DNA of 64,000 nucleotides, taken from Acidimicrobiia bacterium. Its GTDB lineage: Bacteria > Actinomycetota > Acidimicrobiia > Acidimicrobiales > Bin134. A program made the translations under genes and the position numbers. Of this stretch, positions 1 through 64,000 are shown piece by piece. The notes below the pieces were generated by a model, which saw nothing but the letters and a program-made list of their open reading frames with translations, had not been told where the DNA came from and did not search any database. Location of the stretch: assembly GCA_022822265.1 (NCBI GenBank), contig JAJECA010000027.1, forward strand, positions 1 to 64,000, read 5' to 3'. Position 1 is the stretch's first letter. Each line of letters starts with the position of its first letter.

Positions 1-1
1 G

Positions 2-151
2 AAAACCCGCAACCGCCCCCGCACCAACCAGCAAGTAACCATCGCCGCCTGCGACCCCTTAAACCTCACCGGAATCCTCTTCGAGGGCCCAAGAACCCCC
101 GCCACCCCCAACAACACCCTCACCTACACCGACGGCCTCCCCAACCCCTAG
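2..151 (+). CDS. lhr: ATP-dependent helicase Lhr, C-terminal end only (partial)
   Basis: The reading frame enters from the left edge and stops at TAG 149-151, leaving 49 residues. They contain ITIAACDPLNLTGIL-like sequence (here VTIAACDPLNLTGIL) followed by a Pro-rich stretch with TPNNTLTYTDGLP. This matches the end of the C-terminal domain of Lhr-type DEAD/DEAH superfamily 2 helicases, where an 'AADPLNLxGIL...PGxRxxYxDGxP' pattern is typical. The helicase core lies outside the window, so activity cannot be judged. Lhr proteins are 3'-5' helicases linked to DNA repair. The assignment rests on this short motif alone. Confidence 0.72.
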   Translation, partial: KTRNRPRTNQQVTIAACDPLNLTGILFEGPRTPATPNNTLTYTDGLPNP

Positions 152-211
152 CCCCCATCCCGCCCAAGCGGAGCCCCAAACGATCCACACCGTTTCAATA
201 ACCGCCATGCG

Positions 212-223
212 CCTATATATAAG
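212..223 (+). promoter_or_regulatory. possible -10 region upstream of the first secreted PKD protein
   Basis: An AT-rich run (CCTATATATAAG) stands out in the otherwise GC-rich gap between the lhr stop (151) and the ATG at 249. It is placed where a -10 element could serve that gene. A GTGAGGT stretch ends just before the ATG and could pair with 16S rRNA, although it is very close. No convincing -35 was seen. Low-confidence call. Confidence 0.3.
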
Positions 224-248
224 GCACGCGGAAGTAACCTCGTGAGGT

Positions 249-2837
249 ATGGCCATTTTCCCCACTCGCCCCGCCTTCACCAAGCGCGCCCTAAGCACAG
301 TTCTGGCCGCCACCCTCCTCGTTGCCGTCCTGGCCGCCACCCCCGCCGCGCAGGCCCAGAACCAAGCCCCCATCGCCGACGCGGGCGACGACTTCTCGGT
401 CACCCCCGGCGTCGACCGCATCGGCTACCTCAACGGCGGCATCAGCTTCGATCCCGACGGCAATGTCACCAACCTCAGCTTCCGATGGAGGGTGCTCACC
501 TCCGACTACAGCTGGATCAGTATCACCCCCACCGGCAGCCCCTCAGGTCGCACCGCTGAGTTCGAGGTGCCCCCGGCCAACCTCGTCGAGCGATACGGCA
601 CCTATTTCATCGATTTCGAGCTCACGGTCATCGATAGAGACAGCCTCCAATCCACCGACATCGTTAGGGTCACTCTCACCCAGCCCCCAACCGCTGTCAT
701 ATCGGTCTCGGCCAGGCTGGCCGATCCCAACGCCACCGACATCGATGGCAACGGCCGAATCGACGACGACGAGAAATACACCATAAACGCCGTGATCGAT
801 GCCCCCAACCAAAGCGGCAACCGCGACAACGAGTGGGACATTAAAGAAGGCGCCCGCCTCGTCCTAGACGGCACCAACAGCACCGCTCCCAACTCGAACA
901 ACATCTTCTACCGGTGGGAGAAGCTGTCCGCCCGCCCCAATCTCCTCGAGTTCGACATCCAGCCCGGCGATGACTTCACCTCGACTGCCACCATCGACCT
1001 GCCCGACGACTTGGACAACAATCGCACCGCCGTCGCTCACTATCGCCTCACCGTCACCAGCGACGACAACGTCACCGGCAACGCCACTGTGATCATCACC
1101 GTCCATGACCAGCCCGCCGCCCCCACCGTGGAAATCGACCTGCGCGACCGCAACCAACCCGCCCAGGTGGCCTTCCAAGAAGGCGAAGACCCCCGCTACG
1201 TGGTGGCCCCCGGCGACAGCGTGATAGTCATCGCCACCGCCGACGACAAAGACGGCACCCAGCGCACCCGGCTCACCCACCGGTGGCAGGGCAACGTGAC
1301 CCCCAACCCCAACAACCGTGCCGGCCCAAACTCCGGGGCCACTTTTGATGCCCCCAGTACTGCGCAACGCGGCGAAACCCACACCGCAACGGTCACCGTT
1401 ACCGATCCCACCGGGCGAACCGGCTCAGACACCGTCACCTTCGTGGTTGCGGTGAACCGGGCCCCCGATGCCCTAGCCCCCAACAACCTTGTCAGCGAAG
1501 ACGGCAAACAGGGAGGCACCGACGGTACCGGCATCATGAGGGTCAACGGCGCCGGTTTCGACGCCGACGGCGACGCAATCACCTACAAGTGGATCGAAGT
1601 CGACGACCAAGGCGAGCCGGTGGAGGAGGCCACCGTCGACCTCGTCAACCCCGACCAGGCCATCGTCTCTTTCGAGGTCCCCGAGCTGCGGGGCGGACAG
1701 CTCGACATCCATCTCCTGCTCACCGTCACCGACATCTGGGGCGTGTTCGACACCGACACCGTCACCGTCACCGTTTTAGGCCGCAACGAAGACCCGGTGG
1801 CCGACGCCGGCCCCGACCAGCGGGTGCAGCCCCGGGCCAACGTGGAGCTCAACGGCACCGATAGCTACGACCCCGACCCCGGCGACCTGTTCACCTACTC
1901 CTGGGCGTACACCAGCCTGTCGGTCACCCCGCCCATTCGAGTGACCCCGCTCAGCGCCGCCGACCAAGCCGCCCTCGAAGACTTCTGGCCCACAGCCGGC
2001 GTGTACCCCAACGTACTTGTCGCCGGCCGCACCCCGCTTCCCCGCTTCCAGGCTCCCAACTTGGTCGACCTCAACAGCGTGCGGCTCACCTTCACCCTCA
2101 CCGTCACCGACCGCGAGGGCCGCACCGACCAAGACGAGGTTCACGTCACCGTGGTGGGCCGCTACTTCTCCGGCGTGATCACCGGACCCAACTTCTGCGT
2201 GAACCACAGCCTGGGCGGACCGGTCACCTATCCCCTGGACACCGACCGCGACGGCATCGCCGACATCTGCTCGCTGCCCTACACCCGCCGTGAGGCTCTG
2301 GCCCGCCAGAATGCCCTCACCCAGCTGGCCAACCTCGATCCCGCCAGGTTCTCACGGGAAGTTCGAAACGCCTGTCGGGGGATCGAGGGCGACGACTTCG
2401 GCGACAGCCAGATCGCCCTCGACGCCGATGCGTGCGCTACCGGACGGGTGTCGCCCCCGCCCGCTGCGCCCGACCTGGTGACAAATCCCCAGTTCTTCTC
2501 CGGTCCGGTGGTTACCGGCCCCGACTTCTGCCTCAATCACAGCCTGGGCGGGGCCGTCACCTACCCCTACGACATCCCGCCCGGCGACGGCATCGCCGAC
2601 ATCTGCGTGCTGCCCTATACACGCCGTGAGGCAGTGGCCCGCCAAAACGCCCTCACCGCCTTCGTGGGTGGGACGCAGTTCCAAAACGCCTTGTCTGCCG
2701 CCTGCCGCCTGCTCGTCAGCCGGCCCTTCCCAGACGACGACCCCGAGGATTTGAGGGCAGACGTGTGCGCCGATGCCCCCACGACGCCCGTCCAGTCGGG
2801 ATCGGGGGGCACCGGACAGTCTCTGCCGGGCTCATAG
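249..2837 (+). CDS. secreted PKD/Ig-like repeat protein with two C-terminal SLGG/TRRE modules (family member 1)
   Basis: 862 residues. The N-terminus is a signal peptide (Lys-Arg n-region, Leu/Ala/Val core, AQAQ cleavage site near residue 37). A series of PKD/Ig-like beta-sandwich domains follows (about 38-635), each with a recognisable core: PIADAG start, SFDPDG turn, F-W strand and LTVTDxxG end. Two copies of a cysteine module begin at about residues 638 and 748: YFSG...FCVNHSLGG, a DTDRDGIADIC Ca-type loop, YTRREALARQNAL, then two further Cys. The protein is probably exported and calcium-stabilised. Its enzymatic role is unknown, and it has no catalytic motif or membrane anchor. It is the first of a tandem paralogous array and is more diverged than members 2-4 in its signal peptide. 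Confidence 0.85.
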   Translation: MAIFPTRPAFTKRALSTVLAATLLVAVLAATPAAQAQNQAPIADAGDDFSVTPGVDRIGYLNGGISFDPDGNVTNLSFRWRVLTSDYSWISITPTGSPSGRTAEFEVPPANLVERYGTYFIDFELTVIDRDSLQSTDIVRVTLTQPPTAVISVSARLADPNATDIDGNGRIDDDEKYTINAVIDAPNQSGNRDNEWDIKEGARLVLDGTNSTAPNSNNIFYRWEKLSARPNLLEFDIQPGDDFTSTATIDLPDDLDNNRTAVAHYRLTVTSDDNVTGNATVIITVHDQPAAPTVEIDLRDRNQPAQVAFQEGEDPRYVVAPGDSVIVIATADDKDGTQRTRLTHRWQGNVTPNPNNRAGPNSGATFDAPSTAQRGETHTATVTVTDPTGRTGSDTVTFVVAVNRAPDALAPNNLVSEDGKQGGTDGTGIMRVNGAGFDADGDAITYKWIEVDDQGEPVEEATVDLVNPDQAIVSFEVPELRGGQLDIHLLLTVTDIWGVFDTDTVTVTVLGRNEDPVADAGPDQRVQPRANVELNGTDSYDPDPGDLFTYSWAYTSLSVTPPIRVTPLSAADQAALEDFWPTAGVYPNVLVAGRTPLPRFQAPNLVDLNSVRLTFTLTVTDREGRTDQDEVHVTVVGRYFSGVITGPNFCVNHSLGGPVTYPLDTDRDGIADICSLPYTRREALARQNALTQLANLDPARFSREVRNACRGIEGDDFGDSQIALDADACATGRVSPPPAAPDLVTNPQFFSGPVVTGPDFCLNHSLGGAVTYPYDIPPGDGIADICVLPYTRREAVARQNALTAFVGGTQFQNALSAACRLLVSRPFPDDDPEDLRADVCADAPTTPVQSGSGGTGQSLPGS

Positions 2838-3030
2838 CCCTGGGCGGTTTTTTCAGGGGATGCCCCCTCTATGTTTGAAACTCCGTCACAGACCTGCAAA
2901 AATAGCTCCGTGCTGAGCCAGGGTCAGGCCCAGCACGGCTGAGCGGGGTCATCCGGCTCCGTGCCCTTAAGGGGTGTCGGCCACCTGATATGGTTTTGGA
3001 ATTCCAGGCCCGTCTGATAGAAAGTTGTCC

Positions 3031-6000
3031 ATGATGATGCTTCACTCGGTTTGGTCCGGCGGTGGGAGTGCTGCTGCTCGTCGGAAGGTAATGACTTTGC
3101 TGGCGCTTCTGGCGTTGGTGGCAAGTGTGCTGGTCTGGGCGTCGCCTGGATCGCAGGCGCAGACCAACCAGACGCCGCTGGCCGTCGCAAGCGTTGCTAC
3201 GGCTGGCACTGGGGGCAATGCAGTGGTTGCACACCTAGACGGGTTCCTCGCGAATCCGTCTGGCCCTATTGGGACGGCTGCCACCTCATCCACGGTCACG
3301 ATCACCCTTGACGGTTCTGGCAGTGCCGACAACGACGGCACTGTCTCGCTGTACAACTGGGAGATTCTGACAGGGCCCTACGATTGGATCTCACCGACTG
3401 AGGTAAGCGGTACGGCCTCGAACGCTACGTTCGAGATGCCGTCGCAGGCATTTGTCGCCAGCGTGCGCGACGATGATCCCCAGAAGTATGAGATCACCGC
3501 CCAGTTGACGATCACCGACGACGACGGCGCCACGGCCACCGACACTGTCACCATCTACATCAACCAGCGGCCCACCGCCACCATCGGCATTTACGCCGGT
3601 CTGCGGGACCCCAACGTTGTTGCCGATGCTGACACGACCACCAGGGATCTCTATTCCATTCCCGGCGTGATTGACGGGCCCGGCGAGAATGGGAATGCAG
3701 ACAACGAGTGGGATGTCGTCGGAGGCGCATACGTTCAATTGAACGGCTTCGCCAGCTCCGATCCCGACAACGTCGGCGGCTCTCCTGCGAGCTATAGCTG
3801 GGAGCTGGTCACGCCAGGCACCGCCCCCACCGGCGTCAACGGTACGGCTGCCAATGGCCCGACATTCGTAGTCGGTGCTCTCGACAACACCACCGGCGAT
3901 ACCACAACGTTCGGAGGCACTGAACTAGTAGACATTGTCCAGCCTCCTGGAGTCGGAAATAGGCACACGCTCTATTACCGCCTGACCGTGTGCGACCGGG
4001 GAACCACTGACACGCCTGCCGCTTGCAACACCACCGATAATCCCAGCTTGGCAAGCCGCTCGATAATCAAGGTCGTGGTTCACGACACCTCAGCGGCACC
4101 CGAGATGGACATAGGTGCGGGCCTGACGGCAACCAGCCAGGGCCGCGGCGACACCGCGCCGCAAGGCACCGTTGGTGCGATCACCGGCGTTGAGAACCAG
4201 TTCATCGTTTCCGCTGGCTCAACCGTGTTGCTGACTGCCACCGTAGACAACACGTCGCGGTCTATGGGTGACCATACCTTCAGGTGGGTTGGCGCCTCGC
4301 AGCAGCCCACTTTGACACCGGCGACGCTCTCAGCGACCATTACTACCCAGGCCACGGTCAGGATTCCTGGGGACGCTGAAGACGGCGACACCATCGACGT
4401 CTCGGTCGTAGCCATCAATAACGGCTCCAGGCTGTCTTCAACTACCGCGATTCAGCTGCTGGTCGGCTCCAACAGGCGGCCCACCGCTCAAGGAGTTCCC
4501 ATCAATTCGGGCACCGTCAGCGTGGCGGCCTTGCATCAGCTGGGGATTCCCCCGCTCTCGGTCCACAGCATCACCGACGGTTGGCAGAACCCGAGGGACG
4601 GCTCGACCGTCACCCTGCGCGGCGTTGCCACCGATCCTGATGGCAACCCCCCGATCACCTCCTGGGTCTTGCGAGAGGCAGAGGCAGGCCAGGTCTACTC
4701 TGAGACAGCACCATCACCAAACCCCTTCAACGGTGTAGACCTCGACGGCGACGGGGCAACTACTACTGCCAGGGTTGACGCTGATAAGGCTCTGCAAACC
4801 CTTGTCGAAAGGTGGCTGGAGTCCGATGACACCACCACTCCCACCAAAGCGCAAGTAGCATCTCAGGTGCTGTCTGCCCTTGGAAGCCTGCTCGGTGATG
4901 CGGAAACTCCAGAAGATCCGCTGATCGAGCTGAATGGTGCCTTCACCCCCACGGTTTCGTTCGAGGTTCCGAACCTTAAGAACTCCGTGCCCGCGAATGC
5001 TTCCGCTACCCCACCTGTCGTCGCTGTGAACAACAACAGGGGCACCTTGATGCTGTTCAGCGTGGTTGACGCCAACGGTGTTGCTTCTGCTCAGTTCATC
5101 TATGTCCTCATCAATGCTGACGATGATGCTCCGAGCGCCGACGCTGGGGATGACTTCCAGGTCGAGGCCGGTGGATTTGCCCGGCTGAACGGTTCGGGCA
5201 GCTCCGATGCCGACGTTCAGGATCGGGTGAGCTATCGCTGGGACTATGTAGGTGCGACCATGGATCCGCTGCCGAATCAGCGTCCCCCGCTGACCGATGA
5301 CGAAATTGATCAGCTCACCGGCTGGGTCCTCAGGCCTGCGACTGCCGCTGAAGCCAATGAGCCCGGATTGGTCCGAGACTCGGATGGCAACCGCTACAAG
5401 TACATCGTGAACTCAGCGGGCAATCTCGTCAGCGACGCCGACGTTGCTGACGGCAACGGTGCCGATGAGCTTGACGGCGGGTTTGATTCCGCCTCCGCTG
5501 GCGGCAAGCTCTTGGGCAGGAACTCGGCTTACCCGTGGTTCGATGCGCCTGAGTTCTCGGCCTTCAACGACGTCAAGCTGCGCTTCAGGCTGAACGCCCG
5601 TGATTCCGCAGGCACGGTTCTGAACGGTGATGGCAACGTCGCCGACAGTACCCTCGCATCGCTCGATGAAGCCAACGTCGGAGCGGACTTGAACGACAAT
5701 GGTGTAGCTACTGACACTGGAATCGCCAGCGTCGATGAAGCCCTGCTCAGCTTGGACTTGAACAACGACGGTGACGCTTTGGACACCGTGGACCTAGCTA
5801 CTGACAATGCCAATGAGGCCAACGTCAGCGCAGTTGACGAGGATGAGGTGATCGTCACGGTGTCGAGGCGTTACTTCTCCGGCAACGTGCCGAGCCCGGA
5901 CTTCTGCACCAACCAGAGCTTGGGCGGCCCGTCCACCTTCCCGTTCGACCAGGACGGCGACGGTGTGGCTGATGTGTGCTCGCTGAACACCACCCGCCGG

Positions 6001-6810
6001 GCCACGGTGGCTCGCCAGAACGCTCTGGAGAACCTGGCCGGCGTGTTCCCGAATCAGTTCCGTGCTGCGGTGCTGGCGGTGTGCGAGAACGCAGTGTTCA
6101 AGCAGACCGATTGGCAGCTCCTCGGAGATGAGGCCGACGATCTGGACAACGATGCCTGCGAGACCACGAGGGTGAGTCCGCCGCCGGCGCCGGTTGATCC
6201 TGCCATCGCCGACGTGTTCTTCTCCGGTGTGATCACTAGCCAGGACTTCTGCACCAACCACAGCCTGGGCGGTGCCCGCACCTACGCCAACGACGTCGAT
6301 GGCGACGGTGTGGCCGACCAGTGCTCACTGTCCACCACCCGTCGTGAGGCGGTTGCCCGCCAGCGGGCCCTGGGCACCTTCAACGTGAGCCTCTCCTCTG
6401 TGGAACGGCGCACGTTGGCAGACCTCAGCCTCTTTGTTGCACTCGAAGCCAAGGTTGCGGCGGCTGATGCTGCGAGTGGATCAACCACTGCCAGCATCGC
6501 CGACGCCGCCAGCGGTCTGACAGAAGACGAACAAGCCGATTACGCCCGGATCTTCGTCGACTATGTCGGGCGAGACGGTGTGACGGTGGTGGCCTTCGCC
6601 ACGAGGATCACCGCCGAAGAGCTGGCTACTTTGAACGGTTCGCTTGGTGTAGTCAGTGCCAAGGCCACTCTTGCGACTCGTTACAACAATGCTCTGCTGG
6701 CAGAGTGTCGAGCCCTGGGTACCCAGGACTTCGGCGATGCCGCCAGTGCCCTGGCCCGGGACGAGTGCAACCCGAGAACACCTGTTGAGACCGGGTTGCC
6801 TGAGAGCTAA
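3031..6810 (+). CDS. secreted PKD/Ig-like repeat protein with two SLGG/TRRE modules (family member 2)
   Basis: About 1259 residues from ATG 3031. A TTG two codons upstream (3025) is possible, but AGAAAG sits at a good distance before the ATG. Signal peptide with GGGSAAARRK n-region and GSQAQ cleavage site. Several PKD-like domains follow, including the family hallmarks VIDGPGENGNxDNEWDV and VVHDTSAAPEM. A stretch rich in D-x-N-x-D-G loops (about residues 860-940) resembles dockerin/EF-hand calcium loops. Two C-terminal modules begin near residues 947 and 1062 (YFSGNVPSPDFC, FFSGVITSQDFC). The second module carries a roughly 100-residue helical insert rich in Ala, Asp and Glu. It ends about 32 nt before a stem-loop shared with members 3 and 4. 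Role unknown; probably a surface or secreted structural protein. Confidence 0.85.
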   Translation: MMMLHSVWSGGGSAAARRKVMTLLALLALVASVLVWASPGSQAQTNQTPLAVASVATAGTGGNAVVAHLDGFLANPSGPIGTAATSSTVTITLDGSGSADNDGTVSLYNWEILTGPYDWISPTEVSGTASNATFEMPSQAFVASVRDDDPQKYEITAQLTITDDDGATATDTVTIYINQRPTATIGIYAGLRDPNVVADADTTTRDLYSIPGVIDGPGENGNADNEWDVVGGAYVQLNGFASSDPDNVGGSPASYSWELVTPGTAPTGVNGTAANGPTFVVGALDNTTGDTTTFGGTELVDIVQPPGVGNRHTLYYRLTVCDRGTTDTPAACNTTDNPSLASRSIIKVVVHDTSAAPEMDIGAGLTATSQGRGDTAPQGTVGAITGVENQFIVSAGSTVLLTATVDNTSRSMGDHTFRWVGASQQPTLTPATLSATITTQATVRIPGDAEDGDTIDVSVVAINNGSRLSSTTAIQLLVGSNRRPTAQGVPINSGTVSVAALHQLGIPPLSVHSITDGWQNPRDGSTVTLRGVATDPDGNPPITSWVLREAEAGQVYSETAPSPNPFNGVDLDGDGATTTARVDADKALQTLVERWLESDDTTTPTKAQVASQVLSALGSLLGDAETPEDPLIELNGAFTPTVSFEVPNLKNSVPANASATPPVVAVNNNRGTLMLFSVVDANGVASAQFIYVLINADDDAPSADAGDDFQVEAGGFARLNGSGSSDADVQDRVSYRWDYVGATMDPLPNQRPPLTDDEIDQLTGWVLRPATAAEANEPGLVRDSDGNRYKYIVNSAGNLVSDADVADGNGADELDGGFDSASAGGKLLGRNSAYPWFDAPEFSAFNDVKLRFRLNARDSAGTVLNGDGNVADSTLASLDEANVGADLNDNGVATDTGIASVDEALLSLDLNNDGDALDTVDLATDNANEANVSAVDEDEVIVTVSRRYFSGNVPSPDFCTNQSLGGPSTFPFDQDGDGVADVCSLNTTRRATVARQNALENLAGVFPNQFRAAVLAVCENAVFKQTDWQLLGDEADDLDNDACETTRVSPPPAPVDPAIADVFFSGVITSQDFCTNHSLGGARTYANDVDGDGVADQCSLSTTRREAVARQRALGTFNVSLSSVERRTLADLSLFVALEAKVAAADAASGSTTASIADAASGLTEDEQADYARIFVDYVGRDGVTVVAFATRITAEELATLNGSLGVVSAKATLATRYNNALLAECRALGTQDFGDAASALARDECNPRTPVETGLPES

Positions 6811-6842
6811 ACCAAAATCTGGATCCATATCTGGATGACTTC

Positions 6843-6880
6843 GGACCGGTCCGGCTCCCCACGGGGGGCCGGGCCGGTCC
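6843..6880 (+). terminator. GC-rich stem-loop after family member 2
   Basis: GGACCGGTCCGGCTCC pairs with GGGGCCGGGCCGGTCC across a short loop, with one wobble and one mismatch. It lies 32 nt after the stop. There is no U-tract, so it is either an actinobacterial-type terminator or an mRNA 3' stabiliser. The same element, and its upstream TCTGGATGACTTC-like lead, follows member 3 and, inverted, member 4. Confidence 0.6.
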
Positions 6881-7001
6881 GCGTCTACCGGGCAGTCTGA
6901 TTGACGTCCACCGCGGACGAGTAGCACGAGACCTCTGACAGCTCCAGAAACAAAAGCGCCCGGCATTCCCGGAAAGAGGTCTCATAATCGGGCCTCTACC
7001 A

Positions 7002-10000
7002 GTGTGTTACAAGGCTGGCGGTGGGAGTGCTACTGCTCGTCGGAAAGCAACGGTCATGCTGGCGCTCTTGGCGCTGGTGGCAAGCGTGCTGATCTGGGCG
7101 GCGCCCAGTTCTCAGGCGCAGAGCAACCAGGCGCCATTCGCCGATGCAGGTTCTGATCAGACATTGAACCCAAGCACTCCAGGCACAACCGTCACAGTCG
7201 GACTAGAAGGTACTGCGAGCATTGATATTGACGGTGCTACTCCTCCGGCCGGCATTACTGGCTGCTTAGGTTGCTCGTTCAAGTGGGAGATCGAGACGGG
7301 TCCTTACGACTGGATTGAGATCAGCAACGACGATAACGCGGGTGACGGCGATACAACAGACACCCCAGATCTCGGTGCCGACCCCAGTTTCAATATGCCT
7401 TCGGAGGCATTTGTTGACAAGGTGAGCGACAGCGATCCCCAGAAATTCGAGATCGTGGTGCGGTTGACGGTCACCGATAACGACGGTGCCACCGACAGCG
7501 ACACCGTGAGCATCTTCATCAACCAGCGGCCCGTAGCCGACATCCAGCTCTACGCCGGCCTGCGCGATGAGGATATCGTGGATGCCGATCTCGGCAAGAT
7601 GGGCCACTTCCCCATCGACGCAGTGATCGACGGGCCGGGCGAGAACGGCAACCGCGACAACGAGTGGGACATCATGGAAGGGGCATGGCTGCAACTGGAC
7701 GGCTCCGCCAGCACCGATGAGAACCCCGCCAGCGGCAAGCCAAGTGTGTACCAGTGGAGTTTGGAGCGGCCAGCTTCTGTAGCAGGGTACAGCGCCCCCG
7801 CAGCCACTGCTTCTGCTACCGGGCAACTTCTGGAGGTTGCCGTTGCCGCTGACACTGATGGTGACTCCAATACCGGTAACACCAGCGGCGAAGACAACGT
7901 TACGGTCATCAGCTTTGGTGACTTGAACGATGATGGGGATACTGCCGATGCCAACGAATCGCTCACCGTTGCGACTTTGCCCGAAGTTAAGCCCAACGCG
8001 CCTCAAACTGTGTTCTATCAGCTGACAGTGTGCGACAGTCCTGACGATCCCGCGCCTTTGTCAGACATCACAACCGCAGCTAACTGCACCAACGGCCGGA
8101 CAGGTGCCACGCTGATTCGCATTGTGGTCCACGACACCTCGGCCACCCCTGAGGTGGAGATCGGTGCTGCTTTGACTGCTGCGAGCACAGCGCGTGGCGA
8201 CGCCGATCCTCAGGAGACCGTCGGCGAGTTCACCGGCGTTGAGAACCGGTTCATCGTCGGCGCCGGCTCCACCGTGCTGCTGACCGCCACGGTGACCGAC
8301 GACGATCAGTCCTCCGGTCACACTTTCCGGTGGAGCGGTGCAAACGCGGTTTCCGGCACCACCAGCACGGCCACGGTCAGGGTTCCCGCTGATGCCGATG
8401 ACGGCGACACCATCGACGGATCGGTGACGGTGACCGACGCCACCAGGATCTCGGTGACCACCGAATTCCAGTTGCTGGTCGGCGAGAACACAGAGCCGAC
8501 CGCTGGTGGGGTTGAGGCCAATGTCGGGCTTGTTGGTGGCCCCCTCTCTGTCCACCAAATCACCGATGGTTTCCAGAACCGCAAGGACGGCTCGACCGTG
8601 ACCTTGCGTGGCGTAGGCAATGACGCTGACGGCGACTCCATCATCACCGCATGGGCCCTGCGTGAGGCGACGTCAGATGTAATGGTCACCGAGGGAGCTG
8701 TCCCAACACCGACAACTGCTAATCCTAGAGCCACCGCAGCTCGAGATTTGAATGGTGACGGCGATACCAATGACACGTTTGATGGCAATTCAGCTCTACA
8801 GGCGATAATCGAAGCCTGGATGGCGGCCAAGTCTGCTGATCCTTCTGTTCAGGCGGATATTGCTACAGCTACTGCTCAAGCGTTGGGGATCTTCGGCATG
8901 GTTGCAGCTGATGGCCAAGGGGCCGAGGACCCGCTGTTTGAGTTAGAAGGTGCCCTCACTGACACAGTTTCATTCGAGGTTCCGAATCTGGAGAACGGCG
9001 AAAACGCAGGTACCTTGTTGCTGTTCAGCGTGATCGACTCCAAGGGCGTAGCTGCGGCTCAGTTCGTTTACATCTACGTCACTGCTGACGATGATCCGCC
9101 TGACGCCAAGGCTGGCGACGATCAGCAGGTCGAGCCCGGGGCTTTCGTGAGGCTGAACGGCTCCGCCAGCTCCGATCCCGACGTGGGCGACGACGTCACC
9201 CACAAATGGGAGTATGTCGGCGCGACCGTGGACCCGGCCCCGGACCAGCGCTCGCCGCTGACCGCCGCTGAGATCGAAGAGCTCGACGGCTGGATCCTGG
9301 ATGCCGACAGCAGCACTCCGGGCAGTCCCGCCTACATCGTGAACGCCGCCGGCTTGCTCACAGGCGAAAGCGACAACCTCAAGAGCACGACCAGCGCCTA
9401 CCCGTGGTTCGACGCCCCCAAGCTCGGCGGGTTCAACGACATCAAGCTGACCTTCAAGCTGCACGTGAAGGACGAGCCAGGCACCGACCTAGACGGCGAT
9501 GGCAACACCTCGGACACATTCACAGGCTCAGGCTCGCCCGTAGTGTTTGACGAGACAACTGACAGTGTTGACTGGAATGGTGATGGCGACGAACTCGACA
9601 TCGATGCTGTTCCTAATGAAACTGCTCTTGGTCTTGACCTGAATGGTGACGGCGACGCCGCCGATAAAAGTGTCATCACCGATATCGACGAGGCGAATGT
9701 GGCTGCGGTCGATTCCGATATTGTGACGATCACGATTGTCAATGTGTATTTCTCCGGTGATATCCCCGGTCCGGGCTTCTGTGCCAACAAGAGCCTGGGC
9801 GGCCCGTCGACCTATCCGTTCGACAGCGACCGCGACGGCGTGGCCGATGTCTGCGCCTTGAACACCACCCGCCGGGCGACGGTGGCCCGCCAGAACGCCC
9901 TTGACGCCCTGGCAAACCTGAACCCGGGCGAGTTCCGGCAGGCGGTGCAGGATGAGTGCGATGAGCCGGGCTTCAAGCAGGGGCAGTATGGCGACGATCC

Positions 10001-10604
10001 CGACGACCTGGCCAGCGATGCCTGCGAGACCGGCCGGGTGAGCCCGCCGCCCGCCGGCGTGGACCCGGCCACCGCCGACGTGTTCTTCTCCGGCGTGATC
10101 ACCGGTGCGGACTTCTGCACCAACCACAGCCTGGGAGGCGCCCGCACCTATCCCAACGACATCGACGGCGACGGCGTGGCCGACCAGTGCTCGCTGTCAA
10201 CCACCCGCCGAGAGGCCATCGCCCGCCAACGGGCCCTGGACACGTTCATCGTGACCTTCTCGGGGGCCGACCAAGATGAGTTGGACGATCTCAATGACTT
10301 GCTTGCTCTTTCACTTCTCGGCAATAGCCGGGCAGGCGACGACATCACTGACTACAGCGACCTCTACAACCAGTATGTTGCAACTTCCGCCAACCATGCG
10401 ACTGATCTCACTCCTAGTGAGCAGACTGACGTGGAAGCCGCAATCAAGGGTCTCGAGGATTTGGAGGCGAGCGCCAGCCGCTATTCCAATGCCTTGGCCG
10501 CTCAGTGTCGGGCTTTGGGCACCCAGGACTTCGGCGACGCCGCCAGCGCCCTGGCTCGGGATGCATGTGTCACGACACCCGACACAGGTGCACCTCTGAG
10601 CTAA
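7002..10604 (+). CDS. secreted PKD/Ig-like repeat protein with two SLGG/TRRE modules (family member 3; expressed side of a putative invertible pair)
   Basis: 1200 residues from GTG 7002. No Shine-Dalgarno lies just before the GTG, and CATAAT at about 6983 could be a -10, so the mRNA may be nearly leaderless. Signal peptide: MCYKAGGGSATARRK, a hydrophobic core, then SSQAQ. Layout matches member 2: PKD-like domains, VIDGPGENGNRDNEWDI, VVHDTSATPEV, a DLNGDGD-type calcium-loop cassette (about 825-910), then two modules at about 915 and 1027, the second with a helical insert. Only the first five codons lie outside a 92-bp perfect inverted repeat (7017-7108) shared with the oppositely oriented member 4. 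Inversion between the repeats would therefore replace almost the whole protein while keeping the start. Function unknown. Confidence 0.85.
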   Translation: MCYKAGGGSATARRKATVMLALLALVASVLIWAAPSSQAQSNQAPFADAGSDQTLNPSTPGTTVTVGLEGTASIDIDGATPPAGITGCLGCSFKWEIETGPYDWIEISNDDNAGDGDTTDTPDLGADPSFNMPSEAFVDKVSDSDPQKFEIVVRLTVTDNDGATDSDTVSIFINQRPVADIQLYAGLRDEDIVDADLGKMGHFPIDAVIDGPGENGNRDNEWDIMEGAWLQLDGSASTDENPASGKPSVYQWSLERPASVAGYSAPAATASATGQLLEVAVAADTDGDSNTGNTSGEDNVTVISFGDLNDDGDTADANESLTVATLPEVKPNAPQTVFYQLTVCDSPDDPAPLSDITTAANCTNGRTGATLIRIVVHDTSATPEVEIGAALTAASTARGDADPQETVGEFTGVENRFIVGAGSTVLLTATVTDDDQSSGHTFRWSGANAVSGTTSTATVRVPADADDGDTIDGSVTVTDATRISVTTEFQLLVGENTEPTAGGVEANVGLVGGPLSVHQITDGFQNRKDGSTVTLRGVGNDADGDSIITAWALREATSDVMVTEGAVPTPTTANPRATAARDLNGDGDTNDTFDGNSALQAIIEAWMAAKSADPSVQADIATATAQALGIFGMVAADGQGAEDPLFELEGALTDTVSFEVPNLENGENAGTLLLFSVIDSKGVAAAQFVYIYVTADDDPPDAKAGDDQQVEPGAFVRLNGSASSDPDVGDDVTHKWEYVGATVDPAPDQRSPLTAAEIEELDGWILDADSSTPGSPAYIVNAAGLLTGESDNLKSTTSAYPWFDAPKLGGFNDIKLTFKLHVKDEPGTDLDGDGNTSDTFTGSGSPVVFDETTDSVDWNGDGDELDIDAVPNETALGLDLNGDGDAADKSVITDIDEANVAAVDSDIVTITIVNVYFSGDIPGPGFCANKSLGGPSTYPFDSDRDGVADVCALNTTRRATVARQNALDALANLNPGEFRQAVQDECDEPGFKQGQYGDDPDDLASDACETGRVSPPPAGVDPATADVFFSGVITGADFCTNHSLGGARTYPNDIDGDGVADQCSLSTTRREAIARQRALDTFIVTFSGADQDELDDLNDLLALSLLGNSRAGDDITDYSDLYNQYVATSANHATDLTPSEQTDVEAAIKGLEDLEASASRYSNALAAQCRALGTQDFGDAASALARDACVTTPDTGAPLS
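7017..7108 (+). repeat. left arm of a 92-bp perfect inverted repeat
   Basis: From GGCGGTGGGAGTGC to GGCGGCGCCCAG this arm is identical to the reverse complement of 14571-14662. It encodes the n-region and hydrophobic core of the signal peptide in both member 3 and member 4. Identity stops abruptly on both sides. Member 2 has a related but diverged copy near 3057-3148. Confidence 0.85.
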
Positions 10605-10637
10605 CCCAATATCCAGTTCCATAATCTGGATGACTTC

Positions 10638-10675
10638 GGACCGGTCCGGCTCCTCTCGGGGGGCCGGACCGGTTC
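10638..10675 (+). terminator. GC-rich stem-loop after family member 3
   Basis: GGACCGGTCCGGCTCC pairs with GGGGCCGGACCGGTTC around a short loop, 33 nt after the stop. It is nearly identical to the element after member 2. No T-run follows. Likely terminator or 3' stabiliser. Confidence 0.6.
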
Positions 10676-10832
10676 GCGTCTGGGCTGCGCTAACGCTTGG
10701 CCCGTAGAGAGCTCTGACTCGGAACCTGCCACCCGCTGGCAGCAAGGTAGTTTCAGCGGTGGGTTCTTTTGTACGAAGAACATGCCGATCGGGCCTGTGC
10801 CCACCACACCCGGTAAATCCGGCTGTTGCAGA

Positions 10833-10905
10833 CGTGTGTTTTCCGGGATAGTCACCGATCCGAAGGATTGCACCAATGGGAGCTTGGACGGCACCAGGCT
10901 GCGGA
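10833..10905 (+). pseudogene. decayed fragment of an SLGG module
   Basis: The translated stretch RVFSGIVTDPKDCTNGSL then DGTRL matches the module start (VFFSGVITGADFCTNHSLGG in member 3) over about 24 codons. The calcium loop and TRRE part are gone. It shows that another family copy once lay between members 3 and 4. Confidence 0.5.
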
Positions 10906-10973
10906 GCGCGATACGGGGATCTCGTTTGTCGAAATGCGAACAGCGCCCTATTCGGCACTGGCAAATGGTGCCG

Positions 10974-11162
10974 TTAGGCGGCCTCGGCGGGTGGGTCGAT
11001 GTTTAGCTTGCTCTCGATGCGGGCCAGGCGCTCGCTTTGGGCCATGGCAAGATCGTAAACGCGGTCCAAACGGGTGAAGATCATGCGGAAAAAGACAGCG
11101 TGCAGGGTAAACAACCCGCCGCCGGTGATGCCGATCAGTGTGGTGGCCAGTGCACCGTTCAT
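10974..11162 (-). CDS. small single-pass membrane protein with coiled-coil tail
   Basis: 62 residues from ATG 11162, with GAGGGAG about 8 nt upstream, which favours this start over longer readings. Residues about 4-27 (ALATTLIGITGGGLFTLHAV onwards) form one membrane segment. The remainder is a heptad-like helix (RLDRVYDLAMAQSERLARIE) with a charged end. Size and layout resemble small holin-like or phage-associated membrane proteins, but no family was recognised. It sits between the tails of members 3 and 4, inside the segment bounded by the 92-bp repeats, so it would invert with them. A truncated ORF with a similar start (MNDAIVSTLIG) occurs at 21207. Confidence 0.6.
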   Translation of the reverse strand: MNGALATTLIGITGGGLFTLHAVFFRMIFTRLDRVYDLAMAQSERLARIESKLNIDPPAEAA

Positions 11163-11235
11163 TTGTTTCTCCCTCGAAGAGGAGCGTGGAGGGGGAACTG
11201 AATAAACGCAGTGTAGCAGCAGTGGTCCCAGACGC

Positions 11236-11273
11236 GGACTGGTCCGGCCCCCCGAGAGGAGCCGGACCAGACC
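11236..11273 (-). terminator. GC-rich stem-loop after inverted family member 4
   Basis: Read on the minus strand, GGTCTGGTCCGGCTCC pairs with GGGGCCGGACCAGTCC, 33 nt after the member 4 stop. It is the same element, including the TCTGGAT lead, as after members 2 and 3. Compensatory changes (CCGGTCC to CTGGTCC with GGACCAG) keep the stem paired, which supports selection on the structure. Confidence 0.6.
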
Positions 11274-11305
11274 GACGTTATCCAGATATGGATCCAGATT
11301 TTGGA

Positions 11306-14300
11306 TCAGCTCAGAGGCGACCCGGTAGATGGCCTCGGAACACATTCATCCCGAGCCAGGGCACTGGCGGCATCGCCGAAGTCCTGGGTACCGAGAGCCC
11401 GGCACTCCGCAGCCAGGGCGTTGGAATAGCGGGCGGCAGGGCCGTCTCGCTTAGCTGTGAGCTCTGCGATCCTGGCATCCGCTGTGGCCTTCTGCGCAGG
11501 ATTCAGATCACCCGCGTCAACAGCACTGCCCAGCGTTGCGTCCACATGTGCCCTAAAGAGGTTGTTGTACTCAACCTGAGTGTTGTCAGTGCCACGTGCA
11601 GCAGACCCATCATCGGAGAGGTCTACCAGGCGGCTGAGGCCGGCCAGCTCTGCTGCCTCAGCAGCCGAGAAGGTAACGATGAAGGTTTCCAGGGCCCGCT
11701 GGCGGGCAATGGCCTCACGCTTGGTGGTGGCCAGTGAGCACTGGTCGGCAACACCGTCCCCGTCAGCGTCGTTGGCATAGGTGCGGGCACCGCCCAAGCT
11801 GAAGTTGGTGCAGAAGTCCGCGCCAGGAATTGTGCCGGAGAAGAAGACGTCGGCCGTTGCCGGATCGGCGCCGCGCGGCGGAGGCGACACTCGCCTGGTC
11901 TCGCAAACATCGTTTGCCAAGTCATCAGGGTCGTCGCCATAGTTCGTGGCCTTGAAGCCCGGAGCATCGCAAACTGCCAGCACCTCGGACCGGAAACCAC
12001 CCGGGCTCAGGTTGGCCAGGGTCTCCAGAGCGTTCTGGCGGGCCACCGTGGCCCGGCGAGTGGTGTTCAGTGAGCAGGTGTCAGCCACTCCGTCGCGATC
12101 ACGGTCGAACGGATAGGTCTGTGGGCCGCCCAGGCTCTGGCCGAAGCAGTAATTCGGGCCGGGGATGTTGTCGGAGAAGAACCGGTTGGTAACGGCGATG
12201 GTCACCGTGTCGGTGGCGAATGCCCTTATGGTCGCTTCATCGACAGCTGTATTAGCAAGGTCTAGTGCATTGTCTATGACGAGATTGCTGTCCAAATCTA
12301 GGCCAAATTGAGCTTCATCAACTGTGGTTATAGCTGCGTCGAGCTTGTCGCCATCGCCGTTCAAGTCCATACCGAGAGTGACCTCGCTGAGGGTCGAAAC
12401 ATTCGAGTTGTCGGTAGCACCATCGCCATCAACATCCCTGGCCGCTTCATCGTCAAATACAGCCAACCTGAAGGTCAGTTTGACATCGTTGAATCCGGTG
12501 AGCTTGGGAGCATCGAACCATGCATAGGCGGTATCTGCGGCCTTGAGGTTGTTGCTGGACTTCCCAGCCAGGAGCTCGCCATCCGAATTGACGATGTAGT
12601 CGAACCCAGTGGCCGTCTTTTCCAAGATCCAGCCGTCGAGTTCCGTGATCTCGGATGTGGACAGCGGAGCACGCTGGTTCGGTGCGGGATCCATGGTCGC
12701 ACCGACATAGGTCCACCTGTACTTGAGGGAATCATCAACATCAGGATCGGAACTGCCCGAACCGTTCAGCCGGACAAAAGCTCCCGGTGCAACCTGCTGG
12801 TCGTCGCCAGCTCTGGCGGCCGGTGAATTGTTGTCAGCGTTCACGTAGACGAAAACGATCTGAGCGTCTGCGACGCCATTGGAGTCAATCACGCTAAATA
12901 GCAACAGGGTGCCCTTGTCTGTGCCGGTCTCCAGATTCGGAACCTCGAATGACACCGTGTCGGTGAGCGCACCGTTCAACTCAAACAATGGCTGCTTGGG
13001 CTCCCGCATGTCTGCCAGTGCCGCAGGGACGGTTGCTAGGGCAGCGAGATCTGCTGCTGCCTTGTCGGCATCTTTGTTGTCTAGCCAGGTCTTGATTGCT
13101 GTGGTCAGAGCGCTGTGACTTGGTCCCTCGCGTAGAGCCCACGCCGTGATGATGGAGTCGCCATCGGCGTCATTGCCAACGCCGCGCAGGGTCACGGTTG
13201 AGCCGTCCCTGGGATTTTGGAACCCATCGGTGATGCTGTGAACGTACAGGAGCGGATTCCCATCAGCGTCAATCGACCCTTGATTTGCCTGAACCCCCCC
13301 TGCGGTCGGGGGTGTGTTCTTACCGACTAGCAGCTGAATCGGAGTGGTATAAGGAGTTCGCCTGGCGTTGTCAATCACCGTCACCGAAACATCTATCGTG
13401 TCTCCGTCTTCGGCATTGGCAGGAATCCTGACCCTGGCCTCAGCCGGCTCGTGGACAGCAGTGTCCCCAACGGCGACAGCACCGACCTGTGTGGCGCCAC
13501 TCCACCGGTAGGTGTAGCCGGCAGCGGTGGTCATATCGACCCCACCCACTTTCACGGTGGCGGCCAGCTGCACGGTTGAACCAGCAGCAACAATGAACTG
13601 ATTCTCAACGCCAGTGATCTGGGCAACTGTGCTCTGAGGCTTGGCGTCACCCTCGTTGAAACTGGTGTCGGACAGCCCACGCCCCGGCTGGCCGACGGCA
13701 GCGCGGTTCCCAAGCCCGATGCTCACTGCTGGAGCAGTCGAAGCGTCGTGGACCACGATACGGATTATCGACGTGCCGTCTCGGCTGTTGTCATGGGCCG
13801 TCAAGGAGTAGACCACCGTGACCGGCGCATTAGGCGCAACATCGGGAAGGACCTCAACATTACTGACAGAGTCATCGGACAGAGTGGTTGGCTCAGCAAG
13901 GTCTCCCACTTCAAACTGTGCCGTAGTAGACCTAGCTTGCGTACCTCTGATGTCACTTGTGCCGGAAGGGGTGACCAAAACCTGGGTCCACGTATATTCC
14001 AGCGTCACGGTGGGATCCTCGTCGGTGCTGCCGGAAGCATCGAGCTGGACGTAGGCCCCTTCCATGATGTCCCACTCGTTGTCGCGGTTGCCGTTCTCGC
14101 CCGGCCCGTCGATTACCGCAGGAATGCTGTAGCGCTCTTTGGTGCTGGCATCGGGATCCAATAGGGTCCTATCCCTCAAGCCGGCATACAGCTGGATGTC
14201 GGCGACCGGCCGCCGGTTGATGTTCACGCTCACAGTGTCCGAATCGGTGGCCCCCCTGTTATCGGTGACCGTCAATCGAATATTGATCACAAACTTCTGC

Positions 14301-14623
14301 GGATCGTCGTCGTTTACCTTGTCGACGAACGCTTCTGACGGCATATCGAACTGGGCGGTGTCCGCATTGGTGTCGTTTTCGATCGTAATCCAGTCGTACG
14401 GACCTGTCTCCACTTCCCACTTGAACGTGCAATCGCCACAGTTGGCAGAACTATCAACATCAAAGCTGCCCGTACCGTTGAGGCCGACATCAGCTGTTCC
14501 TGGGTCTTTGCTGCCGGCAACGTCAAGAACCGCGACAGCGTTGGGCGCTTGATTGTTTTGCGCTTGCGAGCTGGGCGCCGCCCAGATCAGCACGCTTGCC
14601 ACCAGCGCCAAGAGCGCCAGCAT
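11306..14623 (-). CDS. inverted, start-less PKD/Ig-like repeat protein with two SLGG/TRRE modules (family member 4; silent side of the putative switch)
   Basis: Coding homology to member 3 runs from 14662 to the stop at 11306, about 1119 residues: signal peptide ending SSQAQNN, PKD-like domains, VIDGPGENGNRDNEWDI, VVHDASTAPAV, a DLNGDGD-type loop cassette and two modules with a helical insert in the second. The first in-frame ATG is at 14623 and gives a signal peptide without its basic n-region. Upstream of 14662 the open frame is only the antisense of another gene fragment. The gene therefore seems to lack its natural start, ribosome site and promoter, while its body has no frameshift or stop. 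An intact body without a head is what a silent cassette would look like. Confidence 0.7.
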   Translation of the reverse strand: MLALLALVASVLIWAAPSSQAQNNQAPNAVAVLDVAGSKDPGTADVGLNGTGSFDVDSSANCGDCTFKWEVETGPYDWITIENDTNADTAQFDMPSEAFVDKVNDDDPQKFVINIRLTVTDNRGATDSDTVSVNINRRPVADIQLYAGLRDRTLLDPDASTKERYSIPAVIDGPGENGNRDNEWDIMEGAYVQLDASGSTDEDPTVTLEYTWTQVLVTPSGTSDIRGTQARSTTAQFEVGDLAEPTTLSDDSVSNVEVLPDVAPNAPVTVVYSLTAHDNSRDGTSIIRIVVHDASTAPAVSIGLGNRAAVGQPGRGLSDTSFNEGDAKPQSTVAQITGVENQFIVAAGSTVQLAATVKVGGVDMTTAAGYTYRWSGATQVGAVAVGDTAVHEPAEARVRIPANAEDGDTIDVSVTVIDNARRTPYTTPIQLLVGKNTPPTAGGVQANQGSIDADGNPLLYVHSITDGFQNPRDGSTVTLRGVGNDADGDSIITAWALREGPSHSALTTAIKTWLDNKDADKAAADLAALATVPAALADMREPKQPLFELNGALTDTVSFEVPNLETGTDKGTLLLFSVIDSNGVADAQIVFVYVNADNNSPAARAGDDQQVAPGAFVRLNGSGSSDPDVDDSLKYRWTYVGATMDPAPNQRAPLSTSEITELDGWILEKTATGFDYIVNSDGELLAGKSSNNLKAADTAYAWFDAPKLTGFNDVKLTFRLAVFDDEAARDVDGDGATDNSNVSTLSEVTLGMDLNGDGDKLDAAITTVDEAQFGLDLDSNLVIDNALDLANTAVDEATIRAFATDTVTIAVTNRFFSDNIPGPNYCFGQSLGGPQTYPFDRDRDGVADTCSLNTTRRATVARQNALETLANLSPGGFRSEVLAVCDAPGFKATNYGDDPDDLANDVCETRRVSPPPRGADPATADVFFSGTIPGADFCTNFSLGGARTYANDADGDGVADQCSLATTKREAIARQRALETFIVTFSAAEAAELAGLSRLVDLSDDGSAARGTDNTQVEYNNLFRAHVDATLGSAVDAGDLNPAQKATADARIAELTAKRDGPAARYSNALAAECRALGTQDFGDAASALARDECVPRPSTGSPLS

Positions 14624-14662
14624 GACCGTTGCTTTCCGACGAGCAGTAGCACTCCCACCGCC
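14571..14662 (-). repeat. right arm of a 92-bp perfect inverted repeat
   Basis: The reverse complement is identical to 7017-7108. It forms the very start of the member 4 homology. Just outside it (14663-14667) the minus strand reads GGTCC, as in member 2 at 3053-3057, so the older junction may have involved a member-2-like sequence. Confidence 0.85.
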
Positions 14663-15307
14663 GGACCCGACTTCTGCGCCAACCGCAGCTTGGGCGGGCC
14701 TCGCACCTATGCGTTCGACAGCAACGGCGACGGCATCGCCGACACCTGCTCGCTGCGCGACACCCGTAGGGCCACCGTGGCCCGCCAGAACGCTCTGGAG
14801 ACGCTGGCCAGCTTGAACCCTGTCGAGTTTCGAGCTGCGGTGCTCGAGGAGTGCGAAGACGAGGAGTTCTTGGAGAAGAACTACGGCGACCGGGCGGCCG
14901 ATTTGGCCAACGACGTGTGCGCAACCGAGAGGGTGAGCCCGCCTCCGCCGCCTGTTGACCCCGCCATCGCTGCCACCTTCTTCTCCGGGGTGATCGACGG
15001 CCCCCACTTCTGCACCAACCGGAGCCTGGGCGGGCCCCGGACCTATGCGTTCGACAGCCCGCCCGCCGACGGCGTGGCCGATGTGTGCTCGCTTCCCTAC
15101 ACCCGCCGCGAGGCCATCGCCCGCCAACAGGGCTTGGAGGCCGCCTTCGCCGAGCATCTCGGGTTCAAAGACGCCCTGGCCTTTGCCTGCTCGGCCCTCG
15201 GCACCATCGACTTCGGCGACGATGATGAGGACCTGGCCGTGGACGCCTGCAACCCCCCACCTGAACCTTCAGACTTCGGCCAGCCCCTGCCCACCTCCTC
15301 AAGTTGA
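14663..15307 (+). pseudogene. headless C-terminal fragment of a family member (two SLGG/TRRE modules)
   Basis: The frame starts mid-module at GPDFCANRSLGG directly against the inverted repeat and runs to TGA 15305-15307. It encodes the rest of one module (NGDGIADTC, TRRATVARQNAL) and a complete second one (FFSGVIDGPHFC, YTRREAIARQ), ending PLPTSSS. All PKD-like domains and the signal peptide are missing. An open frame can be traced further left to 14549, but that part is antisense to member 4. This is the truncated 3' end of a gene cut at the repeat boundary. Confidence 0.75.
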
Positions 15308-16122
15308 GCAACCCCCGCCGGTTCTCGCTGATGTGGGCACTGGCGGCGCTGCTGGTTGCCTCGGCAGTAGTCGGTGCCGGCACCAGCGCCGCTCAGGTCC
15401 AGAACCAGCTCGCCCCCGTCGCCATCGCCTCTTAGGAGGTGACCACCGATGCCACCGACACCACCCCGGCGGAGATCACTCTCGACGGGTCCGACAGCTT
15501 CGATCCCGACGGCGAGCTCACTAACCAGAGCTTCACCTGGGAACTGCTGCGCTTCAAGGGGGCGGCCTCGGTTGCCCAGTCGCTGCCCATTGGCGCCTAG
15601 GGCCAGTCGGTTGTCGGCCAGAGGTTCCTGAGCACCGACGAAGATCCCGTCACGCCAGCCAGTTGGCGCACCGAGACGGTGGCCCGGCTCCCCTTCGTGA
15701 ACGGGGAGGACAACGAGTCTTTCTTGGTGTAATACCGGCTGACGGTTACCGACGCAGATGGGGCCAGTGCACGCCAGATCGTCAAGATCGTGATACAGCA
15801 CATTCACGACGACCCCGAGGAGCCGGAGCTGCGCTACTCGGGGGTCATCGACGGCCCCGACTACTGCATCAACTTGAGCTTGGGCGGACCTCCCACCCAC
15901 CCGTTCGACCGCGACGGCGACGGGGTGGCCGACGTGTGCGCCCTGCCCTACACCCGCCGAGAGGCCGTGGCCCGCCACAACGCCCTGCGGGCCGCCGTTG
16001 CCGAACACCCCCGGTTCGGTTTCGCCTTCTTCACCGCGTGCTCCGCCCTGGCCACCACCGACTTCGGCGACCCTCCCGACCAGTTGGCTGTCGACGCCTG
16101 CAACCTCCGCCTGGCGACATAG
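15304..16122 (+). pseudogene. shrunken family member with three in-frame stop codons
   Basis: From TTG 15304 (overlapping the previous stop as TTGA) one frame of 273 codons reads signal peptide (RRFSLMWALAALLVASAVVG, then AQVQNQ), a partial PKD-like domain (DGSDSFDPDGEL), a fragment like member 7 (RFLSTDEDP, RLTVTDADG) and one C-terminal module (RYSGVIDGPDYCINLSLGG, YTRREAVARHNAL). The frame is never shifted, but it is broken by TAG 15433-15435, TAG 15598-15600 and TAA 15730-15732. The last replaces the TAC tyrosine seen in member 7. Large internal deletions are evident against member 7. Because TAG also ends normal genes here, these stops are taken as decay. Confidence 0.75.
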
Positions 16123-16214
16123 GCCAGACTCTTCTCACCACTCCTCAAAGAGTGAGAGCCACAATGACTGTGGATCGATATTTATTCTCACCTATTCTGT
16201 TGTTTAGAAGTCAA

Positions 16215-19010
16215 ATGGAACTGGGTGTGCGAAAGCCTTGGATCTGCGCGGCATGGCTGCTGGTCGGCTCGATGTTGGTATTGGCCGACGCTTCGCGTGC
16301 CCAGGCCCAAACCCATCTGCCCCCCATCGCCATCGCCTCCGTTGAGCTGACCACCAAGGCCACCGACACCACCGCGGCGGTGGTCACGCTGGATGGCTCA
16401 AACAGCTTCGATCCCGACGGGAGCGTTGTGAGCTATCGGTGGGAGATCTTGACCGATGCCTACGACTGGTTGGAGATCACCCATGCCAACCCGCTCTCCC
16501 CCACGGCCACCGTCGAGCTGCCCAGCCGGGCGCTGATCGAGCGGTTGGGCTTCTCCATCGAGTTCCGCCTCACGATCACCGACAACGGCCGTCCTGCCGC
16601 CACCGACAGCGTGACCGTCGAGTTCCAGATAAACCAGGCTCCGGTGATCGACATCGAGGTAACGGCCAAGCTGTTCAACCGCGACGACGAACGCGATATC
16701 GACGACAACCGCAACGGCATGGTGGACGAGAATGAGGAGCGCTATCCCTTCGAGGGCGTGGTCCACCGTCCCGGCGAGCAGGGCAACTCCGACACCGAGT
16801 GGGACGTGCGGGCCGCCACGCTTTTGGTCATAGACGCCTCAGGCACCGTCGATCCCGGAGACGAGCTGTCCGACGATAACTTCAGGTGGGAGAGGCTGGT
16901 GCACAGCGACGTGCCCCAGGTAACCCAGTCGCTTCCCGGCGATGCCACCGGCGTGCGGATGCTCAGCACCGACGAGGATCCCAACGTGGCGGGCAGCGTG
17001 AGCTCAGAGACGGTGGCCCGGCTGCCGTTCGTGCTCGGGGTGGGAACCGAGCCCTATGTGGTTTACTACCGGCTGACGGTTACCGACGAGGATGGCCTAT
17101 CCGTCACTGAGTTCGTCAAGATCGTGTTCGAAGACTTCCACGATGATCCCGAGGTGGAGATCAGCCATCCAGAGTCCGATCCCGACGCCGCCACCGAAGA
17201 GGATCGCCGTGCAGGAGTGCTGGAGGCGGGCGAAGACCGCTACGTGGTGTCGCCTGAGGCCGCTGAGGACGGCATCACCCTCACTGCGGTGGCCAGCGGC
17301 GACGGGGCCCTCCGCACCGCTGCGCTGGTCCACAGGTGGTCGGGCACCGGCGTCGAGCCCAGCGACGACAACCTGCCCGGACCCCAGACCACCGCGGTTT
17401 TCACCATCCCCGCTGGCTACGAAGAGGGCGACTCGTTCTCGGTGGACGTGCTGGTGGCAGATCCCGACGGCCTGCGGGCCAGGGAATCGGTGGAACTGGT
17501 GGTGGCCGAGACCACCGCGCCCAGCGCCGTCGCGCCCGAAGACATCGACACCCCCGACGGCATCGACGGCGGGTACCCGCTGACCGATCCCCCCTCGGGC
17601 ATCGTGAATCTGCGGGGCATCGGTTTCGATCCAGACGGCGACGAGATCACCTACCAGTGGGAGCAGACCGACAGCCGTGGCGAGGAGCTGCCCGGCCGGT
17701 TCCGGGGGTCGAGGATCTTGCTGGTGGACGCCGACACTGCGGATGCGCCATTTCGGCTGCCCGAGGTGACAAGGGGCACCCAAGAGATCGTGTACGTGAA
17801 GTTCACCGTCACCGACCAGTGGGGCGTGTCCGACAGCGATCTGGTGCAGATCACCATCCGCGACGGCGACGACGACCTCAGGGCCCGGGCCGGCGTGGAC
17901 CAAAACGCCCTTCCCGGCAGTTTCGTGCAGCTCATCGGCGACTTCAGCTCCGGGCTGGTGAGCGCCGATGCCCTTGAAGCGGTCACCTACCAGTGGGCCT
18001 ATCGGGGCATCGAGACCGATCCCCCTCTCGGGCTGCGCCTTGCGATAACCCCATCGGAGCGGGACCAGGGCTTTGTGGCCGGCGAGTGGTTCCCCGACGC
18101 CGACGGCACCTACGACCCCACTGCCGGAGGCCGCCTGAAGAACGCCGACGAGCCCTTCGCCTACTTCGACGCCCCCGATCTCTACGACTTCTACGGTGTG
18201 AAGCTCTTCTTCGACCTCACGGTGGCCTACCGGGACGAGGAGCACACCGACACCGTGGCCGTGACCGTGATCAAGGAATCGGGTCTGAGGTATTACTCCG
18301 GGCCCATCGACGGCCTCGACTATTGCAAGAACCAGAGCCTGGGCGGGCCGCCAACCTATCCCTTCGACAGCGACGGCGACGGGGTGGCCGACATATGCGC
18401 CGTCCAGGAGTCCCGCCGGGCCGCCGTCGCCCGCCAGATCGCCTTCGAGCAGCTCGCCATATTGAACATAGACCTGTTCGAGCAGGCCCTGATGAGCGTG
18501 CCCGACGACCCCGACACCGAAGACGTGGACGAGTCCACCGTTGGCGCCTGTGCCGCGGCGCCGGTTGATTTGGGCGACACCGAAGAGGCACTGGCCAAAG
18601 ACCTGTGCGGACGCTTCGCCACCGATCCCGACGTCGACCACGAGGTGGCTGCCATGCCCGAGCCAGTGGACCCCCCAGATGCCCGCAAGTTCTACTCCGG
18701 GACCATCGACAGCGCTTATTTCTGCGCCAACCACAGCCTCGGCGGCCCTGTCACCTACCCCTTCGACAGCGACGGCGACGGTGTGGCCGACACCTGCGCC
18801 CTGCCGTACACCCGACGAGAGGCGGTCGCCCGCCACAACGCCCTCCATGCCGCCTTCGCCGACCACCCCCAATACCCCGCCGCCCTGGCCGCCACCTGCA
18901 ACGCCCTGGGCACGCTCGACTTCGGCGACCCCTCCGAACAACTGGCCACCGACGCCTGCAACCCCGCCCCAACCGACTTCGGCAACCCCCTCCCCGACGC
19001 TGGTTCTTGA
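16215..19010 (+). CDS. secreted PKD/Ig-like repeat protein with two SLGG/TRRE modules (family member 7)
   Basis: 931 residues from ATG 16215, preceded by AGAAG. An in-frame ATG at 16164 would add 17 residues before a normal signal peptide. The signal peptide is MELGVRKPWICAAWLL onwards, with SRAQAQ cleavage. PKD-like domains follow (SFDPDGSVVSYRWEIL, FRLTITDNG, GFDPDGDEITYQWEQ, KFTVTDQWG). The modules begin at about residues 694 and 828 (YYSGPIDGLDYC, FYSGTIDSAYFC). The first has an acidic insert before its last Cys. Member 7 resembles member 1 and the 15304 pseudogene more than members 2-4: it lacks the DLNGDGD loop cassette and the helical insert. Secreted, function unknown. It converges on the metalloprotease-like gene. 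Confidence 0.85.
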   Translation: MELGVRKPWICAAWLLVGSMLVLADASRAQAQTHLPPIAIASVELTTKATDTTAAVVTLDGSNSFDPDGSVVSYRWEILTDAYDWLEITHANPLSPTATVELPSRALIERLGFSIEFRLTITDNGRPAATDSVTVEFQINQAPVIDIEVTAKLFNRDDERDIDDNRNGMVDENEERYPFEGVVHRPGEQGNSDTEWDVRAATLLVIDASGTVDPGDELSDDNFRWERLVHSDVPQVTQSLPGDATGVRMLSTDEDPNVAGSVSSETVARLPFVLGVGTEPYVVYYRLTVTDEDGLSVTEFVKIVFEDFHDDPEVEISHPESDPDAATEEDRRAGVLEAGEDRYVVSPEAAEDGITLTAVASGDGALRTAALVHRWSGTGVEPSDDNLPGPQTTAVFTIPAGYEEGDSFSVDVLVADPDGLRARESVELVVAETTAPSAVAPEDIDTPDGIDGGYPLTDPPSGIVNLRGIGFDPDGDEITYQWEQTDSRGEELPGRFRGSRILLVDADTADAPFRLPEVTRGTQEIVYVKFTVTDQWGVSDSDLVQITIRDGDDDLRARAGVDQNALPGSFVQLIGDFSSGLVSADALEAVTYQWAYRGIETDPPLGLRLAITPSERDQGFVAGEWFPDADGTYDPTAGGRLKNADEPFAYFDAPDLYDFYGVKLFFDLTVAYRDEEHTDTVAVTVIKESGLRYYSGPIDGLDYCKNQSLGGPPTYPFDSDGDGVADICAVQESRRAAVARQIAFEQLAILNIDLFEQALMSVPDDPDTEDVDESTVGACAAAPVDLGDTEEALAKDLCGRFATDPDVDHEVAAMPEPVDPPDARKFYSGTIDSAYFCANHSLGGPVTYPFDSDGDGVADTCALPYTRREAVARHNALHAAFADHPQYPAALAATCNALGTLDFGDPSEQLATDACNPAPTDFGNPLPDAGS

Positions 19011-19032
19011 CCGGGGCGGCCGGGGCGACCGC

Positions 19033-20571
19033 TCAGCGGGCGCACTGCTCGATGTAGGGGAGACTCTCGAGTTCGTCGGGCAGCTTGATCTCGATGCCCA
19101 GCACGCTTTGGTCATCGACTCGGATGGGGGTTGCCTGGTGGGCTGTGGTGATGAAGCCGCCTTGGCCGTACCAGCCGACAAGCGAGCACTCTGAGGGCGG
19201 GTCGGCGTGGATCTCGATTGTGTATGCGCCGTTGGGAACCCTGGCCACGAACGTGCCGTCGGGGCCGGTGACGTCGAAGGTGCGATTCGGGTCTGACTCC
19301 GACCCGAACCACAGCAAGGCCCTGTCGACCGGCTCCCCTTGGGGGCCAAGCACCACGCCTTCCACCGTGTCATAGGAGATGTCGAGCGTCTCGTGGCACG
19401 AGGAGGGTGCTGAGGCGTCTCCGTAGACTTCTTCCACCAGCTCGGCCAGCACCGGGTCGTATTCGATGAGCTCGGCGCGGGTGTTGACGTTGTTGTGGAT
19501 CGGGTCGGGAGGGCTGTTCAGGTTGAACCAGGCCAGAGTGCCCTCGGCCCAGTATTCGTCGGGATTGGTGGCCGCATAGGTGTGCCGCCACAGTCCGGTG
19601 GCCATCGCATTCTCATAGGCAGTATCGACGCGCGAGCGGAACATAGAGTCTCTCAGCTTGAACTCGATCGCCATGGTGAGCACCGCATGGGCAACCTCAT
19701 GGATGAACACGTCGGCATGGGGAACCAGATCGCTTTGCAAACAGATCAGGTTTTGCTCCGCTACCACCAAGACGGGGATAGCGCGGCTCGGCCCCAACCC
19801 GCCTCCCGTCAAAACGGTGTCCCAGTCTCTTCCGGGGGCGATCAGGTACAACCCCGTGTACTCCGGGATGTTTGTGATCACCTCGTTTTCGCCCATGATG
19901 GTGATGCGCGTTTTGGAAGCGGCGAGCTCCTCGATGAGGTCGGGTCGGTTGGCCAGCACCTCGTAAAGGAGGGCTCTGGCTTGGTAGAGGGCTCGGTCGT
20001 GCACCCTGGCCGAGGCGACGATGGGAATTCCGCTGGCGTCGAGGTACTTCTGGTAGAAGGGATCGAGGCGAAGCGGGCCTGGCGGTGGCCTCAGTGCGGG
20101 AAGAAGCTGTTCGGGCTCCGGTGTCGGAGGGAGCTCTTGCACCACGGCCGGGACGCCGTCGGTGCATCCTCCGGGCACGATCTGGGTGTCGATTTCGAAC
20201 CGGCACCTATAGACGTTCAGCAGAACCTCCTGAGCGAATATCAGGAGGTCGCGGGCGGCTATCTCTGCCCTGGTGGGGGTGCCGGCAAAGAGAGGTGGCT
20301 CGTGGGTGGGCTGCGAGGGCGCGCCGTTTGTGCAGCCTCCGGGCACGATCTCGGTGTCGATGTCGAACCGGCACCGGTAAACGTTCAACAGCGTCTCCTG
20401 GCTGGCAATCAGCCGATCCCGAAGCGCAACATCATCCACCGTTTGAGCCGACGCTGCGGGCGGCAGCGCCACAACCGCACCCATCGCCAGCGCGGCCGAA
20501 AGCACAACGCCGAGCAGCGCCCGCCTATTGCCCAGTACCCGAACGATGCAAAAACGATACCCATTCAGCAA
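19033..20571 (-). CDS. secreted HExxH metalloprotease-like protein with duplicated cysteine motif and carboxypeptidase-regulatory-like domain
   Basis: 512 residues. Signal peptide 1-42 (basic start, AlaLeu core, AASAQ). A 23-residue motif (QExLLNVYRCRF, then IDTxIVPGGC) occurs twice, at about 58-80 and 114-136. HEVAH at 291-295, followed by NPDEYWAEG at 337-344, gives two His and a downstream Glu, the arrangement of gluzincin zinc peptidases. Residues about 402-500 (VEGVVLGPQGEPV, TGPDGTFVARVPNGAY) form a beta-sandwich of the carboxypeptidase regulatory type. It converges on family member 7 and may act on the same extracellular proteins, but that is only a context guess. The peptidase family was not pinned down. 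Confidence 0.7.
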   Translation of the reverse strand: MLNGYRFCIVRVLGNRRALLGVVLSAALAMGAVVALPPAASAQTVDDVALRDRLIASQETLLNVYRCRFDIDTEIVPGGCTNGAPSQPTHEPPLFAGTPTRAEIAARDLLIFAQEVLLNVYRCRFEIDTQIVPGGCTDGVPAVVQELPPTPEPEQLLPALRPPPGPLRLDPFYQKYLDASGIPIVASARVHDRALYQARALLYEVLANRPDLIEELAASKTRITIMGENEVITNIPEYTGLYLIAPGRDWDTVLTGGGLGPSRAIPVLVVAEQNLICLQSDLVPHADVFIHEVAHAVLTMAIEFKLRDSMFRSRVDTAYENAMATGLWRHTYAATNPDEYWAEGTLAWFNLNSPPDPIHNNVNTRAELIEYDPVLAELVEEVYGDASAPSSCHETLDISYDTVEGVVLGPQGEPVDRALLWFGSESDPNRTFDVTGPDGTFVARVPNGAYTIEIHADPPSECSLVGWYGQGGFITTAHQATPIRVDDQSVLGIEIKLPDELESLPYIEQCAR

Positions 20572-20648
20572 CAGGCACCGGTATCACGCCCCATCCCAAG
20601 CTCGACCTCAACGCCCGCCGAGGCCGCTTAGCTGCTCGGCTTGGTTGG

Positions 20649-20990
20649 CTATGCGGCCTTGCGGTTGGCGTCCAGGAGCTGCCTGCGGACTTCGGCTTCG
20701 ACGATCTCGCCGATTTGTTTCCGTAGCTCTTCTCTCACCGGCCAACTGGCCAGTGCGGTCTTCAGCCAGTCTTCGAGTGTGTATTTGGCAAGCCCCTTGC
20801 TAGTAGCGGTCTTCAGCCAGTCATTGAGAGCCCTCTCGACGGACCAGTCTTGAAGCGACTCTGCGATGAATCTCTTCAGCTCCCGTTCCTTTTGCTCCTT
20901 GTTCCACTTCCACTGGGAGTAGAGCATCACGAGGATGGCTGCAAGCCCCCAAGCGCAGAAAACGATCGTCAGAATCAATGTGTCGTCCAT
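20649..20990 (-). CDS. small membrane protein with long amphipathic tail
   Basis: 113 residues from ATG 20990 with a strong GAGGAGG six nt upstream. One membrane segment (about 5-25, LILTIVFCAWGLAAILVMLY) is followed by a charged helical region (KWNKEQKERELKRFIAESL) with a repeated DWLKTA motif (about 57-62 and 73-78) and a basic C-terminus. Likely cytosolic tail, N-out. No family was recognised. It is divergent from the ATPase/protease pair, separated by a 337-nt spacer with an inverted repeat. Confidence 0.6.
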   Translation of the reverse strand: MDDTLILTIVFCAWGLAAILVMLYSQWKWNKEQKERELKRFIAESLQDWSVERALNDWLKTATSKGLAKYTLEDWLKTALASWPVREELRKQIGEIVEAEVRRQLLDANRKAA

Positions 20991-21327
20991 TTTTCCTCCT
21001 CAGATTGGTTTGCCTACGCAATGTTGCGCACAAAAAGGAATTTGAGTCAAAAGGAAAAAGGGCCCCTAAGTGGGAAAATTGTAAATTATTTTCCCACTTA
21101 GCCGTCCAACGCCACCTCACGGACCTCAGCGGAGGACACGAGCCCTGCTATATTGCCCGTTGCAGATCTTCCCCCAGAGCAACCCTCCGAATGGAGGGAG
21201 AATGCAATGAACGATGCGATCGTTAGCACTCTGATCGGAGCGGTGGGGAATGACCACGGTGAGCGCTTGAGCTACCTTCCAGGGATGCAGTCACACCTAG
21301 TGAGTATTCTCTGGGTTTTGGGAGGTC
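20991..21327. other. 337-nt divergent spacer upstream of the ATPase/protease pair
   Basis: AT-richer than its surroundings. It holds the ribosome site of the 20990 gene, the perfect inverted repeat 21066-21101, and most of a 46-codon ORF (21207-21347) with a good ribosome site. Promoters for both directions probably lie here, but none could be fixed. Confidence 0.45.
21066..21101. repeat. perfect 13-bp inverted repeat with AT-rich 10-nt loop
   Basis: CTAAGTGGGAAAA (21066-21078) and TTTTCCCACTTAG (21089-21101) are exact reverse complements around TTGTAAATTA. It may be an operator or a bidirectional hairpin between the divergent membrane-protein gene and the ATPase/protease genes. The A-run and T-run at the arm ends also fit a two-way terminator. 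Confidence 0.7.
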
Positions 21328-21347
21328 GTGCCAGTGGCTCGAAGTGA
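21207..21347 (+). CDS. 46-residue ORF, possible truncated small membrane protein
   Basis: ATG 21207 follows GGAGGGAG by 7 nt. The start MNDAIVSTLIGAVG resembles MNGALATTLIGITGGG of the small protein at 11162, and both have a GGAG-type site placed alike. After that the similarity ends and the sequence is not clearly membrane-spanning. It overlaps the ATPase start by 20 nt. It could be a relic, or a leader peptide for the ATPase gene. Confidence 0.35.
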   Translation: MNDAIVSTLIGAVGNDHGERLSYLPGMQSHLVSILWVLGGRASGSK

Positions 21348-22326
21348 CTTGGTGAAAGCACTGATTCGCAGTCACCAGCAGGGGGATGATCTTGGTTTCC
21401 AAAGCGCTGCCCAGGATCTAATTCAAGATGAAAGGCGGAAGCGCCATGATCTTGTGGCCGACCAGCTAGAGGCGATTCTCGAAGGGCATGGCAGGCAGCG
21501 CAGACCACTCCAAGTCTCGTCACTGCGACCGTTGCCAAAGACCCGTGACGACCTCCCGCTCCTCTCCTTGGAAGAGCCTCGGTTGTCATTTCAGGATCTC
21601 GTCCTTCCCCCAGATGTCGTCGATGTCCTTGATGCGTTGATTGAGGAGTTCCGCCAGCGCTCAGCAATGCGCGCTCACGGAATTGCACCCCGCTCCAGCG
21701 TTCTTTTTGTTGGCCCTCCTGGCTGCGGCAAGACAGCAAGCGCACAAGCAATGGCCGGTGAATTGGGCATTCCGGTAGCACGCGTGCAGCTCGCCACGGT
21801 GGTTTCTTCGTACCTGGGGGAGACGGCGCGAAACCTTGAACAGATATTCACCTTCTTGGACGTTGGGTCATGGGTGCTCATCTTTGACGAATTCGACATG
21901 TTGGGCCGAGAGCGTTCAGATCGTGCAGATCATGGTGAGCTGCGTCGGATCGTGGCGGCGATGCTGCAGGTAGTCGAGGAGCATCGAGGGGATTCCCTCT
22001 TTGTGGCTACATCCAACCATCCGACCCTTCTCGACACTGCGGTGTGGCGCCGCTTTGATGAGATCATTGAGCTTCCAGCTCCGGATGAAGCCGCAAGGGC
22101 TGCTGTGCTGGAGTTGAAGCTGCGTTCGGTAAGGCATGAATTCGATTTGAGGTCTGCTAGCAGGCGCATGGAGGGTTTCAGCGCTGCTGAGGTGGAAACG
22201 GCTGCCCTTGATGCGATCCGGCTGATGGTTCGGCGATTCGACAAATGCGTAGGCGAAGGGCACATCGCGTATGCCATAGAGAGAGGGGAGGAGAGACGGC
22301 AGATAGTGAACCGCTCCCAGGGCTAG
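21328..22326 (+). CDS. ietA: AAA+ ATPase of an IetAS-type antiphage pair
   Basis: 332 residues from GTG 21328. Residues about 120-260 form an AAA+ core: Walker A GPPGCGKT (129-136), Walker B VLIFDEFD (183-190), sensor-1 ATSN (227-230) and arginine-finger WRRFDE (240-245). The C-terminal lid follows (GFSAAEVETAALDA). The N-terminal 80 residues are helical and charged. An ATPase of this size followed directly by a subtilisin-like protease is the layout of IetAS, a two-gene system reported to restrict phage infection. The ATPase probably controls access to, or activation of, the protease. The downstream gene overlaps its 3' end, implying co-translation. Confidence 0.8.
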   Translation: MPVARSDLVKALIRSHQQGDDLGFQSAAQDLIQDERRKRHDLVADQLEAILEGHGRQRRPLQVSSLRPLPKTRDDLPLLSLEEPRLSFQDLVLPPDVVDVLDALIEEFRQRSAMRAHGIAPRSSVLFVGPPGCGKTASAQAMAGELGIPVARVQLATVVSSYLGETARNLEQIFTFLDVGSWVLIFDEFDMLGRERSDRADHGELRRIVAAMLQVVEEHRGDSLFVATSNHPTLLDTAVWRRFDEIIELPAPDEAARAAVLELKLRSVRHEFDLRSASRRMEGFSAAEVETAALDAIRLMVRRFDKCVGEGHIAYAIERGEERRQIVNRSQG

Positions 22327-24752
22327 GTGGCGGGCCTCGGTTAGGCCTGCGGCTCCTCCGCTTGCAACGAGTTCTTGACCCTGGGCCTCGCAAACCCCGA
22401 CGTGGCGGACCCCCTGGGGAGCGTCGCTACCCCGATTCTGAGGGACACGGCAGGGAGATCAAGAACCGCTCCAGCGAGATATCGATGAAGTTCTCGCAAC
22501 GCTCAAGCGTGCTTGGGATCGACCCGAAGCTGATTCTCGTCTTCGAACTCGGGCCCACCGTGGACCTCGATGAGTTCAGGAAGTCTGACCTGTTGGTCGT
22601 TGACTCATCAGACAAGCGGGTCGTCGTTGCCTTTGCTGGTGATCCTGAGCTAACTGCATTCCACGAACGGGTCGATGCGTATTCGCGTGGCGCTCCTCCG
22701 GGCCAGCAATCCGATCCCTATGCTCAGTTCTTTGATGCCATCGATACCTTGAGGCCATTCGGGCCTGAAGACCGCGTGTCTGCAGACCTGAAGCAGAGAA
22801 TCTCCGAATCACCCTCTGATCGGCTTCGGTTGGACATTGAGTGTTGGCATCCCGGTGAAGTTGCCGCGGCTGGCGAATGGCTGGCAGAGGTGAAGGCAGG
22901 CGTTGATGCTGCTGGGGGATCGGTAGCCGACACCATGATTCACGACGGTGTCGGACTATTGCTTCTGAGGGCATACATGCCTGCTTCACAAGTAATGGAG
23001 CTAGCCAAATTAGATGCCATTGCGCGCATTGATCTCCTACCAAGACCGGCGCTCTCGTCACCTGAACTCTTCTCGCTTACTGTCGCCGACCTCCCAGAAG
23101 TCCAATCGCCTCATCCAGGATCACCAGTTGTTGGGATTGTGGATTCCGGAATTGCATCGGGTCACCACCTAATAGGGCCTGCTGTGCTCGCTTCCGATGC
23201 CATCGGGACTGGGATTTCCGATGACCAAGATGAGCATGGTCATGGAACCATGGTGGCTTCCCTATTGCTCTACGGAGATGTGCAGCGAGTTATTGCTCGC
23301 GGTCTTTCCACGCGTCCACTTTGCAGAATTGTCTCCGCAAGGGTGCTAGATGCCCACAACCATTTTCCTGTTGAGGACTTGTGGGAGCGAGACCTTGCGG
23401 AGGCCATCCAGTGGTGCGCGATGCAAGGTGCAAGAATTGTGAATCTCTCCATAGGGGACGAGCGGTCGCCATTTGTCTCTCCTCGACAGATGACCGCTGC
23501 CGCAGTCGTAGATGATCTTGTCCGCCAACTCGGCATTGTCGCCATCGTGCCAACGGGCAACTCTCGACCCGCCGACTACATGCCAACCATTGATGAGTCT
23601 GCAACGCATAGCTACCCAGAGATTCTCAATGGAGATGGACGATCGGGGTTGCTTGATCCCGGTTCTTCACTGCTGAGCCTGACTGTGGGAGGTGTCACCG
23701 ACGCGGTGGCATCAGGCGGACAAAGCGGCCGTGAAACACTTGGCCGACTCCCTATGGGCCAACCTGGTTGGCCATCTCCGATCACCCGAAGGGGTCCTGG
23801 CCCTGGTGATGCCATAAAGCCCGAGGTTGTGGAGGGAGCGGGGACGCTCGGTGTGGAGCACGGCCATTTGGTGTCAAACGACCCCGAACTTGGCGTTGTG
23901 GGTGCACGTGCAAAGTCTGGTGGCTTGTTGAGCTGGGATGTCGGCACGAGCTTTGCGGTTCCTCTCGTTAGCCGGGTTGCCGCAGCAATAGCTGCTCGCT
24001 TTCCCGACTTCACCGCAGAGCTCATCCGGGCGCTCGTCCTCTTATCAGCTAGTCGTATCGAGTTCGCTGACAATTTTGAGGGCGGGCGGGCCGACTGCCT
24101 CAAGGCAGAGCGATCACTGTTGGGCTACGGCCGGCCCTCGATTGCCCGGGCAATCGAGTCCTCCTCTCATCGGGCAATTCTCGTGGCGAATGACGTAGTC
24201 CCGATCAATGGGGTCCACATCTACGAGATTCCAGTGCCGTCAACCTTCATGGAAACTGGGGGCGAAAGGGGAATTGACATTTCGCTGGCATATTCTCCCC
24301 CGACTCGCGTGCGGAGGCTTGACTATATGGCCAGCAGGATGGAGTTTCACCTGGTCAAGGGACTACCTGTGGAAGAAGTAGTTAGAGTCTTCGCCGAGGT
24401 GCAGGGGGAGGACTTGGATGATGAATCTGAAGGAGATGGGACTCGTCCTACTACTCCCAGTCAACTGGGCAGCCACTTGGTCAAACTTGAGCCTAGTACT
24501 GAAGCACGATCTCGTGGCGCAAACCAGCTAGGCCGGAGAGCATTCCGAAATCGCCTTGATTCAGAGCGGGACAGTCCCATGTTCCTCGTAGTTCGCAACG
24601 TGAACCGATGGGATGACGATGGTGCTACCCAGCCCTATTCCCTAGCCGTAGCTCTCTGGCGTGATGAGCAACAGGCAGAACTACACGCGGAGCTAGAAGC
24701 GCAACTCGAAGCGATTGCAGAACTGCCAGTGGAGATCGAGATTGAGGTCTGA
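22245..24752 (+). CDS. ietS: subtilisin-like (S8) serine protease of an IetAS-type antiphage pair
   Basis: Up to 835 residues. The catalytic triad is visible: Asp300 in GIVDSG, His333 in DEHGHGTMVAS and Ser569 in GTSFAVP, with oxyanion Asn439 in PTGNS (numbered from ATG 22245). About 290 residues precede the protease domain and a 250-residue beta-rich region follows. There is no signal peptide, so it acts inside the cell. Start choice is uncertain: ATG 22245 overlaps the ATPase by 82 nt, while ATG 22485 would lose EGHGREIKN, which looks like the conserved HG motif of this subfamily's N-terminus. I therefore prefer the longer form. It converges on dnaB with a 26-nt gap. Confidence 0.8.
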   Translation: MRRRRAHRVCHRERGGETADSEPLPGLGGGPRLGLRLLRLQRVLDPGPRKPRRGGPPGERRYPDSEGHGREIKNRSSEISMKFSQRSSVLGIDPKLILVFELGPTVDLDEFRKSDLLVVDSSDKRVVVAFAGDPELTAFHERVDAYSRGAPPGQQSDPYAQFFDAIDTLRPFGPEDRVSADLKQRISESPSDRLRLDIECWHPGEVAAAGEWLAEVKAGVDAAGGSVADTMIHDGVGLLLLRAYMPASQVMELAKLDAIARIDLLPRPALSSPELFSLTVADLPEVQSPHPGSPVVGIVDSGIASGHHLIGPAVLASDAIGTGISDDQDEHGHGTMVASLLLYGDVQRVIARGLSTRPLCRIVSARVLDAHNHFPVEDLWERDLAEAIQWCAMQGARIVNLSIGDERSPFVSPRQMTAAAVVDDLVRQLGIVAIVPTGNSRPADYMPTIDESATHSYPEILNGDGRSGLLDPGSSLLSLTVGGVTDAVASGGQSGRETLGRLPMGQPGWPSPITRRGPGPGDAIKPEVVEGAGTLGVEHGHLVSNDPELGVVGARAKSGGLLSWDVGTSFAVPLVSRVAAAIAARFPDFTAELIRALVLLSASRIEFADNFEGGRADCLKAERSLLGYGRPSIARAIESSSHRAILVANDVVPINGVHIYEIPVPSTFMETGGERGIDISLAYSPPTRVRRLDYMASRMEFHLVKGLPVEEVVRVFAEVQGEDLDDESEGDGTRPTTPSQLGSHLVKLEPSTEARSRGANQLGRRAFRNRLDSERDSPMFLVVRNVNRWDDDGATQPYSLAVALWRDEQQAELHAELEAQLEAIAELPVEIEIEV

Positions 24753-24778
24753 GTCCAGTGAGGAAGGCTTGGGCTCGG

Positions 24779-26155
24779 TCAGGCGGTGCGGGCCATGTTG
24801 GCGAAGCGGGTGTAGTGCTGCTGGAAGGCCAGGCGGGTCTTGCCGGTGGGGCCGTTGCGGTGTTTGGCCAACAGCACCTCGGCGGTGCCGGTGTCGGCCG
24901 TCTCGGGGTTGTAGAGCTCGTCGCGGTACAGAAAGATCACCAGGTCGGCGTCTTGTTCGATGGAGCCCGACTCGCGCAGGTCGGCCAGGATGGGCCGCTT
25001 GTCTTGGCGCTGCTCCAGGTTGCGGGAGAGCTGCGACAGCGCCACCACCGGGCATTGCAGCTCGCGGGCCAGGATCTTGAGCCCCCGGCTGATCTCGGAG
25101 ACCTCCACTTGGCGGTTCTCGGCGGTGTTGCGCCCGGTCATCAACTGGAGGTAGTCCACCACCACCATGCCCAGATCGCCCACCTGGCTGCGCAGCCGGC
25201 GGGACTTGCCCCTGATCTCCATGATGGTCACCCCCGGGTTGTCGTCCACCCAGATGGGGGCCTCCGACAGCCGCCCGATGGCCGTTGAGAGATCGGACCA
25301 GTCTTGGTCGGTGAGCTTGCCGGTGCGCACCCTAGAGGCGTCTACCCGGGCCTCTGAGCACAGAATCCGCTGGCTGATCTCGAGCTGGCTCATCTCCAAA
25401 GAGAACACCAGCACCGGCTTGCTGGCCCGCATGGCGGCGTGGGCGGCCATGCCCAGCGCGAAGCTGGTCTTGCCCACCGACGGGCGGGCGCCCACCACCA
25501 CCAGGGTGTTGGGCTGAAGGCCGCTGGTGATCTCGTCGAGGTCGTTGTAGCCGGTGGGGGTGCCGGTGACGATCTCGCCCTGGTCGTAGAGCTTCTCGAT
25601 GCGCTCCAAGTTGGCCGGCAACAGCTCGGAGATGCGGGCGGTGGAGTCGCCCATGCGGTCGGCGGCCAGCCGGTAAACCATGGCCTCGGCCGAGTCCACC
25701 GTTTTGACCACGTCGTCGCCGCCGTCGTAGCCCAGCTCGGAGATCTCCCCGCCGATCTCGATCAGCTTTCTGAGCGTGGCGGCCTCGTGGACGATGTTGG
25801 CGTACTTGGCCGCGTTGGCCGACGCCGGTGTGCCGGTTTGGAGCTTCACCAAAGCGGCGTTGCCCCCCACCTTGTCGGCCAGGCCGCGGTTGTTCAGCTC
25901 GGCGGCCACCGTCACCGCGTCGGCCGGCTCGCCCTGGGCGTACAGCGAGCACACCGCCTCGTACACATGGGCGTGGGCCGGGCGGTAGAAGTGCTCGGGC
26001 TTGATCAGATTCACCGCATCGGCGATGGCGTCGCGGCTCAACAGCATGGCGCCGAGCAGCGCCTCCTCGGCGTCGAGGTCGTGGGGCGGGACCCGCCCCA
26101 GGCGCCCCGGCGGCGGGGAACCGCTGCTGTCGGAATAGTCGAATGGATCGCTCAC
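24779..26155 (-). CDS. dnaB: replicative DNA helicase DnaB
   Basis: 458 residues from GTG 26155. The N-terminal DnaB domain (about 22-125, PPHDLDAEEALLGAML) is followed by a linker and a RecA-like ATPase: Walker A GARPSVGKT (222-230), VFSLEMS, Walker B-type MVVVDYLQLM, and SQLSRNLEQR with DLRESGSIEQDAD. The length is normal and no intein is present. It encodes the hexameric helicase that unwinds DNA at the replication fork. It follows rplI on the same strand after 157 nt, a common bacterial arrangement. Confidence 0.96.
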   Translation of the reverse strand: MSDPFDYSDSSGSPPPGRLGRVPPHDLDAEEALLGAMLLSRDAIADAVNLIKPEHFYRPAHAHVYEAVCSLYAQGEPADAVTVAAELNNRGLADKVGGNAALVKLQTGTPASANAAKYANIVHEAATLRKLIEIGGEISELGYDGGDDVVKTVDSAEAMVYRLAADRMGDSTARISELLPANLERIEKLYDQGEIVTGTPTGYNDLDEITSGLQPNTLVVVGARPSVGKTSFALGMAAHAAMRASKPVLVFSLEMSQLEISQRILCSEARVDASRVRTGKLTDQDWSDLSTAIGRLSEAPIWVDDNPGVTIMEIRGKSRRLRSQVGDLGMVVVDYLQLMTGRNTAENRQVEVSEISRGLKILARELQCPVVALSQLSRNLEQRQDKRPILADLRESGSIEQDADLVIFLYRDELYNPETADTGTAEVLLAKHRNGPTGKTRLAFQQHYTRFANMARTA

Positions 26156-26312
26156 AGACTGCCCCTATTGTCCAGGTGGCAGTGACAATTGCTCTGCCCG
26201 ACCGCATTCCACGGTTGCTTACTGTGGCAGCCGCGCGCGGTTTATCGCTAGGGGAAAGCCTCTGGATTTAGGTGGATATCCTGGGGATTTGCGGCCATCG
26301 GCCTCTCCAGGG

Positions 26313-26759
26313 CTATTCGGCGGCCACTACCTCGACGGTGATGGGAAACTCCACGTCGGGATGGGGCTTGGCGGTGACCGTGTGGCTGCCCAGCTCCTTG
26401 ATCCCCTCGGAGTCGATGGCCTTGCGCTCCAGCATGATGTTGGCCTGCTCGGCCACCGCCCGAACGATGTCGGCGGTGGTTACCGAGCCGAACAGCTTGC
26501 CCTCGCCTCCGGCTCTAGCCGCGATGTGGATGGGGGTGGACACCAGCCGGGAGGCCATCTCCTGGGCCTCGGCCAGCTCTTTGGCGTCTTTCAGCTCGCG
26601 GGCCTGGCGCATGCGCTTGGCCTGGCGCTCGGCCCCCGGTGACGACTTGAAGGCCTTGCCGGCCGGGATCAAGAAGTTGCGGGCGTAGCCGTCGGCCACG
26701 TCCACCACATCGCCCTTTTTGCCCAGGGCATCGACGTTGTCGCGCAGCACCACCTTCAT
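26313..26759 (-). CDS. rplI: 50S ribosomal protein bL9
   Basis: 148 residues, the usual length. The N-terminal rRNA-binding part ([33 protein letters not shown]) and the long connecting helix rich in Lys/Glu/Ala are clear. The C-terminal domain has [11 protein letters not shown]. The ATG overlaps the rpsR stop by four nt, so translation is likely coupled. Last of the rpsF-ssb-rpsR-rplI group. Confidence 0.96.
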
Positions 26760-27364
26760 GACGCCGGCTCCTCGTCGCCAGCCTCCTCAGCGGGAGCATC
26801 GTCTGCGGCCGGCTCCTCGGCCGCCGGCTCCTCGGCCACTGGCTCTTCAGCCACCGGCTCGGGGGCCGCGGCCTCTTCGTCCGCCTCCTCAGCGGGGCCG
26901 GCATCGGCCGCTTCAGCCTCCATTGGGGCGGCGGCCTCCTCGGCGGGCATCTCGGCCAGTGGGCCATCGAAAGTGGCCTCGGCGCCTTCCAGATCGTCGG
27001 GGTCCATCTCCCCGGGCGGGCGCATGCCCGGCGGCGGGGCCGACGGCTGGGGCACCGGCCCGTCGAAGCGGCTGTCGTCTCGCATCCGCCCCGCGCTGCG
27101 CTGGGTGGTGATCCGGTTGTTGTAGGGCAAAAGCGCCATCTCGCGGGCGTTCTTGATGGCCCGGGCGATCTCCTTTTGCTGCTGCTGGTTGTTGCCGGTC
27201 ACCTGGCGGGCCCTGATCTTGGCCCGGTCGGACATGAACCGCCGCAGCAGGTTGATGTCTTTCCAGTCGACATAGCCGATGCCCTCCTGGGTGAGGACGC
27301 TGACCTTCTTCTTGCGCCGCCGGCTGATGTCCTTGGCCTTCGGCTTCTTGGGTCCCTTGGCCAT
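26756..27364 (-). CDS. rpsR: 30S ribosomal protein bS18 with a long acidic Ala/Glu/Pro tail
   Basis: 202 residues, against about 75-85 in most bacteria. Residues about 12-84 are standard bS18 ([46 protein letters not shown]). It is a cysteine-free type, so it does not bind zinc there. The following 115 residues are low-complexity and strongly acidic, with repeated AEEP units near the end and a Pro-rich linker ([12 protein letters not shown]). The start codon overlaps the ssb stop by one nt, and the 3' end overlaps rplI by four nt. The extension is in frame and ends normally, so it is not a fusion by frameshift. Confidence 0.93.
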
Positions 27365-27849
27365 TAGAACGGCTCCTCATCGGGCACGTAGTCGGGGGTC
27401 TGGCTGCGCTGCTGGCGCCCGCCTCCGCCGCCCTGGTAGCCGCCTCCGCCGCCCTGGTTGCGGCCTCCGCCACCACCGCCGTCGCGGCGCTCGTTGCGGA
27501 TCACCTCGACGGTGGCCCACCGCAGGCTGGGCGACACCTCGTCGGCGATGATCTCCACCTTGGAGCGGCGCTCGCCGTCCTGGGTCTCCCACGACCGCTG
27601 CTCCATCCGGCCGCTCACCACCACCCGAGTGCCCTTCGTAAGGCTCTCGCTCACGTTCTCGGCCAAGGTGTTCCAGCAGGTCACGTCGAAGAACGACACC
27701 TGCTCCTCGGTCTCGTTGGTCTGGCGGTTCTGCCAGCGGCGGTTCCAGGCCAGCCCGAAGGTGGCCACCGCGCTGCCGCCGGCGGTGAATCGAAGCTCCG
27801 GGTCCCGGGTCATGTTCCCGGTAACGGTCACCGTGTTGTCGAATGCCAT
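27364..27849 (-). CDS. ssb: single-stranded DNA-binding protein
   Basis: 161 residues from ATG 27849, with GGAG upstream. The N-terminal OB fold (about 1-110) has [20 protein letters not shown], the aromatic NRRWQN region and [15 protein letters not shown] Gly-rich flexible linker follows, and the tip is acidic (PDEEPF), the usual docking site for partner proteins. It protects single-stranded DNA in replication and repair. It lies between rpsF and rpsR as in many bacteria. Confidence 0.96.
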
Positions 27850-27865
27850 CTCTGTGTCTCCTTGG

Positions 27866-28210
27866 TTACCCGGCCGCAGCCAGGGGGGTGCCGTCGCCCA
27901 GAAGGCCGCGTCGGGCGGCCTCGTGGTCGGGCAGACGGATCAGCTTGTGGCGGACCACCTCGTCCGCAAGTTGGAGGAGACGTTCCAATGAGCCCATCTC
28001 GCGCGTCTCGGTCACGAATTCGAGAACCAGGTAATAGCCCTCGGATTGATGGTTGATCTCGTAGGCGAAGCGGCGCTTGCCCCACCGGTCTTCGGCCTTT
28101 ATCTCGCCGCCGCCTGCCGACACGTTGTCGGAAACCTGGGCGATGCAGGCGTCCACGTTCGATTCCTCGACGCCCGCGTCCAAAATGATCATCAACTCGT
28201 ATGCCCGCAT
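27866..28210 (-). CDS. rpsF: 30S ribosomal protein bS6
   Basis: 114 residues from ATG 28210, chosen over an upstream ATG (28240) because GGAGGTGAG lies about 8 nt before it and the protein begins MRAYELMIILDAGVEE as in the family. Further signatures are WGKRRFAYEINHQSEGYY and a ferredoxin-like fold pattern. It binds 16S rRNA with bS18. First gene of the rpsF-ssb-rpsR-rplI operon, 16 nt before ssb. Confidence 0.95.
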   Translation of the reverse strand: MRAYELMIILDAGVEESNVDACIAQVSDNVSAGGGEIKAEDRWGKRRFAYEINHQSEGYYLVLEFVTETREMGSLERLLQLADEVVRHKLIRLPDHEAARRGLLGDGTPLAAAG

Positions 28211-28289
28211 GGCGAGCTCACCTCCCTGTGGACCCGGCACCAGCCGGGGCCCCGAATGCCGGGGCAGGGCCTGTATTTCAGGCAGAACT

Positions 28290-29144
28290 CTATCCGACGT
28301 GGCCGTAAAGGCCCAACGCCATCTCCTCGTCGGGGTTCATCTCATAGCACTCGTCTAAGGCGGGGAATGCGCCGGAGCGCACGTCGGCCGCAAACCGGGC
28401 CAGGGCGTTCACGCCGTCGGCGTGCAGGGTGGCGTAGCGGCGCACGAACCGGGGGAGCATCCTGGTCTCGAGGCCCAAAACGTCGTGGAACACCAGCACC
28501 TGGCCGTCGCAGCCGCCGCCCGCGCCGATGCCGATGGTGGGCACGTCTACCGCGTCGGTGATCATCTGGCCCACCGCGGCGGGCATCCCCTCCAACACGA
28601 TGGCGAAGCACCCGGCGTGGGCCAGCGCCTTGGCGTCGGACACCAGGCCCAGCGCCGCCTCGCTGCTGCGCCCCTGCACCCGGTAGCCGCCCTGGGCCAG
28701 CATCGACTGGGGGGTGAGGCCGAGGTGGCCCATCACCGGCACCTGGGCGCTCACGATGGCCTCGATCATGGGCACCCGCTCGGCGCCGCCCTCGAGCTTC
28801 ACCGCCTGGGCGCCGGCCCGCACCAGAGTGGCGGCGTTGGTCACCGTGTCGGCGGTGGTCACGTGGTAGCTCATCCACGGCATGTCGGCCACCACCATCG
28901 CCTTGGGGCGGGTGCGGGCCACCGCCGCGGTGTGGTGGGCCATCTCCTGCACGGTCACGCTCATGGTGTCGTCGTGGCCCAGCACCACCATGGCCACCGA
29001 GTCGCCCACCAAGATGAGGTCGGCCCCGGCCTCGTCGGCCATGCGGGCGCTGGGCGCGTCGTAGGCGGTGAGCATTACGAGCGGGTCGTCGCCATCGCTG
29101 CGCTTGCGATGGCTGATAGCCGGAGCAGTGAGCTTTGAGCCCAT
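28290..29144 (-). CDS. panB: 3-methyl-2-oxobutanoate hydroxymethyltransferase
   Basis: 284 residues from ATG 29144, with AAGGGG upstream. It has the family motifs: MLTAYDAPSARMADEAGAD, LVGDSVAMVVLGHDDT, ADMPWMSY, VKLEGG, VMGHLGLTPQS and GIGAGGGCDGQVLVFHD. It transfers a hydroxymethyl group from methylene-THF to 3-methyl-2-oxobutanoate to make ketopantoate, the first step of pantothenate and CoA synthesis. It forms a TIM-barrel with Mg2+ bound by the two Asp in these motifs. Divergent from the amidase gene. No panC or panD is in the window. Confidence 0.95.
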   Translation of the reverse strand: MGSKLTAPAISHRKRSDGDDPLVMLTAYDAPSARMADEAGADLILVGDSVAMVVLGHDDTMSVTVQEMAHHTAAVARTRPKAMVVADMPWMSYHVTTADTVTNAATLVRAGAQAVKLEGGAERVPMIEAIVSAQVPVMGHLGLTPQSMLAQGGYRVQGRSSEAALGLVSDAKALAHAGCFAIVLEGMPAAVGQMITDAVDVPTIGIGAGGGCDGQVLVFHDVLGLETRMLPRFVRRYATLHADGVNALARFAADVRSGAFPALDECYEMNPDEEMALGLYGHVG

Positions 29145-29273
29145 GATTGTTCCCCTTTCCCGTCCAGCGCACTTGGCTGCCGGCGGTCGCCCTCTACCTT
29201 AGCCCACCGCCTTGTGACCGGTGCCAACCCCTCGCCTGCATTCGGCGGCCAATCGACCGCTAGCGTCGGGTGC

Positions 29274-30668
29274 ATGGACGATTTGTTGGACCGAACTGAT
29301 GCGGTGGGGCTGGCCGATGCCATTAGGGCCGGCGAGGTGTCGGAGGCCGAGGTGCTGGAGGCCACCATGGCCCGCATCGACGAGCGCAACCCCGAGCTGA
29401 ACGCCATCACCACGATGGTGGAGCCCGAGCCGGCCGCCGACGGGCGGCTGCGGGGGGTGCCGTTCGCCATCAAAGATCTGCACTTCGCCATGCGGGGCAC
29501 CGTTACCACCCACGGGTCGCGGTACTTTGCCGACGCCCCCATAGACGACCACGACGCCGAGGTGGTGAGCCGCTACCGGGCCGCGGGGATGGTGCTTTTG
29601 GGCCGCACCAGCTCGCCCGAGCTCGGCTTGTCCACCACCACCGAGCCGGCCCTGTTCGGGCCGTGCGCCAACCCGCTGGACGTTGGCCGCAGCGCGGGCG
29701 GCTCCAGCGGCGGGGCGGCCTCTGCGGTGGCCTCGGGGATGCTGACCGTGGCCCATGCCTCCGACGGGGGCGGCTCCATCCGCATCCCGTCGTCGGCCTG
29801 CGGGCTGTTCGGGCTCAAGCCCAGCCGGGGGCGGGTGAGCTTCGGCCCCGACGCCGGGGAGGGCTGGAGCGGCTACTCCACCACCCATGTGGTGTCTCGC
29901 ACGGTGCGCGACAGCGCCGTGCTGTTGGACCTGACCTCCGGCCTGGCCCCCGGCGACCCCTATGTGGCCCCTACGCCCGACGGGACATTCGAGGCGGCCA
30001 TCGCCACCCCGCCGCCCTCGCTTCGGATCGCGGTGTGGGACGGCTCGGCCGACGGGATCGAGCTCGACTCCACCGCCAGGGGGGCGCTGGACGCCGCGGT
30101 GGCGCTGTGCGAGGAGCTGGGCCACCGCCTGGAGGAGGCCGACCTGCCGGTGCGCCGGGGGATGGGCGGACCCCAGGGTGTGATCACCTCCTCACACACC
30201 GCCGCTTTGGTGGCCCGGCGCGAGGCCGCTTGCGGGCGGCCCTCCGGCGACGAGCTGGAGCCGGTGGCCGCCTCCCTGGCCGCCCAGGGCGCTGCGTTGA
30301 CCGGCCCCGACTATGCCCAGGCCATTCTCGACAGCCATCTGATGGGACGGACCATGGGCCGCTACCACGCCTCGGGGATCGATCTGGTGCTCACCCCCAC
30401 GCTGGCCCGGGTGCCGCCGCCGCTGGGCGAGCTGGTGGCCACTGCCGACAATGTGGCCGAGTGGGGCGCCCGTCAGGGGGCCTACAGCCCGTTTTGCGCC
30501 ATGGCCAACGCCACTGGCCAGCCGGCCATGTCGGTGCCGCTTCACTGGGACGACCAGGGCCTCACCGTGGGCAGCCACTTCATCGCCCCCTACGGGGCCG
30601 AGGCCCTTTTGTTGAAGCTGGCCGCCCAGATAGAGCAGGCCCGGCCCTTCTGGCCCCAGCCCCGGTAG
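29274..30668 (+). CDS. amidase (amidase signature family)
   Basis: 464 residues from ATG 29274. An in-frame ATG at 29214 adds 20 residues unlike the family start. The amidase signature triad is present: Lys67 in PFAIKDL, cis-Ser144 in GGSSGG and nucleophile Ser168 in DGGGSIRIPSS. The C-terminal part has GIDLVLTPTLARVPP and ATGQPAMSVPL. It hydrolyses a carboxamide, but the substrate cannot be told. No gatC or gatB is near, so a GatA role is unlikely. Probably cytosolic, since no signal peptide was seen. Confidence 0.88.
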   Translation: MDDLLDRTDAVGLADAIRAGEVSEAEVLEATMARIDERNPELNAITTMVEPEPAADGRLRGVPFAIKDLHFAMRGTVTTHGSRYFADAPIDDHDAEVVSRYRAAGMVLLGRTSSPELGLSTTTEPALFGPCANPLDVGRSAGGSSGGAASAVASGMLTVAHASDGGGSIRIPSSACGLFGLKPSRGRVSFGPDAGEGWSGYSTTHVVSRTVRDSAVLLDLTSGLAPGDPYVAPTPDGTFEAAIATPPPSLRIAVWDGSADGIELDSTARGALDAAVALCEELGHRLEEADLPVRRGMGGPQGVITSSHTAALVARREAACGRPSGDELEPVAASLAAQGAALTGPDYAQAILDSHLMGRTMGRYHASGIDLVLTPTLARVPPPLGELVATADNVAEWGARQGAYSPFCAMANATGQPAMSVPLHWDDQGLTVGSHFIAPYGAEALLLKLAAQIEQARPFWPQPR

Positions 30669-30722
30669 CCGCAGCGATCCGGCGGCGGGCAGCCGACCTT
30701 CGATCGGCCGATCAGCGAACGG

Positions 30723-31118
30723 TCAGCGGGATTGCAGCACGTAGCTCCGCAGGAGGTGGTTCCAGTTGCAGTCGGGGCACACCTCCACCTCGTAACAGGT
30801 GAAGCGGCCTTTGCGCCGGGCCAGCTTGGCGATCTCCGCCGCGTAGCTGATGCAGCGCCCGAACGGCGGCAGCCGGGGCCCGAACACGTATGACACCAGC
30901 GCCAGCCCGTCGCCGTGGCACACCGGGCACGGCTCGCCTGCGGGGGTGCCCACCTCCCGGCCGGCCCGCACCAGCTCCGGGTGGGCGTCGCACACCTGAT
31001 CGGCCATCCGGGTGCCGCTCTTCAGCCGGTGCAGCACATGGGCCCGCACCAGCCGATAGTCCACCGTGGAGGCGGGCTCGGGTTGGACCCCTACTGCTGC
31101 GGCCATCGGGTCGGCCAT
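30723..31118 (-). CDS. DUF5318 family protein (zinc-ribbon-like)
   Basis: 131 residues from ATG 31118. An upstream reading to 31235 lacks family features. It begins VDYRLVRAHVLHRLKSGTRM and has two CxxC pairs, PCPVCHGDG (about 62-70) and EVCPDCNWNHL (about 111-121), which could bind one zinc. LVSYVFGPRLPPFG and the terminal LLRSYVL are typical of DUF5318, a conserved actinobacterial family of unknown function. This supports an actinobacterial host. Divergent from the CoA-transferase gene. Confidence 0.85.
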   Translation of the reverse strand: MADPMAAAVGVQPEPASTVDYRLVRAHVLHRLKSGTRMADQVCDAHPELVRAGREVGTPAGEPCPVCHGDGLALVSYVFGPRLPPFGRCISYAAEIAKLARRKGRFTCYEVEVCPDCNWNHLLRSYVLQSR

Positions 31119-31258
31119 GGCGACAGAGTAGTCACATCTGTCAAGCCGGCGGTCGCTCAAAGGGCCGACACTGCGCCGCAGCTTTCCGCTAAAATCCGGC
31201 GGCTTTGCTCTTGCGACCAAAGGGCCATTTGTCACCGTCGGCTACTACCCTGACCTCC

Positions 31259-33682
31259 ATGAGCGGAGCACTCGACGGCATACGGGTCCTCGATCTGACC
31301 ACCCGGATGGCTGAGGCGGCGGGCAAGGCGATGGCCGACCTCGGCGCGGAGGTGATCAAGGTGGAGCCGGTGCTGGGCTGCGACGCCCGCACCACCCCGC
31401 CGTTCGCCGCCGACGGCCGCTCCTTGTTCTGGGAGGCGTGGGGGTTGGGCAAGCACAGCGTGGTGTGCGATGTGGAGCTGCCCGGCGCCCTCGACCAGTT
31501 CCGGGCGCTGGTGGCCAGCGCCGATGTGCTGTTGGAGTCGTTCGCCCCCGGCCACATGGCCGGCCTGGGCCTCGGCCCCGACGATCTGGCCGCCATCAAC
31601 CCCAAGCTGGTGTACGTGTCGGTGACCCCGTTCGGCGCCAACACCCCCGACGCCGAGGTTCCCATGACCGACCTCACCATGTCGGCTGCCGGGGGGCTGT
31701 TGGGCATGCAGGGCGACCACGACCGGGTTCCCACCCCGGTGGGCTACCCCGAGACGTCGTTTCTGGGGGCGATGCAGGCCGCGGCCGACGCCATCATGGC
31801 GCTGTGCGAGCGCGACCGCAGCGGGCTGGGCCAGCACCTGGACAGCTCCGTCCAGGCGGCGGTGATGTGGTCGCTGATGTCGATCACCAGCTACGCCGCA
31901 CTGGGACAGGACTTCCCCGGCCGGGGCGACGACCGGGCCGATATGACCCACCCCGAGATCGTGCCCGGGCTGCGGATGCCGTTCATCGAGCCCTGCGCCG
32001 ACGGGTACGTGGGCATGACCCTGGTGCTGGGCGACCAGGGCAACCGGGGGATGAAGTCGCTCATGGCCTGGGTGATCGAGGAGGGCGCCCTCGACGACGA
32101 CCTGGCCGAGGTGGACTGGGAGCGCTACTTGGAGCTGTTGGGCGACGGGAGCCTGGCGCCGGCCGACGCCGAGCGGGCACTCGATCAGATGCTGGCCTTC
32201 ATCGCCACCAAGACCCAGGCCGAGATCCAGGAGCAGGCGGTGGCCGGCAAGATGCTAGTGGCCCCCTGCTACACCGCCGCCCACCTGGCCGCCGATCCCC
32301 AGCTGGCCGCCCGGGACTTCTGGGTAGAGGTAGGCGGTGCCGTGCACGCCGGCCCGTTCGCCCGCCTGTCGGCCACGCCCATCTCCTACCGCCACCCCGC
32401 CCCCGCCCTGGGCCAGCACCAGCAGCTGGTGGACGATCTGGCGCTGGTCCCCGCGGCTGAGGCCCCCAGCAAGGTGTGGGCCGAGCCCCGGGGCGCGCTG
32501 TTCGAGGGGCTGAAGGTGGCCGATTTGTCGTGGATCGCCGCGGGGCCGCTCATCGCCAAAGACCTGGCCAACCTGGGGGCCACCGTGATCCGGGTGGAGA
32601 CCGAGGCCCGCCTCGACACCCTGCGCTGGATCCCCCCGCACCTGCCCCACGCCTCGCCCATGAGCGCCGGGCACCCCATGGCCAACATGAACCAGTCGAA
32701 GCTCGGCCTGGGGCTCAACTTCACCGTTCCCGAGGCCGCCGCGGTGATTAACCGGATGATCGAGTGGGCCGACGTGGTGGTGGAGAACTACACCCCCGGC
32801 ACCGCGCATCGGCTGGGCTTCGGCTATGAGCATGTGCGGGCCCTCAACCCCGGTGCGGTGATGCTGTCGAGCTGCATGCGGGGCCAGACCGGCCCCGAGG
32901 CCCGCCACACCGGATTCGGCCTGCACGGGGCCTGCCTGGGGGGATTCACCGCCATCACCGGCTGGCCCGATCGGCCGCCCAATCCGCCCTGGGGGGCCTA
33001 CACCGATTTCATCTCCCCCCGCTATGCGCTGTCGGCGCTCGGCGCGGCCCTGCACCACCGCAACCGCACCGGCCAGGGCCAGTACATCGACCTGTCGCAG
33101 ATAGAGGCCTCCATCCACTTTCTGGCGCCGCTGGTGCTGGAGTACCGCGACAGCGGCCGGGTGCGCACTCCGCCCGGCACCGACTGTGAGCGGGCCGCGC
33201 CCCACGGCGTGTTCCGCACCACCGGCACCGAGCGCTTCTGTGCCGTGGCGGTGGAGACCGACGAGCAGTGGGAGGCGCTGCGCTCGGTGGTGCCGAACCT
33301 GGCCACGGTGGACGACCGCTGGAGCGAGCTCGGGATCGCCAACGCCGAGGAGCTGCTGATCGGCTGGTTCGCCGAGCGAGAGGGCTTCGAGGCCGCCCAG
33401 GAGCTGCGGGACCACGGCGTGCCCGCCTATGCAGTCCTGCGGGCCAGCGACTTCTACGCCGATCCCAACCTGGTGGCCCGGGAGTTCTTCATCGAGCTCG
33501 ACCACGGCGCAATCGGCAAGATGACCTTCGACGGCCCCGTCACCCTGTTCTCCGCCACCCCCGCCCGCCCCTGGCGCGCCGGCCCCATGGTGGGAGAGCA
33601 CACCCAGCAGGTGATGTCGGAGGTCCTCGGATTCTCCGACGAAGAGATAACCGCCCTAGCCGCCACCGGCGCGCTCACCTAG
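31259..33682 (+). CDS. fused double-domain CaiB/BaiF (family III) CoA-transferase
   Basis: 807 residues from ATG 31259, about twice the usual 400. Residues 1-400 and 420-807 are both CaiB-like: GALDGIRVLDLTT, ADLGAEVIKVEPV and SFAPGHMAGLGLG in the first, and EGLKVADLSWIAAG, LANLGATVIRVET and NYTPGTAHRLGFGYEHVR in the second. Such enzymes move CoA between carboxylic acids. In the second half, YTDFIS places an Asp where family III enzymes have their catalytic Asp. The matching spot in the first half reads YPETS. One half may therefore be non-catalytic. It starts a run of likely catabolic genes on the plus strand. Confidence 0.87.
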   Translation: MSGALDGIRVLDLTTRMAEAAGKAMADLGAEVIKVEPVLGCDARTTPPFAADGRSLFWEAWGLGKHSVVCDVELPGALDQFRALVASADVLLESFAPGHMAGLGLGPDDLAAINPKLVYVSVTPFGANTPDAEVPMTDLTMSAAGGLLGMQGDHDRVPTPVGYPETSFLGAMQAAADAIMALCERDRSGLGQHLDSSVQAAVMWSLMSITSYAALGQDFPGRGDDRADMTHPEIVPGLRMPFIEPCADGYVGMTLVLGDQGNRGMKSLMAWVIEEGALDDDLAEVDWERYLELLGDGSLAPADAERALDQMLAFIATKTQAEIQEQAVAGKMLVAPCYTAAHLAADPQLAARDFWVEVGGAVHAGPFARLSATPISYRHPAPALGQHQQLVDDLALVPAAEAPSKVWAEPRGALFEGLKVADLSWIAAGPLIAKDLANLGATVIRVETEARLDTLRWIPPHLPHASPMSAGHPMANMNQSKLGLGLNFTVPEAAAVINRMIEWADVVVENYTPGTAHRLGFGYEHVRALNPGAVMLSSCMRGQTGPEARHTGFGLHGACLGGFTAITGWPDRPPNPPWGAYTDFISPRYALSALGAALHHRNRTGQGQYIDLSQIEASIHFLAPLVLEYRDSGRVRTPPGTDCERAAPHGVFRTTGTERFCAVAVETDEQWEALRSVVPNLATVDDRWSELGIANAEELLIGWFAEREGFEAAQELRDHGVPAYAVLRASDFYADPNLVAREFFIELDHGAIGKMTFDGPVTLFSATPARPWRAGPMVGEHTQQVMSEVLGFSDEEITALAATGALT

Positions 33683-33756
33683 CCGGCTCCGACCTTGCCG
33701 GCCCCGACCTTGCCGACATTGCCCAGACGACGCCCACCGACCCGAGGAGGCCTTCA

Positions 33757-34632
33757 ATGACCGCCACCGAGCCTGATAGGACTCCGGCCGACCGGTCGGT
33801 GTATGAGCGCTTGGCGCTGCATCTGCCCAACGACATCGGCATCGGCAGCGCGCTCATCACCATGGTGGAGCCCCACGAGGGCCAAGAGTACGAGTACAAC
33901 CGCTGGTACGAAGACGACCACTTCTTCTCCGGGGCCATGCACGGACCCTGGGTGTACGCCGGGCGGCGCTGGGTGGCCCCCCGGGCGCTGCGGGATCTGC
34001 GCCCCGCCGTCGACGAGCCGGCGTTCGAGCCCCCCGACGCCGGCTGCTACATCTCTTTGTACTGGAGCACACCGGGCCACGAGGACGACACCGAGCGGTG
34101 GAGCTTTCTGGCCATGGCCGAGGCCCTCATGCCCCACGGCCGGGGCTTCCCCCAGCGCGACCACGTGTACACCGCCTTCCACCACTACCGCTTCGGCGTG
34201 GTCCGCCCCGGCAGCGGCCCCATGAAGCCCCATCTGGCGCTCAACCACCCCTTCGCCGGCCTGGTGGTAGAGGTGGTGGACGCCGCCGAGGTGTCCGACC
34301 AGGACGCCCTCGAGCAGTGGCTGGCCCACGACCACCTGCCCTCGGTGCTGCTGGGCTCGCCCGCGGTGATGTGCCTGGCCTTCGCCCCCCGGGAGTTCGC
34401 CCAGGGCCGCATCGAGCAGCCCGGCACCCCGCCGGTGGCCCCCACCGCCAAAGTGGGCCAGCGCCTGTGTCTGCTGTGGTTCTTGGAGCAAGACCCCGCC
34501 GAGGTGTACCCCGACGCCTTCGCCGCCCACCACAACGCCCTGGCCACCCACCCCAAAGCCTCCCTGGCCCTGTCAGCCCCCTTCATCCCCACCATTCCCG
34601 GCACCGACACCTACGTAGACCAACTCCGCTGA
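33757..34632 (+). CDS. conserved hypothetical protein, possible dimeric alpha/beta-barrel (EthD-like)
   Basis: 291 residues from ATG 33757, with GAGGAGG 8 nt upstream. It lies 74 nt after the CoA-transferase and is probably in the same operon. It has two halves, each with a hint of a ferredoxin-like barrel: YNRWYEDDHFFSGAMHGPW (about 47-66) and LEQWLAHDHLPSVLLGSP (about 187-205) share a W-x3-DH-x2 pattern as seen in EthD/NIPSNAP-like proteins. No signal peptide or membrane segment. The catalytic role is unknown. A role in the same degradation pathway is a context inference. Confidence 0.6.
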   Translation: MTATEPDRTPADRSVYERLALHLPNDIGIGSALITMVEPHEGQEYEYNRWYEDDHFFSGAMHGPWVYAGRRWVAPRALRDLRPAVDEPAFEPPDAGCYISLYWSTPGHEDDTERWSFLAMAEALMPHGRGFPQRDHVYTAFHHYRFGVVRPGSGPMKPHLALNHPFAGLVVEVVDAAEVSDQDALEQWLAHDHLPSVLLGSPAVMCLAFAPREFAQGRIEQPGTPPVAPTAKVGQRLCLLWFLEQDPAEVYPDAFAAHHNALATHPKASLALSAPFIPTIPGTDTYVDQLR

Positions 34633-34671
34633 ACTAAAGGGCCATAACCGGGCCTCGGTAACATCGCTCGC

Positions 34672-36882
34672 GTGACTGTGGAGACCCATTACCGGACCTG
34701 TCCGCTTTGTGAGGCGATGTGCGGGTTGGAGATAAAGACCGAGGGCACCAAGGTGCTGCCCCCCATTCGGGCCGATCGCGACGACGTGTGGAGCAAGGGC
34801 TTCATCTGCCCCAAGGGCACCACGCTGGGCCACCTGCACGAAGACCCCGACCGGGTGCGGGTGCCGCTGGTGAAAGACGAGAACGGCACCTTCCAGGAGG
34901 CCACCTGGGAGGAGGCCTACGCCCGGTGCGAGGAACTGCTCCACGGCGTGCGCAACACCCACGGGACCGACGCCATCACCTATTACATCGGCAATCCCGC
35001 GGCCCACAACTTCTCCATCAGCCGCTATGTGGGCGCGCTGGTGATGCTGTCGGGCGTGCAGATGGGCTATTCGGCGGGCACGGTGGACCAGTGGCCCAAG
35101 AACGTGTCGTCGCAGTGCATGTACGGCAACTCGTGGACCTTCCCCACTCCCGACATCATGCGCACCCAGTATCTAGTGGTGATGGGGGCCAACCCCCACG
35201 CCTCCCAGGGCAGCTTGTTGGCCTGTCCCGACGTGCTGGGCGAGATGGACAAGATCCGCGAGCGGGGCGGCAAGTGCGTGGTGATCGACCCCCGGCGCAC
35301 CGGCACCTGCGACCACGCCGATGAGTGGGTGCCCATCACCCCGGGCACCGACGCCGCCTTCTTGCTGGCCCTGTGCCATGTGCTGTTCGACGAGGATCTG
35401 GTGGATCTGGGCACCATGGCCGGCCATGTGAACGGCCTCGATGAGGTGCGGGCCCTGGTGGCCGACTGGACTCCGGAGATGGTGGAGGCCACCACCCAGA
35501 TCCCGGCCGAGACCACCCGCCGCCTGGCCCGGGAGATCGCCGCCGCCGACAGCGCCTGTGTGTACGGGCGCATCGGATTGTGCAACCAGGAGTTCGGCAC
35601 GCTGGCCTCCTGGCTGATCGACGTGGTGAACCTGCTCACCGCCAACTTCGACGTGGCTGGCGGGATGATGTTCGGCAACCCGGTGGCCCCGGCCATGGCC
35701 ACCCTCAACTTCGAGGAGCCCAAGGAGCCCGAGTTCGGCCGCTGGCACAGCCGGGTGCGGGGCGCTCCCGAGGTGCTGGGCCAGGTGCCGGTGTCGTGTC
35801 TGTCGGAGGAGATCATGACTCCCGGCGAGGGGCAGTTGAAGGCGCTGGTGGTGGTGGCCGGCAACCCGGTGATCAGCTCGCCCGAGGCCGGCCGCCTCGA
35901 TGAGGCGCTGCCCATGCTGGATGCCATGATCTGCATCGACAACTGGGTGAACGCCACCACCCGCCACGCCGACGTGATCCTGCCCGGTCTGTCGCCGCTG
36001 GAGCAGCCCCACTGGGACGAGATGATTTGGTCGTGGGCGGCTCGCACCGCGGGCAACTGGTCGGATCGGATCTTCGACTACGGCGACCGCCCCGACGAGT
36101 GGGAGGTGCTCACCCGGGTGGGCGCGCTCATGGGCGGCCAGACCAACGACGAGATCGACGAGAAGGCCATCGACGACGGGTTCTTCTCCGGGCTGTGCAT
36201 GTTCTTCGGGCTCGACCCCGCCCACGTTCTGTCGCACTACGACGAGGGCGGCCCCGAGCGGATGACCGACCTCATGATCCGCATCGGCCCCCGCGGCGAC
36301 CGCTACGGCGAGAACCCCGACGGCCTCACCCTCCAAGACTTCAAAGACAACCCCCACGGCCTCGACTTCGGGCCCATGGTGCCCCGGGTGCCCGACATCC
36401 TCCACACCCCGTCGGGCCGCATCGAGATGGCCCCGCCCTACATCACCGCGGATGTGGGCCGGCTCCAGCGCCGCCTGGGCCGCGACGACGGGATGGTGCT
36501 GGTAAGCCGCCGCCACGTGCGCTCCAACAACTCGTGGATGCACAACGTGAAGGTGCTGGTGAAGGGCAAAGACCGCTGCACGCTGCTGGTACACCCCGAC
36601 GATGCCTCCGGCATCGGCCTGGTGGACGGGGCCGCGGCCCGGGTGAGCACCGAGATCGGCAGCATCGAGGTGCCGGTGGAGGTGAGCGACGAGATGATGC
36701 CCGGCGTGGTGAGCCTGCCCCATGGCTGGGGCCACAACCTCGACGGCGTGCAGCTCTCGGTGGCCAAGGAGTTCGCCGGGGTCAACAACAACCTGTTGGC
36801 CCCGGGCGAGCTGGTGGACGAGATCTCCGGCAACGCCATCGTGAACGGCATCAAGGTGGAAGTGGTCCCCGTCCCCGCCTGA
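34672..36882 (+). CDS. molybdopterin-dependent oxidoreductase with N-terminal [4Fe-4S] site
   Basis: 736 residues from GTG 34672. The Fe-S motif is CPLCEAMCGLEI with Cys10, 13 and 17, and a fourth Cys46 in GFICPKG. The molybdopterin domain spans about 60-600 (YIGNPAAHNFSISRY, GANPHASQGSL, VIDPRRTGTCDHAD, PGTDAAFLLAL), and the C-terminal dinucleotide-binding domain about 610-730 (SGRIEMAPP, HPDDASGIGLVDGA, PHGWGHNLDG). It has no Tat signal, so it is a cytoplasmic DMSO-reductase-superfamily enzyme that probably oxidises or reduces an organic substrate. No separate electron-transfer subunit is adjacent. Confidence 0.88.
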   Translation: MTVETHYRTCPLCEAMCGLEIKTEGTKVLPPIRADRDDVWSKGFICPKGTTLGHLHEDPDRVRVPLVKDENGTFQEATWEEAYARCEELLHGVRNTHGTDAITYYIGNPAAHNFSISRYVGALVMLSGVQMGYSAGTVDQWPKNVSSQCMYGNSWTFPTPDIMRTQYLVVMGANPHASQGSLLACPDVLGEMDKIRERGGKCVVIDPRRTGTCDHADEWVPITPGTDAAFLLALCHVLFDEDLVDLGTMAGHVNGLDEVRALVADWTPEMVEATTQIPAETTRRLAREIAAADSACVYGRIGLCNQEFGTLASWLIDVVNLLTANFDVAGGMMFGNPVAPAMATLNFEEPKEPEFGRWHSRVRGAPEVLGQVPVSCLSEEIMTPGEGQLKALVVVAGNPVISSPEAGRLDEALPMLDAMICIDNWVNATTRHADVILPGLSPLEQPHWDEMIWSWAARTAGNWSDRIFDYGDRPDEWEVLTRVGALMGGQTNDEIDEKAIDDGFFSGLCMFFGLDPAHVLSHYDEGGPERMTDLMIRIGPRGDRYGENPDGLTLQDFKDNPHGLDFGPMVPRVPDILHTPSGRIEMAPPYITADVGRLQRRLGRDDGMVLVSRRHVRSNNSWMHNVKVLVKGKDRCTLLVHPDDASGIGLVDGAAARVSTEIGSIEVPVEVSDEMMPGVVSLPHGWGHNLDGVQLSVAKEFAGVNNNLLAPGELVDEISGNAIVNGIKVEVVPVPA

Positions 36883-36918
36883 TATCTCGCTGGTTCCGGT
36901 AGGTAATCTCAGGCTTCT

Positions 36919-38007
36919 ATGGCTATTCCCCAAGACCGCGACATCGACGCCATCAAGGCCTCGCTGTCGGAGTGGATGAACACCCGGCCGGGGGTGTCCG
37001 ATGCCGAGGTGACCTTTCTGGTGAACCCCGAGGCCTCCGGGTTCAGCAACGAGACCCTGGTGTGCGACGCCGTATACACCCACAACGGCGAGACCCGCGA
37101 CTCGGGCATCGTGGTGCGCAAGCGCCCCACCGACTACGCCATCTTCCCCGCCTACGACATGAGCGTGCAGTACCGGAGCATGCAGAACATGGCCGCCTGC
37201 GGCAGCGTGCCGGTGCCCGAGGTGCTGTGGGTGGAGGACACCGGCGAGGTGCTGGGCGAGCCGTTCTTCATCATGGATCGCCTGCACGGCCGGGTCCCCT
37301 CCGACAACCCGCCGTTCTTTGCCGAGGGCTGGGTGTTCGAGGCCACCGCTGAGCAGCAGGCCACCCTGTACAACTCGTCGGTGGACACGCTGGCCGCGGT
37401 GGCCCGCACCGACTGGAAGGCCAACGGCTTCGACTTCGTGGAGCGTCCCCAATACGGCGGGCCGGGGTTCGCCCAGCAGCTCGGCTATCAGCGCTACTAC
37501 GCAAACTGGGCGGCCGAGGACCGGCCCAAGCCGCTGATCGACGCCGCGTTGGACTGGTTCGACGCCAATGACCCCTCCGGGTCTATGCCGGTGCAGCTGA
37601 ACTGGGGCGACGCCCGGCCCAGCAACCTCATGTACGGCGACGACTTCAAGGTGATGGCCGTGTTCGACTGGGAGATGGCCGACCTGGGCCCCGGCGAGGT
37701 GGACCTGGGCTGGTTCTTGTACATGAACCGGTTCTTGAGCGAGGGCGCCGGTATTAGCTGGCTGCCGGGTTTCGCCGACCGGGCCGGCACTATCGCCCGC
37801 TGGGAGCAGGCCGTGGGCCGCAAAGCCGAGCACATCGACTACTTCGAGGCCTGGGGCTGTTTGCGCTTTTGCATCATCATGGTGGCCATCGTGAACATGC
37901 AGGTGAAGTACGGGACGTTCCCCGCCGATTTCGGCGCCCAGTACGAGCGGGTCAACCCCTCCACCCAAATGCTGGCCCAGTACCTGGGCATGCCCGCCCC
38001 CGAGTGA
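36919..38007 (+). CDS. phosphotransferase family protein (APH/choline-kinase-like)
   Basis: 362 residues. It has an APH fold with IVVRKRPTDY (nucleotide-binding Lys), the Brenner-type motif NWGDARPSN (about 224-232, Trp in place of the usual His, as seen in this subfamily) and FDWEMADLGPGEVDLGW as the metal-binding loop. Proteins of this type often accompany acyl-CoA dehydrogenases and may phosphorylate a hydroxyacyl substrate. Antibiotic resistance is unlikely. It is 36 nt after the oxidoreductase and 13 nt before the next gene, so they are probably co-transcribed. Confidence 0.82.
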   Translation: MAIPQDRDIDAIKASLSEWMNTRPGVSDAEVTFLVNPEASGFSNETLVCDAVYTHNGETRDSGIVVRKRPTDYAIFPAYDMSVQYRSMQNMAACGSVPVPEVLWVEDTGEVLGEPFFIMDRLHGRVPSDNPPFFAEGWVFEATAEQQATLYNSSVDTLAAVARTDWKANGFDFVERPQYGGPGFAQQLGYQRYYANWAAEDRPKPLIDAALDWFDANDPSGSMPVQLNWGDARPSNLMYGDDFKVMAVFDWEMADLGPGEVDLGWFLYMNRFLSEGAGISWLPGFADRAGTIARWEQAVGRKAEHIDYFEAWGCLRFCIIMVAIVNMQVKYGTFPADFGAQYERVNPSTQMLAQYLGMPAPE

Positions 38008-38020
38008 CCCGGAGAGACCC

Positions 38021-38449
38021 ATGAGCGACGCTGAGAATCGAGCCCTGGCCGAGGCGCTATTTGCTGCGCTGGAGGCCATGGACTGGCCTGCGGTGGCCGA
38101 TTTGTTCACCGAAGACGGCACCTATCAGGACATGCCGTTCGAGACCGACTCCGGCGGCACCGTGGGCCACGCCGGCATCATCGGCAAGCTCGAGGTGGGC
38201 CTGTCGATGCTGGAGCGCTTCGAGCTGGGCGTGAGCGACATCTGGTGCGATGGCGACGACGTGCTGGTGGAGCGGGTGGAGGTGTGGTACCACCCCGACG
38301 GCACCGTGGCCAGCCTCCCCGTTTTGTGCCGCCTCCAGATCCGCGACGGAAAGATCGCCCACTGGCGCGAGTACTGGGACTACAACTACCTGATCGCCCA
38401 GCAGCCCGACACCTGGCTCCCCGAATCCCCCCGCCCCCGCTGGGACTGA
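38021..38449 (+). CDS. SnoaL-like / NTF2-fold protein
   Basis: 142 residues from ATG 38021, with GGAGAG upstream. The pattern of an alpha+beta cone is clear: ALAEALFAALEAMDWPAVAD, LFTEDGTYQDMPF, VERVEVWYHPDGTV and GKIAHWREYWD. Such proteins act as small isomerases, cyclases or ligand binders. No specific substrate can be named. Last gene of the plus-strand catabolic run, and it converges on the membrane-protein gene at 38454. Confidence 0.75.
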   Translation: MSDAENRALAEALFAALEAMDWPAVADLFTEDGTYQDMPFETDSGGTVGHAGIIGKLEVGLSMLERFELGVSDIWCDGDDVLVERVEVWYHPDGTVASLPVLCRLQIRDGKIAHWREYWDYNYLIAQQPDTWLPESPRPRWD

Positions 38450-38453
38450 TCCG

Positions 38454-39254
38454 CTACCAGTAGTTCCTGCGTTTGCGGGCCCAGTCGGCAGAGCGGAAGA
38501 GCAGCAGCCAGGCGAGTACGAGTCCGCCCGACATCAGGGCCAGGTAGACGAGAAGCCCCATTACCCCGACAAAGAGGAGAACGGGCAGAAACATCAGCGA
38601 CATGTTGATGGACTCATTCAACGACAAGCTGTTCGAGGGCGCGGCCACGGTCTTGGCCGCGGCGATGCCCAGCGAGAGACCGGCTGAAATGAGACCGCCG
38701 AGCAGCATCGCCGCAATCGCCGTCCGCCGGGTTGGCCTCAGCCCCACTTTGGCCAGGTAGCGGGCGGTCGTTTCCGGCCGGACCTTTGATGCCGCCACAA
38801 CGAGCATCGTGAAGAACACGGCAACAACCCCGGGCACGCTCAGCAGGCCCAGCCATCCGTAGACGTTCACCTCGTCATCCTCGGTGATGCCCGCAGTGGC
38901 GTATCTGCCCGCCAACCCGGCATAGATCCCCATCAGACAGAGCGGTCCCAGCACGAAGAACCACCACTTGCGCCAGGGCTCCAGCCAGTACTCCACCGCA
39001 AGCCAAAGAGCCGCCGCCAACACCGCCAGCGAGGCCACCAGCCCTATCGGATGGGCCAGCTCATTCAGCCACCCCGGCGCCCGCCAGATGAAATAGAGCC
39101 GAAGCTCATCATCTGAGTAATCCGTCTGATCCCCAAACAAATGCCAAACACCCACCGGCAGCAAAACCACCAAAACCCCCGCCGGAATCAAATGCCGGAA
39201 GGGCGGCCTCCGGTTGCCCGGCTCAGGAGGTGAAGGTTGTAGCCAAGTGGCCAA
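38454..39254 (-). CDS. polytopic membrane protein of unknown function
   Basis: 266 residues from TTG 39254. GAGGAG lies 8 nt before this TTG and supports it. About five or six membrane segments are seen near 24-42, 68-88, 95-115, 133-152, 178-200 and 220-252. The DQTDYSDDELRLYF stretch after the first segment is acidic and probably external. No family was recognised. It follows the sulfatase by 30 nt on the same strand, so it may be co-expressed. Confidence 0.65.
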   Translation of the reverse strand: MATWLQPSPPEPGNRRPPFRHLIPAGVLVVLLPVGVWHLFGDQTDYSDDELRLYFIWRAPGWLNELAHPIGLVASLAVLAAALWLAVEYWLEPWRKWWFFVLGPLCLMGIYAGLAGRYATAGITEDDEVNVYGWLGLLSVPGVVAVFFTMLVVAASKVRPETTARYLAKVGLRPTRRTAIAAMLLGGLISAGLSLGIAAAKTVAAPSNSLSLNESINMSLMFLPVLLFVGVMGLLVYLALMSGGLVLAWLLLFRSADWARKRRNYW

Positions 39255-39284
39255 GGAGAGCTCCTCGTGTGCTTCCGGCCAGTT

Positions 39285-41591
39285 CTACTCGAAGCGGGCG
39301 CCCATTTGTTTGAGGATTTCTACGGTGTTGACGGCGGCCATGCGGCCTTGTTGGCCGGGGGTGTAGGTGGCCGACTCGATGGTGTTGGTGTAGGGGAAGG
39401 GGCCGTGGCGCTGGTAGACGTCCCATGAGACGGGGGAGCGGCGGTCGATGCCCACGTCGATGCCCTCGAAGGGGGCCATGGTCCACATTCCGGTGAAGCC
39501 CTCGCCGGCCGCGGTCTCGGTGCCGTCCACCAGCAGCCGCAGGTCCCAGGCAAAACCGTCGGTGATGGTGAAGTCGAGCCGCACGGTGCGCCGGCCCTCG
39601 GCCAGTGGGCCGCTGTTCAGGTGCCGCATGTGGCCGTAGCCATTGTGCACGTAGACCACCTCGCCGCCCTCCACGTAGCAGGCGTAGCCGCCGCCCTGGT
39701 CGCCGTGGGCCACCAGCATGCCCTCATCACCTGCGGCGTAGTGAAACTCGATGTCCACGGTGAACGAGCGGGCCTGGATCATCTTCATGCTCCGGTAGCG
39801 CTCCAGGGTGTCGGTGCCCGGCACGATCCGCACCGGCGTCTCGTACACCTCCTCTGACGGGGGCCGCTGCACGAACTTGAGCATGGAGCCCTCGTCCAGC
39901 GGGTACACCTGGTAGCGGTGGGCGGCTTGTTCCCAGGCGTCGATCAGCTCTTGGCGCCGCTCGGGCTCGGCCTCCGACAAGTCCACCGTCTCGGTGGGGT
40001 CGTCGGCCAGGTTGTACACCTCCCACTCGTGGTCGCCGAACGGGGTCATCGGCAGGTGCAGGGTGACGGCTTCCCAGCCGTCGCGGTAGAACCCCCGGTG
40101 GCCGATCTGCTCGTAGTACTGCTCGGTGTGGTGCTCGTCGGCATCAGAGGCCGCAAACGTGGGGGCGAAGCTGGCCCCGGCCAGCGGCCCCTTCAGCGGC
40201 TGGCCGTTGCGCTCGGTGGGGGCGCTGAGCCCCACGATGTCCAAAACGGTGGGCAGCACGTCGGTGATGTGCAGGTACTGGCGGCGGAACCCGCCGGGGT
40301 CGGCAATCCGCTCGGGCCACGACGAGATCATGGCCACCTGGTGGCCGCCGGCGTGGGTGTTGATCTTGTACAGCCGGAAAGGCGTGTTGCCGGTCATGGC
40401 CCAGCCCCGGGGATAGTGGGCCAGGGTCTGGGGTCCGCCCAGCAGGTGCAGCCGGGCATGGTCGTCTTCGATGTCGCCCGGGGTGGGCGACAGCACCTCG
40501 AAGTACTGCGCGCAGCCGGTGTCCTCGCCCTCCCGGGAGGCCCCGTTGTCGGAGGTGAACAGCACGAGGGTGTTGTCCCACTCGCCCAGCTCCTCCAGGG
40601 CGGCCCGCAGCCGCCCGAAGTTCTGGTCGACGTTGTCCACCATGGCGGCGAACACCTCCATGTAGCGGGCGAACACCTCCTTTTGGGTGGTGGACAACTC
40701 ATCCCAGGGCGGGACGTCGTTGCGCTCCTCGGAGTTGCGGGGCGGCAGCGTTGTGTCGGCGTCGAAGATGCCCAGCTCGATCTGACGGGCGAAGCGGCGC
40801 TGGCGGATCTCGTCCCAGCCGGCGTTGTAGGCCCCCCGGTACTTCTCGATGTCGTCTGCCTTGGCCTGGAGCGGGGCATGCACCGCCCCGTGCGACAGGT
40901 ACAGGAAGAACGGCTGGTCGGGTCGGGCCGCCTTCTGCTCCCGCAACATGGAGATGGCCTCATCGGTGATGTCGTCGGTGAAGTAGTAGTCGTCGGGGTA
41001 CTGGTCGGTGCGCACCACGCTGTTGTCGCGGATCAGCCGGTGGGGGTGGTGGAAGTTGGTGAACCCGTCGAGGAAGCCGTAATAGCGGTCGAACCCCCGC
41101 TGGAGCGGCCACGAGTGCTGGGGGCCTACCAGGTTGGAGTCTTTGCACAGGTGCCACTTGCCCACCATGAAGGTGGCGTAGCCCCCCGCCCGCAAGATCT
41201 CGGCCACCGTGGCGCAGTGCTCGGTGAGCTCGGAGGTGTAGCCGGGGTAGCCGGGGTCGGAGTGGCACACGTGGCCCACCCCCACGTCGTGGTGGTTGAG
41301 CCCGGTGAGCAGTGACGCCCGGGTGGGCGAGCACATGGGGTTGACGTGGAAGTTCAGGTAGCGCAGCCCCTCGGCCGCCATCTGGTCGATGTGGGGGGTA
41401 TCGATCTCCGAGCCGTAGCAGCCCAGATCGGCGAAGCCCAGGTCGTCCAACAGCACCACCACAATGTTGGGCGCCCCCTCCGGCGCCCGCACTGCCTCAG
41501 GCCACCACGGATCAGACCCCGCCACCGTGCGCCCCGCTCGCCCCTCCCACCCCTCATAGGGCTCAGGCCTATTCGCTGTGTCGTCACTCAT
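39285..41591 (-). CDS. arylsulfatase-type sulfatase
   Basis: 768 residues. The sulfatase signature CSPTRASLLTG has Cys87, the residue converted to formylglycine. Metal-binding Asp49-Asp50 (VVLLDDLGFADLG), KWHLCKDSN, SHGAVHAP and TSDNGASREGED complete the active site. The last 180 residues form an extra beta-rich domain (DIEFHYAAGDEGMLVAHGDQ). No signal peptide was found, so it appears cytoplasmic. It hydrolyses a sulfate ester, which fits a marine or organosulfate-degrading lifestyle. No formylglycine-generating enzyme is in the window. Confidence 0.93.
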   Translation of the reverse strand: MSDDTANRPEPYEGWEGRAGRTVAGSDPWWPEAVRAPEGAPNIVVVLLDDLGFADLGCYGSEIDTPHIDQMAAEGLRYLNFHVNPMCSPTRASLLTGLNHHDVGVGHVCHSDPGYPGYTSELTEHCATVAEILRAGGYATFMVGKWHLCKDSNLVGPQHSWPLQRGFDRYYGFLDGFTNFHHPHRLIRDNSVVRTDQYPDDYYFTDDITDEAISMLREQKAARPDQPFFLYLSHGAVHAPLQAKADDIEKYRGAYNAGWDEIRQRRFARQIELGIFDADTTLPPRNSEERNDVPPWDELSTTQKEVFARYMEVFAAMVDNVDQNFGRLRAALEELGEWDNTLVLFTSDNGASREGEDTGCAQYFEVLSPTPGDIEDDHARLHLLGGPQTLAHYPRGWAMTGNTPFRLYKINTHAGGHQVAMISSWPERIADPGGFRRQYLHITDVLPTVLDIVGLSAPTERNGQPLKGPLAGASFAPTFAASDADEHHTEQYYEQIGHRGFYRDGWEAVTLHLPMTPFGDHEWEVYNLADDPTETVDLSEAEPERRQELIDAWEQAAHRYQVYPLDEGSMLKFVQRPPSEEVYETPVRIVPGTDTLERYRSMKMIQARSFTVDIEFHYAAGDEGMLVAHGDQGGGYACYVEGGEVVYVHNGYGHMRHLNSGPLAEGRRTVRLDFTITDGFAWDLRLLVDGTETAAGEGFTGMWTMAPFEGIDVGIDRRSPVSWDVYQRHGPFPYTNTIESATYTPGQQGRMAAVNTVEILKQMGARFE

Positions 41592-41631
41592 CGGGCCCTC
41601 CCTTGAGGTGGCTGCTGGATCTTCTGGTGTG

Positions 41632-42414
41632 TCAGACGGGCGAGAAGGTGGGGTCGGGGGTGATCACCCAGAACATGGCGCCGGTGTCGTCCACAAGCTG
41701 GGCCATGCGGCCCGGCGGGGTGTCCATGGGCGGGACCACCACATGGCCTCCCAGCTCTTGGCACTGGGCCGCGGTGGCGTCGCAGTCGTCCACTGCGAAG
41801 TACACCGCCCAGTGGGAGGGAATCAGCGGCGCGGGCAGCGGGCCGGCGCTGGCGATCATCTCGCCGTTGTGCATGATGCCCACCGAATCTTCCATGTCGA
41901 GGGTCACCGGGGTCCAGCCCAGAATCTCGGAGTAGAAGGCCAGGGCCTTGTCGACATCAGCCGAGAGGAGCTGGTTCCAGCACAGCGTGCCGTGCTCGCT
42001 CTTGAGCTCGGCGCCATCTTGGCCTATCGCCTCCCACAGCATCACCACTGCACCGGTGGGGTCGGCCACCACCACCATCCTCCCCGCGCCCGCCGGCTCC
42101 ATCACCGGTCCCATCGGCGTGCCTCCCGCGGGCGCTACCTTGGCCAAGGCCTCGTCAGCGTTGTCCACCGAGATGTAGGTCTCCCACACGTTGGGAATCC
42201 CCATCTCGCACATGTCCTGAGGCTTCTCCAGCAGCCCCAGCACCGGCCTTTCGCCCTTCAGCCCCAGGGTGTAGACCACCTGCGACCCGTCGTGCTCATC
42301 GCGGAATGTCAGCCCGAAGAGCGACGAATAAAACGCCTTGGCCTTGTCGGGCTCTTCGGTACACAAATCGACCCAGCTGAAGTCTCCGTGGACGTAGCCG
42401 TCTACCTCGGGCAT
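41632..42414 (-). CDS. VOC superfamily (glyoxalase/dioxygenase-fold) protein, tandem domains
   Basis: 260 residues from ATG 42414, with AGGAG upstream. Two VOC modules: GDFSWVDLCTEEPDKAKAFY (about 10-29) starts the first, and LCWNQLLSADVDKALAFYSE (about 140-160) the second. Each ends in a GAVVMLWE or GAMFWVIT-type strand. Single-chain proteins of this form include glyoxalase-like enzymes of uncertain substrate. It lies 40 nt beyond the sulfatase start on the same strand. Confidence 0.83.
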   Translation of the reverse strand: MPEVDGYVHGDFSWVDLCTEEPDKAKAFYSSLFGLTFRDEHDGSQVVYTLGLKGERPVLGLLEKPQDMCEMGIPNVWETYISVDNADEALAKVAPAGGTPMGPVMEPAGAGRMVVVADPTGAVVMLWEAIGQDGAELKSEHGTLCWNQLLSADVDKALAFYSEILGWTPVTLDMEDSVGIMHNGEMIASAGPLPAPLIPSHWAVYFAVDDCDATAAQCQELGGHVVVPPMDTPPGRMAQLVDDTGAMFWVITPDPTFSPV

Positions 42415-42464
42415 AGCGGTTCTCCTCTTCCCCGTCTCGGCCGGATTTCAGGCAGCGTATAGGT

Positions 42465-43061
42465 TCAGATGGCGTCGCCCACATTGGTGCGGCGGGCGCC
42501 GATTGCCCAGGTGAGCAGGGCCAAGATCACCAGGGGATCGAGGACATCCCAGGCCGTCTCGCAGGTGTAGTAGAAGAAGGCGACGATGAACACCGCCACC
42601 CCCAGCCCCGTGGCGACGACGGCGGCGAGGAGGGTGAAGGGGTTGGCCGGCTCCATGCCTTGCCTTTGGGCCATCACCCGGCGCCACCCGACGCACATGG
42701 CCACAGTGGCACAGCCGACGAACAGGGGATCGATGGTGTTCCAGAGGTTGTTGCTGCTGTTGAAGGTGTCGGTGTACTTGTTGAGCAAGAACGCCACCGC
42801 CAGCGACGACAGGCACAGTGTGCGGATCCACGGCACCTTGCTGGTGTTGCGCCACAGCAGCCACACGCCGACGATGGAGAAAACCAGGGGGCCGATCTGC
42901 CAGAGCTGCCACTTCCAGTTGTCGGACAGCTCGGTGTTGGGGTCGAACCGCTCGGATTGGACGGTCCAGGCGAACACGGCCACCACTAGGAGTCCCGCTC
43001 CGATGAAGGAGTCGATCACTCCCAGATCCCGCCGTCGGAAGATTTGCTCAATCATGCTCAT
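42465..43061 (-). CDS. hypothetical membrane protein, about five segments
   Basis: 198 residues from ATG 43061, whose ATGA overlaps the stop of the upstream amidohydrolase (43058). This start is better than a reading into that gene. Hydrophobic segments lie near 17-35, 53-71, 80-97, 113-130, 145-170 and at the end. The loops carry QSERFDPNTELSDNWKWQ and NKYTDTFNSSNNLWN. No family was recognised. Tight overlap implies co-translation with the amidohydrolase. Confidence 0.6.
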   Translation of the reverse strand: MSMIEQIFRRRDLGVIDSFIGAGLLVVAVFAWTVQSERFDPNTELSDNWKWQLWQIGPLVFSIVGVWLLWRNTSKVPWIRTLCLSSLAVAFLLNKYTDTFNSSNNLWNTIDPLFVGCATVAMCVGWRRVMAQRQGMEPANPFTLLAAVVATGLGVAVFIVAFFYYTCETAWDVLDPLVILALLTWAIGARRTNVGDAI

Positions 43062-43954
43062 GCCATATTGAACACCCGCAGGGCGTTGTCTCGCAGGAAT
43101 TTGGGCCAAACATGGTCGCGGAATCCCACATCGCGCATCTCGGTCATGATCCGCTCCAGCGACAGCCCGGAGGGGAAGTAGCCGGCGTACATCACTTTGT
43201 CGGCGCCCCGGGTGTTGGCGTAGTCGATGATGGCTCTCGGGTAGTGCTTGGGGGCGAACGCCGAGGTGGAGTAGTGCAGCCCCGGCCACTTCAGCATGAG
43301 CTTGACCATGAGGCGTTCCCACGGCTCAGAACCGTGGCGGGTGACCAGCACCAGCTCGGGGAAGTCGTAGCACACCCGGTCGAGGTGCTCGACGTGCTGG
43401 GGGCCGAACGGGAACCGCGGGCCGGGCACGCCGGCGTTGATGCACATGGGGATCTCCAGCTCGCAGCACGCGGCGTAGATCGGGTACATAAGCGGGTCGT
43501 TGATGTTCACCTGGGGGTGCAGCCCGGTGGGGAAGCAGGCCGCGGCGATCACCCCCAGCTCGGCTACCGCCCGGCGCAGGTCCCGCACCGCCTGCACGCC
43601 CTGGTTGGGGTCCACCAGGTAGCTGCCGTAGAGGCGGTCGGGATGCTCGGCCACCCCCCGGGTGCCCCAGGTGTCGCCGAAGTTCACCGGCAGCAGCCCT
43701 TTGTCGATGCCCCAGAGGTCCATCTCGGCCAGCAGATAGGCAATGAAGTCCACCGTGCCGTCCACCTGGGGCAGATCCTTGAACATGTAGGCCGCGCCGT
43801 GGCCGAAGCTGCGGCTCTCGGTGTCTTTGAGCAGCCCCTGGAAGTTGGCGTACCAGGCGTCGCGGTCAGACGGCACGCCCAGCATGAGGTCGACCGCCCC
43901 GATGTCCTCAATAGGGTGAGGGGCCATCGGGTGGGCTTGAGGCTCGGAGGCCAT
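43058..43954 (-). CDS. amidohydrolase-2-type TIM-barrel protein
   Basis: 298 residues. The order of features resembles ACMSD-like amidohydrolases (family 2): LMLGVPSDRDAWY at the start, then AEHPDRLYGSYLVDPNQG, a barrel strand with ELEIPMCINAGVPG, CYDFPELVLVTRHGSEPW and a final GADKVMYAGYFPSGLS (metal-site Asp position replaced by Tyr-Ala here). The usual HxH near the N-terminus is not obvious, so metal-dependent catalysis is uncertain. It abuts the aldolase gene (stop at 43955) and overlaps the downstream membrane-protein gene. Confidence 0.75.
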   Translation of the reverse strand: MASEPQAHPMAPHPIEDIGAVDLMLGVPSDRDAWYANFQGLLKDTESRSFGHGAAYMFKDLPQVDGTVDFIAYLLAEMDLWGIDKGLLPVNFGDTWGTRGVAEHPDRLYGSYLVDPNQGVQAVRDLRRAVAELGVIAAACFPTGLHPQVNINDPLMYPIYAACCELEIPMCINAGVPGPRFPFGPQHVEHLDRVCYDFPELVLVTRHGSEPWERLMVKLMLKWPGLHYSTSAFAPKHYPRAIIDYANTRGADKVMYAGYFPSGLSLERIMTEMRDVGFRDHVWPKFLRDNALRVFNMA

Positions 43955-44674
43955 TCAGCTAGCCAGGGTCTCGAACAGGTCGGCGTCGGTTTTGCGCAGG
44001 CGGCGGTAGTTGGCCTCCCACATCATGGGGATGAAGTACTTGTGGTACGCCTTTTTGGCCCGGGCCGCCTCGGCCTCGACCATCTCGGAGCCTCCCACCA
44101 CCTGGGCCTCGTAGTGGGCCCGGGCCGAAGTCTCATAGGCGATGGCCTTGATGGTGGCCTCCTCCAGCGAACCGCACACGAAGCAGGCGCCGTGGTTGCC
44201 GATGAGCACCACCGAACGGTCGCCCAGGGCCTCGGCCATGCGGGGGCCGTCCACTGGGGTGTCGAGGCCGTTGTCGGCGTAGTGGGCCTGCTCTTGGTAG
44301 AACAGGCAGGCGTCGGCCGAGTACAGCCCCACGTCCTTGCCGGTGGTGGAGAGCACCTCCACGTAGTGGGAGTGGGTGTGGATCACCGAGTTGGCGTCGG
44401 GACGGGCCTCGTAGAACCCGGCGTGGAAGCGCACTGCGGGCGAGGCCGGGGTGTCGCCGTCCAGCAGGTTGAGCTCCATGTCGTAGCAGTTCACGTCGCT
44501 GGGCAGCGTTTCGCTGAAGTAGCCGAACGGCGACACCCAGAAGGCATCGTGGCGCTCGGCGTCGCGCACCGACACGTGGCCGGCCACCCGGCTCTCGCAC
44601 CCCTCCCGGGCCAGGATGCGCCTCGACGCGGCCACTTGGAAGGCGGGATGGTCTTCGGTCCAGGTCTTGGTCAT
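43955..44674 (-). CDS. class II aldolase/adducin family protein
   Basis: 239 residues from ATG 44674, with GGGGAGGA upstream. It has the family's zinc-site pattern: AGHVSVRD, PDANSVIHTHSHYVEVLS (His-x-His) and a later VVLIGNHGACFVCGSLEEA. Members cleave or isomerise phosphorylated sugars or decarboxylate related acids. The substrate here is not known. Flanked on the same strand by two amidohydrolase-type genes with gaps of 0 and 13 nt, so one operon is likely. Confidence 0.85.
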   Translation of the reverse strand: MTKTWTEDHPAFQVAASRRILAREGCESRVAGHVSVRDAERHDAFWVSPFGYFSETLPSDVNCYDMELNLLDGDTPASPAVRFHAGFYEARPDANSVIHTHSHYVEVLSTTGKDVGLYSADACLFYQEQAHYADNGLDTPVDGPRMAEALGDRSVVLIGNHGACFVCGSLEEATIKAIAYETSARAHYEAQVVGGSEMVEAEAARAKKAYHKYFIPMMWEANYRRLRKTDADLFETLAS

Positions 44675-44687
44675 CGGTCCTCCCCGG

Positions 44688-45791
44688 CTATACCTGGATG
44701 TCGTAGAGCTGGCGGACGTTGCCCGACACGATGGCGTGGCGCACATCGTCGGTGGTGTCGGCGAAGTGCTCGGCGATCACTGATTGGCTGTTGGGCCAGG
44801 TGGACACGTGATGGGGGAAGTCGTTGCCCCACATCATGGTCTCGGTGCCGATGATGTCGCGGGCGGCCACCCCGGTGAGATCGCGCATGAACGTCACCCG
44901 GAAGTTCTGGCGCCAATAGTGCGACGGCTCCTGCTCGCAGTTCATGTCCTTGAGGAGCTGGGCGTGGCGGTGGAACCAGTAGTCGGCCCGCTCCAGCAGG
45001 TTGCCGGCCCAGCCCACGTCGTTCTCGGCCGAGACGATCATCAGCTCGGGGAAGCGGTCGAACACTCCGCCGAAGATAAGGTCGAGCACCACCTCTTGGA
45101 TGTCCACCGTTTGCAGCACCGACCGGGTGGACGTGCCCTGGTCCCAGGCCTTCTTGGGGTCGCGGGTAGTAGCGGCGTGCAGGTTCACCGGCATGGAGTG
45201 CTCCACCGCGGCGGCCCACAGCGGGTCGAACGCCGGATCCTGATAGGGGTTGTCCTCCCCGCTGACCACCGGGATCATCACGCCCTTGAGTCCCAATTCG
45301 CGGCACCGCTTGATCTCCTTGGCGGCCCGCTCCAAATCCACCGGCGATAAAAGGGCGATGCCCACGAACGTGTCGGGAATCTGGCTCACAAACTCGCCGA
45401 CCCAGGTGTTGTAGGCCTCGAACAGGGCCCATTGAAACTCCACGTCTTGGATCGGGTACATCTGCATGGCGATGGTGGGATACAGCACCTCGCCGGTCAC
45501 CCCGTCGGTGCGCAGCGCCTCCATGCGGACCTCCGGATCCCAGCCCACGTCGGGCACGTCCTCGTCCCAGCGGCCCTTGGCCCGCACCTTGTCGTCGGTG
45601 CGCATGCACCCGGCGAGAAGCCCCACCGGGGGGAGCCGGGCCTGGTCGCATATCAACCGGTCGGTGGTCTCCTCGCGCACCAGGCGGGGGGCCCGATCCC
45701 GGAAGGCCTCCACCGTGTAGATCTGCCACAGGTCGTGGGGCTCGATCACATGGGAGTCGGCGGAGAACACGTCGAAGCCGTTGTCGCTCAT
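44688..45791 (-). CDS. amidohydrolase family 2 (metal-dependent, TIM-barrel)
   Basis: 367 residues from ATG 45791. It begins FDVFSADSHVIEPHDLW, the D-x-H metal motif of amidohydrolase-2 enzymes. It continues with LYPTIAMQMYPIQDVEFQ, GLKGVMIPVVSG, PVNLHAATT, MIVSAENDVGW (the catalytic Glu/Asp strand) and TMMWGNDFPHHVSTWP near the end. Enzymes of this group decarboxylate or hydrolyse aromatic acids. First gene of the five-gene minus-strand set 45791-42465, divergent from the dehydrogenase at 45872. Confidence 0.87.
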   Translation of the reverse strand: MSDNGFDVFSADSHVIEPHDLWQIYTVEAFRDRAPRLVREETTDRLICDQARLPPVGLLAGCMRTDDKVRAKGRWDEDVPDVGWDPEVRMEALRTDGVTGEVLYPTIAMQMYPIQDVEFQWALFEAYNTWVGEFVSQIPDTFVGIALLSPVDLERAAKEIKRCRELGLKGVMIPVVSGEDNPYQDPAFDPLWAAAVEHSMPVNLHAATTRDPKKAWDQGTSTRSVLQTVDIQEVVLDLIFGGVFDRFPELMIVSAENDVGWAGNLLERADYWFHRHAQLLKDMNCEQEPSHYWRQNFRVTFMRDLTGVAARDIIGTETMMWGNDFPHHVSTWPNSQSVIAEHFADTTDDVRHAIVSGNVRQLYDIQV

Positions 45792-45871
45792 CGCCTCCGA
45801 TGTTATGGGAACACTGTGGAAGCCGCCTATCGCCGGGAGAACGGGGGAATGGGCCGGATATCGTGGCCGAC

Positions 45872-46735
45872 GTGAGCGTGTGCGCATTCATAGGACTGGG
45901 CAACATGGGGTTCCCCATGGCCGGGCACCTGGCCGCCGCCGGCCACCAGGTGCGGGTGTTCAACCGGACGGCGGCGGTGGCCGAGCGCTGGGGCGAGGAG
46001 CATGACGGGACGGTGGCCGCCACCCCGGCCGAGGCGGCCGACGGGGCCGAGTTCGTGTTCACCTGCGTGGGGGCCGACGACGACCTGAGGTCGGTGGTGC
46101 TGGGCGAAGACGGGGCCTTGGCGACGATGCCAGCCGGGTCGGTGCTGGTAGACCACACCACCGCATCGGCCGAAGTGGCCTGGGAGCTGGCCGAGGTTTG
46201 CGCCAGCCGGGGGATCGGCTGGCTCGATGCCCCCATCTCCGGCGGCCAGGCCGGGGCCGAGAACGGCGTGCTCACCGTGATGTGCGGCGGAGAGCCCGAG
46301 CACTTCGAGGCCGCCCGCCCAGTGATGGACGCCTACTCCTCGGCGGTCACCCTCATGGGTCCGGCCGGGAGTGGCCAGCTCACCAAGATGGTCAACCAGA
46401 TCCTGTGCGCCGGAGCCGTGCAGGGCGCAGCCGAGGCGCTGGCCTTCGGCGAGCGGGCCGGCCTCGACATGGACAAGGTGCTGGCCGCCGTCACCAAGGG
46501 GGCAGCCGGCTCTTGGTACCTCCAGAACCGGGGCCACACCATGGTGGCCGACGAGTTCGACTTCGGCTTCGCCATCGACTGGATGATCAAAGACCTCGGC
46601 CTAGTAGCCGACGCCGCCGCCAACCTCAACGCCCCCATCCCCCTAGTAGAACTCTGCCAGCGCTACACCCAAGAAACCGCCGCGCTTGGCGAAAACCGCC
46701 TAGACACCACCGCCATAATCCGCCGCTACCGCTAG
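45872..46735 (+). CDS. NAD(P)-dependent 3-hydroxyisobutyrate-dehydrogenase-like oxidoreductase
   Basis: 287 residues from GTG 45872. GTG 45863 and 45878 are also possible. The Rossmann motif IGLGNMGFPMAGHLAAAGH, VFNRT, VLVDHTTASAEVAWELAE, APISGGQAGAENG (substrate-binding G-G) and catalytic Lys in SGQLTKMVNQI are all in place. It oxidises a beta-hydroxyacid, possibly a product of the neighbouring degradation pathway. Divergent from the amidohydrolase operon with an 80-nt spacer. Confidence 0.9.
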   Translation: MSVCAFIGLGNMGFPMAGHLAAAGHQVRVFNRTAAVAERWGEEHDGTVAATPAEAADGAEFVFTCVGADDDLRSVVLGEDGALATMPAGSVLVDHTTASAEVAWELAEVCASRGIGWLDAPISGGQAGAENGVLTVMCGGEPEHFEAARPVMDAYSSAVTLMGPAGSGQLTKMVNQILCAGAVQGAAEALAFGERAGLDMDKVLAAVTKGAAGSWYLQNRGHTMVADEFDFGFAIDWMIKDLGLVADAAANLNAPIPLVELCQRYTQETAALGENRLDTTAIIRRYR

Positions 46736-46797
46736 CGGCCGAATCAGGTGTAGTGGCACTGCTTAGCAACCCTTCCTGGGGAGCTTCGGCGGACTTG

Positions 46798-47139
46798 CTA
46801 GCGAGAAACAGGGTACGCGGAATCCTCAGTCTGTGTTTCGCGGCTGTTCAATATGCAGGTCCGATCTTGTCCTTGGATGACAGCAACCTCTAGCTGGGCA
46901 CCAAGTGCTGTGACATATTGCTCTAGTACGTCTATGGTGAGGTTTTGAGATCGCTCGATAGCGGCGACACGAGGTTGGGAGACTCCAATTCGCCCAGCCA
47001 GTTCACGCTGCGAGAGACCTGCGCTCTCGCGAAGCGCAGTGAGGTTAGCTGAGAGGCGAAGCTCGTCCTCGATCTCCTGCACGCGTGCTTCAGCATCAGG
47101 AGCGTCCAACACCTTCTTTTCCCACTGTTTCAGACTCAT
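46798..47139 (-). CDS. higA: HigA-type antitoxin (helix-turn-helix)
   Basis: 113 residues from ATG 47139, with AAGGAGAG upstream. The Cro/C1-type HTH lies at about 37-90: LTALRESAGLSQRELAGRIG, then VSQPRVAAIERSQN and LDIL-like (IDVLEQYVTALGAQLEV). The N-terminal helix (KQWEKKVLDAPDAEARVQE) may neutralise the toxin. It lies 52 nt after the toxin gene, the toxin-first order typical of higBA. It probably represses the pair through the palindrome at 47556-47575. Lower GC than neighbours, consistent with acquisition. Confidence 0.87.
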   Translation of the reverse strand: MSLKQWEKKVLDAPDAEARVQEIEDELRLSANLTALRESAGLSQRELAGRIGVSQPRVAAIERSQNLTIDVLEQYVTALGAQLEVAVIQGQDRTCILNSRETQTEDSAYPVSR

Positions 47140-47191
47140 TGTCTTCTCTCCTTCATGTACTACAAGAATCTTGTTGCCAAATTGGGTGCCT

Positions 47192-47554
47192 CTAATGCTG
47201 ACTCTTGATGTTGGCTTGATGCTCGTCAAATCGACTATCTGCTATCGGAACGTTCTTCCTATACCACTTTCTCCAATCTTTGCTCTTGTCGCCCCCAATA
47301 AGCAGAATTGCATTTCGCTCTGCATCGAAAGCGAAGAGCACTCGTATCTCGGTCCTGCCGGTTGAACCTGGTCGAAGTTCCTTCATGTTCTTGTGCCGAC
47401 TGCCCTTAATGGTGTCGACTAGTGGTCGACCCAAGGCTGGTCCATGACTCCGAAGCAGTCTGATGGCAGCCAAGAGGGCCTCGGCATCAGTCCGCGGGAG
47501 TCCGTTGGCCCATTCCTCGCAGGCAGGGTGAAACTCGACGGTCCAACTCGACAT
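47192..47554 (-). CDS. higB: HigB/RelE-like toxin (Gp49 family)
   Basis: 120 residues from ATG 47554. It begins WTVEFHPACEEWANGLPR and carries MKELRPGSTGRTEIRVLFAF with KSKDWRKWYRKNVP, the basic RelE-fold pattern of HigB toxins that cut mRNA on the ribosome. No Shine-Dalgarno precedes the ATG. The start lies only one base beyond a 20-bp AT palindrome, so the message may be leaderless. Confidence 0.87.
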   Translation of the reverse strand: MSSWTVEFHPACEEWANGLPRTDAEALLAAIRLLRSHGPALGRPLVDTIKGSRHKNMKELRPGSTGRTEIRVLFAFDAERNAILLIGGDKSKDWRKWYRKNVPIADSRFDEHQANIKSQH

Positions 47555-47555
47555 G

Positions 47556-47575
47556 TGATAATAATATTATTATCA
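47556..47575. promoter_or_regulatory. 20-bp perfect palindrome at the higB start (probable operator and -10)
   Basis: TGATAATAATATTATTATCA is self-complementary over 20 bp and ends one base before the higB ATG. It is the most AT-rich stretch nearby. It can serve as the operator for the HTH antitoxin and contains TATTAT/TAATAT hexamers that could be the -10. Confidence 0.75.
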
Positions 47576-47598
47576 GAGGCAAGCAGCCCTGTCCAATG

Positions 47599-47919
47599 TC
47601 ACCCGGCGTACTTGAGGTGGGAAGGGGTGAAGTCGTCGACGAACAGCATGATCTCACCGGGATCCAGCGGCTCGTCGTTCGGTTCGAGGTCCAGAGGCTG
47701 CACGCCTTCCAGCACTGCTCCGAGCTTGGCGGCACGCAGGGGCTCGCTCGGCAGTTCGAACGAGAAAAACCCCTCGTCATCTGTGATGGTCTCCAACGTC
47801 GAAGCTTCGCCATCAGTTGTCTGGACCGCCAGCCACACCACAACCTCAGCGGTGGGGGCCTTGCCAGTTACCCCGACAAGTCGCCCGTGGAGGATCAGGT
47901 CTGAAACCTCGTCTGTCAT
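47599..47919 (-). CDS. hypothetical protein with beta-sandwich (carboxypeptidase-regulatory-like) pattern
   Basis: 106 residues from ATG 47919. LHGRLVGVTGKAPTAEVVVWL, then TITDDEGFFSFELPSEPLRA and LEPNDEPLDPGEIMLFV resemble the Greek-key domain of carboxypeptidase regulatory-like or DUF4198-type proteins. It has no signal peptide, cysteine or membrane segment. It ends 23 nt before the higB operator and starts 9 nt after the HpcH/HpaI aldolase stop, so it is probably co-transcribed with that gene. Confidence 0.6.
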   Translation of the reverse strand: MTDEVSDLILHGRLVGVTGKAPTAEVVVWLAVQTTDGEASTLETITDDEGFFSFELPSEPLRAAKLGAVLEGVQPLDLEPNDEPLDPGEIMLFVDDFTPSHLKYAG

Positions 47920-47928
47920 CGCCTTACC

Positions 47929-48753
47929 TCAGTAGAGGGATTCGCTGGCGGCTTCGCTGGCGCTCTCGGCTTTGCCGCTTAGGGCGTCTAGTACGGATTG
48001 GCGGTGGGTGGTTATTGCGGCGGAGAGGGCGGCGTTGTCGGCGGTGACGGTTACTAGGCGGAAGCCTTGGGCGACCCGGGTGGGGGTGAGCGTGGGGGTG
48101 GAGTGGATGCCGGGGACCACGCCGTGGGTCTGGCAGGCGGCCACGATGGCGGCTAGGGCGTCGTCGAACGACGCTTCACCGTCGTTGTTGCCGGGAGGGA
48201 GGCCCAGGCTCACCGACAGGTCGGCGGGGCCGACGTAGACGGCGTCGACACCGGGGGTGGACACAATGTCGTCCAGGTTCTCCAGAGCGGCCACCGTCTC
48301 CACCATGGGGATGCACTTCACCGCCTGGTTGGCCCCGGCGAAGTAGCCGGGGCCGTCGCGCAGCGCCACTCGGGTGGGGCCGAAGCTGCGCGATCCCTCG
48401 GGTGCGTAGCGGCACGAACGCACCGCGGCCTCGGCCTCTTCCCGGCTGTTGACCATGGGGATGATGATGCCCAGCGCCCCAGCGTCCAGCACTCGGCTGA
48501 TGATGCCCTGCTCGTTCCATGGCACCCGCACCACCGGGGTGGCTGTGCCCAGGTCGATGGCCATCAGCATCTCCAGCGCATCGGAGTAGTCGGCCAGTCC
48601 GTGCTGCATGTCGATGCACACGTAGTCGAACCCCGCTCGAGACATGACCTCGCAGCTCATCGCCGTGGGCAACCCCGCCCAGGCACCCAGTGCGGGGCGC
48701 CCCGAGGCAAAGGCCTCGGCCAGCGGATGGGAAGCGGATGCAGCGTCGCTCAT
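47929..48753 (-). CDS. HpcH/HpaI-type aldolase
   Basis: 274 residues. GAWAGLPTAMSCEVMSRAGFD, VCIDMQHGLADYSDAL (metal and catalytic region), VVRVPWNEQGIISRVLDAGA, IIPMVNSREEAEAAVRSCRY and VYVGPADLSVSLGLP are all family motifs. The enzyme cleaves 2-keto-4-hydroxy acids to pyruvate and an aldehyde, or does the reverse. It suits a pathway ending in ring-cleavage or sugar-acid breakdown. Its own regulation is not visible. Confidence 0.9.
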   Translation of the reverse strand: MSDAASASHPLAEAFASGRPALGAWAGLPTAMSCEVMSRAGFDYVCIDMQHGLADYSDALEMLMAIDLGTATPVVRVPWNEQGIISRVLDAGALGIIIPMVNSREEAEAAVRSCRYAPEGSRSFGPTRVALRDGPGYFAGANQAVKCIPMVETVAALENLDDIVSTPGVDAVYVGPADLSVSLGLPPGNNDGEASFDDALAAIVAACQTHGVVPGIHSTPTLTPTRVAQGFRLVTVTADNAALSAAITTHRQSVLDALSGKAESASEAASESLY

Positions 48754-48807
48754 GGCCGCAACCGTATCCCCCGATGTGGGGGCAGATTCAGTTGGGTATG
48801 GACCCGC

Positions 48808-50295
48808 CTAAGGGGTGGCGTCCCGCATCGGGCCGATCGGCACCAGCTGGCCCCGTGCGCCCAGATCCGGATCTTGTTCCAAGAGTTGGAAGGAGTCGTT
48901 GCTGGAGAGCTTGTCTGGCCCCAACGATGCGTAGGGCTGGCCGGCAATCGAGAACTCTCCGACATTGGCGATGGCCTCGGCGAATGTCTCGTGAGTCAGG
49001 ATGGGCCCGGCCGCGGTGGCCAGCAACTCGAAGATCTGGAAGAACCGGCAGTGGCCGGCCAGGCTGGTAAACCAAAGCGGTTCGCCCTCTTCGAGGGTGT
49101 CGGGGTGCTTGATCTCAACATCGGGGTGTCTTGAATTGAACGCGTCCAGGCATTCCTTGAACCTGGGATCGGTCTCGTATATCTGAGCATTGGTCATGGC
49201 CCCCACGGTGATCACGCCCCTGGCATCCTCGGGTTCGACGTTGGCCCCGATGTTGCTGCCTAGTCCGGAGGCGTCGGTGGCCCAGATGTCCACCTCGAGG
49301 CCGTTGAGTGCGGCGTTCGAAATGCCGGCCGAGACGTTGCCCACCAGCAAGATCGTGTCGGTTCCGGCGGCTCGGATGCGCTCGGACAGCGCGGCCCACT
49401 CTTGGTTCTGGGCGATGAGATCAGCTACTTGGGAGGAGGTGGAGATCTCGAGCACTGGCTCCACTCCATGTTCCCTCAGCAGGTTGGCCACCTCCTCGAG
49501 TTGCGCGGCCGCGGAAAGGTCGGCGACTACCGCAATCGATCTTCCCTCGAGCATTCCCTCTGCTTCGAGCAAGGTGAACAGGGCACCAGTACTGACTTCG
49601 CGCGTTACCCGCTCGTTGACCCAAGGCGCCTGAGCCTCGGCCAGGCGCTCTGGAGTAATGGTTCCCCCTACCAGCACCGTTTCTTGGGTGCCGACGATGC
49701 AGGTGTTGGCCACTTCGGCCGGGCCGAGGAACCCGAACAACACCGCGAACACCTCGTTGTCCTCGGTCACCCGCAGGCAGGCGGCCTCGGCTTCGGTGCT
49801 GCCAATGGGGTTGTACTTGTCCACGATGACCTCAACTCGGCGGCCGTTGATGCCGCCCCGCTCGTTGATGTCATCGGCCAGCGCTCGGATCACCAGCTCT
49901 TGGTCGCCCCAGGTAGCCGGGGAGAAGCCGAGCTCCACCAGCTGTTCGATGTCCAGATGGGTGACGCCGATGGTGATGGTGTCGGCGGTGACCCCTCGCC
50001 ACGTGGCGGTGAGCTCGATCTCCGGCTCCGGCTCCTCAGTGGGTGCCGGCTGGAACTCGGGCTCTTCCTCCTCGGGGGCCTCGGCGGGTGCCTCCGGCTC
50101 GTCTTCTTCAGGGGCGTCGGCCGGGGCTTCCGGCTCCGGCTCCGGCTCCGGCTCGGGCTCGGCCGGGGCCTCGGTGGCCGGGGCGGGGGCTGGGGCGTCG
50201 GCATCGCCCTCGTCGTCGTTGCCGCCACAGGCCGCGGCGACCATGGCCAGGGCCATGAGCATCGCAATCAGCCAGCGCATCTTCTTGGTCAACAT
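48808..50295 (-). CDS. branched-chain amino-acid-type ABC transporter substrate-binding lipoprotein
   Basis: 495 residues from ATG 50295, with GAGGGGA upstream. The lipobox AMVAAAC places the lipid-bearing Cys near residue 22. An acidic Pro/Glu/Ala linker of about 70 residues follows, and then the periplasmic-binding fold (ITIGVTHLDIEQL, DDINERGGINGRRVEVIVDKYNP). Such proteins capture branched-chain amino acids, urea or aromatic acids for import. No permease or ATPase genes are adjacent, so the partner transporter is elsewhere or this is an orphan sensor. Confidence 0.83.
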   Translation of the reverse strand: MLTKKMRWLIAMLMALAMVAAACGGNDDEGDADAPAPAPATEAPAEPEPEPEPEPEAPADAPEEDEPEAPAEAPEEEEPEFQPAPTEEPEPEIELTATWRGVTADTITIGVTHLDIEQLVELGFSPATWGDQELVIRALADDINERGGINGRRVEVIVDKYNPIGSTEAEAACLRVTEDNEVFAVLFGFLGPAEVANTCIVGTQETVLVGGTITPERLAEAQAPWVNERVTREVSTGALFTLLEAEGMLEGRSIAVVADLSAAAQLEEVANLLREHGVEPVLEISTSSQVADLIAQNQEWAALSERIRAAGTDTILLVGNVSAGISNAALNGLEVDIWATDASGLGSNIGANVEPEDARGVITVGAMTNAQIYETDPRFKECLDAFNSRHPDVEIKHPDTLEEGEPLWFTSLAGHCRFFQIFELLATAAGPILTHETFAEAIANVGEFSIAGQPYASLGPDKLSSNDSFQLLEQDPDLGARGQLVPIGPMRDATP

Positions 50296-50368
50296 CGAAT
50301 TTCCCCTCAATTCTGGGTGAACGCTTGGCACCGCAGCAGCCCAATGGCCGCTGTCTTGGCTCAGGGGA

Positions 50369-51217
50369 TCATATTCGATCAGGAATGACCGGTCTCCCTG
50401 AGCGGGTAACCGGATATTGCCGGTTGGGATCATCGCAGGGCACTCGTCCGGTGGTTGGCCCGGCTGCCGGGTCGCCGGTGAGCAGCTCAGCCCCCGCGGG
50501 GGCGAATTGGAGGATGTAGGACTTGCGGACCCCGTCGGTGGTGTTGGGGCCGGTGAGGTGCGGGGTTAGCGACGAGAACACCACGGCACCACCGGCCGGA
50601 ACAGGAGCGGCCACCGGGTTCTCGCACTGCTCGAAGCACTCGAAACCCAGGGGGTCGACGTAGGTGTGGGCCAGCGTCCCGTGGAGGTGGACGCCGGGCG
50701 CCACCCACGGGCAGCCATTGTCGACGGTGGCATCGTTTAGGGCCAGCCACACCGTGAGGTACTGCTGGGGCTCGACGAAGGTGTAGCCGTTGTCCTGGTG
50801 CCAGGGGAACCGGCGGGGCTTCTCGGGCTTCTTGTACACGGCCTGGTCCCAGTACAGGTTCACGTCGGGGCCGATGAGGTCGAGGCACACCGCGCCGATG
50901 CGGGGATCGGCGGCCACTTGGCGCAGGGTGTTGGAGCGGGCCACCAGGTGGGGGGTGAAAGTGATGGCCCCGGCCTCGGCGATCATCAGCCGCTCGCCCT
51001 CGATGGAGCGCAGCCCGGCCTCGGTCTCGGCCTCGATGGCGTCGATCTCCTCGGTGATGGGGGCGATGGTGTCGGCGTCGAGCAGGTTGTCCATCACGAA
51101 GAACCCCTGGCGGTTGAACGCCTCGGTCTGCTCAGCGGTGAGCGCCGCCGGCGTAGTGGTGGCCGGCTGCCAGGCGAAGTCCTGGTTCCAGGGATGCAGG
51201 GTGTAGGTGCTGCTCAT
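50369..51217 (-). CDS. phytanoyl-CoA dioxygenase (PhyH) family protein
   Basis: 282 residues from ATG 51217, which overlaps the arabinofuranosidase stop as ATGA. A longer open frame to 52195 is only antisense-like overlap of that gene. Double-stranded beta-helix with Fe site His140 and Asp142 (FPWHQDNGYTF) and His220 (SLTPHLTGPN), and Arg231 for 2-oxoglutarate. NGCPWVAPGVHLHG is typical. It is an Fe(II)/2-oxoglutarate-dependent hydroxylase of unknown substrate. Confidence 0.88.
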   Translation of the reverse strand: MSSTYTLHPWNQDFAWQPATTTPAALTAEQTEAFNRQGFFVMDNLLDADTIAPITEEIDAIEAETEAGLRSIEGERLMIAEAGAITFTPHLVARSNTLRQVAADPRIGAVCLDLIGPDVNLYWDQAVYKKPEKPRRFPWHQDNGYTFVEPQQYLTVWLALNDATVDNGCPWVAPGVHLHGTLAHTYVDPLGFECFEQCENPVAAPVPAGGAVVFSSLTPHLTGPNTTDGVRKSYILQFAPAGAELLTGDPAAGPTTGRVPCDDPNRQYPVTRSGRPVIPDRI

Positions 51218-52728
51218 GATGATCCGGGGAACACCAGGGTGACGTGGCTGTGGGGAGGCAACACCAGCGGTCCGTCGATTTCGACTTGGTCTTCGCTGGG
51301 CACCACCCGGTTGGGGTCTTCGGGGGTGTTGGTGGCAGCCGGGTCGTCGGCCCACAGGGTGATGCGCTGGGCCGTGCCGCCGATCCCGTCGAGGTTCACC
51401 AGCAGTTCGTCGTCGGGCAGCCGATTGACCAGCGAGAGGTGGGCTTGGCCTGAATCGGGGTCGAGGGTGCCCGCCGCATCTAGCGCCGACAGCCCGCCGC
51501 CCGGCGCGATGGCCGCTTCGAGCCCCGCCTCGGTGATCACCTCGACGTCCAATCCGGTGCCCTGAGCACAGCGGCGGGCCACCGCCAGGGGGTGGAACGT
51601 GGTCTGGCGCACGATGCCGTCGGGGGTGGTGAAGATCGGGCCCAGCACGTTCACCATCTGTGCTTGGGTAACCAGCGACACCTTGTCGGGGTGGCGCCAC
51701 AGCACGTGCAGCCAGGTGGCGTGGGCCAAGGCGTCTTTGAGGTCGAAGTGGTACTCGATCATGGGGGCGGGCTCGATGTGTACCGGCGGGCCGACTTCGG
51801 CCCGCAACCGCCGGTTGATCACCTCGGGCTGGTGGGCCATAGACAGGTAGGCCTCCGGCCACACCCCCCACTCGTCGATGCAGATCCGCAGGTCGTGGTG
51901 CAGCTTGCTGCGCCGCTTGGCCGCCCCGATGAGCCCCCAGGTGTCGCAGATCTCGGCCTCCGATGCGATCGGGCCGGCCAGAACGCCCTCGTAGTCGAGC
52001 TCGTTCCAGTAGAAGTGAAGCGACAGCCAGTCGAGCACCGCGCCGGCCTCGTTGAGCATCGTCCAATTCCAGTCGGTGTCGTAGGCGCCCACTCCCACTA
52101 GTGAGATGCTGTTGTCGGCCCACCGCAGCAGCTTGCCCCACTCCCGGGTCAGCTCGGCGTGGCTCTCTGCGGTGGTGTGCAGGTGCTGCCACCAACCGAA
52201 GTTCTCATTGCCGATGCCCCAGATGGGCACATCGTGGCGGTTGGGATGGGGCCCGGCCTGGCGCAGCGCCACCTCGGGAACGGGCAGGTCGCTGTTGCAG
52301 TAGGCAAGCCACTCCAGGGCCTCATCGATGGTCCCGGTTGAGGCGTTTAGGTTGAGGTAGGTGGTCGAACCCAGAAGCTGGGCGTAGGCCAAGAACTCCT
52401 CGGTGCCGAACCGGTTGGGCTCCAGCATCGACCAGGCCAGGTCGAACCGGGCGGGACGGTCGTCTGGTGGCCCGATGCCGTCGCGCCAGTGGTAGCCCGA
52501 GGCGAAGTTCCCGCCCGGCCACCGCAGCACCGGCGGGGCCAGCTCCCGAGCGGCGCCCAGCACGTCGGTGCGATACCCGTCGGCATCAGCCAGCGCCGAT
52601 CCCGGCTCGAACACCCCGCCATAGATCGCCCGCCCCATGTTCTCCAAGAACTGCCCGTACACCCGCTGGTCCACCGCTCCCGTAGTGCGACGGGAATCAA
52701 CCAGCACGGTCGCGTTTGGCGTGGTCAT
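51214..52728 (-). CDS. alpha-L-arabinofuranosidase (GH51)
   Basis: 504 residues. GH51 motifs: QFLENMGRAIYGGVFEPGS, LRWPGGNFASGYHWRDGIGP, acid/base Glu175 in IGNENFG and nucleophile Glu286 in CIDEWGVW. HFYWNELD precedes the nucleophile and a beta-sandwich closes the chain. No signal peptide, so it probably acts on imported arabino-oligosaccharides. The only glycosidase in the window. It is translationally coupled to a PhyH gene. Confidence 0.92.
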   Translation of the reverse strand: MTTPNATVLVDSRRTTGAVDQRVYGQFLENMGRAIYGGVFEPGSALADADGYRTDVLGAARELAPPVLRWPGGNFASGYHWRDGIGPPDDRPARFDLAWSMLEPNRFGTEEFLAYAQLLGSTTYLNLNASTGTIDEALEWLAYCNSDLPVPEVALRQAGPHPNRHDVPIWGIGNENFGWWQHLHTTAESHAELTREWGKLLRWADNSISLVGVGAYDTDWNWTMLNEAGAVLDWLSLHFYWNELDYEGVLAGPIASEAEICDTWGLIGAAKRRSKLHHDLRICIDEWGVWPEAYLSMAHQPEVINRRLRAEVGPPVHIEPAPMIEYHFDLKDALAHATWLHVLWRHPDKVSLVTQAQMVNVLGPIFTTPDGIVRQTTFHPLAVARRCAQGTGLDVEVITEAGLEAAIAPGGGLSALDAAGTLDPDSGQAHLSLVNRLPDDELLVNLDGIGGTAQRITLWADDPAATNTPEDPNRVVPSEDQVEIDGPLVLPPHSHVTLVFPGSS

Positions 52729-52744
52729 ATGTGCTTCTTACCAA

Positions 52745-53554
52745 TCACGGATCGGGTGATAGCGACGCACCTTCGTCCCGAAGCGAGAGATCGTCAACGT
52801 CCCAGCGCAAGTAGAACCGTAGATCGTCAAGGCTCATTGAAGCTTCGTCGCACAGCTCATGGTCATCCACTCTGACCCCTTCAACCTCATTGAACAACTC
52901 AGCCAGTTTGTCGAAAGCACTTTGAGAGTTCATTCGAAGGTCTGATTCTTCGTAGTCGGCGACTCTCATTGTGGCCCTAAGGCCAATCTTGTATTCCACG
53001 GATTCGTAGAGTTCCTCTTCAGAGGACAGAAGAATGTAAATGCCTGAAATATGGTGGCCCTCCCCCCGGAGCAACTTCCGCATGGCTGATCGCTGACTAT
53101 CAATGCGTCTGTTGAATGTGTCGGGGAATGCAGATCGCGTGTATCGACGACCTATCCAGCGTGCTACGAGTTGCGTTGCCTGTTTGCCCAGTTGAGCATC
53201 TGGTGCCCCCAAGTCCGTTCGCCTAACGCGAGCGCAATTGTGAATCGATATCGCGAAGTGTTCTAGGCGGTCATCGATGGTCGCATCTAGGTGGAGTGTT
53301 CTTCCGCTCTTCCCGTAGCGAAAGTTGCCATCGGGTTGCTCTATCGGGGTGGCGAGCACAAATTCTACGAATGGCTCAACCGCAATGTCTGCGGCAAGGT
53401 CACATGGGTGGCTTATCGCCAATGCGTAACCCTTGTTCTCCCATTCCTTCGGTAGGAAATCTGCATCCACCAAGGAGTTTACAGTTTCAATCGTGAGTAG
53501 AGACCCTTGGTCCCATCTCCGTACCTCTCCAGGGGCAGTTGGATCAGGCAGCAT
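52745..53554 (-). CDS. hypothetical protein, third gene of a TIGR04255-linked operon
   Basis: 269 residues from ATG 53554, 21 nt after the HTH gene stop. The visible pattern is a central ALAISHPCDLAADIAVEPFV motif (about 44-63) with the HPCD Cys and an EPFVEFV strand, followed by charged alpha/beta sequence. The C-terminus is very acidic (DDLRFYLRWDVDDLSL). No transmembrane part. Not assigned to a family. Its place at the end of a compact lower-GC operon suggests an effector or partner of the first two genes, but that is inference. Confidence 0.6.
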   Translation of the reverse strand: MLPDPTAPGEVRRWDQGSLLTIETVNSLVDADFLPKEWENKGYALAISHPCDLAADIAVEPFVEFVLATPIEQPDGNFRYGKSGRTLHLDATIDDRLEHFAISIHNCARVRRTDLGAPDAQLGKQATQLVARWIGRRYTRSAFPDTFNRRIDSQRSAMRKLLRGEGHHISGIYILLSSEEELYESVEYKIGLRATMRVADYEESDLRMNSQSAFDKLAELFNEVEGVRVDDHELCDEASMSLDDLRFYLRWDVDDLSLRDEGASLSPDP

Positions 53555-53575
53555 CGTCTGGGACTGCTTCTCGCG

Positions 53576-54310
53576 CTACTGGTCCTCAGCGAATGGTCGT
53601 CCCGTAATCGCTTCGAACTGGTCTGCAGCCGATGAGGATTCGGACCTACCGAAACTCTCAGCGAGTAGGCGGCCCTTGCGGCCAGCTGCAATATCGGGTG
53701 TAGCGGTCGGCGCAAGACTACCAATTGCTCTATTGATTACGAATGTCCGTAGGTGCTCCTGTTGCAACTGTTCGCGGATCGTCGTACCGCCCGCAACCAC
53801 CTGATCGAGCGCTGCTGCGAACGCCGGTAGCCCATTTGAAGCCCACTCTCGGGCTATGTCCCAGATAGTCTCAATCCGTCTCCGATTGTCGAAACGCGGG
53901 TTATTTCTTGACTGCAGCCACGCGTAGACTGTTGGTCGCTCGACTTGAAGAAATTTGGCGAGTTGGCTCACACCGATTCCAAACGAGCTACGAATATCAA
54001 TGAGCATCTGAGCCACGGACGGCTTCATTGCTGGAGCACTTTCTGAAGCCTGTGACTTACGTGGCGAATCACTTGTTGTGCTAGTCGAGGATGGTCCGAC
54101 GTGCGCAACGAATACGATTAATTGATTTGTGCCTCCGCTGCCCAGATCCAAGGACAGTGCATCAGCCGACTTATAAAGGCAGCCCAGTGGCAAGATCATT
54201 GGAGGCTCTGCCGAGGGCGTGTGATCGGACAGTACCGATTCTTGCCATCTGAAGACTGGCCCGTGGCAGTGAACCGATCCTGTCGACGCATCTTCTTGTT
54301 GTCGGGTCAC
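53576..54310 (-). CDS. helix-turn-helix protein, middle gene of the TIGR04255-linked operon
   Basis: 244 residues from GTG 54310. The GTGA overlap with the preceding stop and GGGGAG nine nt upstream favour this start over ATG 54361. Residues about 95-160 carry an HTH: SVAQMLIDIRSSFGIGVSQL, AKFLQVERPTVYAWLQSRNN, then RRRIETIWDIAREW, as in Xre-like antitoxins and transposition regulators. The first 90 residues are a flexible segment rich in Ser/Pro with LIVFVAHVG. It may regulate the operon through the TGTAAGA repeats at 55118. Confidence 0.65.
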   Translation of the reverse strand: MTRQQEDASTGSVHCHGPVFRWQESVLSDHTPSAEPPMILPLGCLYKSADALSLDLGSGGTNQLIVFVAHVGPSSTSTTSDSPRKSQASESAPAMKPSVAQMLIDIRSSFGIGVSQLAKFLQVERPTVYAWLQSRNNPRFDNRRRIETIWDIAREWASNGLPAFAAALDQVVAGGTTIREQLQQEHLRTFVINRAIGSLAPTATPDIAAGRKGRLLAESFGRSESSSAADQFEAITGRPFAEDQ

Positions 54311-55110
54311 GTTGGCTCCCCTCGGCGCCAAGCTGTCAGTGCTGTATCTGTCACAGCACACCGGAACGCTAGATCCGATGCATCATGGAGCCTCCAGAAC
54401 GACTCGATAATTCTGTCCACTGAGAAGTCGGCTGGCTCAACCATGAAGTGATCGATGTCGACCGTGGCTGCAGGCGCTACGTCGGTCGGCTTTCTGACAT
54501 TCAGTTGGCTAGAAGATAGGTCGATAGGAAGTACGCCCTCTGGTGCTGGGTACGAGGTCCGAACAATTAGGCGGCCTATGTCTGTATTTGCCAAGAATTC
54601 GTATTTGTGCTCACCTCCAGTCGTGAAGGCCTCAGCACTGACTCCGTGCAGTTCAGAGCGAAGTGCTTCCGCCACGGTCAGATTGCTGTGGTCCTCAAGG
54701 AGATTCACTCTTCGGAAACCAAGGCGATCGACAAGCTCCACATCGATCACTGCCTGGATGTGACCGAGAACGTCGGCTAGTTCATTGGCAAAGTCATCAA
54801 ATGATGTGTATTCAGATCGCTCAAGAACAATTGAGTTTGTATTAATCGACACAAGTCCCGTTTTTTCACGGTTGATGAATAACCAGCGGGTCTCGGTATG
54901 CATACGGGGAGTCGATCCGGCCTCAAGCCGCACCGCCTGTAGTTCAAGCCGTTCGAACCGCGGATATCCCGTCTTGCGGAGTCGCTCTTGGATCTCCGGA
55001 ATGTAGGTCTCCATGTTCAAGACCGCTGAGATGACCACTTGGCCCAGTGCGAACACGATCGGGTTCCAGGCCAGATCGAGCGAGGGTCGCGCTCGTTGGG
55101 ATTCTGCCAC
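54307..55110 (-). CDS. TIGR04255-like family protein, first gene of a three-gene operon
   Basis: 267 residues from GTG 55110. It has NPIVFALGQVVISAVLNMETY followed by IPEIQERLRKTGYP, then WLFINREKTGLVSINTNSIVLE and RVNLLEDHSNLTVAEALRSE, the layout of the sporadically distributed TIGR04255 family (unknown function, often found in variable genome regions). No membrane segment or catalytic motif is seen. Two TGTAAGA repeats lie just upstream. The next gene starts inside its stop codon, so translation is coupled. Confidence 0.65.
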   Translation of the reverse strand: MAESQRARPSLDLAWNPIVFALGQVVISAVLNMETYIPEIQERLRKTGYPRFERLELQAVRLEAGSTPRMHTETRWLFINREKTGLVSINTNSIVLERSEYTSFDDFANELADVLGHIQAVIDVELVDRLGFRRVNLLEDHSNLTVAEALRSELHGVSAEAFTTGGEHKYEFLANTDIGRLIVRTSYPAPEGVLPIDLSSSQLNVRKPTDVAPAATVDIDHFMVEPADFSVDRIIESFWRLHDASDLAFRCAVTDTALTAWRRGEPT

Positions 55111-55117
55111 GCACTGA

Positions 55118-55136
55118 TCTTACACATTTTCTTACA
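55118..55136 (-). promoter_or_regulatory. paired TGTAAGA repeats upstream of the three-gene operon
   Basis: On the minus strand TGTAAGA occurs twice with a 12-bp period (55136-55130 and 55124-55118), ending 8 nt before the GTG at 55110. It is a candidate operator for the HTH protein. A TAAGAT hexamer in the downstream copy could double as a -10. Confidence 0.45.
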
Positions 55137-55243
55137 TACTTGTGACTAGCTGAGAATCACCTTCTTCAAGCATGTGAAACGTATACGCCCGTGGCGTGCC
55201 TCAATTCCTCCTGCATAATGCGGATTTGCCGTGCCCAGTGGGG

Positions 55244-56047
55244 CTAGCCCACCAACTGGCCATCGCGTAGCAGGGGGTCGAAGCGGTGCATGGGGTTCTT
55301 GAAACCGTCGAACTGCTCGAAGCCGAGGTCTTCGGTGCCGGCTGCGCAGCAGTGGTACACCATGGCGGCGCGGATTCCGTCGGAGACGTTGTCGGTGGAG
55401 CAGTGCATCAGGTGGCTGTCGAACACCAGCAGGTCGCCGGGCTGCATTGTGACCGCCTGGCGGTCTTCCATGTTATGGTCGACGATCTCCACATAGCCCA
55501 GGTTGGCGTTGGGCCGCCGGTCGGGGACGTGCTCGTGGACCGGTTCGGCGTGGCTGCCGGGAAGGACATGCAGGCAGCCGTTCTCCAGGGTGGCCTCGGT
55601 CACCGCCAGCCACAGCCCCACGATGGGCCGGGGCGGATCGAACGGAAAGTAGTAGCTGTCCTGGTGCCACGGCTGGCCCCACGCCCCGGGGTTCTTGAAG
55701 ATGAACTGCGACAAGAAGCAGTCCACATCGGGGCCGATCAAATCGCTCAGCATCCCGGCGATCCGCTCGTCGTGAAGGAACGATAAGAACGCCGGCCGGT
55801 CGTGGAGAGTGAACACCTTCGAGATGGTGTCCTCCGGGCGATTGCCGCTCAGGTTCCCCTGGGACTCCGGCGCGATAAACATCCCCTCTGGAGTGATCCC
55901 CGAGTCATTTGCCTCACGCACCACTCCCACCACATCGTCGAGCATCCGATGGCCTACCTCGGCCGGTGAGAAACCGTCCACGATAAAGAACCCCTGCGCG
56001 TGATAGCTGTCGAGAGCAGCGGGGGGCACGTGGGAAGCAATCGTCAT
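55244..56047 (-). CDS. phytanoyl-CoA dioxygenase (PhyH) family protein
   Basis: 267 residues from ATG 56047. Iron site His128 and Asp130 (QPWHQDSYYFPF) and His215 (DSHLMHCSTDN), with Arg226 (SDGIRAAMVYH) for 2-oxoglutarate. It has NGCLHVLPGSHAEPVHEHVP and LGPGDLLVFD-like (MQPGDLLVFDSHL) strands. Only about a quarter of its residues appear to match the PhyH protein at 50369, so the two are separate lineages rather than a recent duplicate. It lies next to tRNA-Ala. Substrate unknown. Confidence 0.9.
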   Translation of the reverse strand: MTIASHVPPAALDSYHAQGFFIVDGFSPAEVGHRMLDDVVGVVREANDSGITPEGMFIAPESQGNLSGNRPEDTISKVFTLHDRPAFLSFLHDERIAGMLSDLIGPDVDCFLSQFIFKNPGAWGQPWHQDSYYFPFDPPRPIVGLWLAVTEATLENGCLHVLPGSHAEPVHEHVPDRRPNANLGYVEIVDHNMEDRQAVTMQPGDLLVFDSHLMHCSTDNVSDGIRAAMVYHCCAAGTEDLGFEQFDGFKNPMHRFDPLLRDGQLVG

Positions 56048-56050
56048 GAG

Positions 56051-56124
56051 TGGAGCTGATGGGACTCGAACCCACGACCCCCTGCTTGCAAAGCAGGTGC
56101 TCTAGCCAGCTGAGCTACAGCCCC
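56051..56124 (-). tRNA. tRNA-Ala (anticodon UGC)
   Basis: 74 nt on the minus strand. The acceptor stem GGGGCTG pairs with CAGCTCC (one G-U), followed by discriminator A. D-arm GCTC...GAGC, anticodon arm CCTGC-TTTGCAA-GCAGG with TGC at the centre, and T-arm with TTCGAGT loop. No CCA is encoded. Placed four nt after the PhyH start codon end, on the same strand. Confidence 0.95.
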
Positions 56125-56218
56125 GGACTGTTCAATGGTACCGGGCACCTTGCGGGGCAAACGATCCAATACCCCGCTCAATGTGACCGGCTGGCGCTGT
56201 CGTGGTGGAATTGCCCCG

Positions 56219-57343
56219 GTGCGTTTCGATCTGAGCGACGATCAGGAGTTCTTCCGGGAAACCGCACGACGATTCATCGAAGCCGAGGTTCCGATCAGCG
56301 TGGTGCGGGAGTGGCACGACCACCCCGACGGCTACCCGCAGAGCTGGTGGCAGGCTGCGGCTGAGTTGGGCTGGACGTCGCTGATGGTGCCCGAGTCGCT
56401 GGGCGGCGGCAGCATCTCTGGCCGCCCGATCGTGGACCTCACGATTGTGGCCGACGAGATGGGCCGGGGGGTCACACCCGGGCCGTTCATGCCCACCAAC
56501 GTGGTGGCCGACACCCTGGGCCGGTCGGGATCGCCCGACCAGCAGGCGCTGCTCGAGGGGGTTGTGGCCGGCGAGGTGGTGCTGGGGTGGGCGTTCTGCG
56601 AGCCCGGCGGCGACTGGACTGCCGACAGTGTCTCCGCCGCAGCCGTACCGTCGAACGGCGGCTACGCGCTCACCGGCACCAAGGTGGCGGTGGAGGCTGG
56701 CGCGCAGGCCCACCATCTGCTGGTCACCGCCCGCACCCAAGACGGATTGGCCCAGTTCTTGGTGCCAGCCGATGCTCCGGGGCTGACCATCACCCCCCAG
56801 GAGTCGCTGGACTTGGGCCGCCGATTCGCCGAGGTGCGCCTCGTCGGAGTGCCTGTCGACCCCGAAGCCATGGTGGGGACACCGGGCACCGCCACCGAGG
56901 CCGACGTGGAGCGCCAGCGCCAGGTGATGGTGGTGCTCCAGTGTGCTGACAACGCCGGATCGGCGGCCAAAGTGCTGGAGTTCACCGTTCAGTACGCCTT
57001 CGACCGCTATTCCTTCGGGCGGCCCCTGGCGTCGTACCAGGCCCTCAAGCACCGCTTCGCCGACATGAAGCTGTGGTCGGAGGCCTCCCAGGCCGCGGTG
57101 GACGGTGCGGCCGACGCGCTGGCCGACGGCGCCGACGAGGCTCGCATGGTGAGCGTGGCCAAGTCTTACGTGGGCGACCACTCGGTGGAGCTAATGCACG
57201 ACTGCGTGCAGATGCACGGCGGCATCGGCGTCACCTACGAGCACGACCTGCACCTGTATCTGCGGCGGGCCACCGTGAACCGGGGGTTGTTCGGAACGCC
57301 GGGCGACTACCGGGTAGGTCTGTCGAAGATGATGGGGTACTAG
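56219..57343 (+). CDS. acyl-CoA dehydrogenase
   Basis: 374 residues from GTG 56219 (VRFDLSDDQEFFRETARRF). An upstream ATG at 56135 gives an unrelated N-terminus close to the tRNA. FAD-enzyme motifs: WTSLMVPESLGGG, WAFCEPGGDW, CADNAGSAAKVLEFTVQYA, YDRYSFGRPLASYQALKHRFAD (here FDRYSFGRPL), and the end QMHGGIGVTYEHDLHLYLRR. It oxidises an acyl-CoA at the alpha-beta bond. The catalytic base may lie in TYEHDL. Its last eight codons are copied in the spacer before the next dehydrogenase. Confidence 0.92.
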   Translation: MRFDLSDDQEFFRETARRFIEAEVPISVVREWHDHPDGYPQSWWQAAAELGWTSLMVPESLGGGSISGRPIVDLTIVADEMGRGVTPGPFMPTNVVADTLGRSGSPDQQALLEGVVAGEVVLGWAFCEPGGDWTADSVSAAAVPSNGGYALTGTKVAVEAGAQAHHLLVTARTQDGLAQFLVPADAPGLTITPQESLDLGRRFAEVRLVGVPVDPEAMVGTPGTATEADVERQRQVMVVLQCADNAGSAAKVLEFTVQYAFDRYSFGRPLASYQALKHRFADMKLWSEASQAAVDGAADALADGADEARMVSVAKSYVGDHSVELMHDCVQMHGGIGVTYEHDLHLYLRRATVNRGLFGTPGDYRVGLSKMMGY

Positions 57344-57410
57344 TGTGCCAGCGCCTGCATCTGAGGATCACCGCGGCTGGTCGTACCTGTCGAAGATGAT
57401 GGGGTACTAG
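57320..57410 (+). repeat. 24-bp direct repeat flanking a 43-nt spacer
   Basis: 57320-57343 (end of the first dehydrogenase, LSKMMGY and stop) is repeated exactly at 57387-57410, directly before the ribosome site of the second dehydrogenase. Identity ends at both edges of the 24 bp. It looks like a partial duplication or recombination scar. Confidence 0.85.
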
Positions 57411-57418
57411 GGGGAGCG

Positions 57419-58672
57419 ATGGACGACTTCGTGTATGCCGAGACCGATCCCGCCGAGCTGGCCCGATACCGGGAGGAGGTGCAGACGTGGATGAACGAGA
57501 ACATGCCCCGGCGCGATCCCGTCAATCCCTGGCACCCCACCCAAGACGATGACGAGAGGAGCAGCCGCAATCGGGAGCTTCAGCGGCGGTTGTCCGACGG
57601 GGGGTACGCCGCGGTGTGCTACCCCAAGGAGTACGGCGGCCAGAGTCTGACCGCCGCCCACCAGAAGATCATCGACGACGTGAGCATGGACTTCGACATG
57701 CCCATCTTGTTCAGCGTGCCCACCCTGTCGATATGCGGGCCGGTGATCTTGGAGTTCGGGACCGAGGAGCAGAAGCAGCGCTACATCCCGGCGTGGATCC
57801 GGGGCGACGAGCTGTGGGTGCAGTTCATTTCCGAGCCCAGCGGGGGCTCCGACATGGCCGGTGCCCTGACCCGGGCCGACCGGGACGGCGACGAGTTCAT
57901 CATCAACGGGTCCAAGATATGGAGCACGTTCGCCCAGCGCTCCGACTACGCCCTCATGCTGGCCCGCACCAACTGGGAGGTGCCCAAGCACCGCGGGCTG
58001 ACCATGTTCATCGTCCCCATCCACCATCCCGGCATCGAGATCCACCCCATCCAGATGGTGGACCGCAGCGAGGAGTTCTGCCAGGAGTTCTTCAACGACG
58101 TGATCATCCCCGCCGAGAACGTGGTGGGCGAGGTAAACGACGGATGGACGGTGGCCAGCCGGTTGCTGTTCCACGAGCGGGCCGCGGTGGGCAACGCCTC
58201 CCCCTACACCCAGGGCCGGCACCGGAACCGCACGGCCGACGGGGTGGAGGACTTGGCCGCCATCGCCCGAGACCACGGCGGCGCCGACGTCGGTCGCCAC
58301 CGCCAGCGGCTGGGGCACATGGAGACGCTCAGCCGGGTGGAGGAACTGCTTTCGGCCCGGGTGGTGAAGGGCATCGAGGGCGGCTTTTTGCCCGCCCCGG
58401 CTGGATCGCTGGTGCGCCTGTTCCATGGACTGTCTCGGACTGAGCGCCAGACGGTGGCCATGGAGGTGCAGGGCGACCGCGCCCTGGTGTGGAACGAGGG
58501 CGAGGACACTGGCGCATTCGGCTTGGAATATGTGCAGCGCCAGCAGGCCTGCATCGGCGGTGGCACCACCGAGATGGCCCGCAACATCATCAGCGAGCGC
58601 ATACTCGGCATGCCCCGCGAGCCCGCCGCCGACCGCGACCTCCCGTTCAACCAAGTCCCCCGCAGCGGCTAA
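57419..58672 (+). CDS. acyl-CoA dehydrogenase
   Basis: 417 residues from ATG 57419, with GGGGAG upstream. It has an N-terminal helical domain, VCYPKEYGGQSLTAAHQKII, QFISEPSGGSDMAGALTRAD, GSKIWSTFAQRSDYALMLAR and GTTEMARNIISERILGMPRE. It belongs to the larger acyl-CoA dehydrogenase subfamily that works in pairs, as often seen for steroid side-chain or branched acyl substrates, so the two genes may encode a heteromer. The catalytic Glu position was not identified with certainty. Confidence 0.92.
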   Translation: MDDFVYAETDPAELARYREEVQTWMNENMPRRDPVNPWHPTQDDDERSSRNRELQRRLSDGGYAAVCYPKEYGGQSLTAAHQKIIDDVSMDFDMPILFSVPTLSICGPVILEFGTEEQKQRYIPAWIRGDELWVQFISEPSGGSDMAGALTRADRDGDEFIINGSKIWSTFAQRSDYALMLARTNWEVPKHRGLTMFIVPIHHPGIEIHPIQMVDRSEEFCQEFFNDVIIPAENVVGEVNDGWTVASRLLFHERAAVGNASPYTQGRHRNRTADGVEDLAAIARDHGGADVGRHRQRLGHMETLSRVEELLSARVVKGIEGGFLPAPAGSLVRLFHGLSRTERQTVAMEVQGDRALVWNEGEDTGAFGLEYVQRQQACIGGGTTEMARNIISERILGMPREPAADRDLPFNQVPRSG

Positions 58673-58694
58673 GCCGCCGGGGCCGACCTCCGCT

Positions 58695-59582
58695 CTACGA
58701 AGCCAGGGGGCGGCCGAAGGGGAGGGATTCCTGCCAGGTGGCGAGGAAGCTCTCAGCCCGGTAGGCGGCGGCCAGGAATAGGCCGTCGGGGTGGTGGGCG
58801 ATCTCCTCTAGAGAAGCGGTGATCTTGGCCGCGGCGTCGGCGACGATGGCCTCGGGGGTGGGGTCGCCGGAGGGCCACCAGGCGAACAGCGATCCGGCGG
58901 TGGAGATGAAATCGGGAACCACGGTGGTGCCCGCTCGGCCGAGAATGGCCAGGGCCCGGGCGGTCACCGGGATGGGGCCGTAGGGGACCAGGGTGCCCAC
59001 TTGGAGCTGTTCAGCCATGGTGTGATTGATGGCCCCCATCTTGGAGCCGGCGAACAGCACGTCGGCTTGGCCGTTCATTTCCACCATCGTGGCGCCCCGA
59101 TCCTCAACGGCGGCTTTCAGGGCGTCGCAAATTGGTCCCGAGCCCTCGATGGCCACGGTGCGGCTGTCCAAACCGCCGCTGGCCTGAGCCGCCGCGGCCA
59201 CCACTCCAGAGACCGTGGCTTGATCGGCCACATCGCCCACCGCCGCGCGGGGATCGTCTTCGGCCAATGACGCCAGAGCCGTCCTCGGCACCCGGGTGCC
59301 CGGCTCGGGCAGAAAGCGGCCCGAGGCCACCATGGGGGCGATCTCGGCGGTGAACTTGGCCACCGCGTCGGCCCGGTCGTCGTCCACTGCGTTGATCCCC
59401 GCAGAGGCCCCGCTGCGGCGCATCTCGAAGGTGGCGAAGGCGTAGGTGAGCGACCGGGCCAGGTCGCTGGCTCCGCCGGGCAGGATCTTGCGGGCCGACC
59501 GGACGATGCCCACCGACTCGGGCGCGTCGGCCAGATCGAAGACGATGAAAGCGTCGACCGTTTCGAGTTTCTCAAAGGGCAT
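58695..59582 (-). CDS. Glu/Leu/Phe/Val dehydrogenase-like protein, divergent
   Basis: 295 residues from ATG 59582, which overlaps the xseB stop by one nt. The N-terminal half has VFDLADAPESVGIVRSARKI, then GGASDLARSLTYAFATFEMRR, a weakened version of the family's substrate loop: the usual Lys-rich GGxKGG is missing. The C-terminal Rossmann part runs VAIEGSGPICDALK, GATMVEMNGQADVLFAGSKMG, PVTARALAILGRAGTTVVPDF. It is shorter than true glutamate dehydrogenases and may not deaminate. Function uncertain. Confidence 0.65.
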   Translation of the reverse strand: MPFEKLETVDAFIVFDLADAPESVGIVRSARKILPGGASDLARSLTYAFATFEMRRSGASAGINAVDDDRADAVAKFTAEIAPMVASGRFLPEPGTRVPRTALASLAEDDPRAAVGDVADQATVSGVVAAAAQASGGLDSRTVAIEGSGPICDALKAAVEDRGATMVEMNGQADVLFAGSKMGAINHTMAEQLQVGTLVPYGPIPVTARALAILGRAGTTVVPDFISTAGSLFAWWPSGDPTPEAIVADAAAKITASLEEIAHHPDGLFLAAAYRAESFLATWQESLPFGRPLAS

Positions 59583-59803
59583 TATTCGGACGACTCGCCC
59601 TCTTCGCTGTCCATTCCGGCCACGATCTCCTTTACCCGCACCTCGGCGTCGTTGATCCGCCCCCGGCATACCCGGATTAGCTCGGCGGCCCGCTCGACCT
59701 TCACCGCCAGCACGTCGATGTCGATGTCCTCAGCCTCGAGCTCGCCCAAGATCTGCTGAAGCTCGCTCAGGGCGTCGGCGTAGCCGATCTCTTGTGTGCT
59801 CAT
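59582..59803 (-). CDS. xseB: exodeoxyribonuclease VII small subunit
   Basis: 73 residues from ATG 59803, with AGGAG upstream. The family core is YADALSELQQILGELEAEDI and VERAAELIRVCRGRI, a two-helix coiled coil. The C-terminus is acidic. It pairs with XseA, whose gene ends 13 nt upstream, to degrade single-stranded DNA. Confidence 0.94.
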   Translation of the reverse strand: MSTQEIGYADALSELQQILGELEAEDIDIDVLAVKVERAAELIRVCRGRINDAEVRVKEIVAGMDSEEGESSE

Positions 59804-59816
59804 CTTCTCGTTCTCC

Positions 59817-61229
59817 TCATTGCTGCTCAGAAACGGTGCTGTGCAGTTCGCCCTCGGCCACGGTGGTTACCAGCTCATCGCCGGCGGCCAGCACCGCCGG
59901 GTCGCGCACAACTTTGCCGCTGTGGCGGGTGATCGACCAACCACGGGCCAAGATTTTCCGGGGATCGAGCAGGCGCACCCGGCTTTCCAGGTTGGCCAGC
60001 TCCTTGGCCGCGGCTCTTGGTGTCCGCAAAGCCTGGGCCGCCACCCCCGACTTCTTCTGCTCCAACGTGCGCCGGCCTTCGACAATGGCGGCGGCGGCCC
60101 GATGGCGCATGGTTCCCGCGCAGTCGTCCACTTTGCGGGTTTCGCTTCGGGTCCGGGTCTCGGCCAGCCCTCGGACCCGATCCGCCCGGCCCTCCAACCG
60201 GGTGCTGGCGCGGTGCAGATGGCCCTCGGCGGCTCGGGCGGTGGTCTGGCTCACAGACATCAATCGCCGGTCGGCGTCGTTCGCAAGCCGCTGGGCCCAC
60301 TCGGCAATCGCCTCCCAGGCCAGCTCGGTTGCCTCCAAATGGGCCCGGGCAGCACCAACGATGAACACCGCGGCCGCCGTAGGCGTCTTCTGGGCCTCGT
60401 GGGCCACCTCGTCGATGATGGTTCGGTCGATTTCATGGCCCACCCCGGTCACCACCGGCACCGGGGCGTCGGCGACGGCTCGGGCCACCACCTCGCTGTC
60501 GAAGGCCACCAGATCGGTGCGGGCTCCGCCTCCTCTCACCACCGCGATCACATCCACCCCGGCCCGGCCCACCGCCCTGATGGCGGCGGCGATGAGCGGG
60601 GGAGCGTCCGCCCCCTGTACCGGGGTGTCGGCCAGCACCACCTGCCAGGCCAAGCCGCTGTTCTCCAGCTCGTTGTGGAAGTCGTGGTGGGCGGCGCTCC
60701 CCTGGGAGGTGACCAGTCCGATGCGCAGCGGGGCGATTGGGAAGGGCACGGCCTGATTCTTGGCCAGCAGCCCCTCGTCGCTCAGCTTCTCCAACAACCG
60801 CAGCCGCTCGGCCTCCAGCTCGCCCAGCGTGAAGTTGGGGTCGATGCCCGACATGTAGATCTGGAGCCGGCCCCCTGGCGGCCAGAAGTCCAGCTTGCCC
60901 TGGATGCGGATCTTCATCCCGTCTTCCATGGCCATGCCGCCGTGGCGGCGCAGCGTCTCCTCCACCCGCTCGCGGTTGAACCGGAACAGTGCCACCGAAA
61001 TCGATGCCTCAGACTGCTTGCCGGTTCCGTTTGCGGGGTCGGGCTCGACCAAGTCGAAGTACATGTGCCCGCTGCGGGCCCGGCTCAGGTTGCGGATCTC
61101 GCCCTCCACCCACAGCTCATCGCCGAAGGCGTCGCCCAACACCTGCTTGATCCGCTCGGCCAACTCGGCGACGGTGAACGTGGCTGGTCCGGCGACGGCA
61201 CCCGGCTCAGCCGAGTCGAACAGGCTCAT
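59817..61229 (-). CDS. xseA: exodeoxyribonuclease VII large subunit
   Basis: 470 residues from ATG 61229. An N-terminal OB fold (FTVAELAERIKQVLGDAFGD, ELWVEGEIRNLSRARSGHMY) is followed by the nuclease core with VTSQGSAAHHDFHNEL, VVRGGGARTDLVAFDSEVV and VPVVTGVGHEIDRTIIDEVA, and a coiled C-terminal region. The chain is of standard length. It overlaps the ABC transporter gene upstream by four nt (ATGA). Confidence 0.95.
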   Translation of the reverse strand: MSLFDSAEPGAVAGPATFTVAELAERIKQVLGDAFGDELWVEGEIRNLSRARSGHMYFDLVEPDPANGTGKQSEASISVALFRFNRERVEETLRRHGGMAMEDGMKIRIQGKLDFWPPGGRLQIYMSGIDPNFTLGELEAERLRLLEKLSDEGLLAKNQAVPFPIAPLRIGLVTSQGSAAHHDFHNELENSGLAWQVVLADTPVQGADAPPLIAAAIRAVGRAGVDVIAVVRGGGARTDLVAFDSEVVARAVADAPVPVVTGVGHEIDRTIIDEVAHEAQKTPTAAAVFIVGAARAHLEATELAWEAIAEWAQRLANDADRRLMSVSQTTARAAEGHLHRASTRLEGRADRVRGLAETRTRSETRKVDDCAGTMRHRAAAAIVEGRRTLEQKKSGVAAQALRTPRAAAKELANLESRVRLLDPRKILARGWSITRHSGKVVRDPAVLAAGDELVTTVAEGELHSTVSEQQ

Positions 61230-63100
61230 ACTGCGCTCTCCGCGGGAGACCGCTGCTCGTTGCGCACCAAGGTGCGATACAGCTCGGCGTAGAGCCCGTC
61301 GGCGGCCAGCAGATCCTCATGGCGCCCCGACTCCACCAGCTCTCCCCGGTCGAGCACCAGGATCAAGTCGGCGTTGGTGACGGTGGACAGCCGATGGGCG
61401 ATCACCACCGCGGTCCGCCCCTTCAGCGCGATGCCCAATGCCTGCTGCACCAGCGCCTCGTTCTCGCTGTCGAGGTGGCTGGTGGCCTCGTCCAGCACCA
61501 CGATGGCCGGGTCTTTGAGCAGCACCCGGGCAATGGCCAGCCGCTGCTTCTCGCCGCCCGACAGCCGGTAGCCCCGCTCGCCCACCAGGGTGTTGTAGCC
61601 CTCGGGCAGCGAGGCGATGAGATCGTGGATGTGGGCCGAGCGGCAGGCTGATTCCATCTCAGCCGCGGTGGCGTCGGGCCGCACATAGCGCAGGTTGTCG
61701 GCCACCGTCTCGTGGAACAGATGGGGATCTTGGGGGACCACTCCGATTGAAGCCCGCAGCGACTCCTGGGCCACATCCCGCACGTCGGTGCCGTCTATCA
61801 GCACCGCGCCATCGTCCACGTCGTAGAGACGGGTCAACAGGGCGGCCAACGTGGTTTTGCCTGCCCCCGATGGCCCCACCAGCGCCACCAACTGGCCTGG
61901 TTCGATCACCGTTGACACATGGCGCAGCACCGGTTGGCCGGTGGCCTCCGGCGCGGCGGCGTCGGCTTGCAGCGAGGCCAGTCGGTCGTCGCTGGGCGGA
62001 TAGGTGAAGGTCACATCGGCCAGCTCGATTCGTCCCTTGGGCTTTTGCAGTTTGACCGCGTCGGGCCGGTCGGCGATGGGGTTGGGCGTGTCCAGCACCT
62101 CGAACACCCGCTCGAACGACACCAGCGCGGTCATCACGTCCACCCGGGCGTTGGTCAAGCTGGTGAGCGGGGTGTAGATCCGCACCACCATCAGCCCCAT
62201 GGCGGCCAGGGTCCCCACGGTGATCGCCCCGGAGATCACCAGTTGGCCGCCCACCCAGTACAACATGGCGGCCCCCACCGCCCCCACCAGGCCCAAGGCG
62301 ATGAAGAACGTCCGCCCGTACATGGCGCTGCGCACCCCGATGTCGCGCACTCGCCCGGCGGTGGCGCCAAAGCCGTCGCGCTCTTGGTTGTGGCGTCCGA
62401 ACAGCTTCACCAACAGCGCTCCCGACACGTTGAGCTTCTCGGTCATCACCGTGTTCATGGAGGCGTTGTGCTCCATCGACTCCCGGGTTAGGGCCTGGAG
62501 CTTCCGGCCCACCCGTTTGGTGGGCAGGATGAACACCGGCAACAGGGCCAGCGCCATCAGCGTGAGCCGCCACTCCAAAAGGAACATGGCCACCAGCGTG
62601 GTGGCCAAAACGATGGTGTTGGACACCACCGACCCCAGCGTGCCGGTGAACGCCCGCTGGGCGCCGATCACGTCGTTGTTCATCCGGCTGATGAGCGATC
62701 CGGTCTGCACCCGGGTGAAGAACGCCATCGGCATCCGCTGAACGTGGTCGTACAGGCCCACCCGCAAGTCGTAGATCAGCCCCTCACCGATACGGGCCGA
62801 CCAGTAGCGCTCAATGAACGACAGCGCCGCCTCTCCGAAAGCGGCCAGCACGATGATGCCGGCCAGCAGGTGTACCTGGCCCCGGTCACGGTTGGCGATG
62901 GCGTCGTCGATGATCGAGCGGAAAAGCAGCGGCGGAACCAGCGACAGCAGCGCCCCCAGCAACAGCACCACCACGAACCCGATGAGCATGCCCCGGTAGG
63001 GGCGCGCGAAGCCGGCCACCCGGCGGATCGTCTGCCCGGCTATCTGCTTGCCCTTTACCCCGGTTGGATCGTGGCCGATGGCGCCGTGGGCGCCGCCCAT
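61226..63100 (-). CDS. ABC transporter, membrane and ATPase domains in one chain
   Basis: 624 residues from ATG 63100. GTG 63118, with AGGGGCG upstream, is an alternative. Six membrane segments occur in the first 330 residues (GMLIGFVVVLLLGALLSLVP and onward). The nucleotide-binding domain has Walker A GPSGAGKTT, the signature RLSGGEKQR, Walker B AIVVLDEATS and switch HRLSTV. It is a half-size exporter of the MsbA/multidrug type, and a homodimer would be functional. The open frame continues to 63913 only as antisense to the CopC gene. Coupled to xseA by ATGA. Confidence 0.92.
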   Translation of the reverse strand: MGGAHGAIGHDPTGVKGKQIAGQTIRRVAGFARPYRGMLIGFVVVLLLGALLSLVPPLLFRSIIDDAIANRDRGQVHLLAGIIVLAAFGEAALSFIERYWSARIGEGLIYDLRVGLYDHVQRMPMAFFTRVQTGSLISRMNNDVIGAQRAFTGTLGSVVSNTIVLATTLVAMFLLEWRLTLMALALLPVFILPTKRVGRKLQALTRESMEHNASMNTVMTEKLNVSGALLVKLFGRHNQERDGFGATAGRVRDIGVRSAMYGRTFFIALGLVGAVGAAMLYWVGGQLVISGAITVGTLAAMGLMVVRIYTPLTSLTNARVDVMTALVSFERVFEVLDTPNPIADRPDAVKLQKPKGRIELADVTFTYPPSDDRLASLQADAAAPEATGQPVLRHVSTVIEPGQLVALVGPSGAGKTTLAALLTRLYDVDDGAVLIDGTDVRDVAQESLRASIGVVPQDPHLFHETVADNLRYVRPDATAAEMESACRSAHIHDLIASLPEGYNTLVGERGYRLSGGEKQRLAIARVLLKDPAIVVLDEATSHLDSENEALVQQALGIALKGRTAVVIAHRLSTVTNADLILVLDRGELVESGRHEDLLAADGLYAELYRTLVRNEQRSPAESAV

Positions 63101-63181
63101 CGCATGCACAAACTGCACGATACGCCCCTGGTGTGACAGTGGGCTGTTCGTAGGGGGCTCGGCGGGAAATAGTGTGGCGGC

Positions 63182-63790
63182 ATGAGGGCTCGGACCCGCA
63201 GGAGGGCCCAGAAGGCAGTGGCGCTGGTGGTGGCGATCGCCATCGTGCTGGCCCTGCTGTTCTCGCTGCTGGTGGTGTTCAGCGACACCGCCGCCGCCCA
63301 TGCGGAGATGCGCCGGTCGGCTCCGAACCCGGGCCAAACGGTGGGTGGTTTGGTCGACCGGGTGGAGATGGAGTTCCGAGAGCCCATACGGCCCCACCAG
63401 TCCAACGGAGTGGCCCTGCAATACCCCGACGGCACCCGCGCTCTGACGAGGATTGAGGTGAACGGCCATCTGGTGCGGGGCCGCTTCAACACGCTCACTG
63501 AGCCCGGCACATACAAGGTGATCTGGGAGCTGCTGGACGACTCCGATGGCGATTGGGCCACCGAGGAGTTCGAGTTCACCTACGACCCGGCTGCCGTCCC
63601 GCCCGAGTGGTTGCCCCCGTCGGCCGCCCAAGGGTCGGGCAGCGATGGCGGCATCGGCGCCAGCACCATCGCGCTGATAGTGATCATCCCTGTGGCCGTG
63701 GTGCTGGCCGTGTGGCTCTTCTGGCCCCGCCGCCGCGGGGCAGACCGGGCCCAGCAGCGGAGGAAGTCCCGCGCCAAGAAGCGCCGCTAG
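63182..63790 (+). CDS. CopC-domain membrane-anchored protein
   Basis: 202 residues from ATG 63182. Signal segment 12-34, then AAAHAEMRRSAPNPGQTVGG with the N-terminal His of the CopC copper site at the start of the mature chain, followed by VEMEFREPIRPHQSNGVALQ and GTYKVIWELLDDSDGD. A second membrane helix lies at about 163-180, and the tail is very basic (RRRGADRAQQRRKSRAKKRR). It may bind copper outside the cell. No copD gene is next to it. Convergent with the deaminase fragment. Confidence 0.83.
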   Translation: MRARTRRRAQKAVALVVAIAIVLALLFSLLVVFSDTAAAHAEMRRSAPNPGQTVGGLVDRVEMEFREPIRPHQSNGVALQYPDGTRALTRIEVNGHLVRGRFNTLTEPGTYKVIWELLDDSDGDWATEEFEFTYDPAAVPPEWLPPSAAQGSGSDGGIGASTIALIVIIPVAVVLAVWLFWPRRRGADRAQQRRKSRAKKRR

Positions 63791-63791
63791 C

Positions 63792-64000
63792 TCAGCGGCG
63801 CTCCGCGAAGAAGTCTTTGAGCAGGGCGGCGGACTCGTCTCGGCCGACGCCGGCCACCACGTCGAAGCTGTGGTTGAGCCGGGGGTCGGCGCCCAGGTTG
63901 TAGAGGGTTCCACAGGCCCCGGCCTTGGGATCCTCGGCGGCGAACACCACCCGGCCCACTCGGGCCATCAGCGCCGCGCCGGCGCACATCGGGCACGGCT
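63792..64000 (-). CDS. tadA: tRNA adenosine/nucleoside deaminase, C-terminal part (partial)
   Basis: The frame enters from the right edge and stops at TGA 63792. It opens with PCPMCAGAALMARVGRVVF, where the two Cys are zinc ligands of the CDA fold, and continues GACGTLYNLGADPRLNHSFD, the pattern of TadA-type tRNA A34 deaminases. The His-Ala-Glu active-site motif lies beyond the window. A guanine or cytosine deaminase cannot be excluded. Confidence 0.82.
   Translation of the reverse strand, partial: PCPMCAGAALMARVGRVVFAAEDPKAGACGTLYNLGADPRLNHSFDVVAGVGRDESAALLKDFFAERR

Follow-up and report, generated by a model that had tools for sequence, protein, structure and literature searches.

Which of the large secreted proteins encoded at this locus is expressed, and how might the others take its place? 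The window, the whole stretch of 64,000 nucleotides that was analysed, contains several related genes with PKD/Ig-like domains, three of which begin with versions of one short sequence (Table 1). Comparison with other genomes of this uncultured actinobacterial genus makes it likely that the locus consists of one expression site and a set of silent cassettes for such proteins. Surface-protein switching from a single expression site is best known in mycoplasmas and in some host-associated pathogens. If this reading is correct, such switching would extend to an uncultured actinobacterial genus and to proteins that exceed 1,000 residues, whose bodies turn over while the start segment stays nearly unchanged in sequence from species to species. 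The locus would also offer a precise site and, in sister species, a candidate enzyme, and it would be relevant to the ways in which uncultured bacteria change their surface when facing hosts, phages or predators, a role that we infer.

Table 1. Features of the locus, with positions in the window.
Feature	Position	Strand	Basis
Member 1, secreted PKD/Ig-like protein, constant neighbour upstream of the expression site	249..2837	+	Orthologues in relatives
Promoter-like site TTGAAA-17-AAAAAT, TG before second hexamer	2875..2903	+	Consensus match only
Expression leader, near-invariant DNA, possible starts TTG 3025 and ATG 3031	3012..3057	+	Genus alignment
Member 2, leader-linked cassette, presumably expressed	3031..6810	+	ORF behind leader
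Core and repeat, start of member 2	3058..3146	+	84% to 92-bp repeat
Terminator-like inverted-repeat 3' end, common to the cassettes	6829..6886	+	Repeat family D13
92-bp repeat, start of member 3	7017..7108	+	Repeat search
Member 3, cassette lacking the leader, open from core for 1,195 codons	7017..10604	+	ORF and comparison
Terminator-like 3' end, member 3	10624..10681	+	Repeat family
Small ORF	10974..11162	-	Related ORF in G014
Terminator-like 3' end, member 4	11227..11287	-	Repeat family I13
Member 4, cassette lacking the leader, open from core for 1,118 codons	11306..14662	-	ORF and comparison
92-bp repeat, start of member 4	14571..14662	-	Repeat search
Small secreted-protein gene, C-terminal part, 5' end missing	14661..15307	+	Longer in relatives
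ORF with member 6, secreted PKD-type relative without core	15663..19010	+	Recognisable protein begins well inside ORF

The shared start sequence and the conserved leader

Members 3 and 4 start with a 92-bp inverted repeat that is perfect, as the preliminary description of this DNA had stated, and whose two copies have different flanks. Within the repeat, all 30 third codon positions agree between the two members; over the remaining 1,046 aligned codons, where nucleotide identity is 65.5%, third-position agreement falls to 52%. Chance or uniform divergence would not produce this pattern. The start of member 2 is 84% identical to the repeat over 89 bp, with 18 bases exact; its identity to the copies of members 3 and 4 is about 82-84%. 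The 18-bp core GGCGGYGGGAGTGCTRCT, allowing up to two mismatches, occurs three times in the window, at 3058 (+), 7017 (+) and 14662 (-), and three or more copies were found in 0 of 100 shuffles. The core is in coding sequence, just 5' of the hydrophobic stretch of the signal peptide.

The DNA upstream of these three starts is not alike. There is one full-length copy of the leader, comprising the start codons and 5' DNA, in each of 13 of the 22 genomes of the genus, and in all 13 it is fused at the core to a variable secreted PKD/Ig-like protein. The leader is absent from the other nine. The leader-linked core, TCCGGCGGYGGGAGTGCT, is exact in nine of the 13, has variants in three and is cut off in one. 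In an alignment of 14 rows, 44 of 47 non-indel leader columns (to the first G of the core) were invariant in all 14, whereas just 19 of the 100 columns upstream were. The orthologue of member 1 ends 220-262 bp 5' of the core in 10 of the 13 leader genomes, and also in L092; the gap is kilobases long in G004 and G016, and G010 was left out of this measurement. Two genomes are single contigs: G015 has the leader and no second core, and G007 has neither. Consensus matching gave eight promoter-like sites in this region, where shuffled sequence had a mean of 2.4. We also considered a structured leader RNA; folding was no better than in shuffles (z 0.35, 1.46, 0.00), leaving this idea unsupported, and an Rfam scan of 2780-3200 gave no match up to E 0.5.

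The leader in the window is that of member 2, and the expressed gene is presumably member 2 (core at 3058) and not member 3. The preliminary description had favoured member 3, as the only member with a start codon outside the repeat. GTG 7002 is indeed five codons before the repeat and in frame, but the claim was incomplete, since member 2 starts with the same sequence and has TTG 3025 and ATG 3031 outside it. Expression of member 3 from GTG 7002, with a 7.6-kb inversion (7017/14662) swapping members 3 and 4, is compatible with that in-frame GTG and with the inverted repeat, which keeps the same frame. However, the 130 bp before the repeat of member 3, including GTG 7002, have no match in the 21 other genomes, whereas the leader of member 2 is near-invariant, and no promoter-like site was found by consensus match on the plus strand between 6810 and 7017. 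We consider this model very unlikely; the inversion would just rearrange two leaderless cassettes.

Leaderless cassettes and the turnover of bodies

Members 3 and 4 are intact and presumably silent cassettes, and the DNA before their cores is unrelated to the leader. Member 4 was correctly described as a body of more than 1100 codons with no start region: 1,118 codons are open from the core. Its minus-strand frame is uninterrupted between 11306 and 15268, a span that includes the repeat. The part past 14662 is antisense to the shortened gene at 14661-15307 (+), and no recognisable start region was found there. This fragment gene is truncated right at member 4's repeat; it has a longer 5' part in G014, G008, G003 and G013, and relatives have GGNCCGG where the core has GGTCCGG. 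We searched for the reciprocal junction of an inversion at member 4, in which the lost 5' part of the fragment gene would lie in reverse orientation next to member 3, and did not find it. In G014 the order is expressed cassette, related small ORF and then C-terminal-fragment gene; in the window, cassette and small ORF are inverted relative to this.

Another reading is that the arrangement is an assembly artefact, with pieces joined or flipped at the repeat. Contigs of relatives end at cores with exact overlaps of 55 or 141 bases, and short-read assembly could set the orientation between 92-bp arms arbitrarily. An artefact is nonetheless highly improbable, given that other genomes (for example, G011, G004 and G005) independently show the core, cassettes without leader and members in inverted orientation, and that the gene interrupted at the junction with member 4 has a greater length in four relatives.

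Leaderless cassettes across the genus have a common left boundary. At 12 of 12 readable sites, similarity to the leader is gone within 5 bp of the core; there are 0-5 contiguous bases in common with the leader, and 11-14 of 40 positions left of the core match. These 12 are the exact-core sites, the left flank of a 13th leaderless cassette (G004) not being readable. Five one-mismatch core matches were excluded; G018:C17 and G003:C13 were read, and there is no cassette start after either.

The bodies behind the core do not sort by whether a leader precedes them. In the tree, which covered 19 bodies, copies with and without the leader were intermixed, and the label required seven changes, compared to a mean of 6.6 in label shuffles (387 of 500 as low as observed). 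A single clade of the 10 leader-linked bodies was rejected by the AU test (p 2.6e-46). Four of 23 bodies were left out for length (G010_E, G013, G019_E and G019_S), and G013_S, G002_S, G002_E and G005_Sc, which are near contig ends, were not entered. In the phylogeny of member 1, the window's species forms one clade with G014, G013, G008 and L092; despite this, the leader-linked bodies of G014 and L092 cluster with the window's leaderless member 3. The dN/dS of bodies was 0.25-0.33 in all 14 pairs compared, including four leaderless-leaderless pairs. Together, the intermixed tree and the dN/dS of leaderless bodies indicate that bodies enter and leave a single expression site, different lineages occupying the leader in different species. 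The exchange is seen on an evolutionary scale, between species rather than inside a population, and horizontal transfer or slow replacement would give the same tree.

The same data bear on another reading, in which members 3 and 4 are tandem duplicates that have decayed or are decaying, the repeat is a recent gene-conversion tract and no switching takes place. Neither has a leader or conserved start, and one silent cassette in G003 is broken. However, of the nine leaderless bodies in which over 400 codons can be seen, that of G003 is the only one that breaks off; six continue to a stop near full length and two are open to the contig end. Taken with the dN/dS values and with the relatives of member 3 that G014 and L092 have linked to the leader, this makes decay an unlikely account. 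A higher repeat identity within genomes than between them, as a sign of concerted evolution, was not general (0.76-1.00 within, 12 pairs; mean 0.80 and up to 0.99 between) and was therefore not used as evidence. AlphaFold, run on a seven-row alignment from the window only, gave a mean pLDDT of 58 for the C-terminal domain.

Candidate recombinase and related systems

The single conserved leader supplies 5' DNA and start codons, and we propose that recombination at the core swaps the bodies behind it. Inversion between 3058 (+) and 14662 (-), of about 11.6 kb, would join the leader to member 4 and reverse the orientation of members 2 and 3. By recombination between the direct cores at 3058 and 7017, member 2 could be lost and member 3 left behind the leader. 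In favour of this proposal, contig ends fall within 350 bp downstream of 8 of 25 core sites, versus 0.37 expected from random ends. The recombinase may be, or may have been, the P4-type tyrosine integrase of sister species, a less certain step; in the window's species it may have been lost or lie in the unassembled part, or homologous recombination may act instead.

There is no invertase or integrase gene in the window, as noted earlier for invertases, and the window's assembly contains no close integrase, only one distant relative (46%) on another contig. In three relatives, however, an intact integrase lies 5' of a silent core, at 53 bp (G011), 53 bp (G019) and 77 bp (G002). The G011 locus (C41:21107, 25301 and 34020) combines the leader, two silent cassettes and the intact integrase on a single contig. 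These integrases have the arm-binding, central and catalytic domains (Pfam) of the P4 type, and the R, HxxR, H and Y motifs expected of such enzymes are present. A fourth relative, G001, probably carries an integrase beside a silent core as well, judging from a 55-mer overlap: a C-terminal integrase piece is 103 bp before the core, and the contig with the full integrase ends in the same 55-mer. G013 has a shortened integrase copy fused to the core. In G003, which has a silent cassette, no close integrase was found, and the G004 integrase (71%) has no core within 180 bp downstream. Integrase was present in seven of nine silent-cassette genomes (counting remnants and G004) and zero of five leader-only genomes (Fisher p 0.02); this association is post hoc and between physically linked features, and we did not rely on it. 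Serine recombinases were rejected as candidates: PF00239 occurs in three of the 22 genomes, the window's not among them. IMG/VR scans with a long core pattern and with the leader gave zero matches and no sign of a viral carrier.

These observations raise the possibility, tentative and rather doubtful, that the core, lying within the region that encodes a signal peptide, serves a P4-type integrase as attachment site. The enzyme would insert and exchange whole secreted bodies, including those of other species, behind one leader, and new left flanks would arise via secondary sites such as that at the fragment gene beside member 4. Alternatively, the cassettes could be exchanged without a dedicated recombinase, by general homologous recombination or gene conversion that uses the 5' repeat and the bodies; the integrase would then be just a component of an island at the dnaB 3' end. 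We regard this as a serious possibility, somewhat short of an even chance. Members 3 and 4 are identical over 92 bp, the window's genome lacks a close integrase, and some bodies are mosaic: the two cassettes of G019, one on the leader side and one on the integrase side, are unlike over the first ~207 bp and then identical for at least 141 bp, and in G004 a convergent pair shares 544 nt near the 3' ends at 99%. Fragments of the dnaB 3' end flank insertions in G003 and occur in G005, and the G011 integrase adjoins the dnaB 3' end. In G019 and G002, however, the integrase is kilobases from dnaB, yet 53-77 bp from the core, and homologous exchange leaves unexplained the common start point of all 12 leaderless sites with different left flanks.

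The proposed arrangement resembles several known systems. In the sap locus of Campylobacter fetus, to which the preliminary description had likened this one, silent homologous surface-protein cassettes with conserved 5' ends are exchanged by inversion next to one promoter, and a long conserved 5' region is common to expressed and silent copies. The likeness appears to hold for one expression site, leaderless cassettes and a conserved 5' end at which exchange would occur, but not for the gene taken to be expressed. Unlike sap, the perfect 92-bp repeat here joins two silent copies and the expressed copy differs from it by ~16%; in place of a long conserved 5' region, member 2 shares with members 3 and 4 only 18 exact bases and ~84% over 89 bp. 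Integrons and other cassette-capture systems combine a tyrosine recombinase near one expression site with promoterless cassettes that have a fixed left boundary. The proposed layout has the same elements, with the recombinase gene in relatives, but integrons use an IntI integrase with attI and attC sites, whereas the integrase of the relatives is P4-type by its Pfam domains.

According to the excerpted account in PMC3047005, the vsa (Mycoplasma pulmonis) and mba/UU172 (Ureaplasma) systems join a promoter and ORF 5' end to alternative surface-protein ORFs by inversion at short sites inside coding sequence. The likeness lies in a start segment and alternative bodies that would meet at such a site; the present case differs in its actinobacterial host, in bodies of ~1,000-1,250 codons with PKD/Ig-like domains, and in a P4-type integrase found nearby only in relatives. 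In the vpma locus of Mycoplasma agalactiae, as excerpted from PMC2268961, one promoter serves several homologous genes whose recombination sites are at -1 to -72, within the 5' untranslated region, and the adjacent tyrosine recombinase gene product, Xer1, was shown to be necessary for switching. One expression site and homologous genes with a putative 5'-end site also appear here, and some relatives have a tyrosine integrase gene beside a silent core. Here, however, this core is part of the coding sequence, the start comes from the leader, and the enzyme is a guess. The features that the locus would share with vsa, mba and vpma are one conserved segment per genome (13 of 22), homologous leaderless genes with the same core, and different bodies between species.

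Member 2 as the predicted expression site

The window covers the first 64,000 of the contig's 64,368 bases in an assembly of 64 contigs that is 94.7% complete; within it, 7002-14668 had been read in the preliminary description as a putative invertible switch between members 3 and 4. The perfect inverted repeat on which that reading was built is exactly 92 bp long (7017-7108 and 14571-14662) and has differing flanks. As described, GTG 7002 lies in frame five codons upstream of it, and the minus-strand frame of member 4 is open from 11306 to 15268 with no recognisable start region before the repeat. Third codon positions of members 3 and 4 were equal at 30 of 30 sites inside the repeat and at 52% elsewhere. 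The claim that only member 3 has an outside start codon was incomplete: member 2 begins at the same sequence (84% identity to the repeat over 89 bp), with outside starts of its own. The switch reading, for which the Campylobacter fetus sap locus served as the comparison, was right in kind but assigned expression to the wrong gene, as the conserved leader belongs to member 2.

This leader (3012-3057) immediately precedes the core, the 18-bp sequence at the start of each cassette. The 90 bases across the member 2 start had one full-length match per genome in 13 of the 22 genomes of the genus, and a full-length leader match was also found in contig L092. In an alignment of these 14 rows, 44 of the 47 non-indel columns running from GTCTGATAG into the core, as far as its first G, were invariant, compared with 19 of 100 columns upstream of the leader. 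Because the invariance covers third codon positions, the leader DNA itself is probably under constraint. The core behind the leader was exact in 9 of the 13 genomes, varied in G004, G010 and G016, and was cut by a contig end in G002. In 10 of the 13 genomes and in L092, the distance from the end of the upstream member 1 orthologue to the core was 220-262 bp. From these comparisons, the predicted expression site of the window is member 2.

Leaderless cassettes and the exchange of bodies

The exact core occurred 21 times in the 22 genomes, 9 times behind the leader and 12 times without it. Members 3 and 4 are among the 12 leaderless sites. To the left of the core, these sites matched the leader at 11-14 of 40 bases overall, with only 0-5 shared bases in a contiguous run. 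The stretch of 130 bases preceding member 3 had no match elsewhere in the 22 genomes. Nine leaderless bodies (the cassette after the core) exceeded 400 codons; six of these reached a stop near full length, two reached a contig end, and the ninth, in G003, broke off at 502. All 14 pairs for which dN/dS was computed gave 0.25-0.33, whether or not the bodies had a leader.

Features of the window discussed in the text
Feature	Position	Strand	Source
Member 3, leaderless	core 7017	+	
Member 4, leaderless	core 14662	-	
IetA/IetS defence pair	21328-22326, 22245-24752	+	PADLOC
dnaB, its 3' end beside the IetA/IetS pair	24779-26155	-	

A tree was built for 19 bodies (10 leader-linked and 9 leaderless) from their first 460 residues. 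The label changed 7 times on the tree, with a mean of 6.6 for shuffled labels, and grouping all leader-linked bodies in one clade was rejected (AU p = 2.6e-46). Leader-linked bodies of G014 and L092 grouped with the window's leaderless member 3, and member 4 grouped with a leaderless body of G001. In the member 1 tree, the window species, G014, G013, G008 and L092 formed one clade. Judged from sequence, this shows that bodies change place over evolutionary time, as distinct from switching within a population. Bodies exchange sequence away from the core too, since in G004 a 544-nt stretch close to the 3' ends is 99% identical between the leader-linked and the inverted leaderless cassette (L026 10698-11241 and 11870-12413). 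The dnaB of G013 is 99% identical to that of G019 (L163/L171, G013:C34 and C21) and its member 1 groups with G014, so all or part of the array may have moved from one species to another.

Cassette orientation differs among relatives. One contig of G011 carries a leader-linked (+), a presumably silent (+) and a presumably silent (-) cassette, followed by an integrase and dnaB (-); G004 has a convergent pair, and in G005 two leaderless cassettes are oppositely oriented. The order in G014 is cassette, terminator, small ORF and fragment gene, of which the window keeps the C-terminal part of a small secreted-protein gene. Relative to this order, member 4 and its small ORF are inverted in the window, and the core adjoins the fragment gene at a point within that gene's coding sequence. 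Our best reading is a predicted rearrangement locus with one leader and multiple cassettes.

Contigs ended within 350 bp downstream at 8 of 25 core sites (0.37 expected with random ends), and a leaderless cassette of G004 stopped inside the repeat. De Bruijn assemblies show exact shared ends at repeats. The shared stretches at contig ends were exactly 141 bases in G013 and G019 and exactly 55 in G001 and G004; repeated and mixed sequence fit the ends at cores equally well. The leader-side contig of G002 stops exactly after GTGCT, where the next base is G or A (R) depending on the cassette (G002:C3:135032, end of L039). Such an end is what a branch in the assembly graph would produce if two bodies lay behind one leader; this is a single case and not proof. 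Contig L030 (G013:C8; 5,251 bases) has exact 141-base inverted ends (1-141 and 5111-5251), coding for a cassette C-terminus.

A candidate integrase and the dnaB 3' end

A search with PF00589 found tyrosine recombinases adjoining silent cores. The integrases of G011, G019 and G002 (386-412 aa, mutually 88-90% identical) have arm-binding, central and catalytic domains, keep the catalytic motifs, and end 53, 53 and 77 bp before the core, respectively. An integrase C-terminal piece lies 103 bp before a core in G001, where the full-length copy runs off the contig in the shared 55-mer, so that it probably adjoins a core as well. The G013 copy is cut short at the core. Homologous recombination is a serious rival as the mechanism. 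Against the candidate enzyme, the same search found no integrase in G003 at E 0.001, the 71% relative in G004 has no core within 180 bp downstream, and the window's assembly has only a 46% relative, on another contig. As for the candidate integrase, its natural target may be dnaB, because the G011 copy also lies beside the dnaB 3' end and related insertions there in G003 carry dnaB fragments. The G003 block homologous to the IetA/IetS region is flanked by dnaB 3' fragments, which suggests that this end is an integration hot spot.

Precedents, distribution and proteins

PMC2268961 treats vpma/Xer1, and PMC3047005 describes ureaplasmal mba/UU172 and also vsa. Among 19 actinobacterial species, PMC5903667 describes putative inversions in 3, which means that the phylum already has examples of inversion in itself. 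Judged by titles and abstract starts, no paper on phase variation or inversion in Chloroflexi/Chloroflexota, sponge symbionts, Acidimicrobiia or Actinobacteria, in a set that lacks most subscription papers, describes the locus. On the best reading, its host and detail are new, and its kind is already known.

Relatives of member 3 were found in 22 of 60 genomes, every one in its own genus, and the remaining 38 had none. Of 248 genomes drawn more widely from the order, 9 had a match, and all 9 belong to the same genus. WhiB was present in 22 of 22 genus genomes (among 14 control genomes, in Corynebacterium only), which makes the genus actinobacterial. L092 (VXOZ01000335.1), the one named relative, is titled Chloroflexi bacterium. 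Over member 1 its DNA is ~91% identical to that of G008. This contig has thus probably been given the wrong title, by mis-binning or misnaming.

The large secreted proteins of members 1-4 and 6 match PKD/Ig-like families in Pfam. They also carry a repeated C-terminal domain that contains Cys, for which Pfam and NCBIfam gave no match. A degenerate copy of this domain lies between the fragment gene and member 6 (15733-16119, +), and the surrounding 15484-15987 matches a section of a G003 ORF of 588 codons at 86.5% DNA identity.
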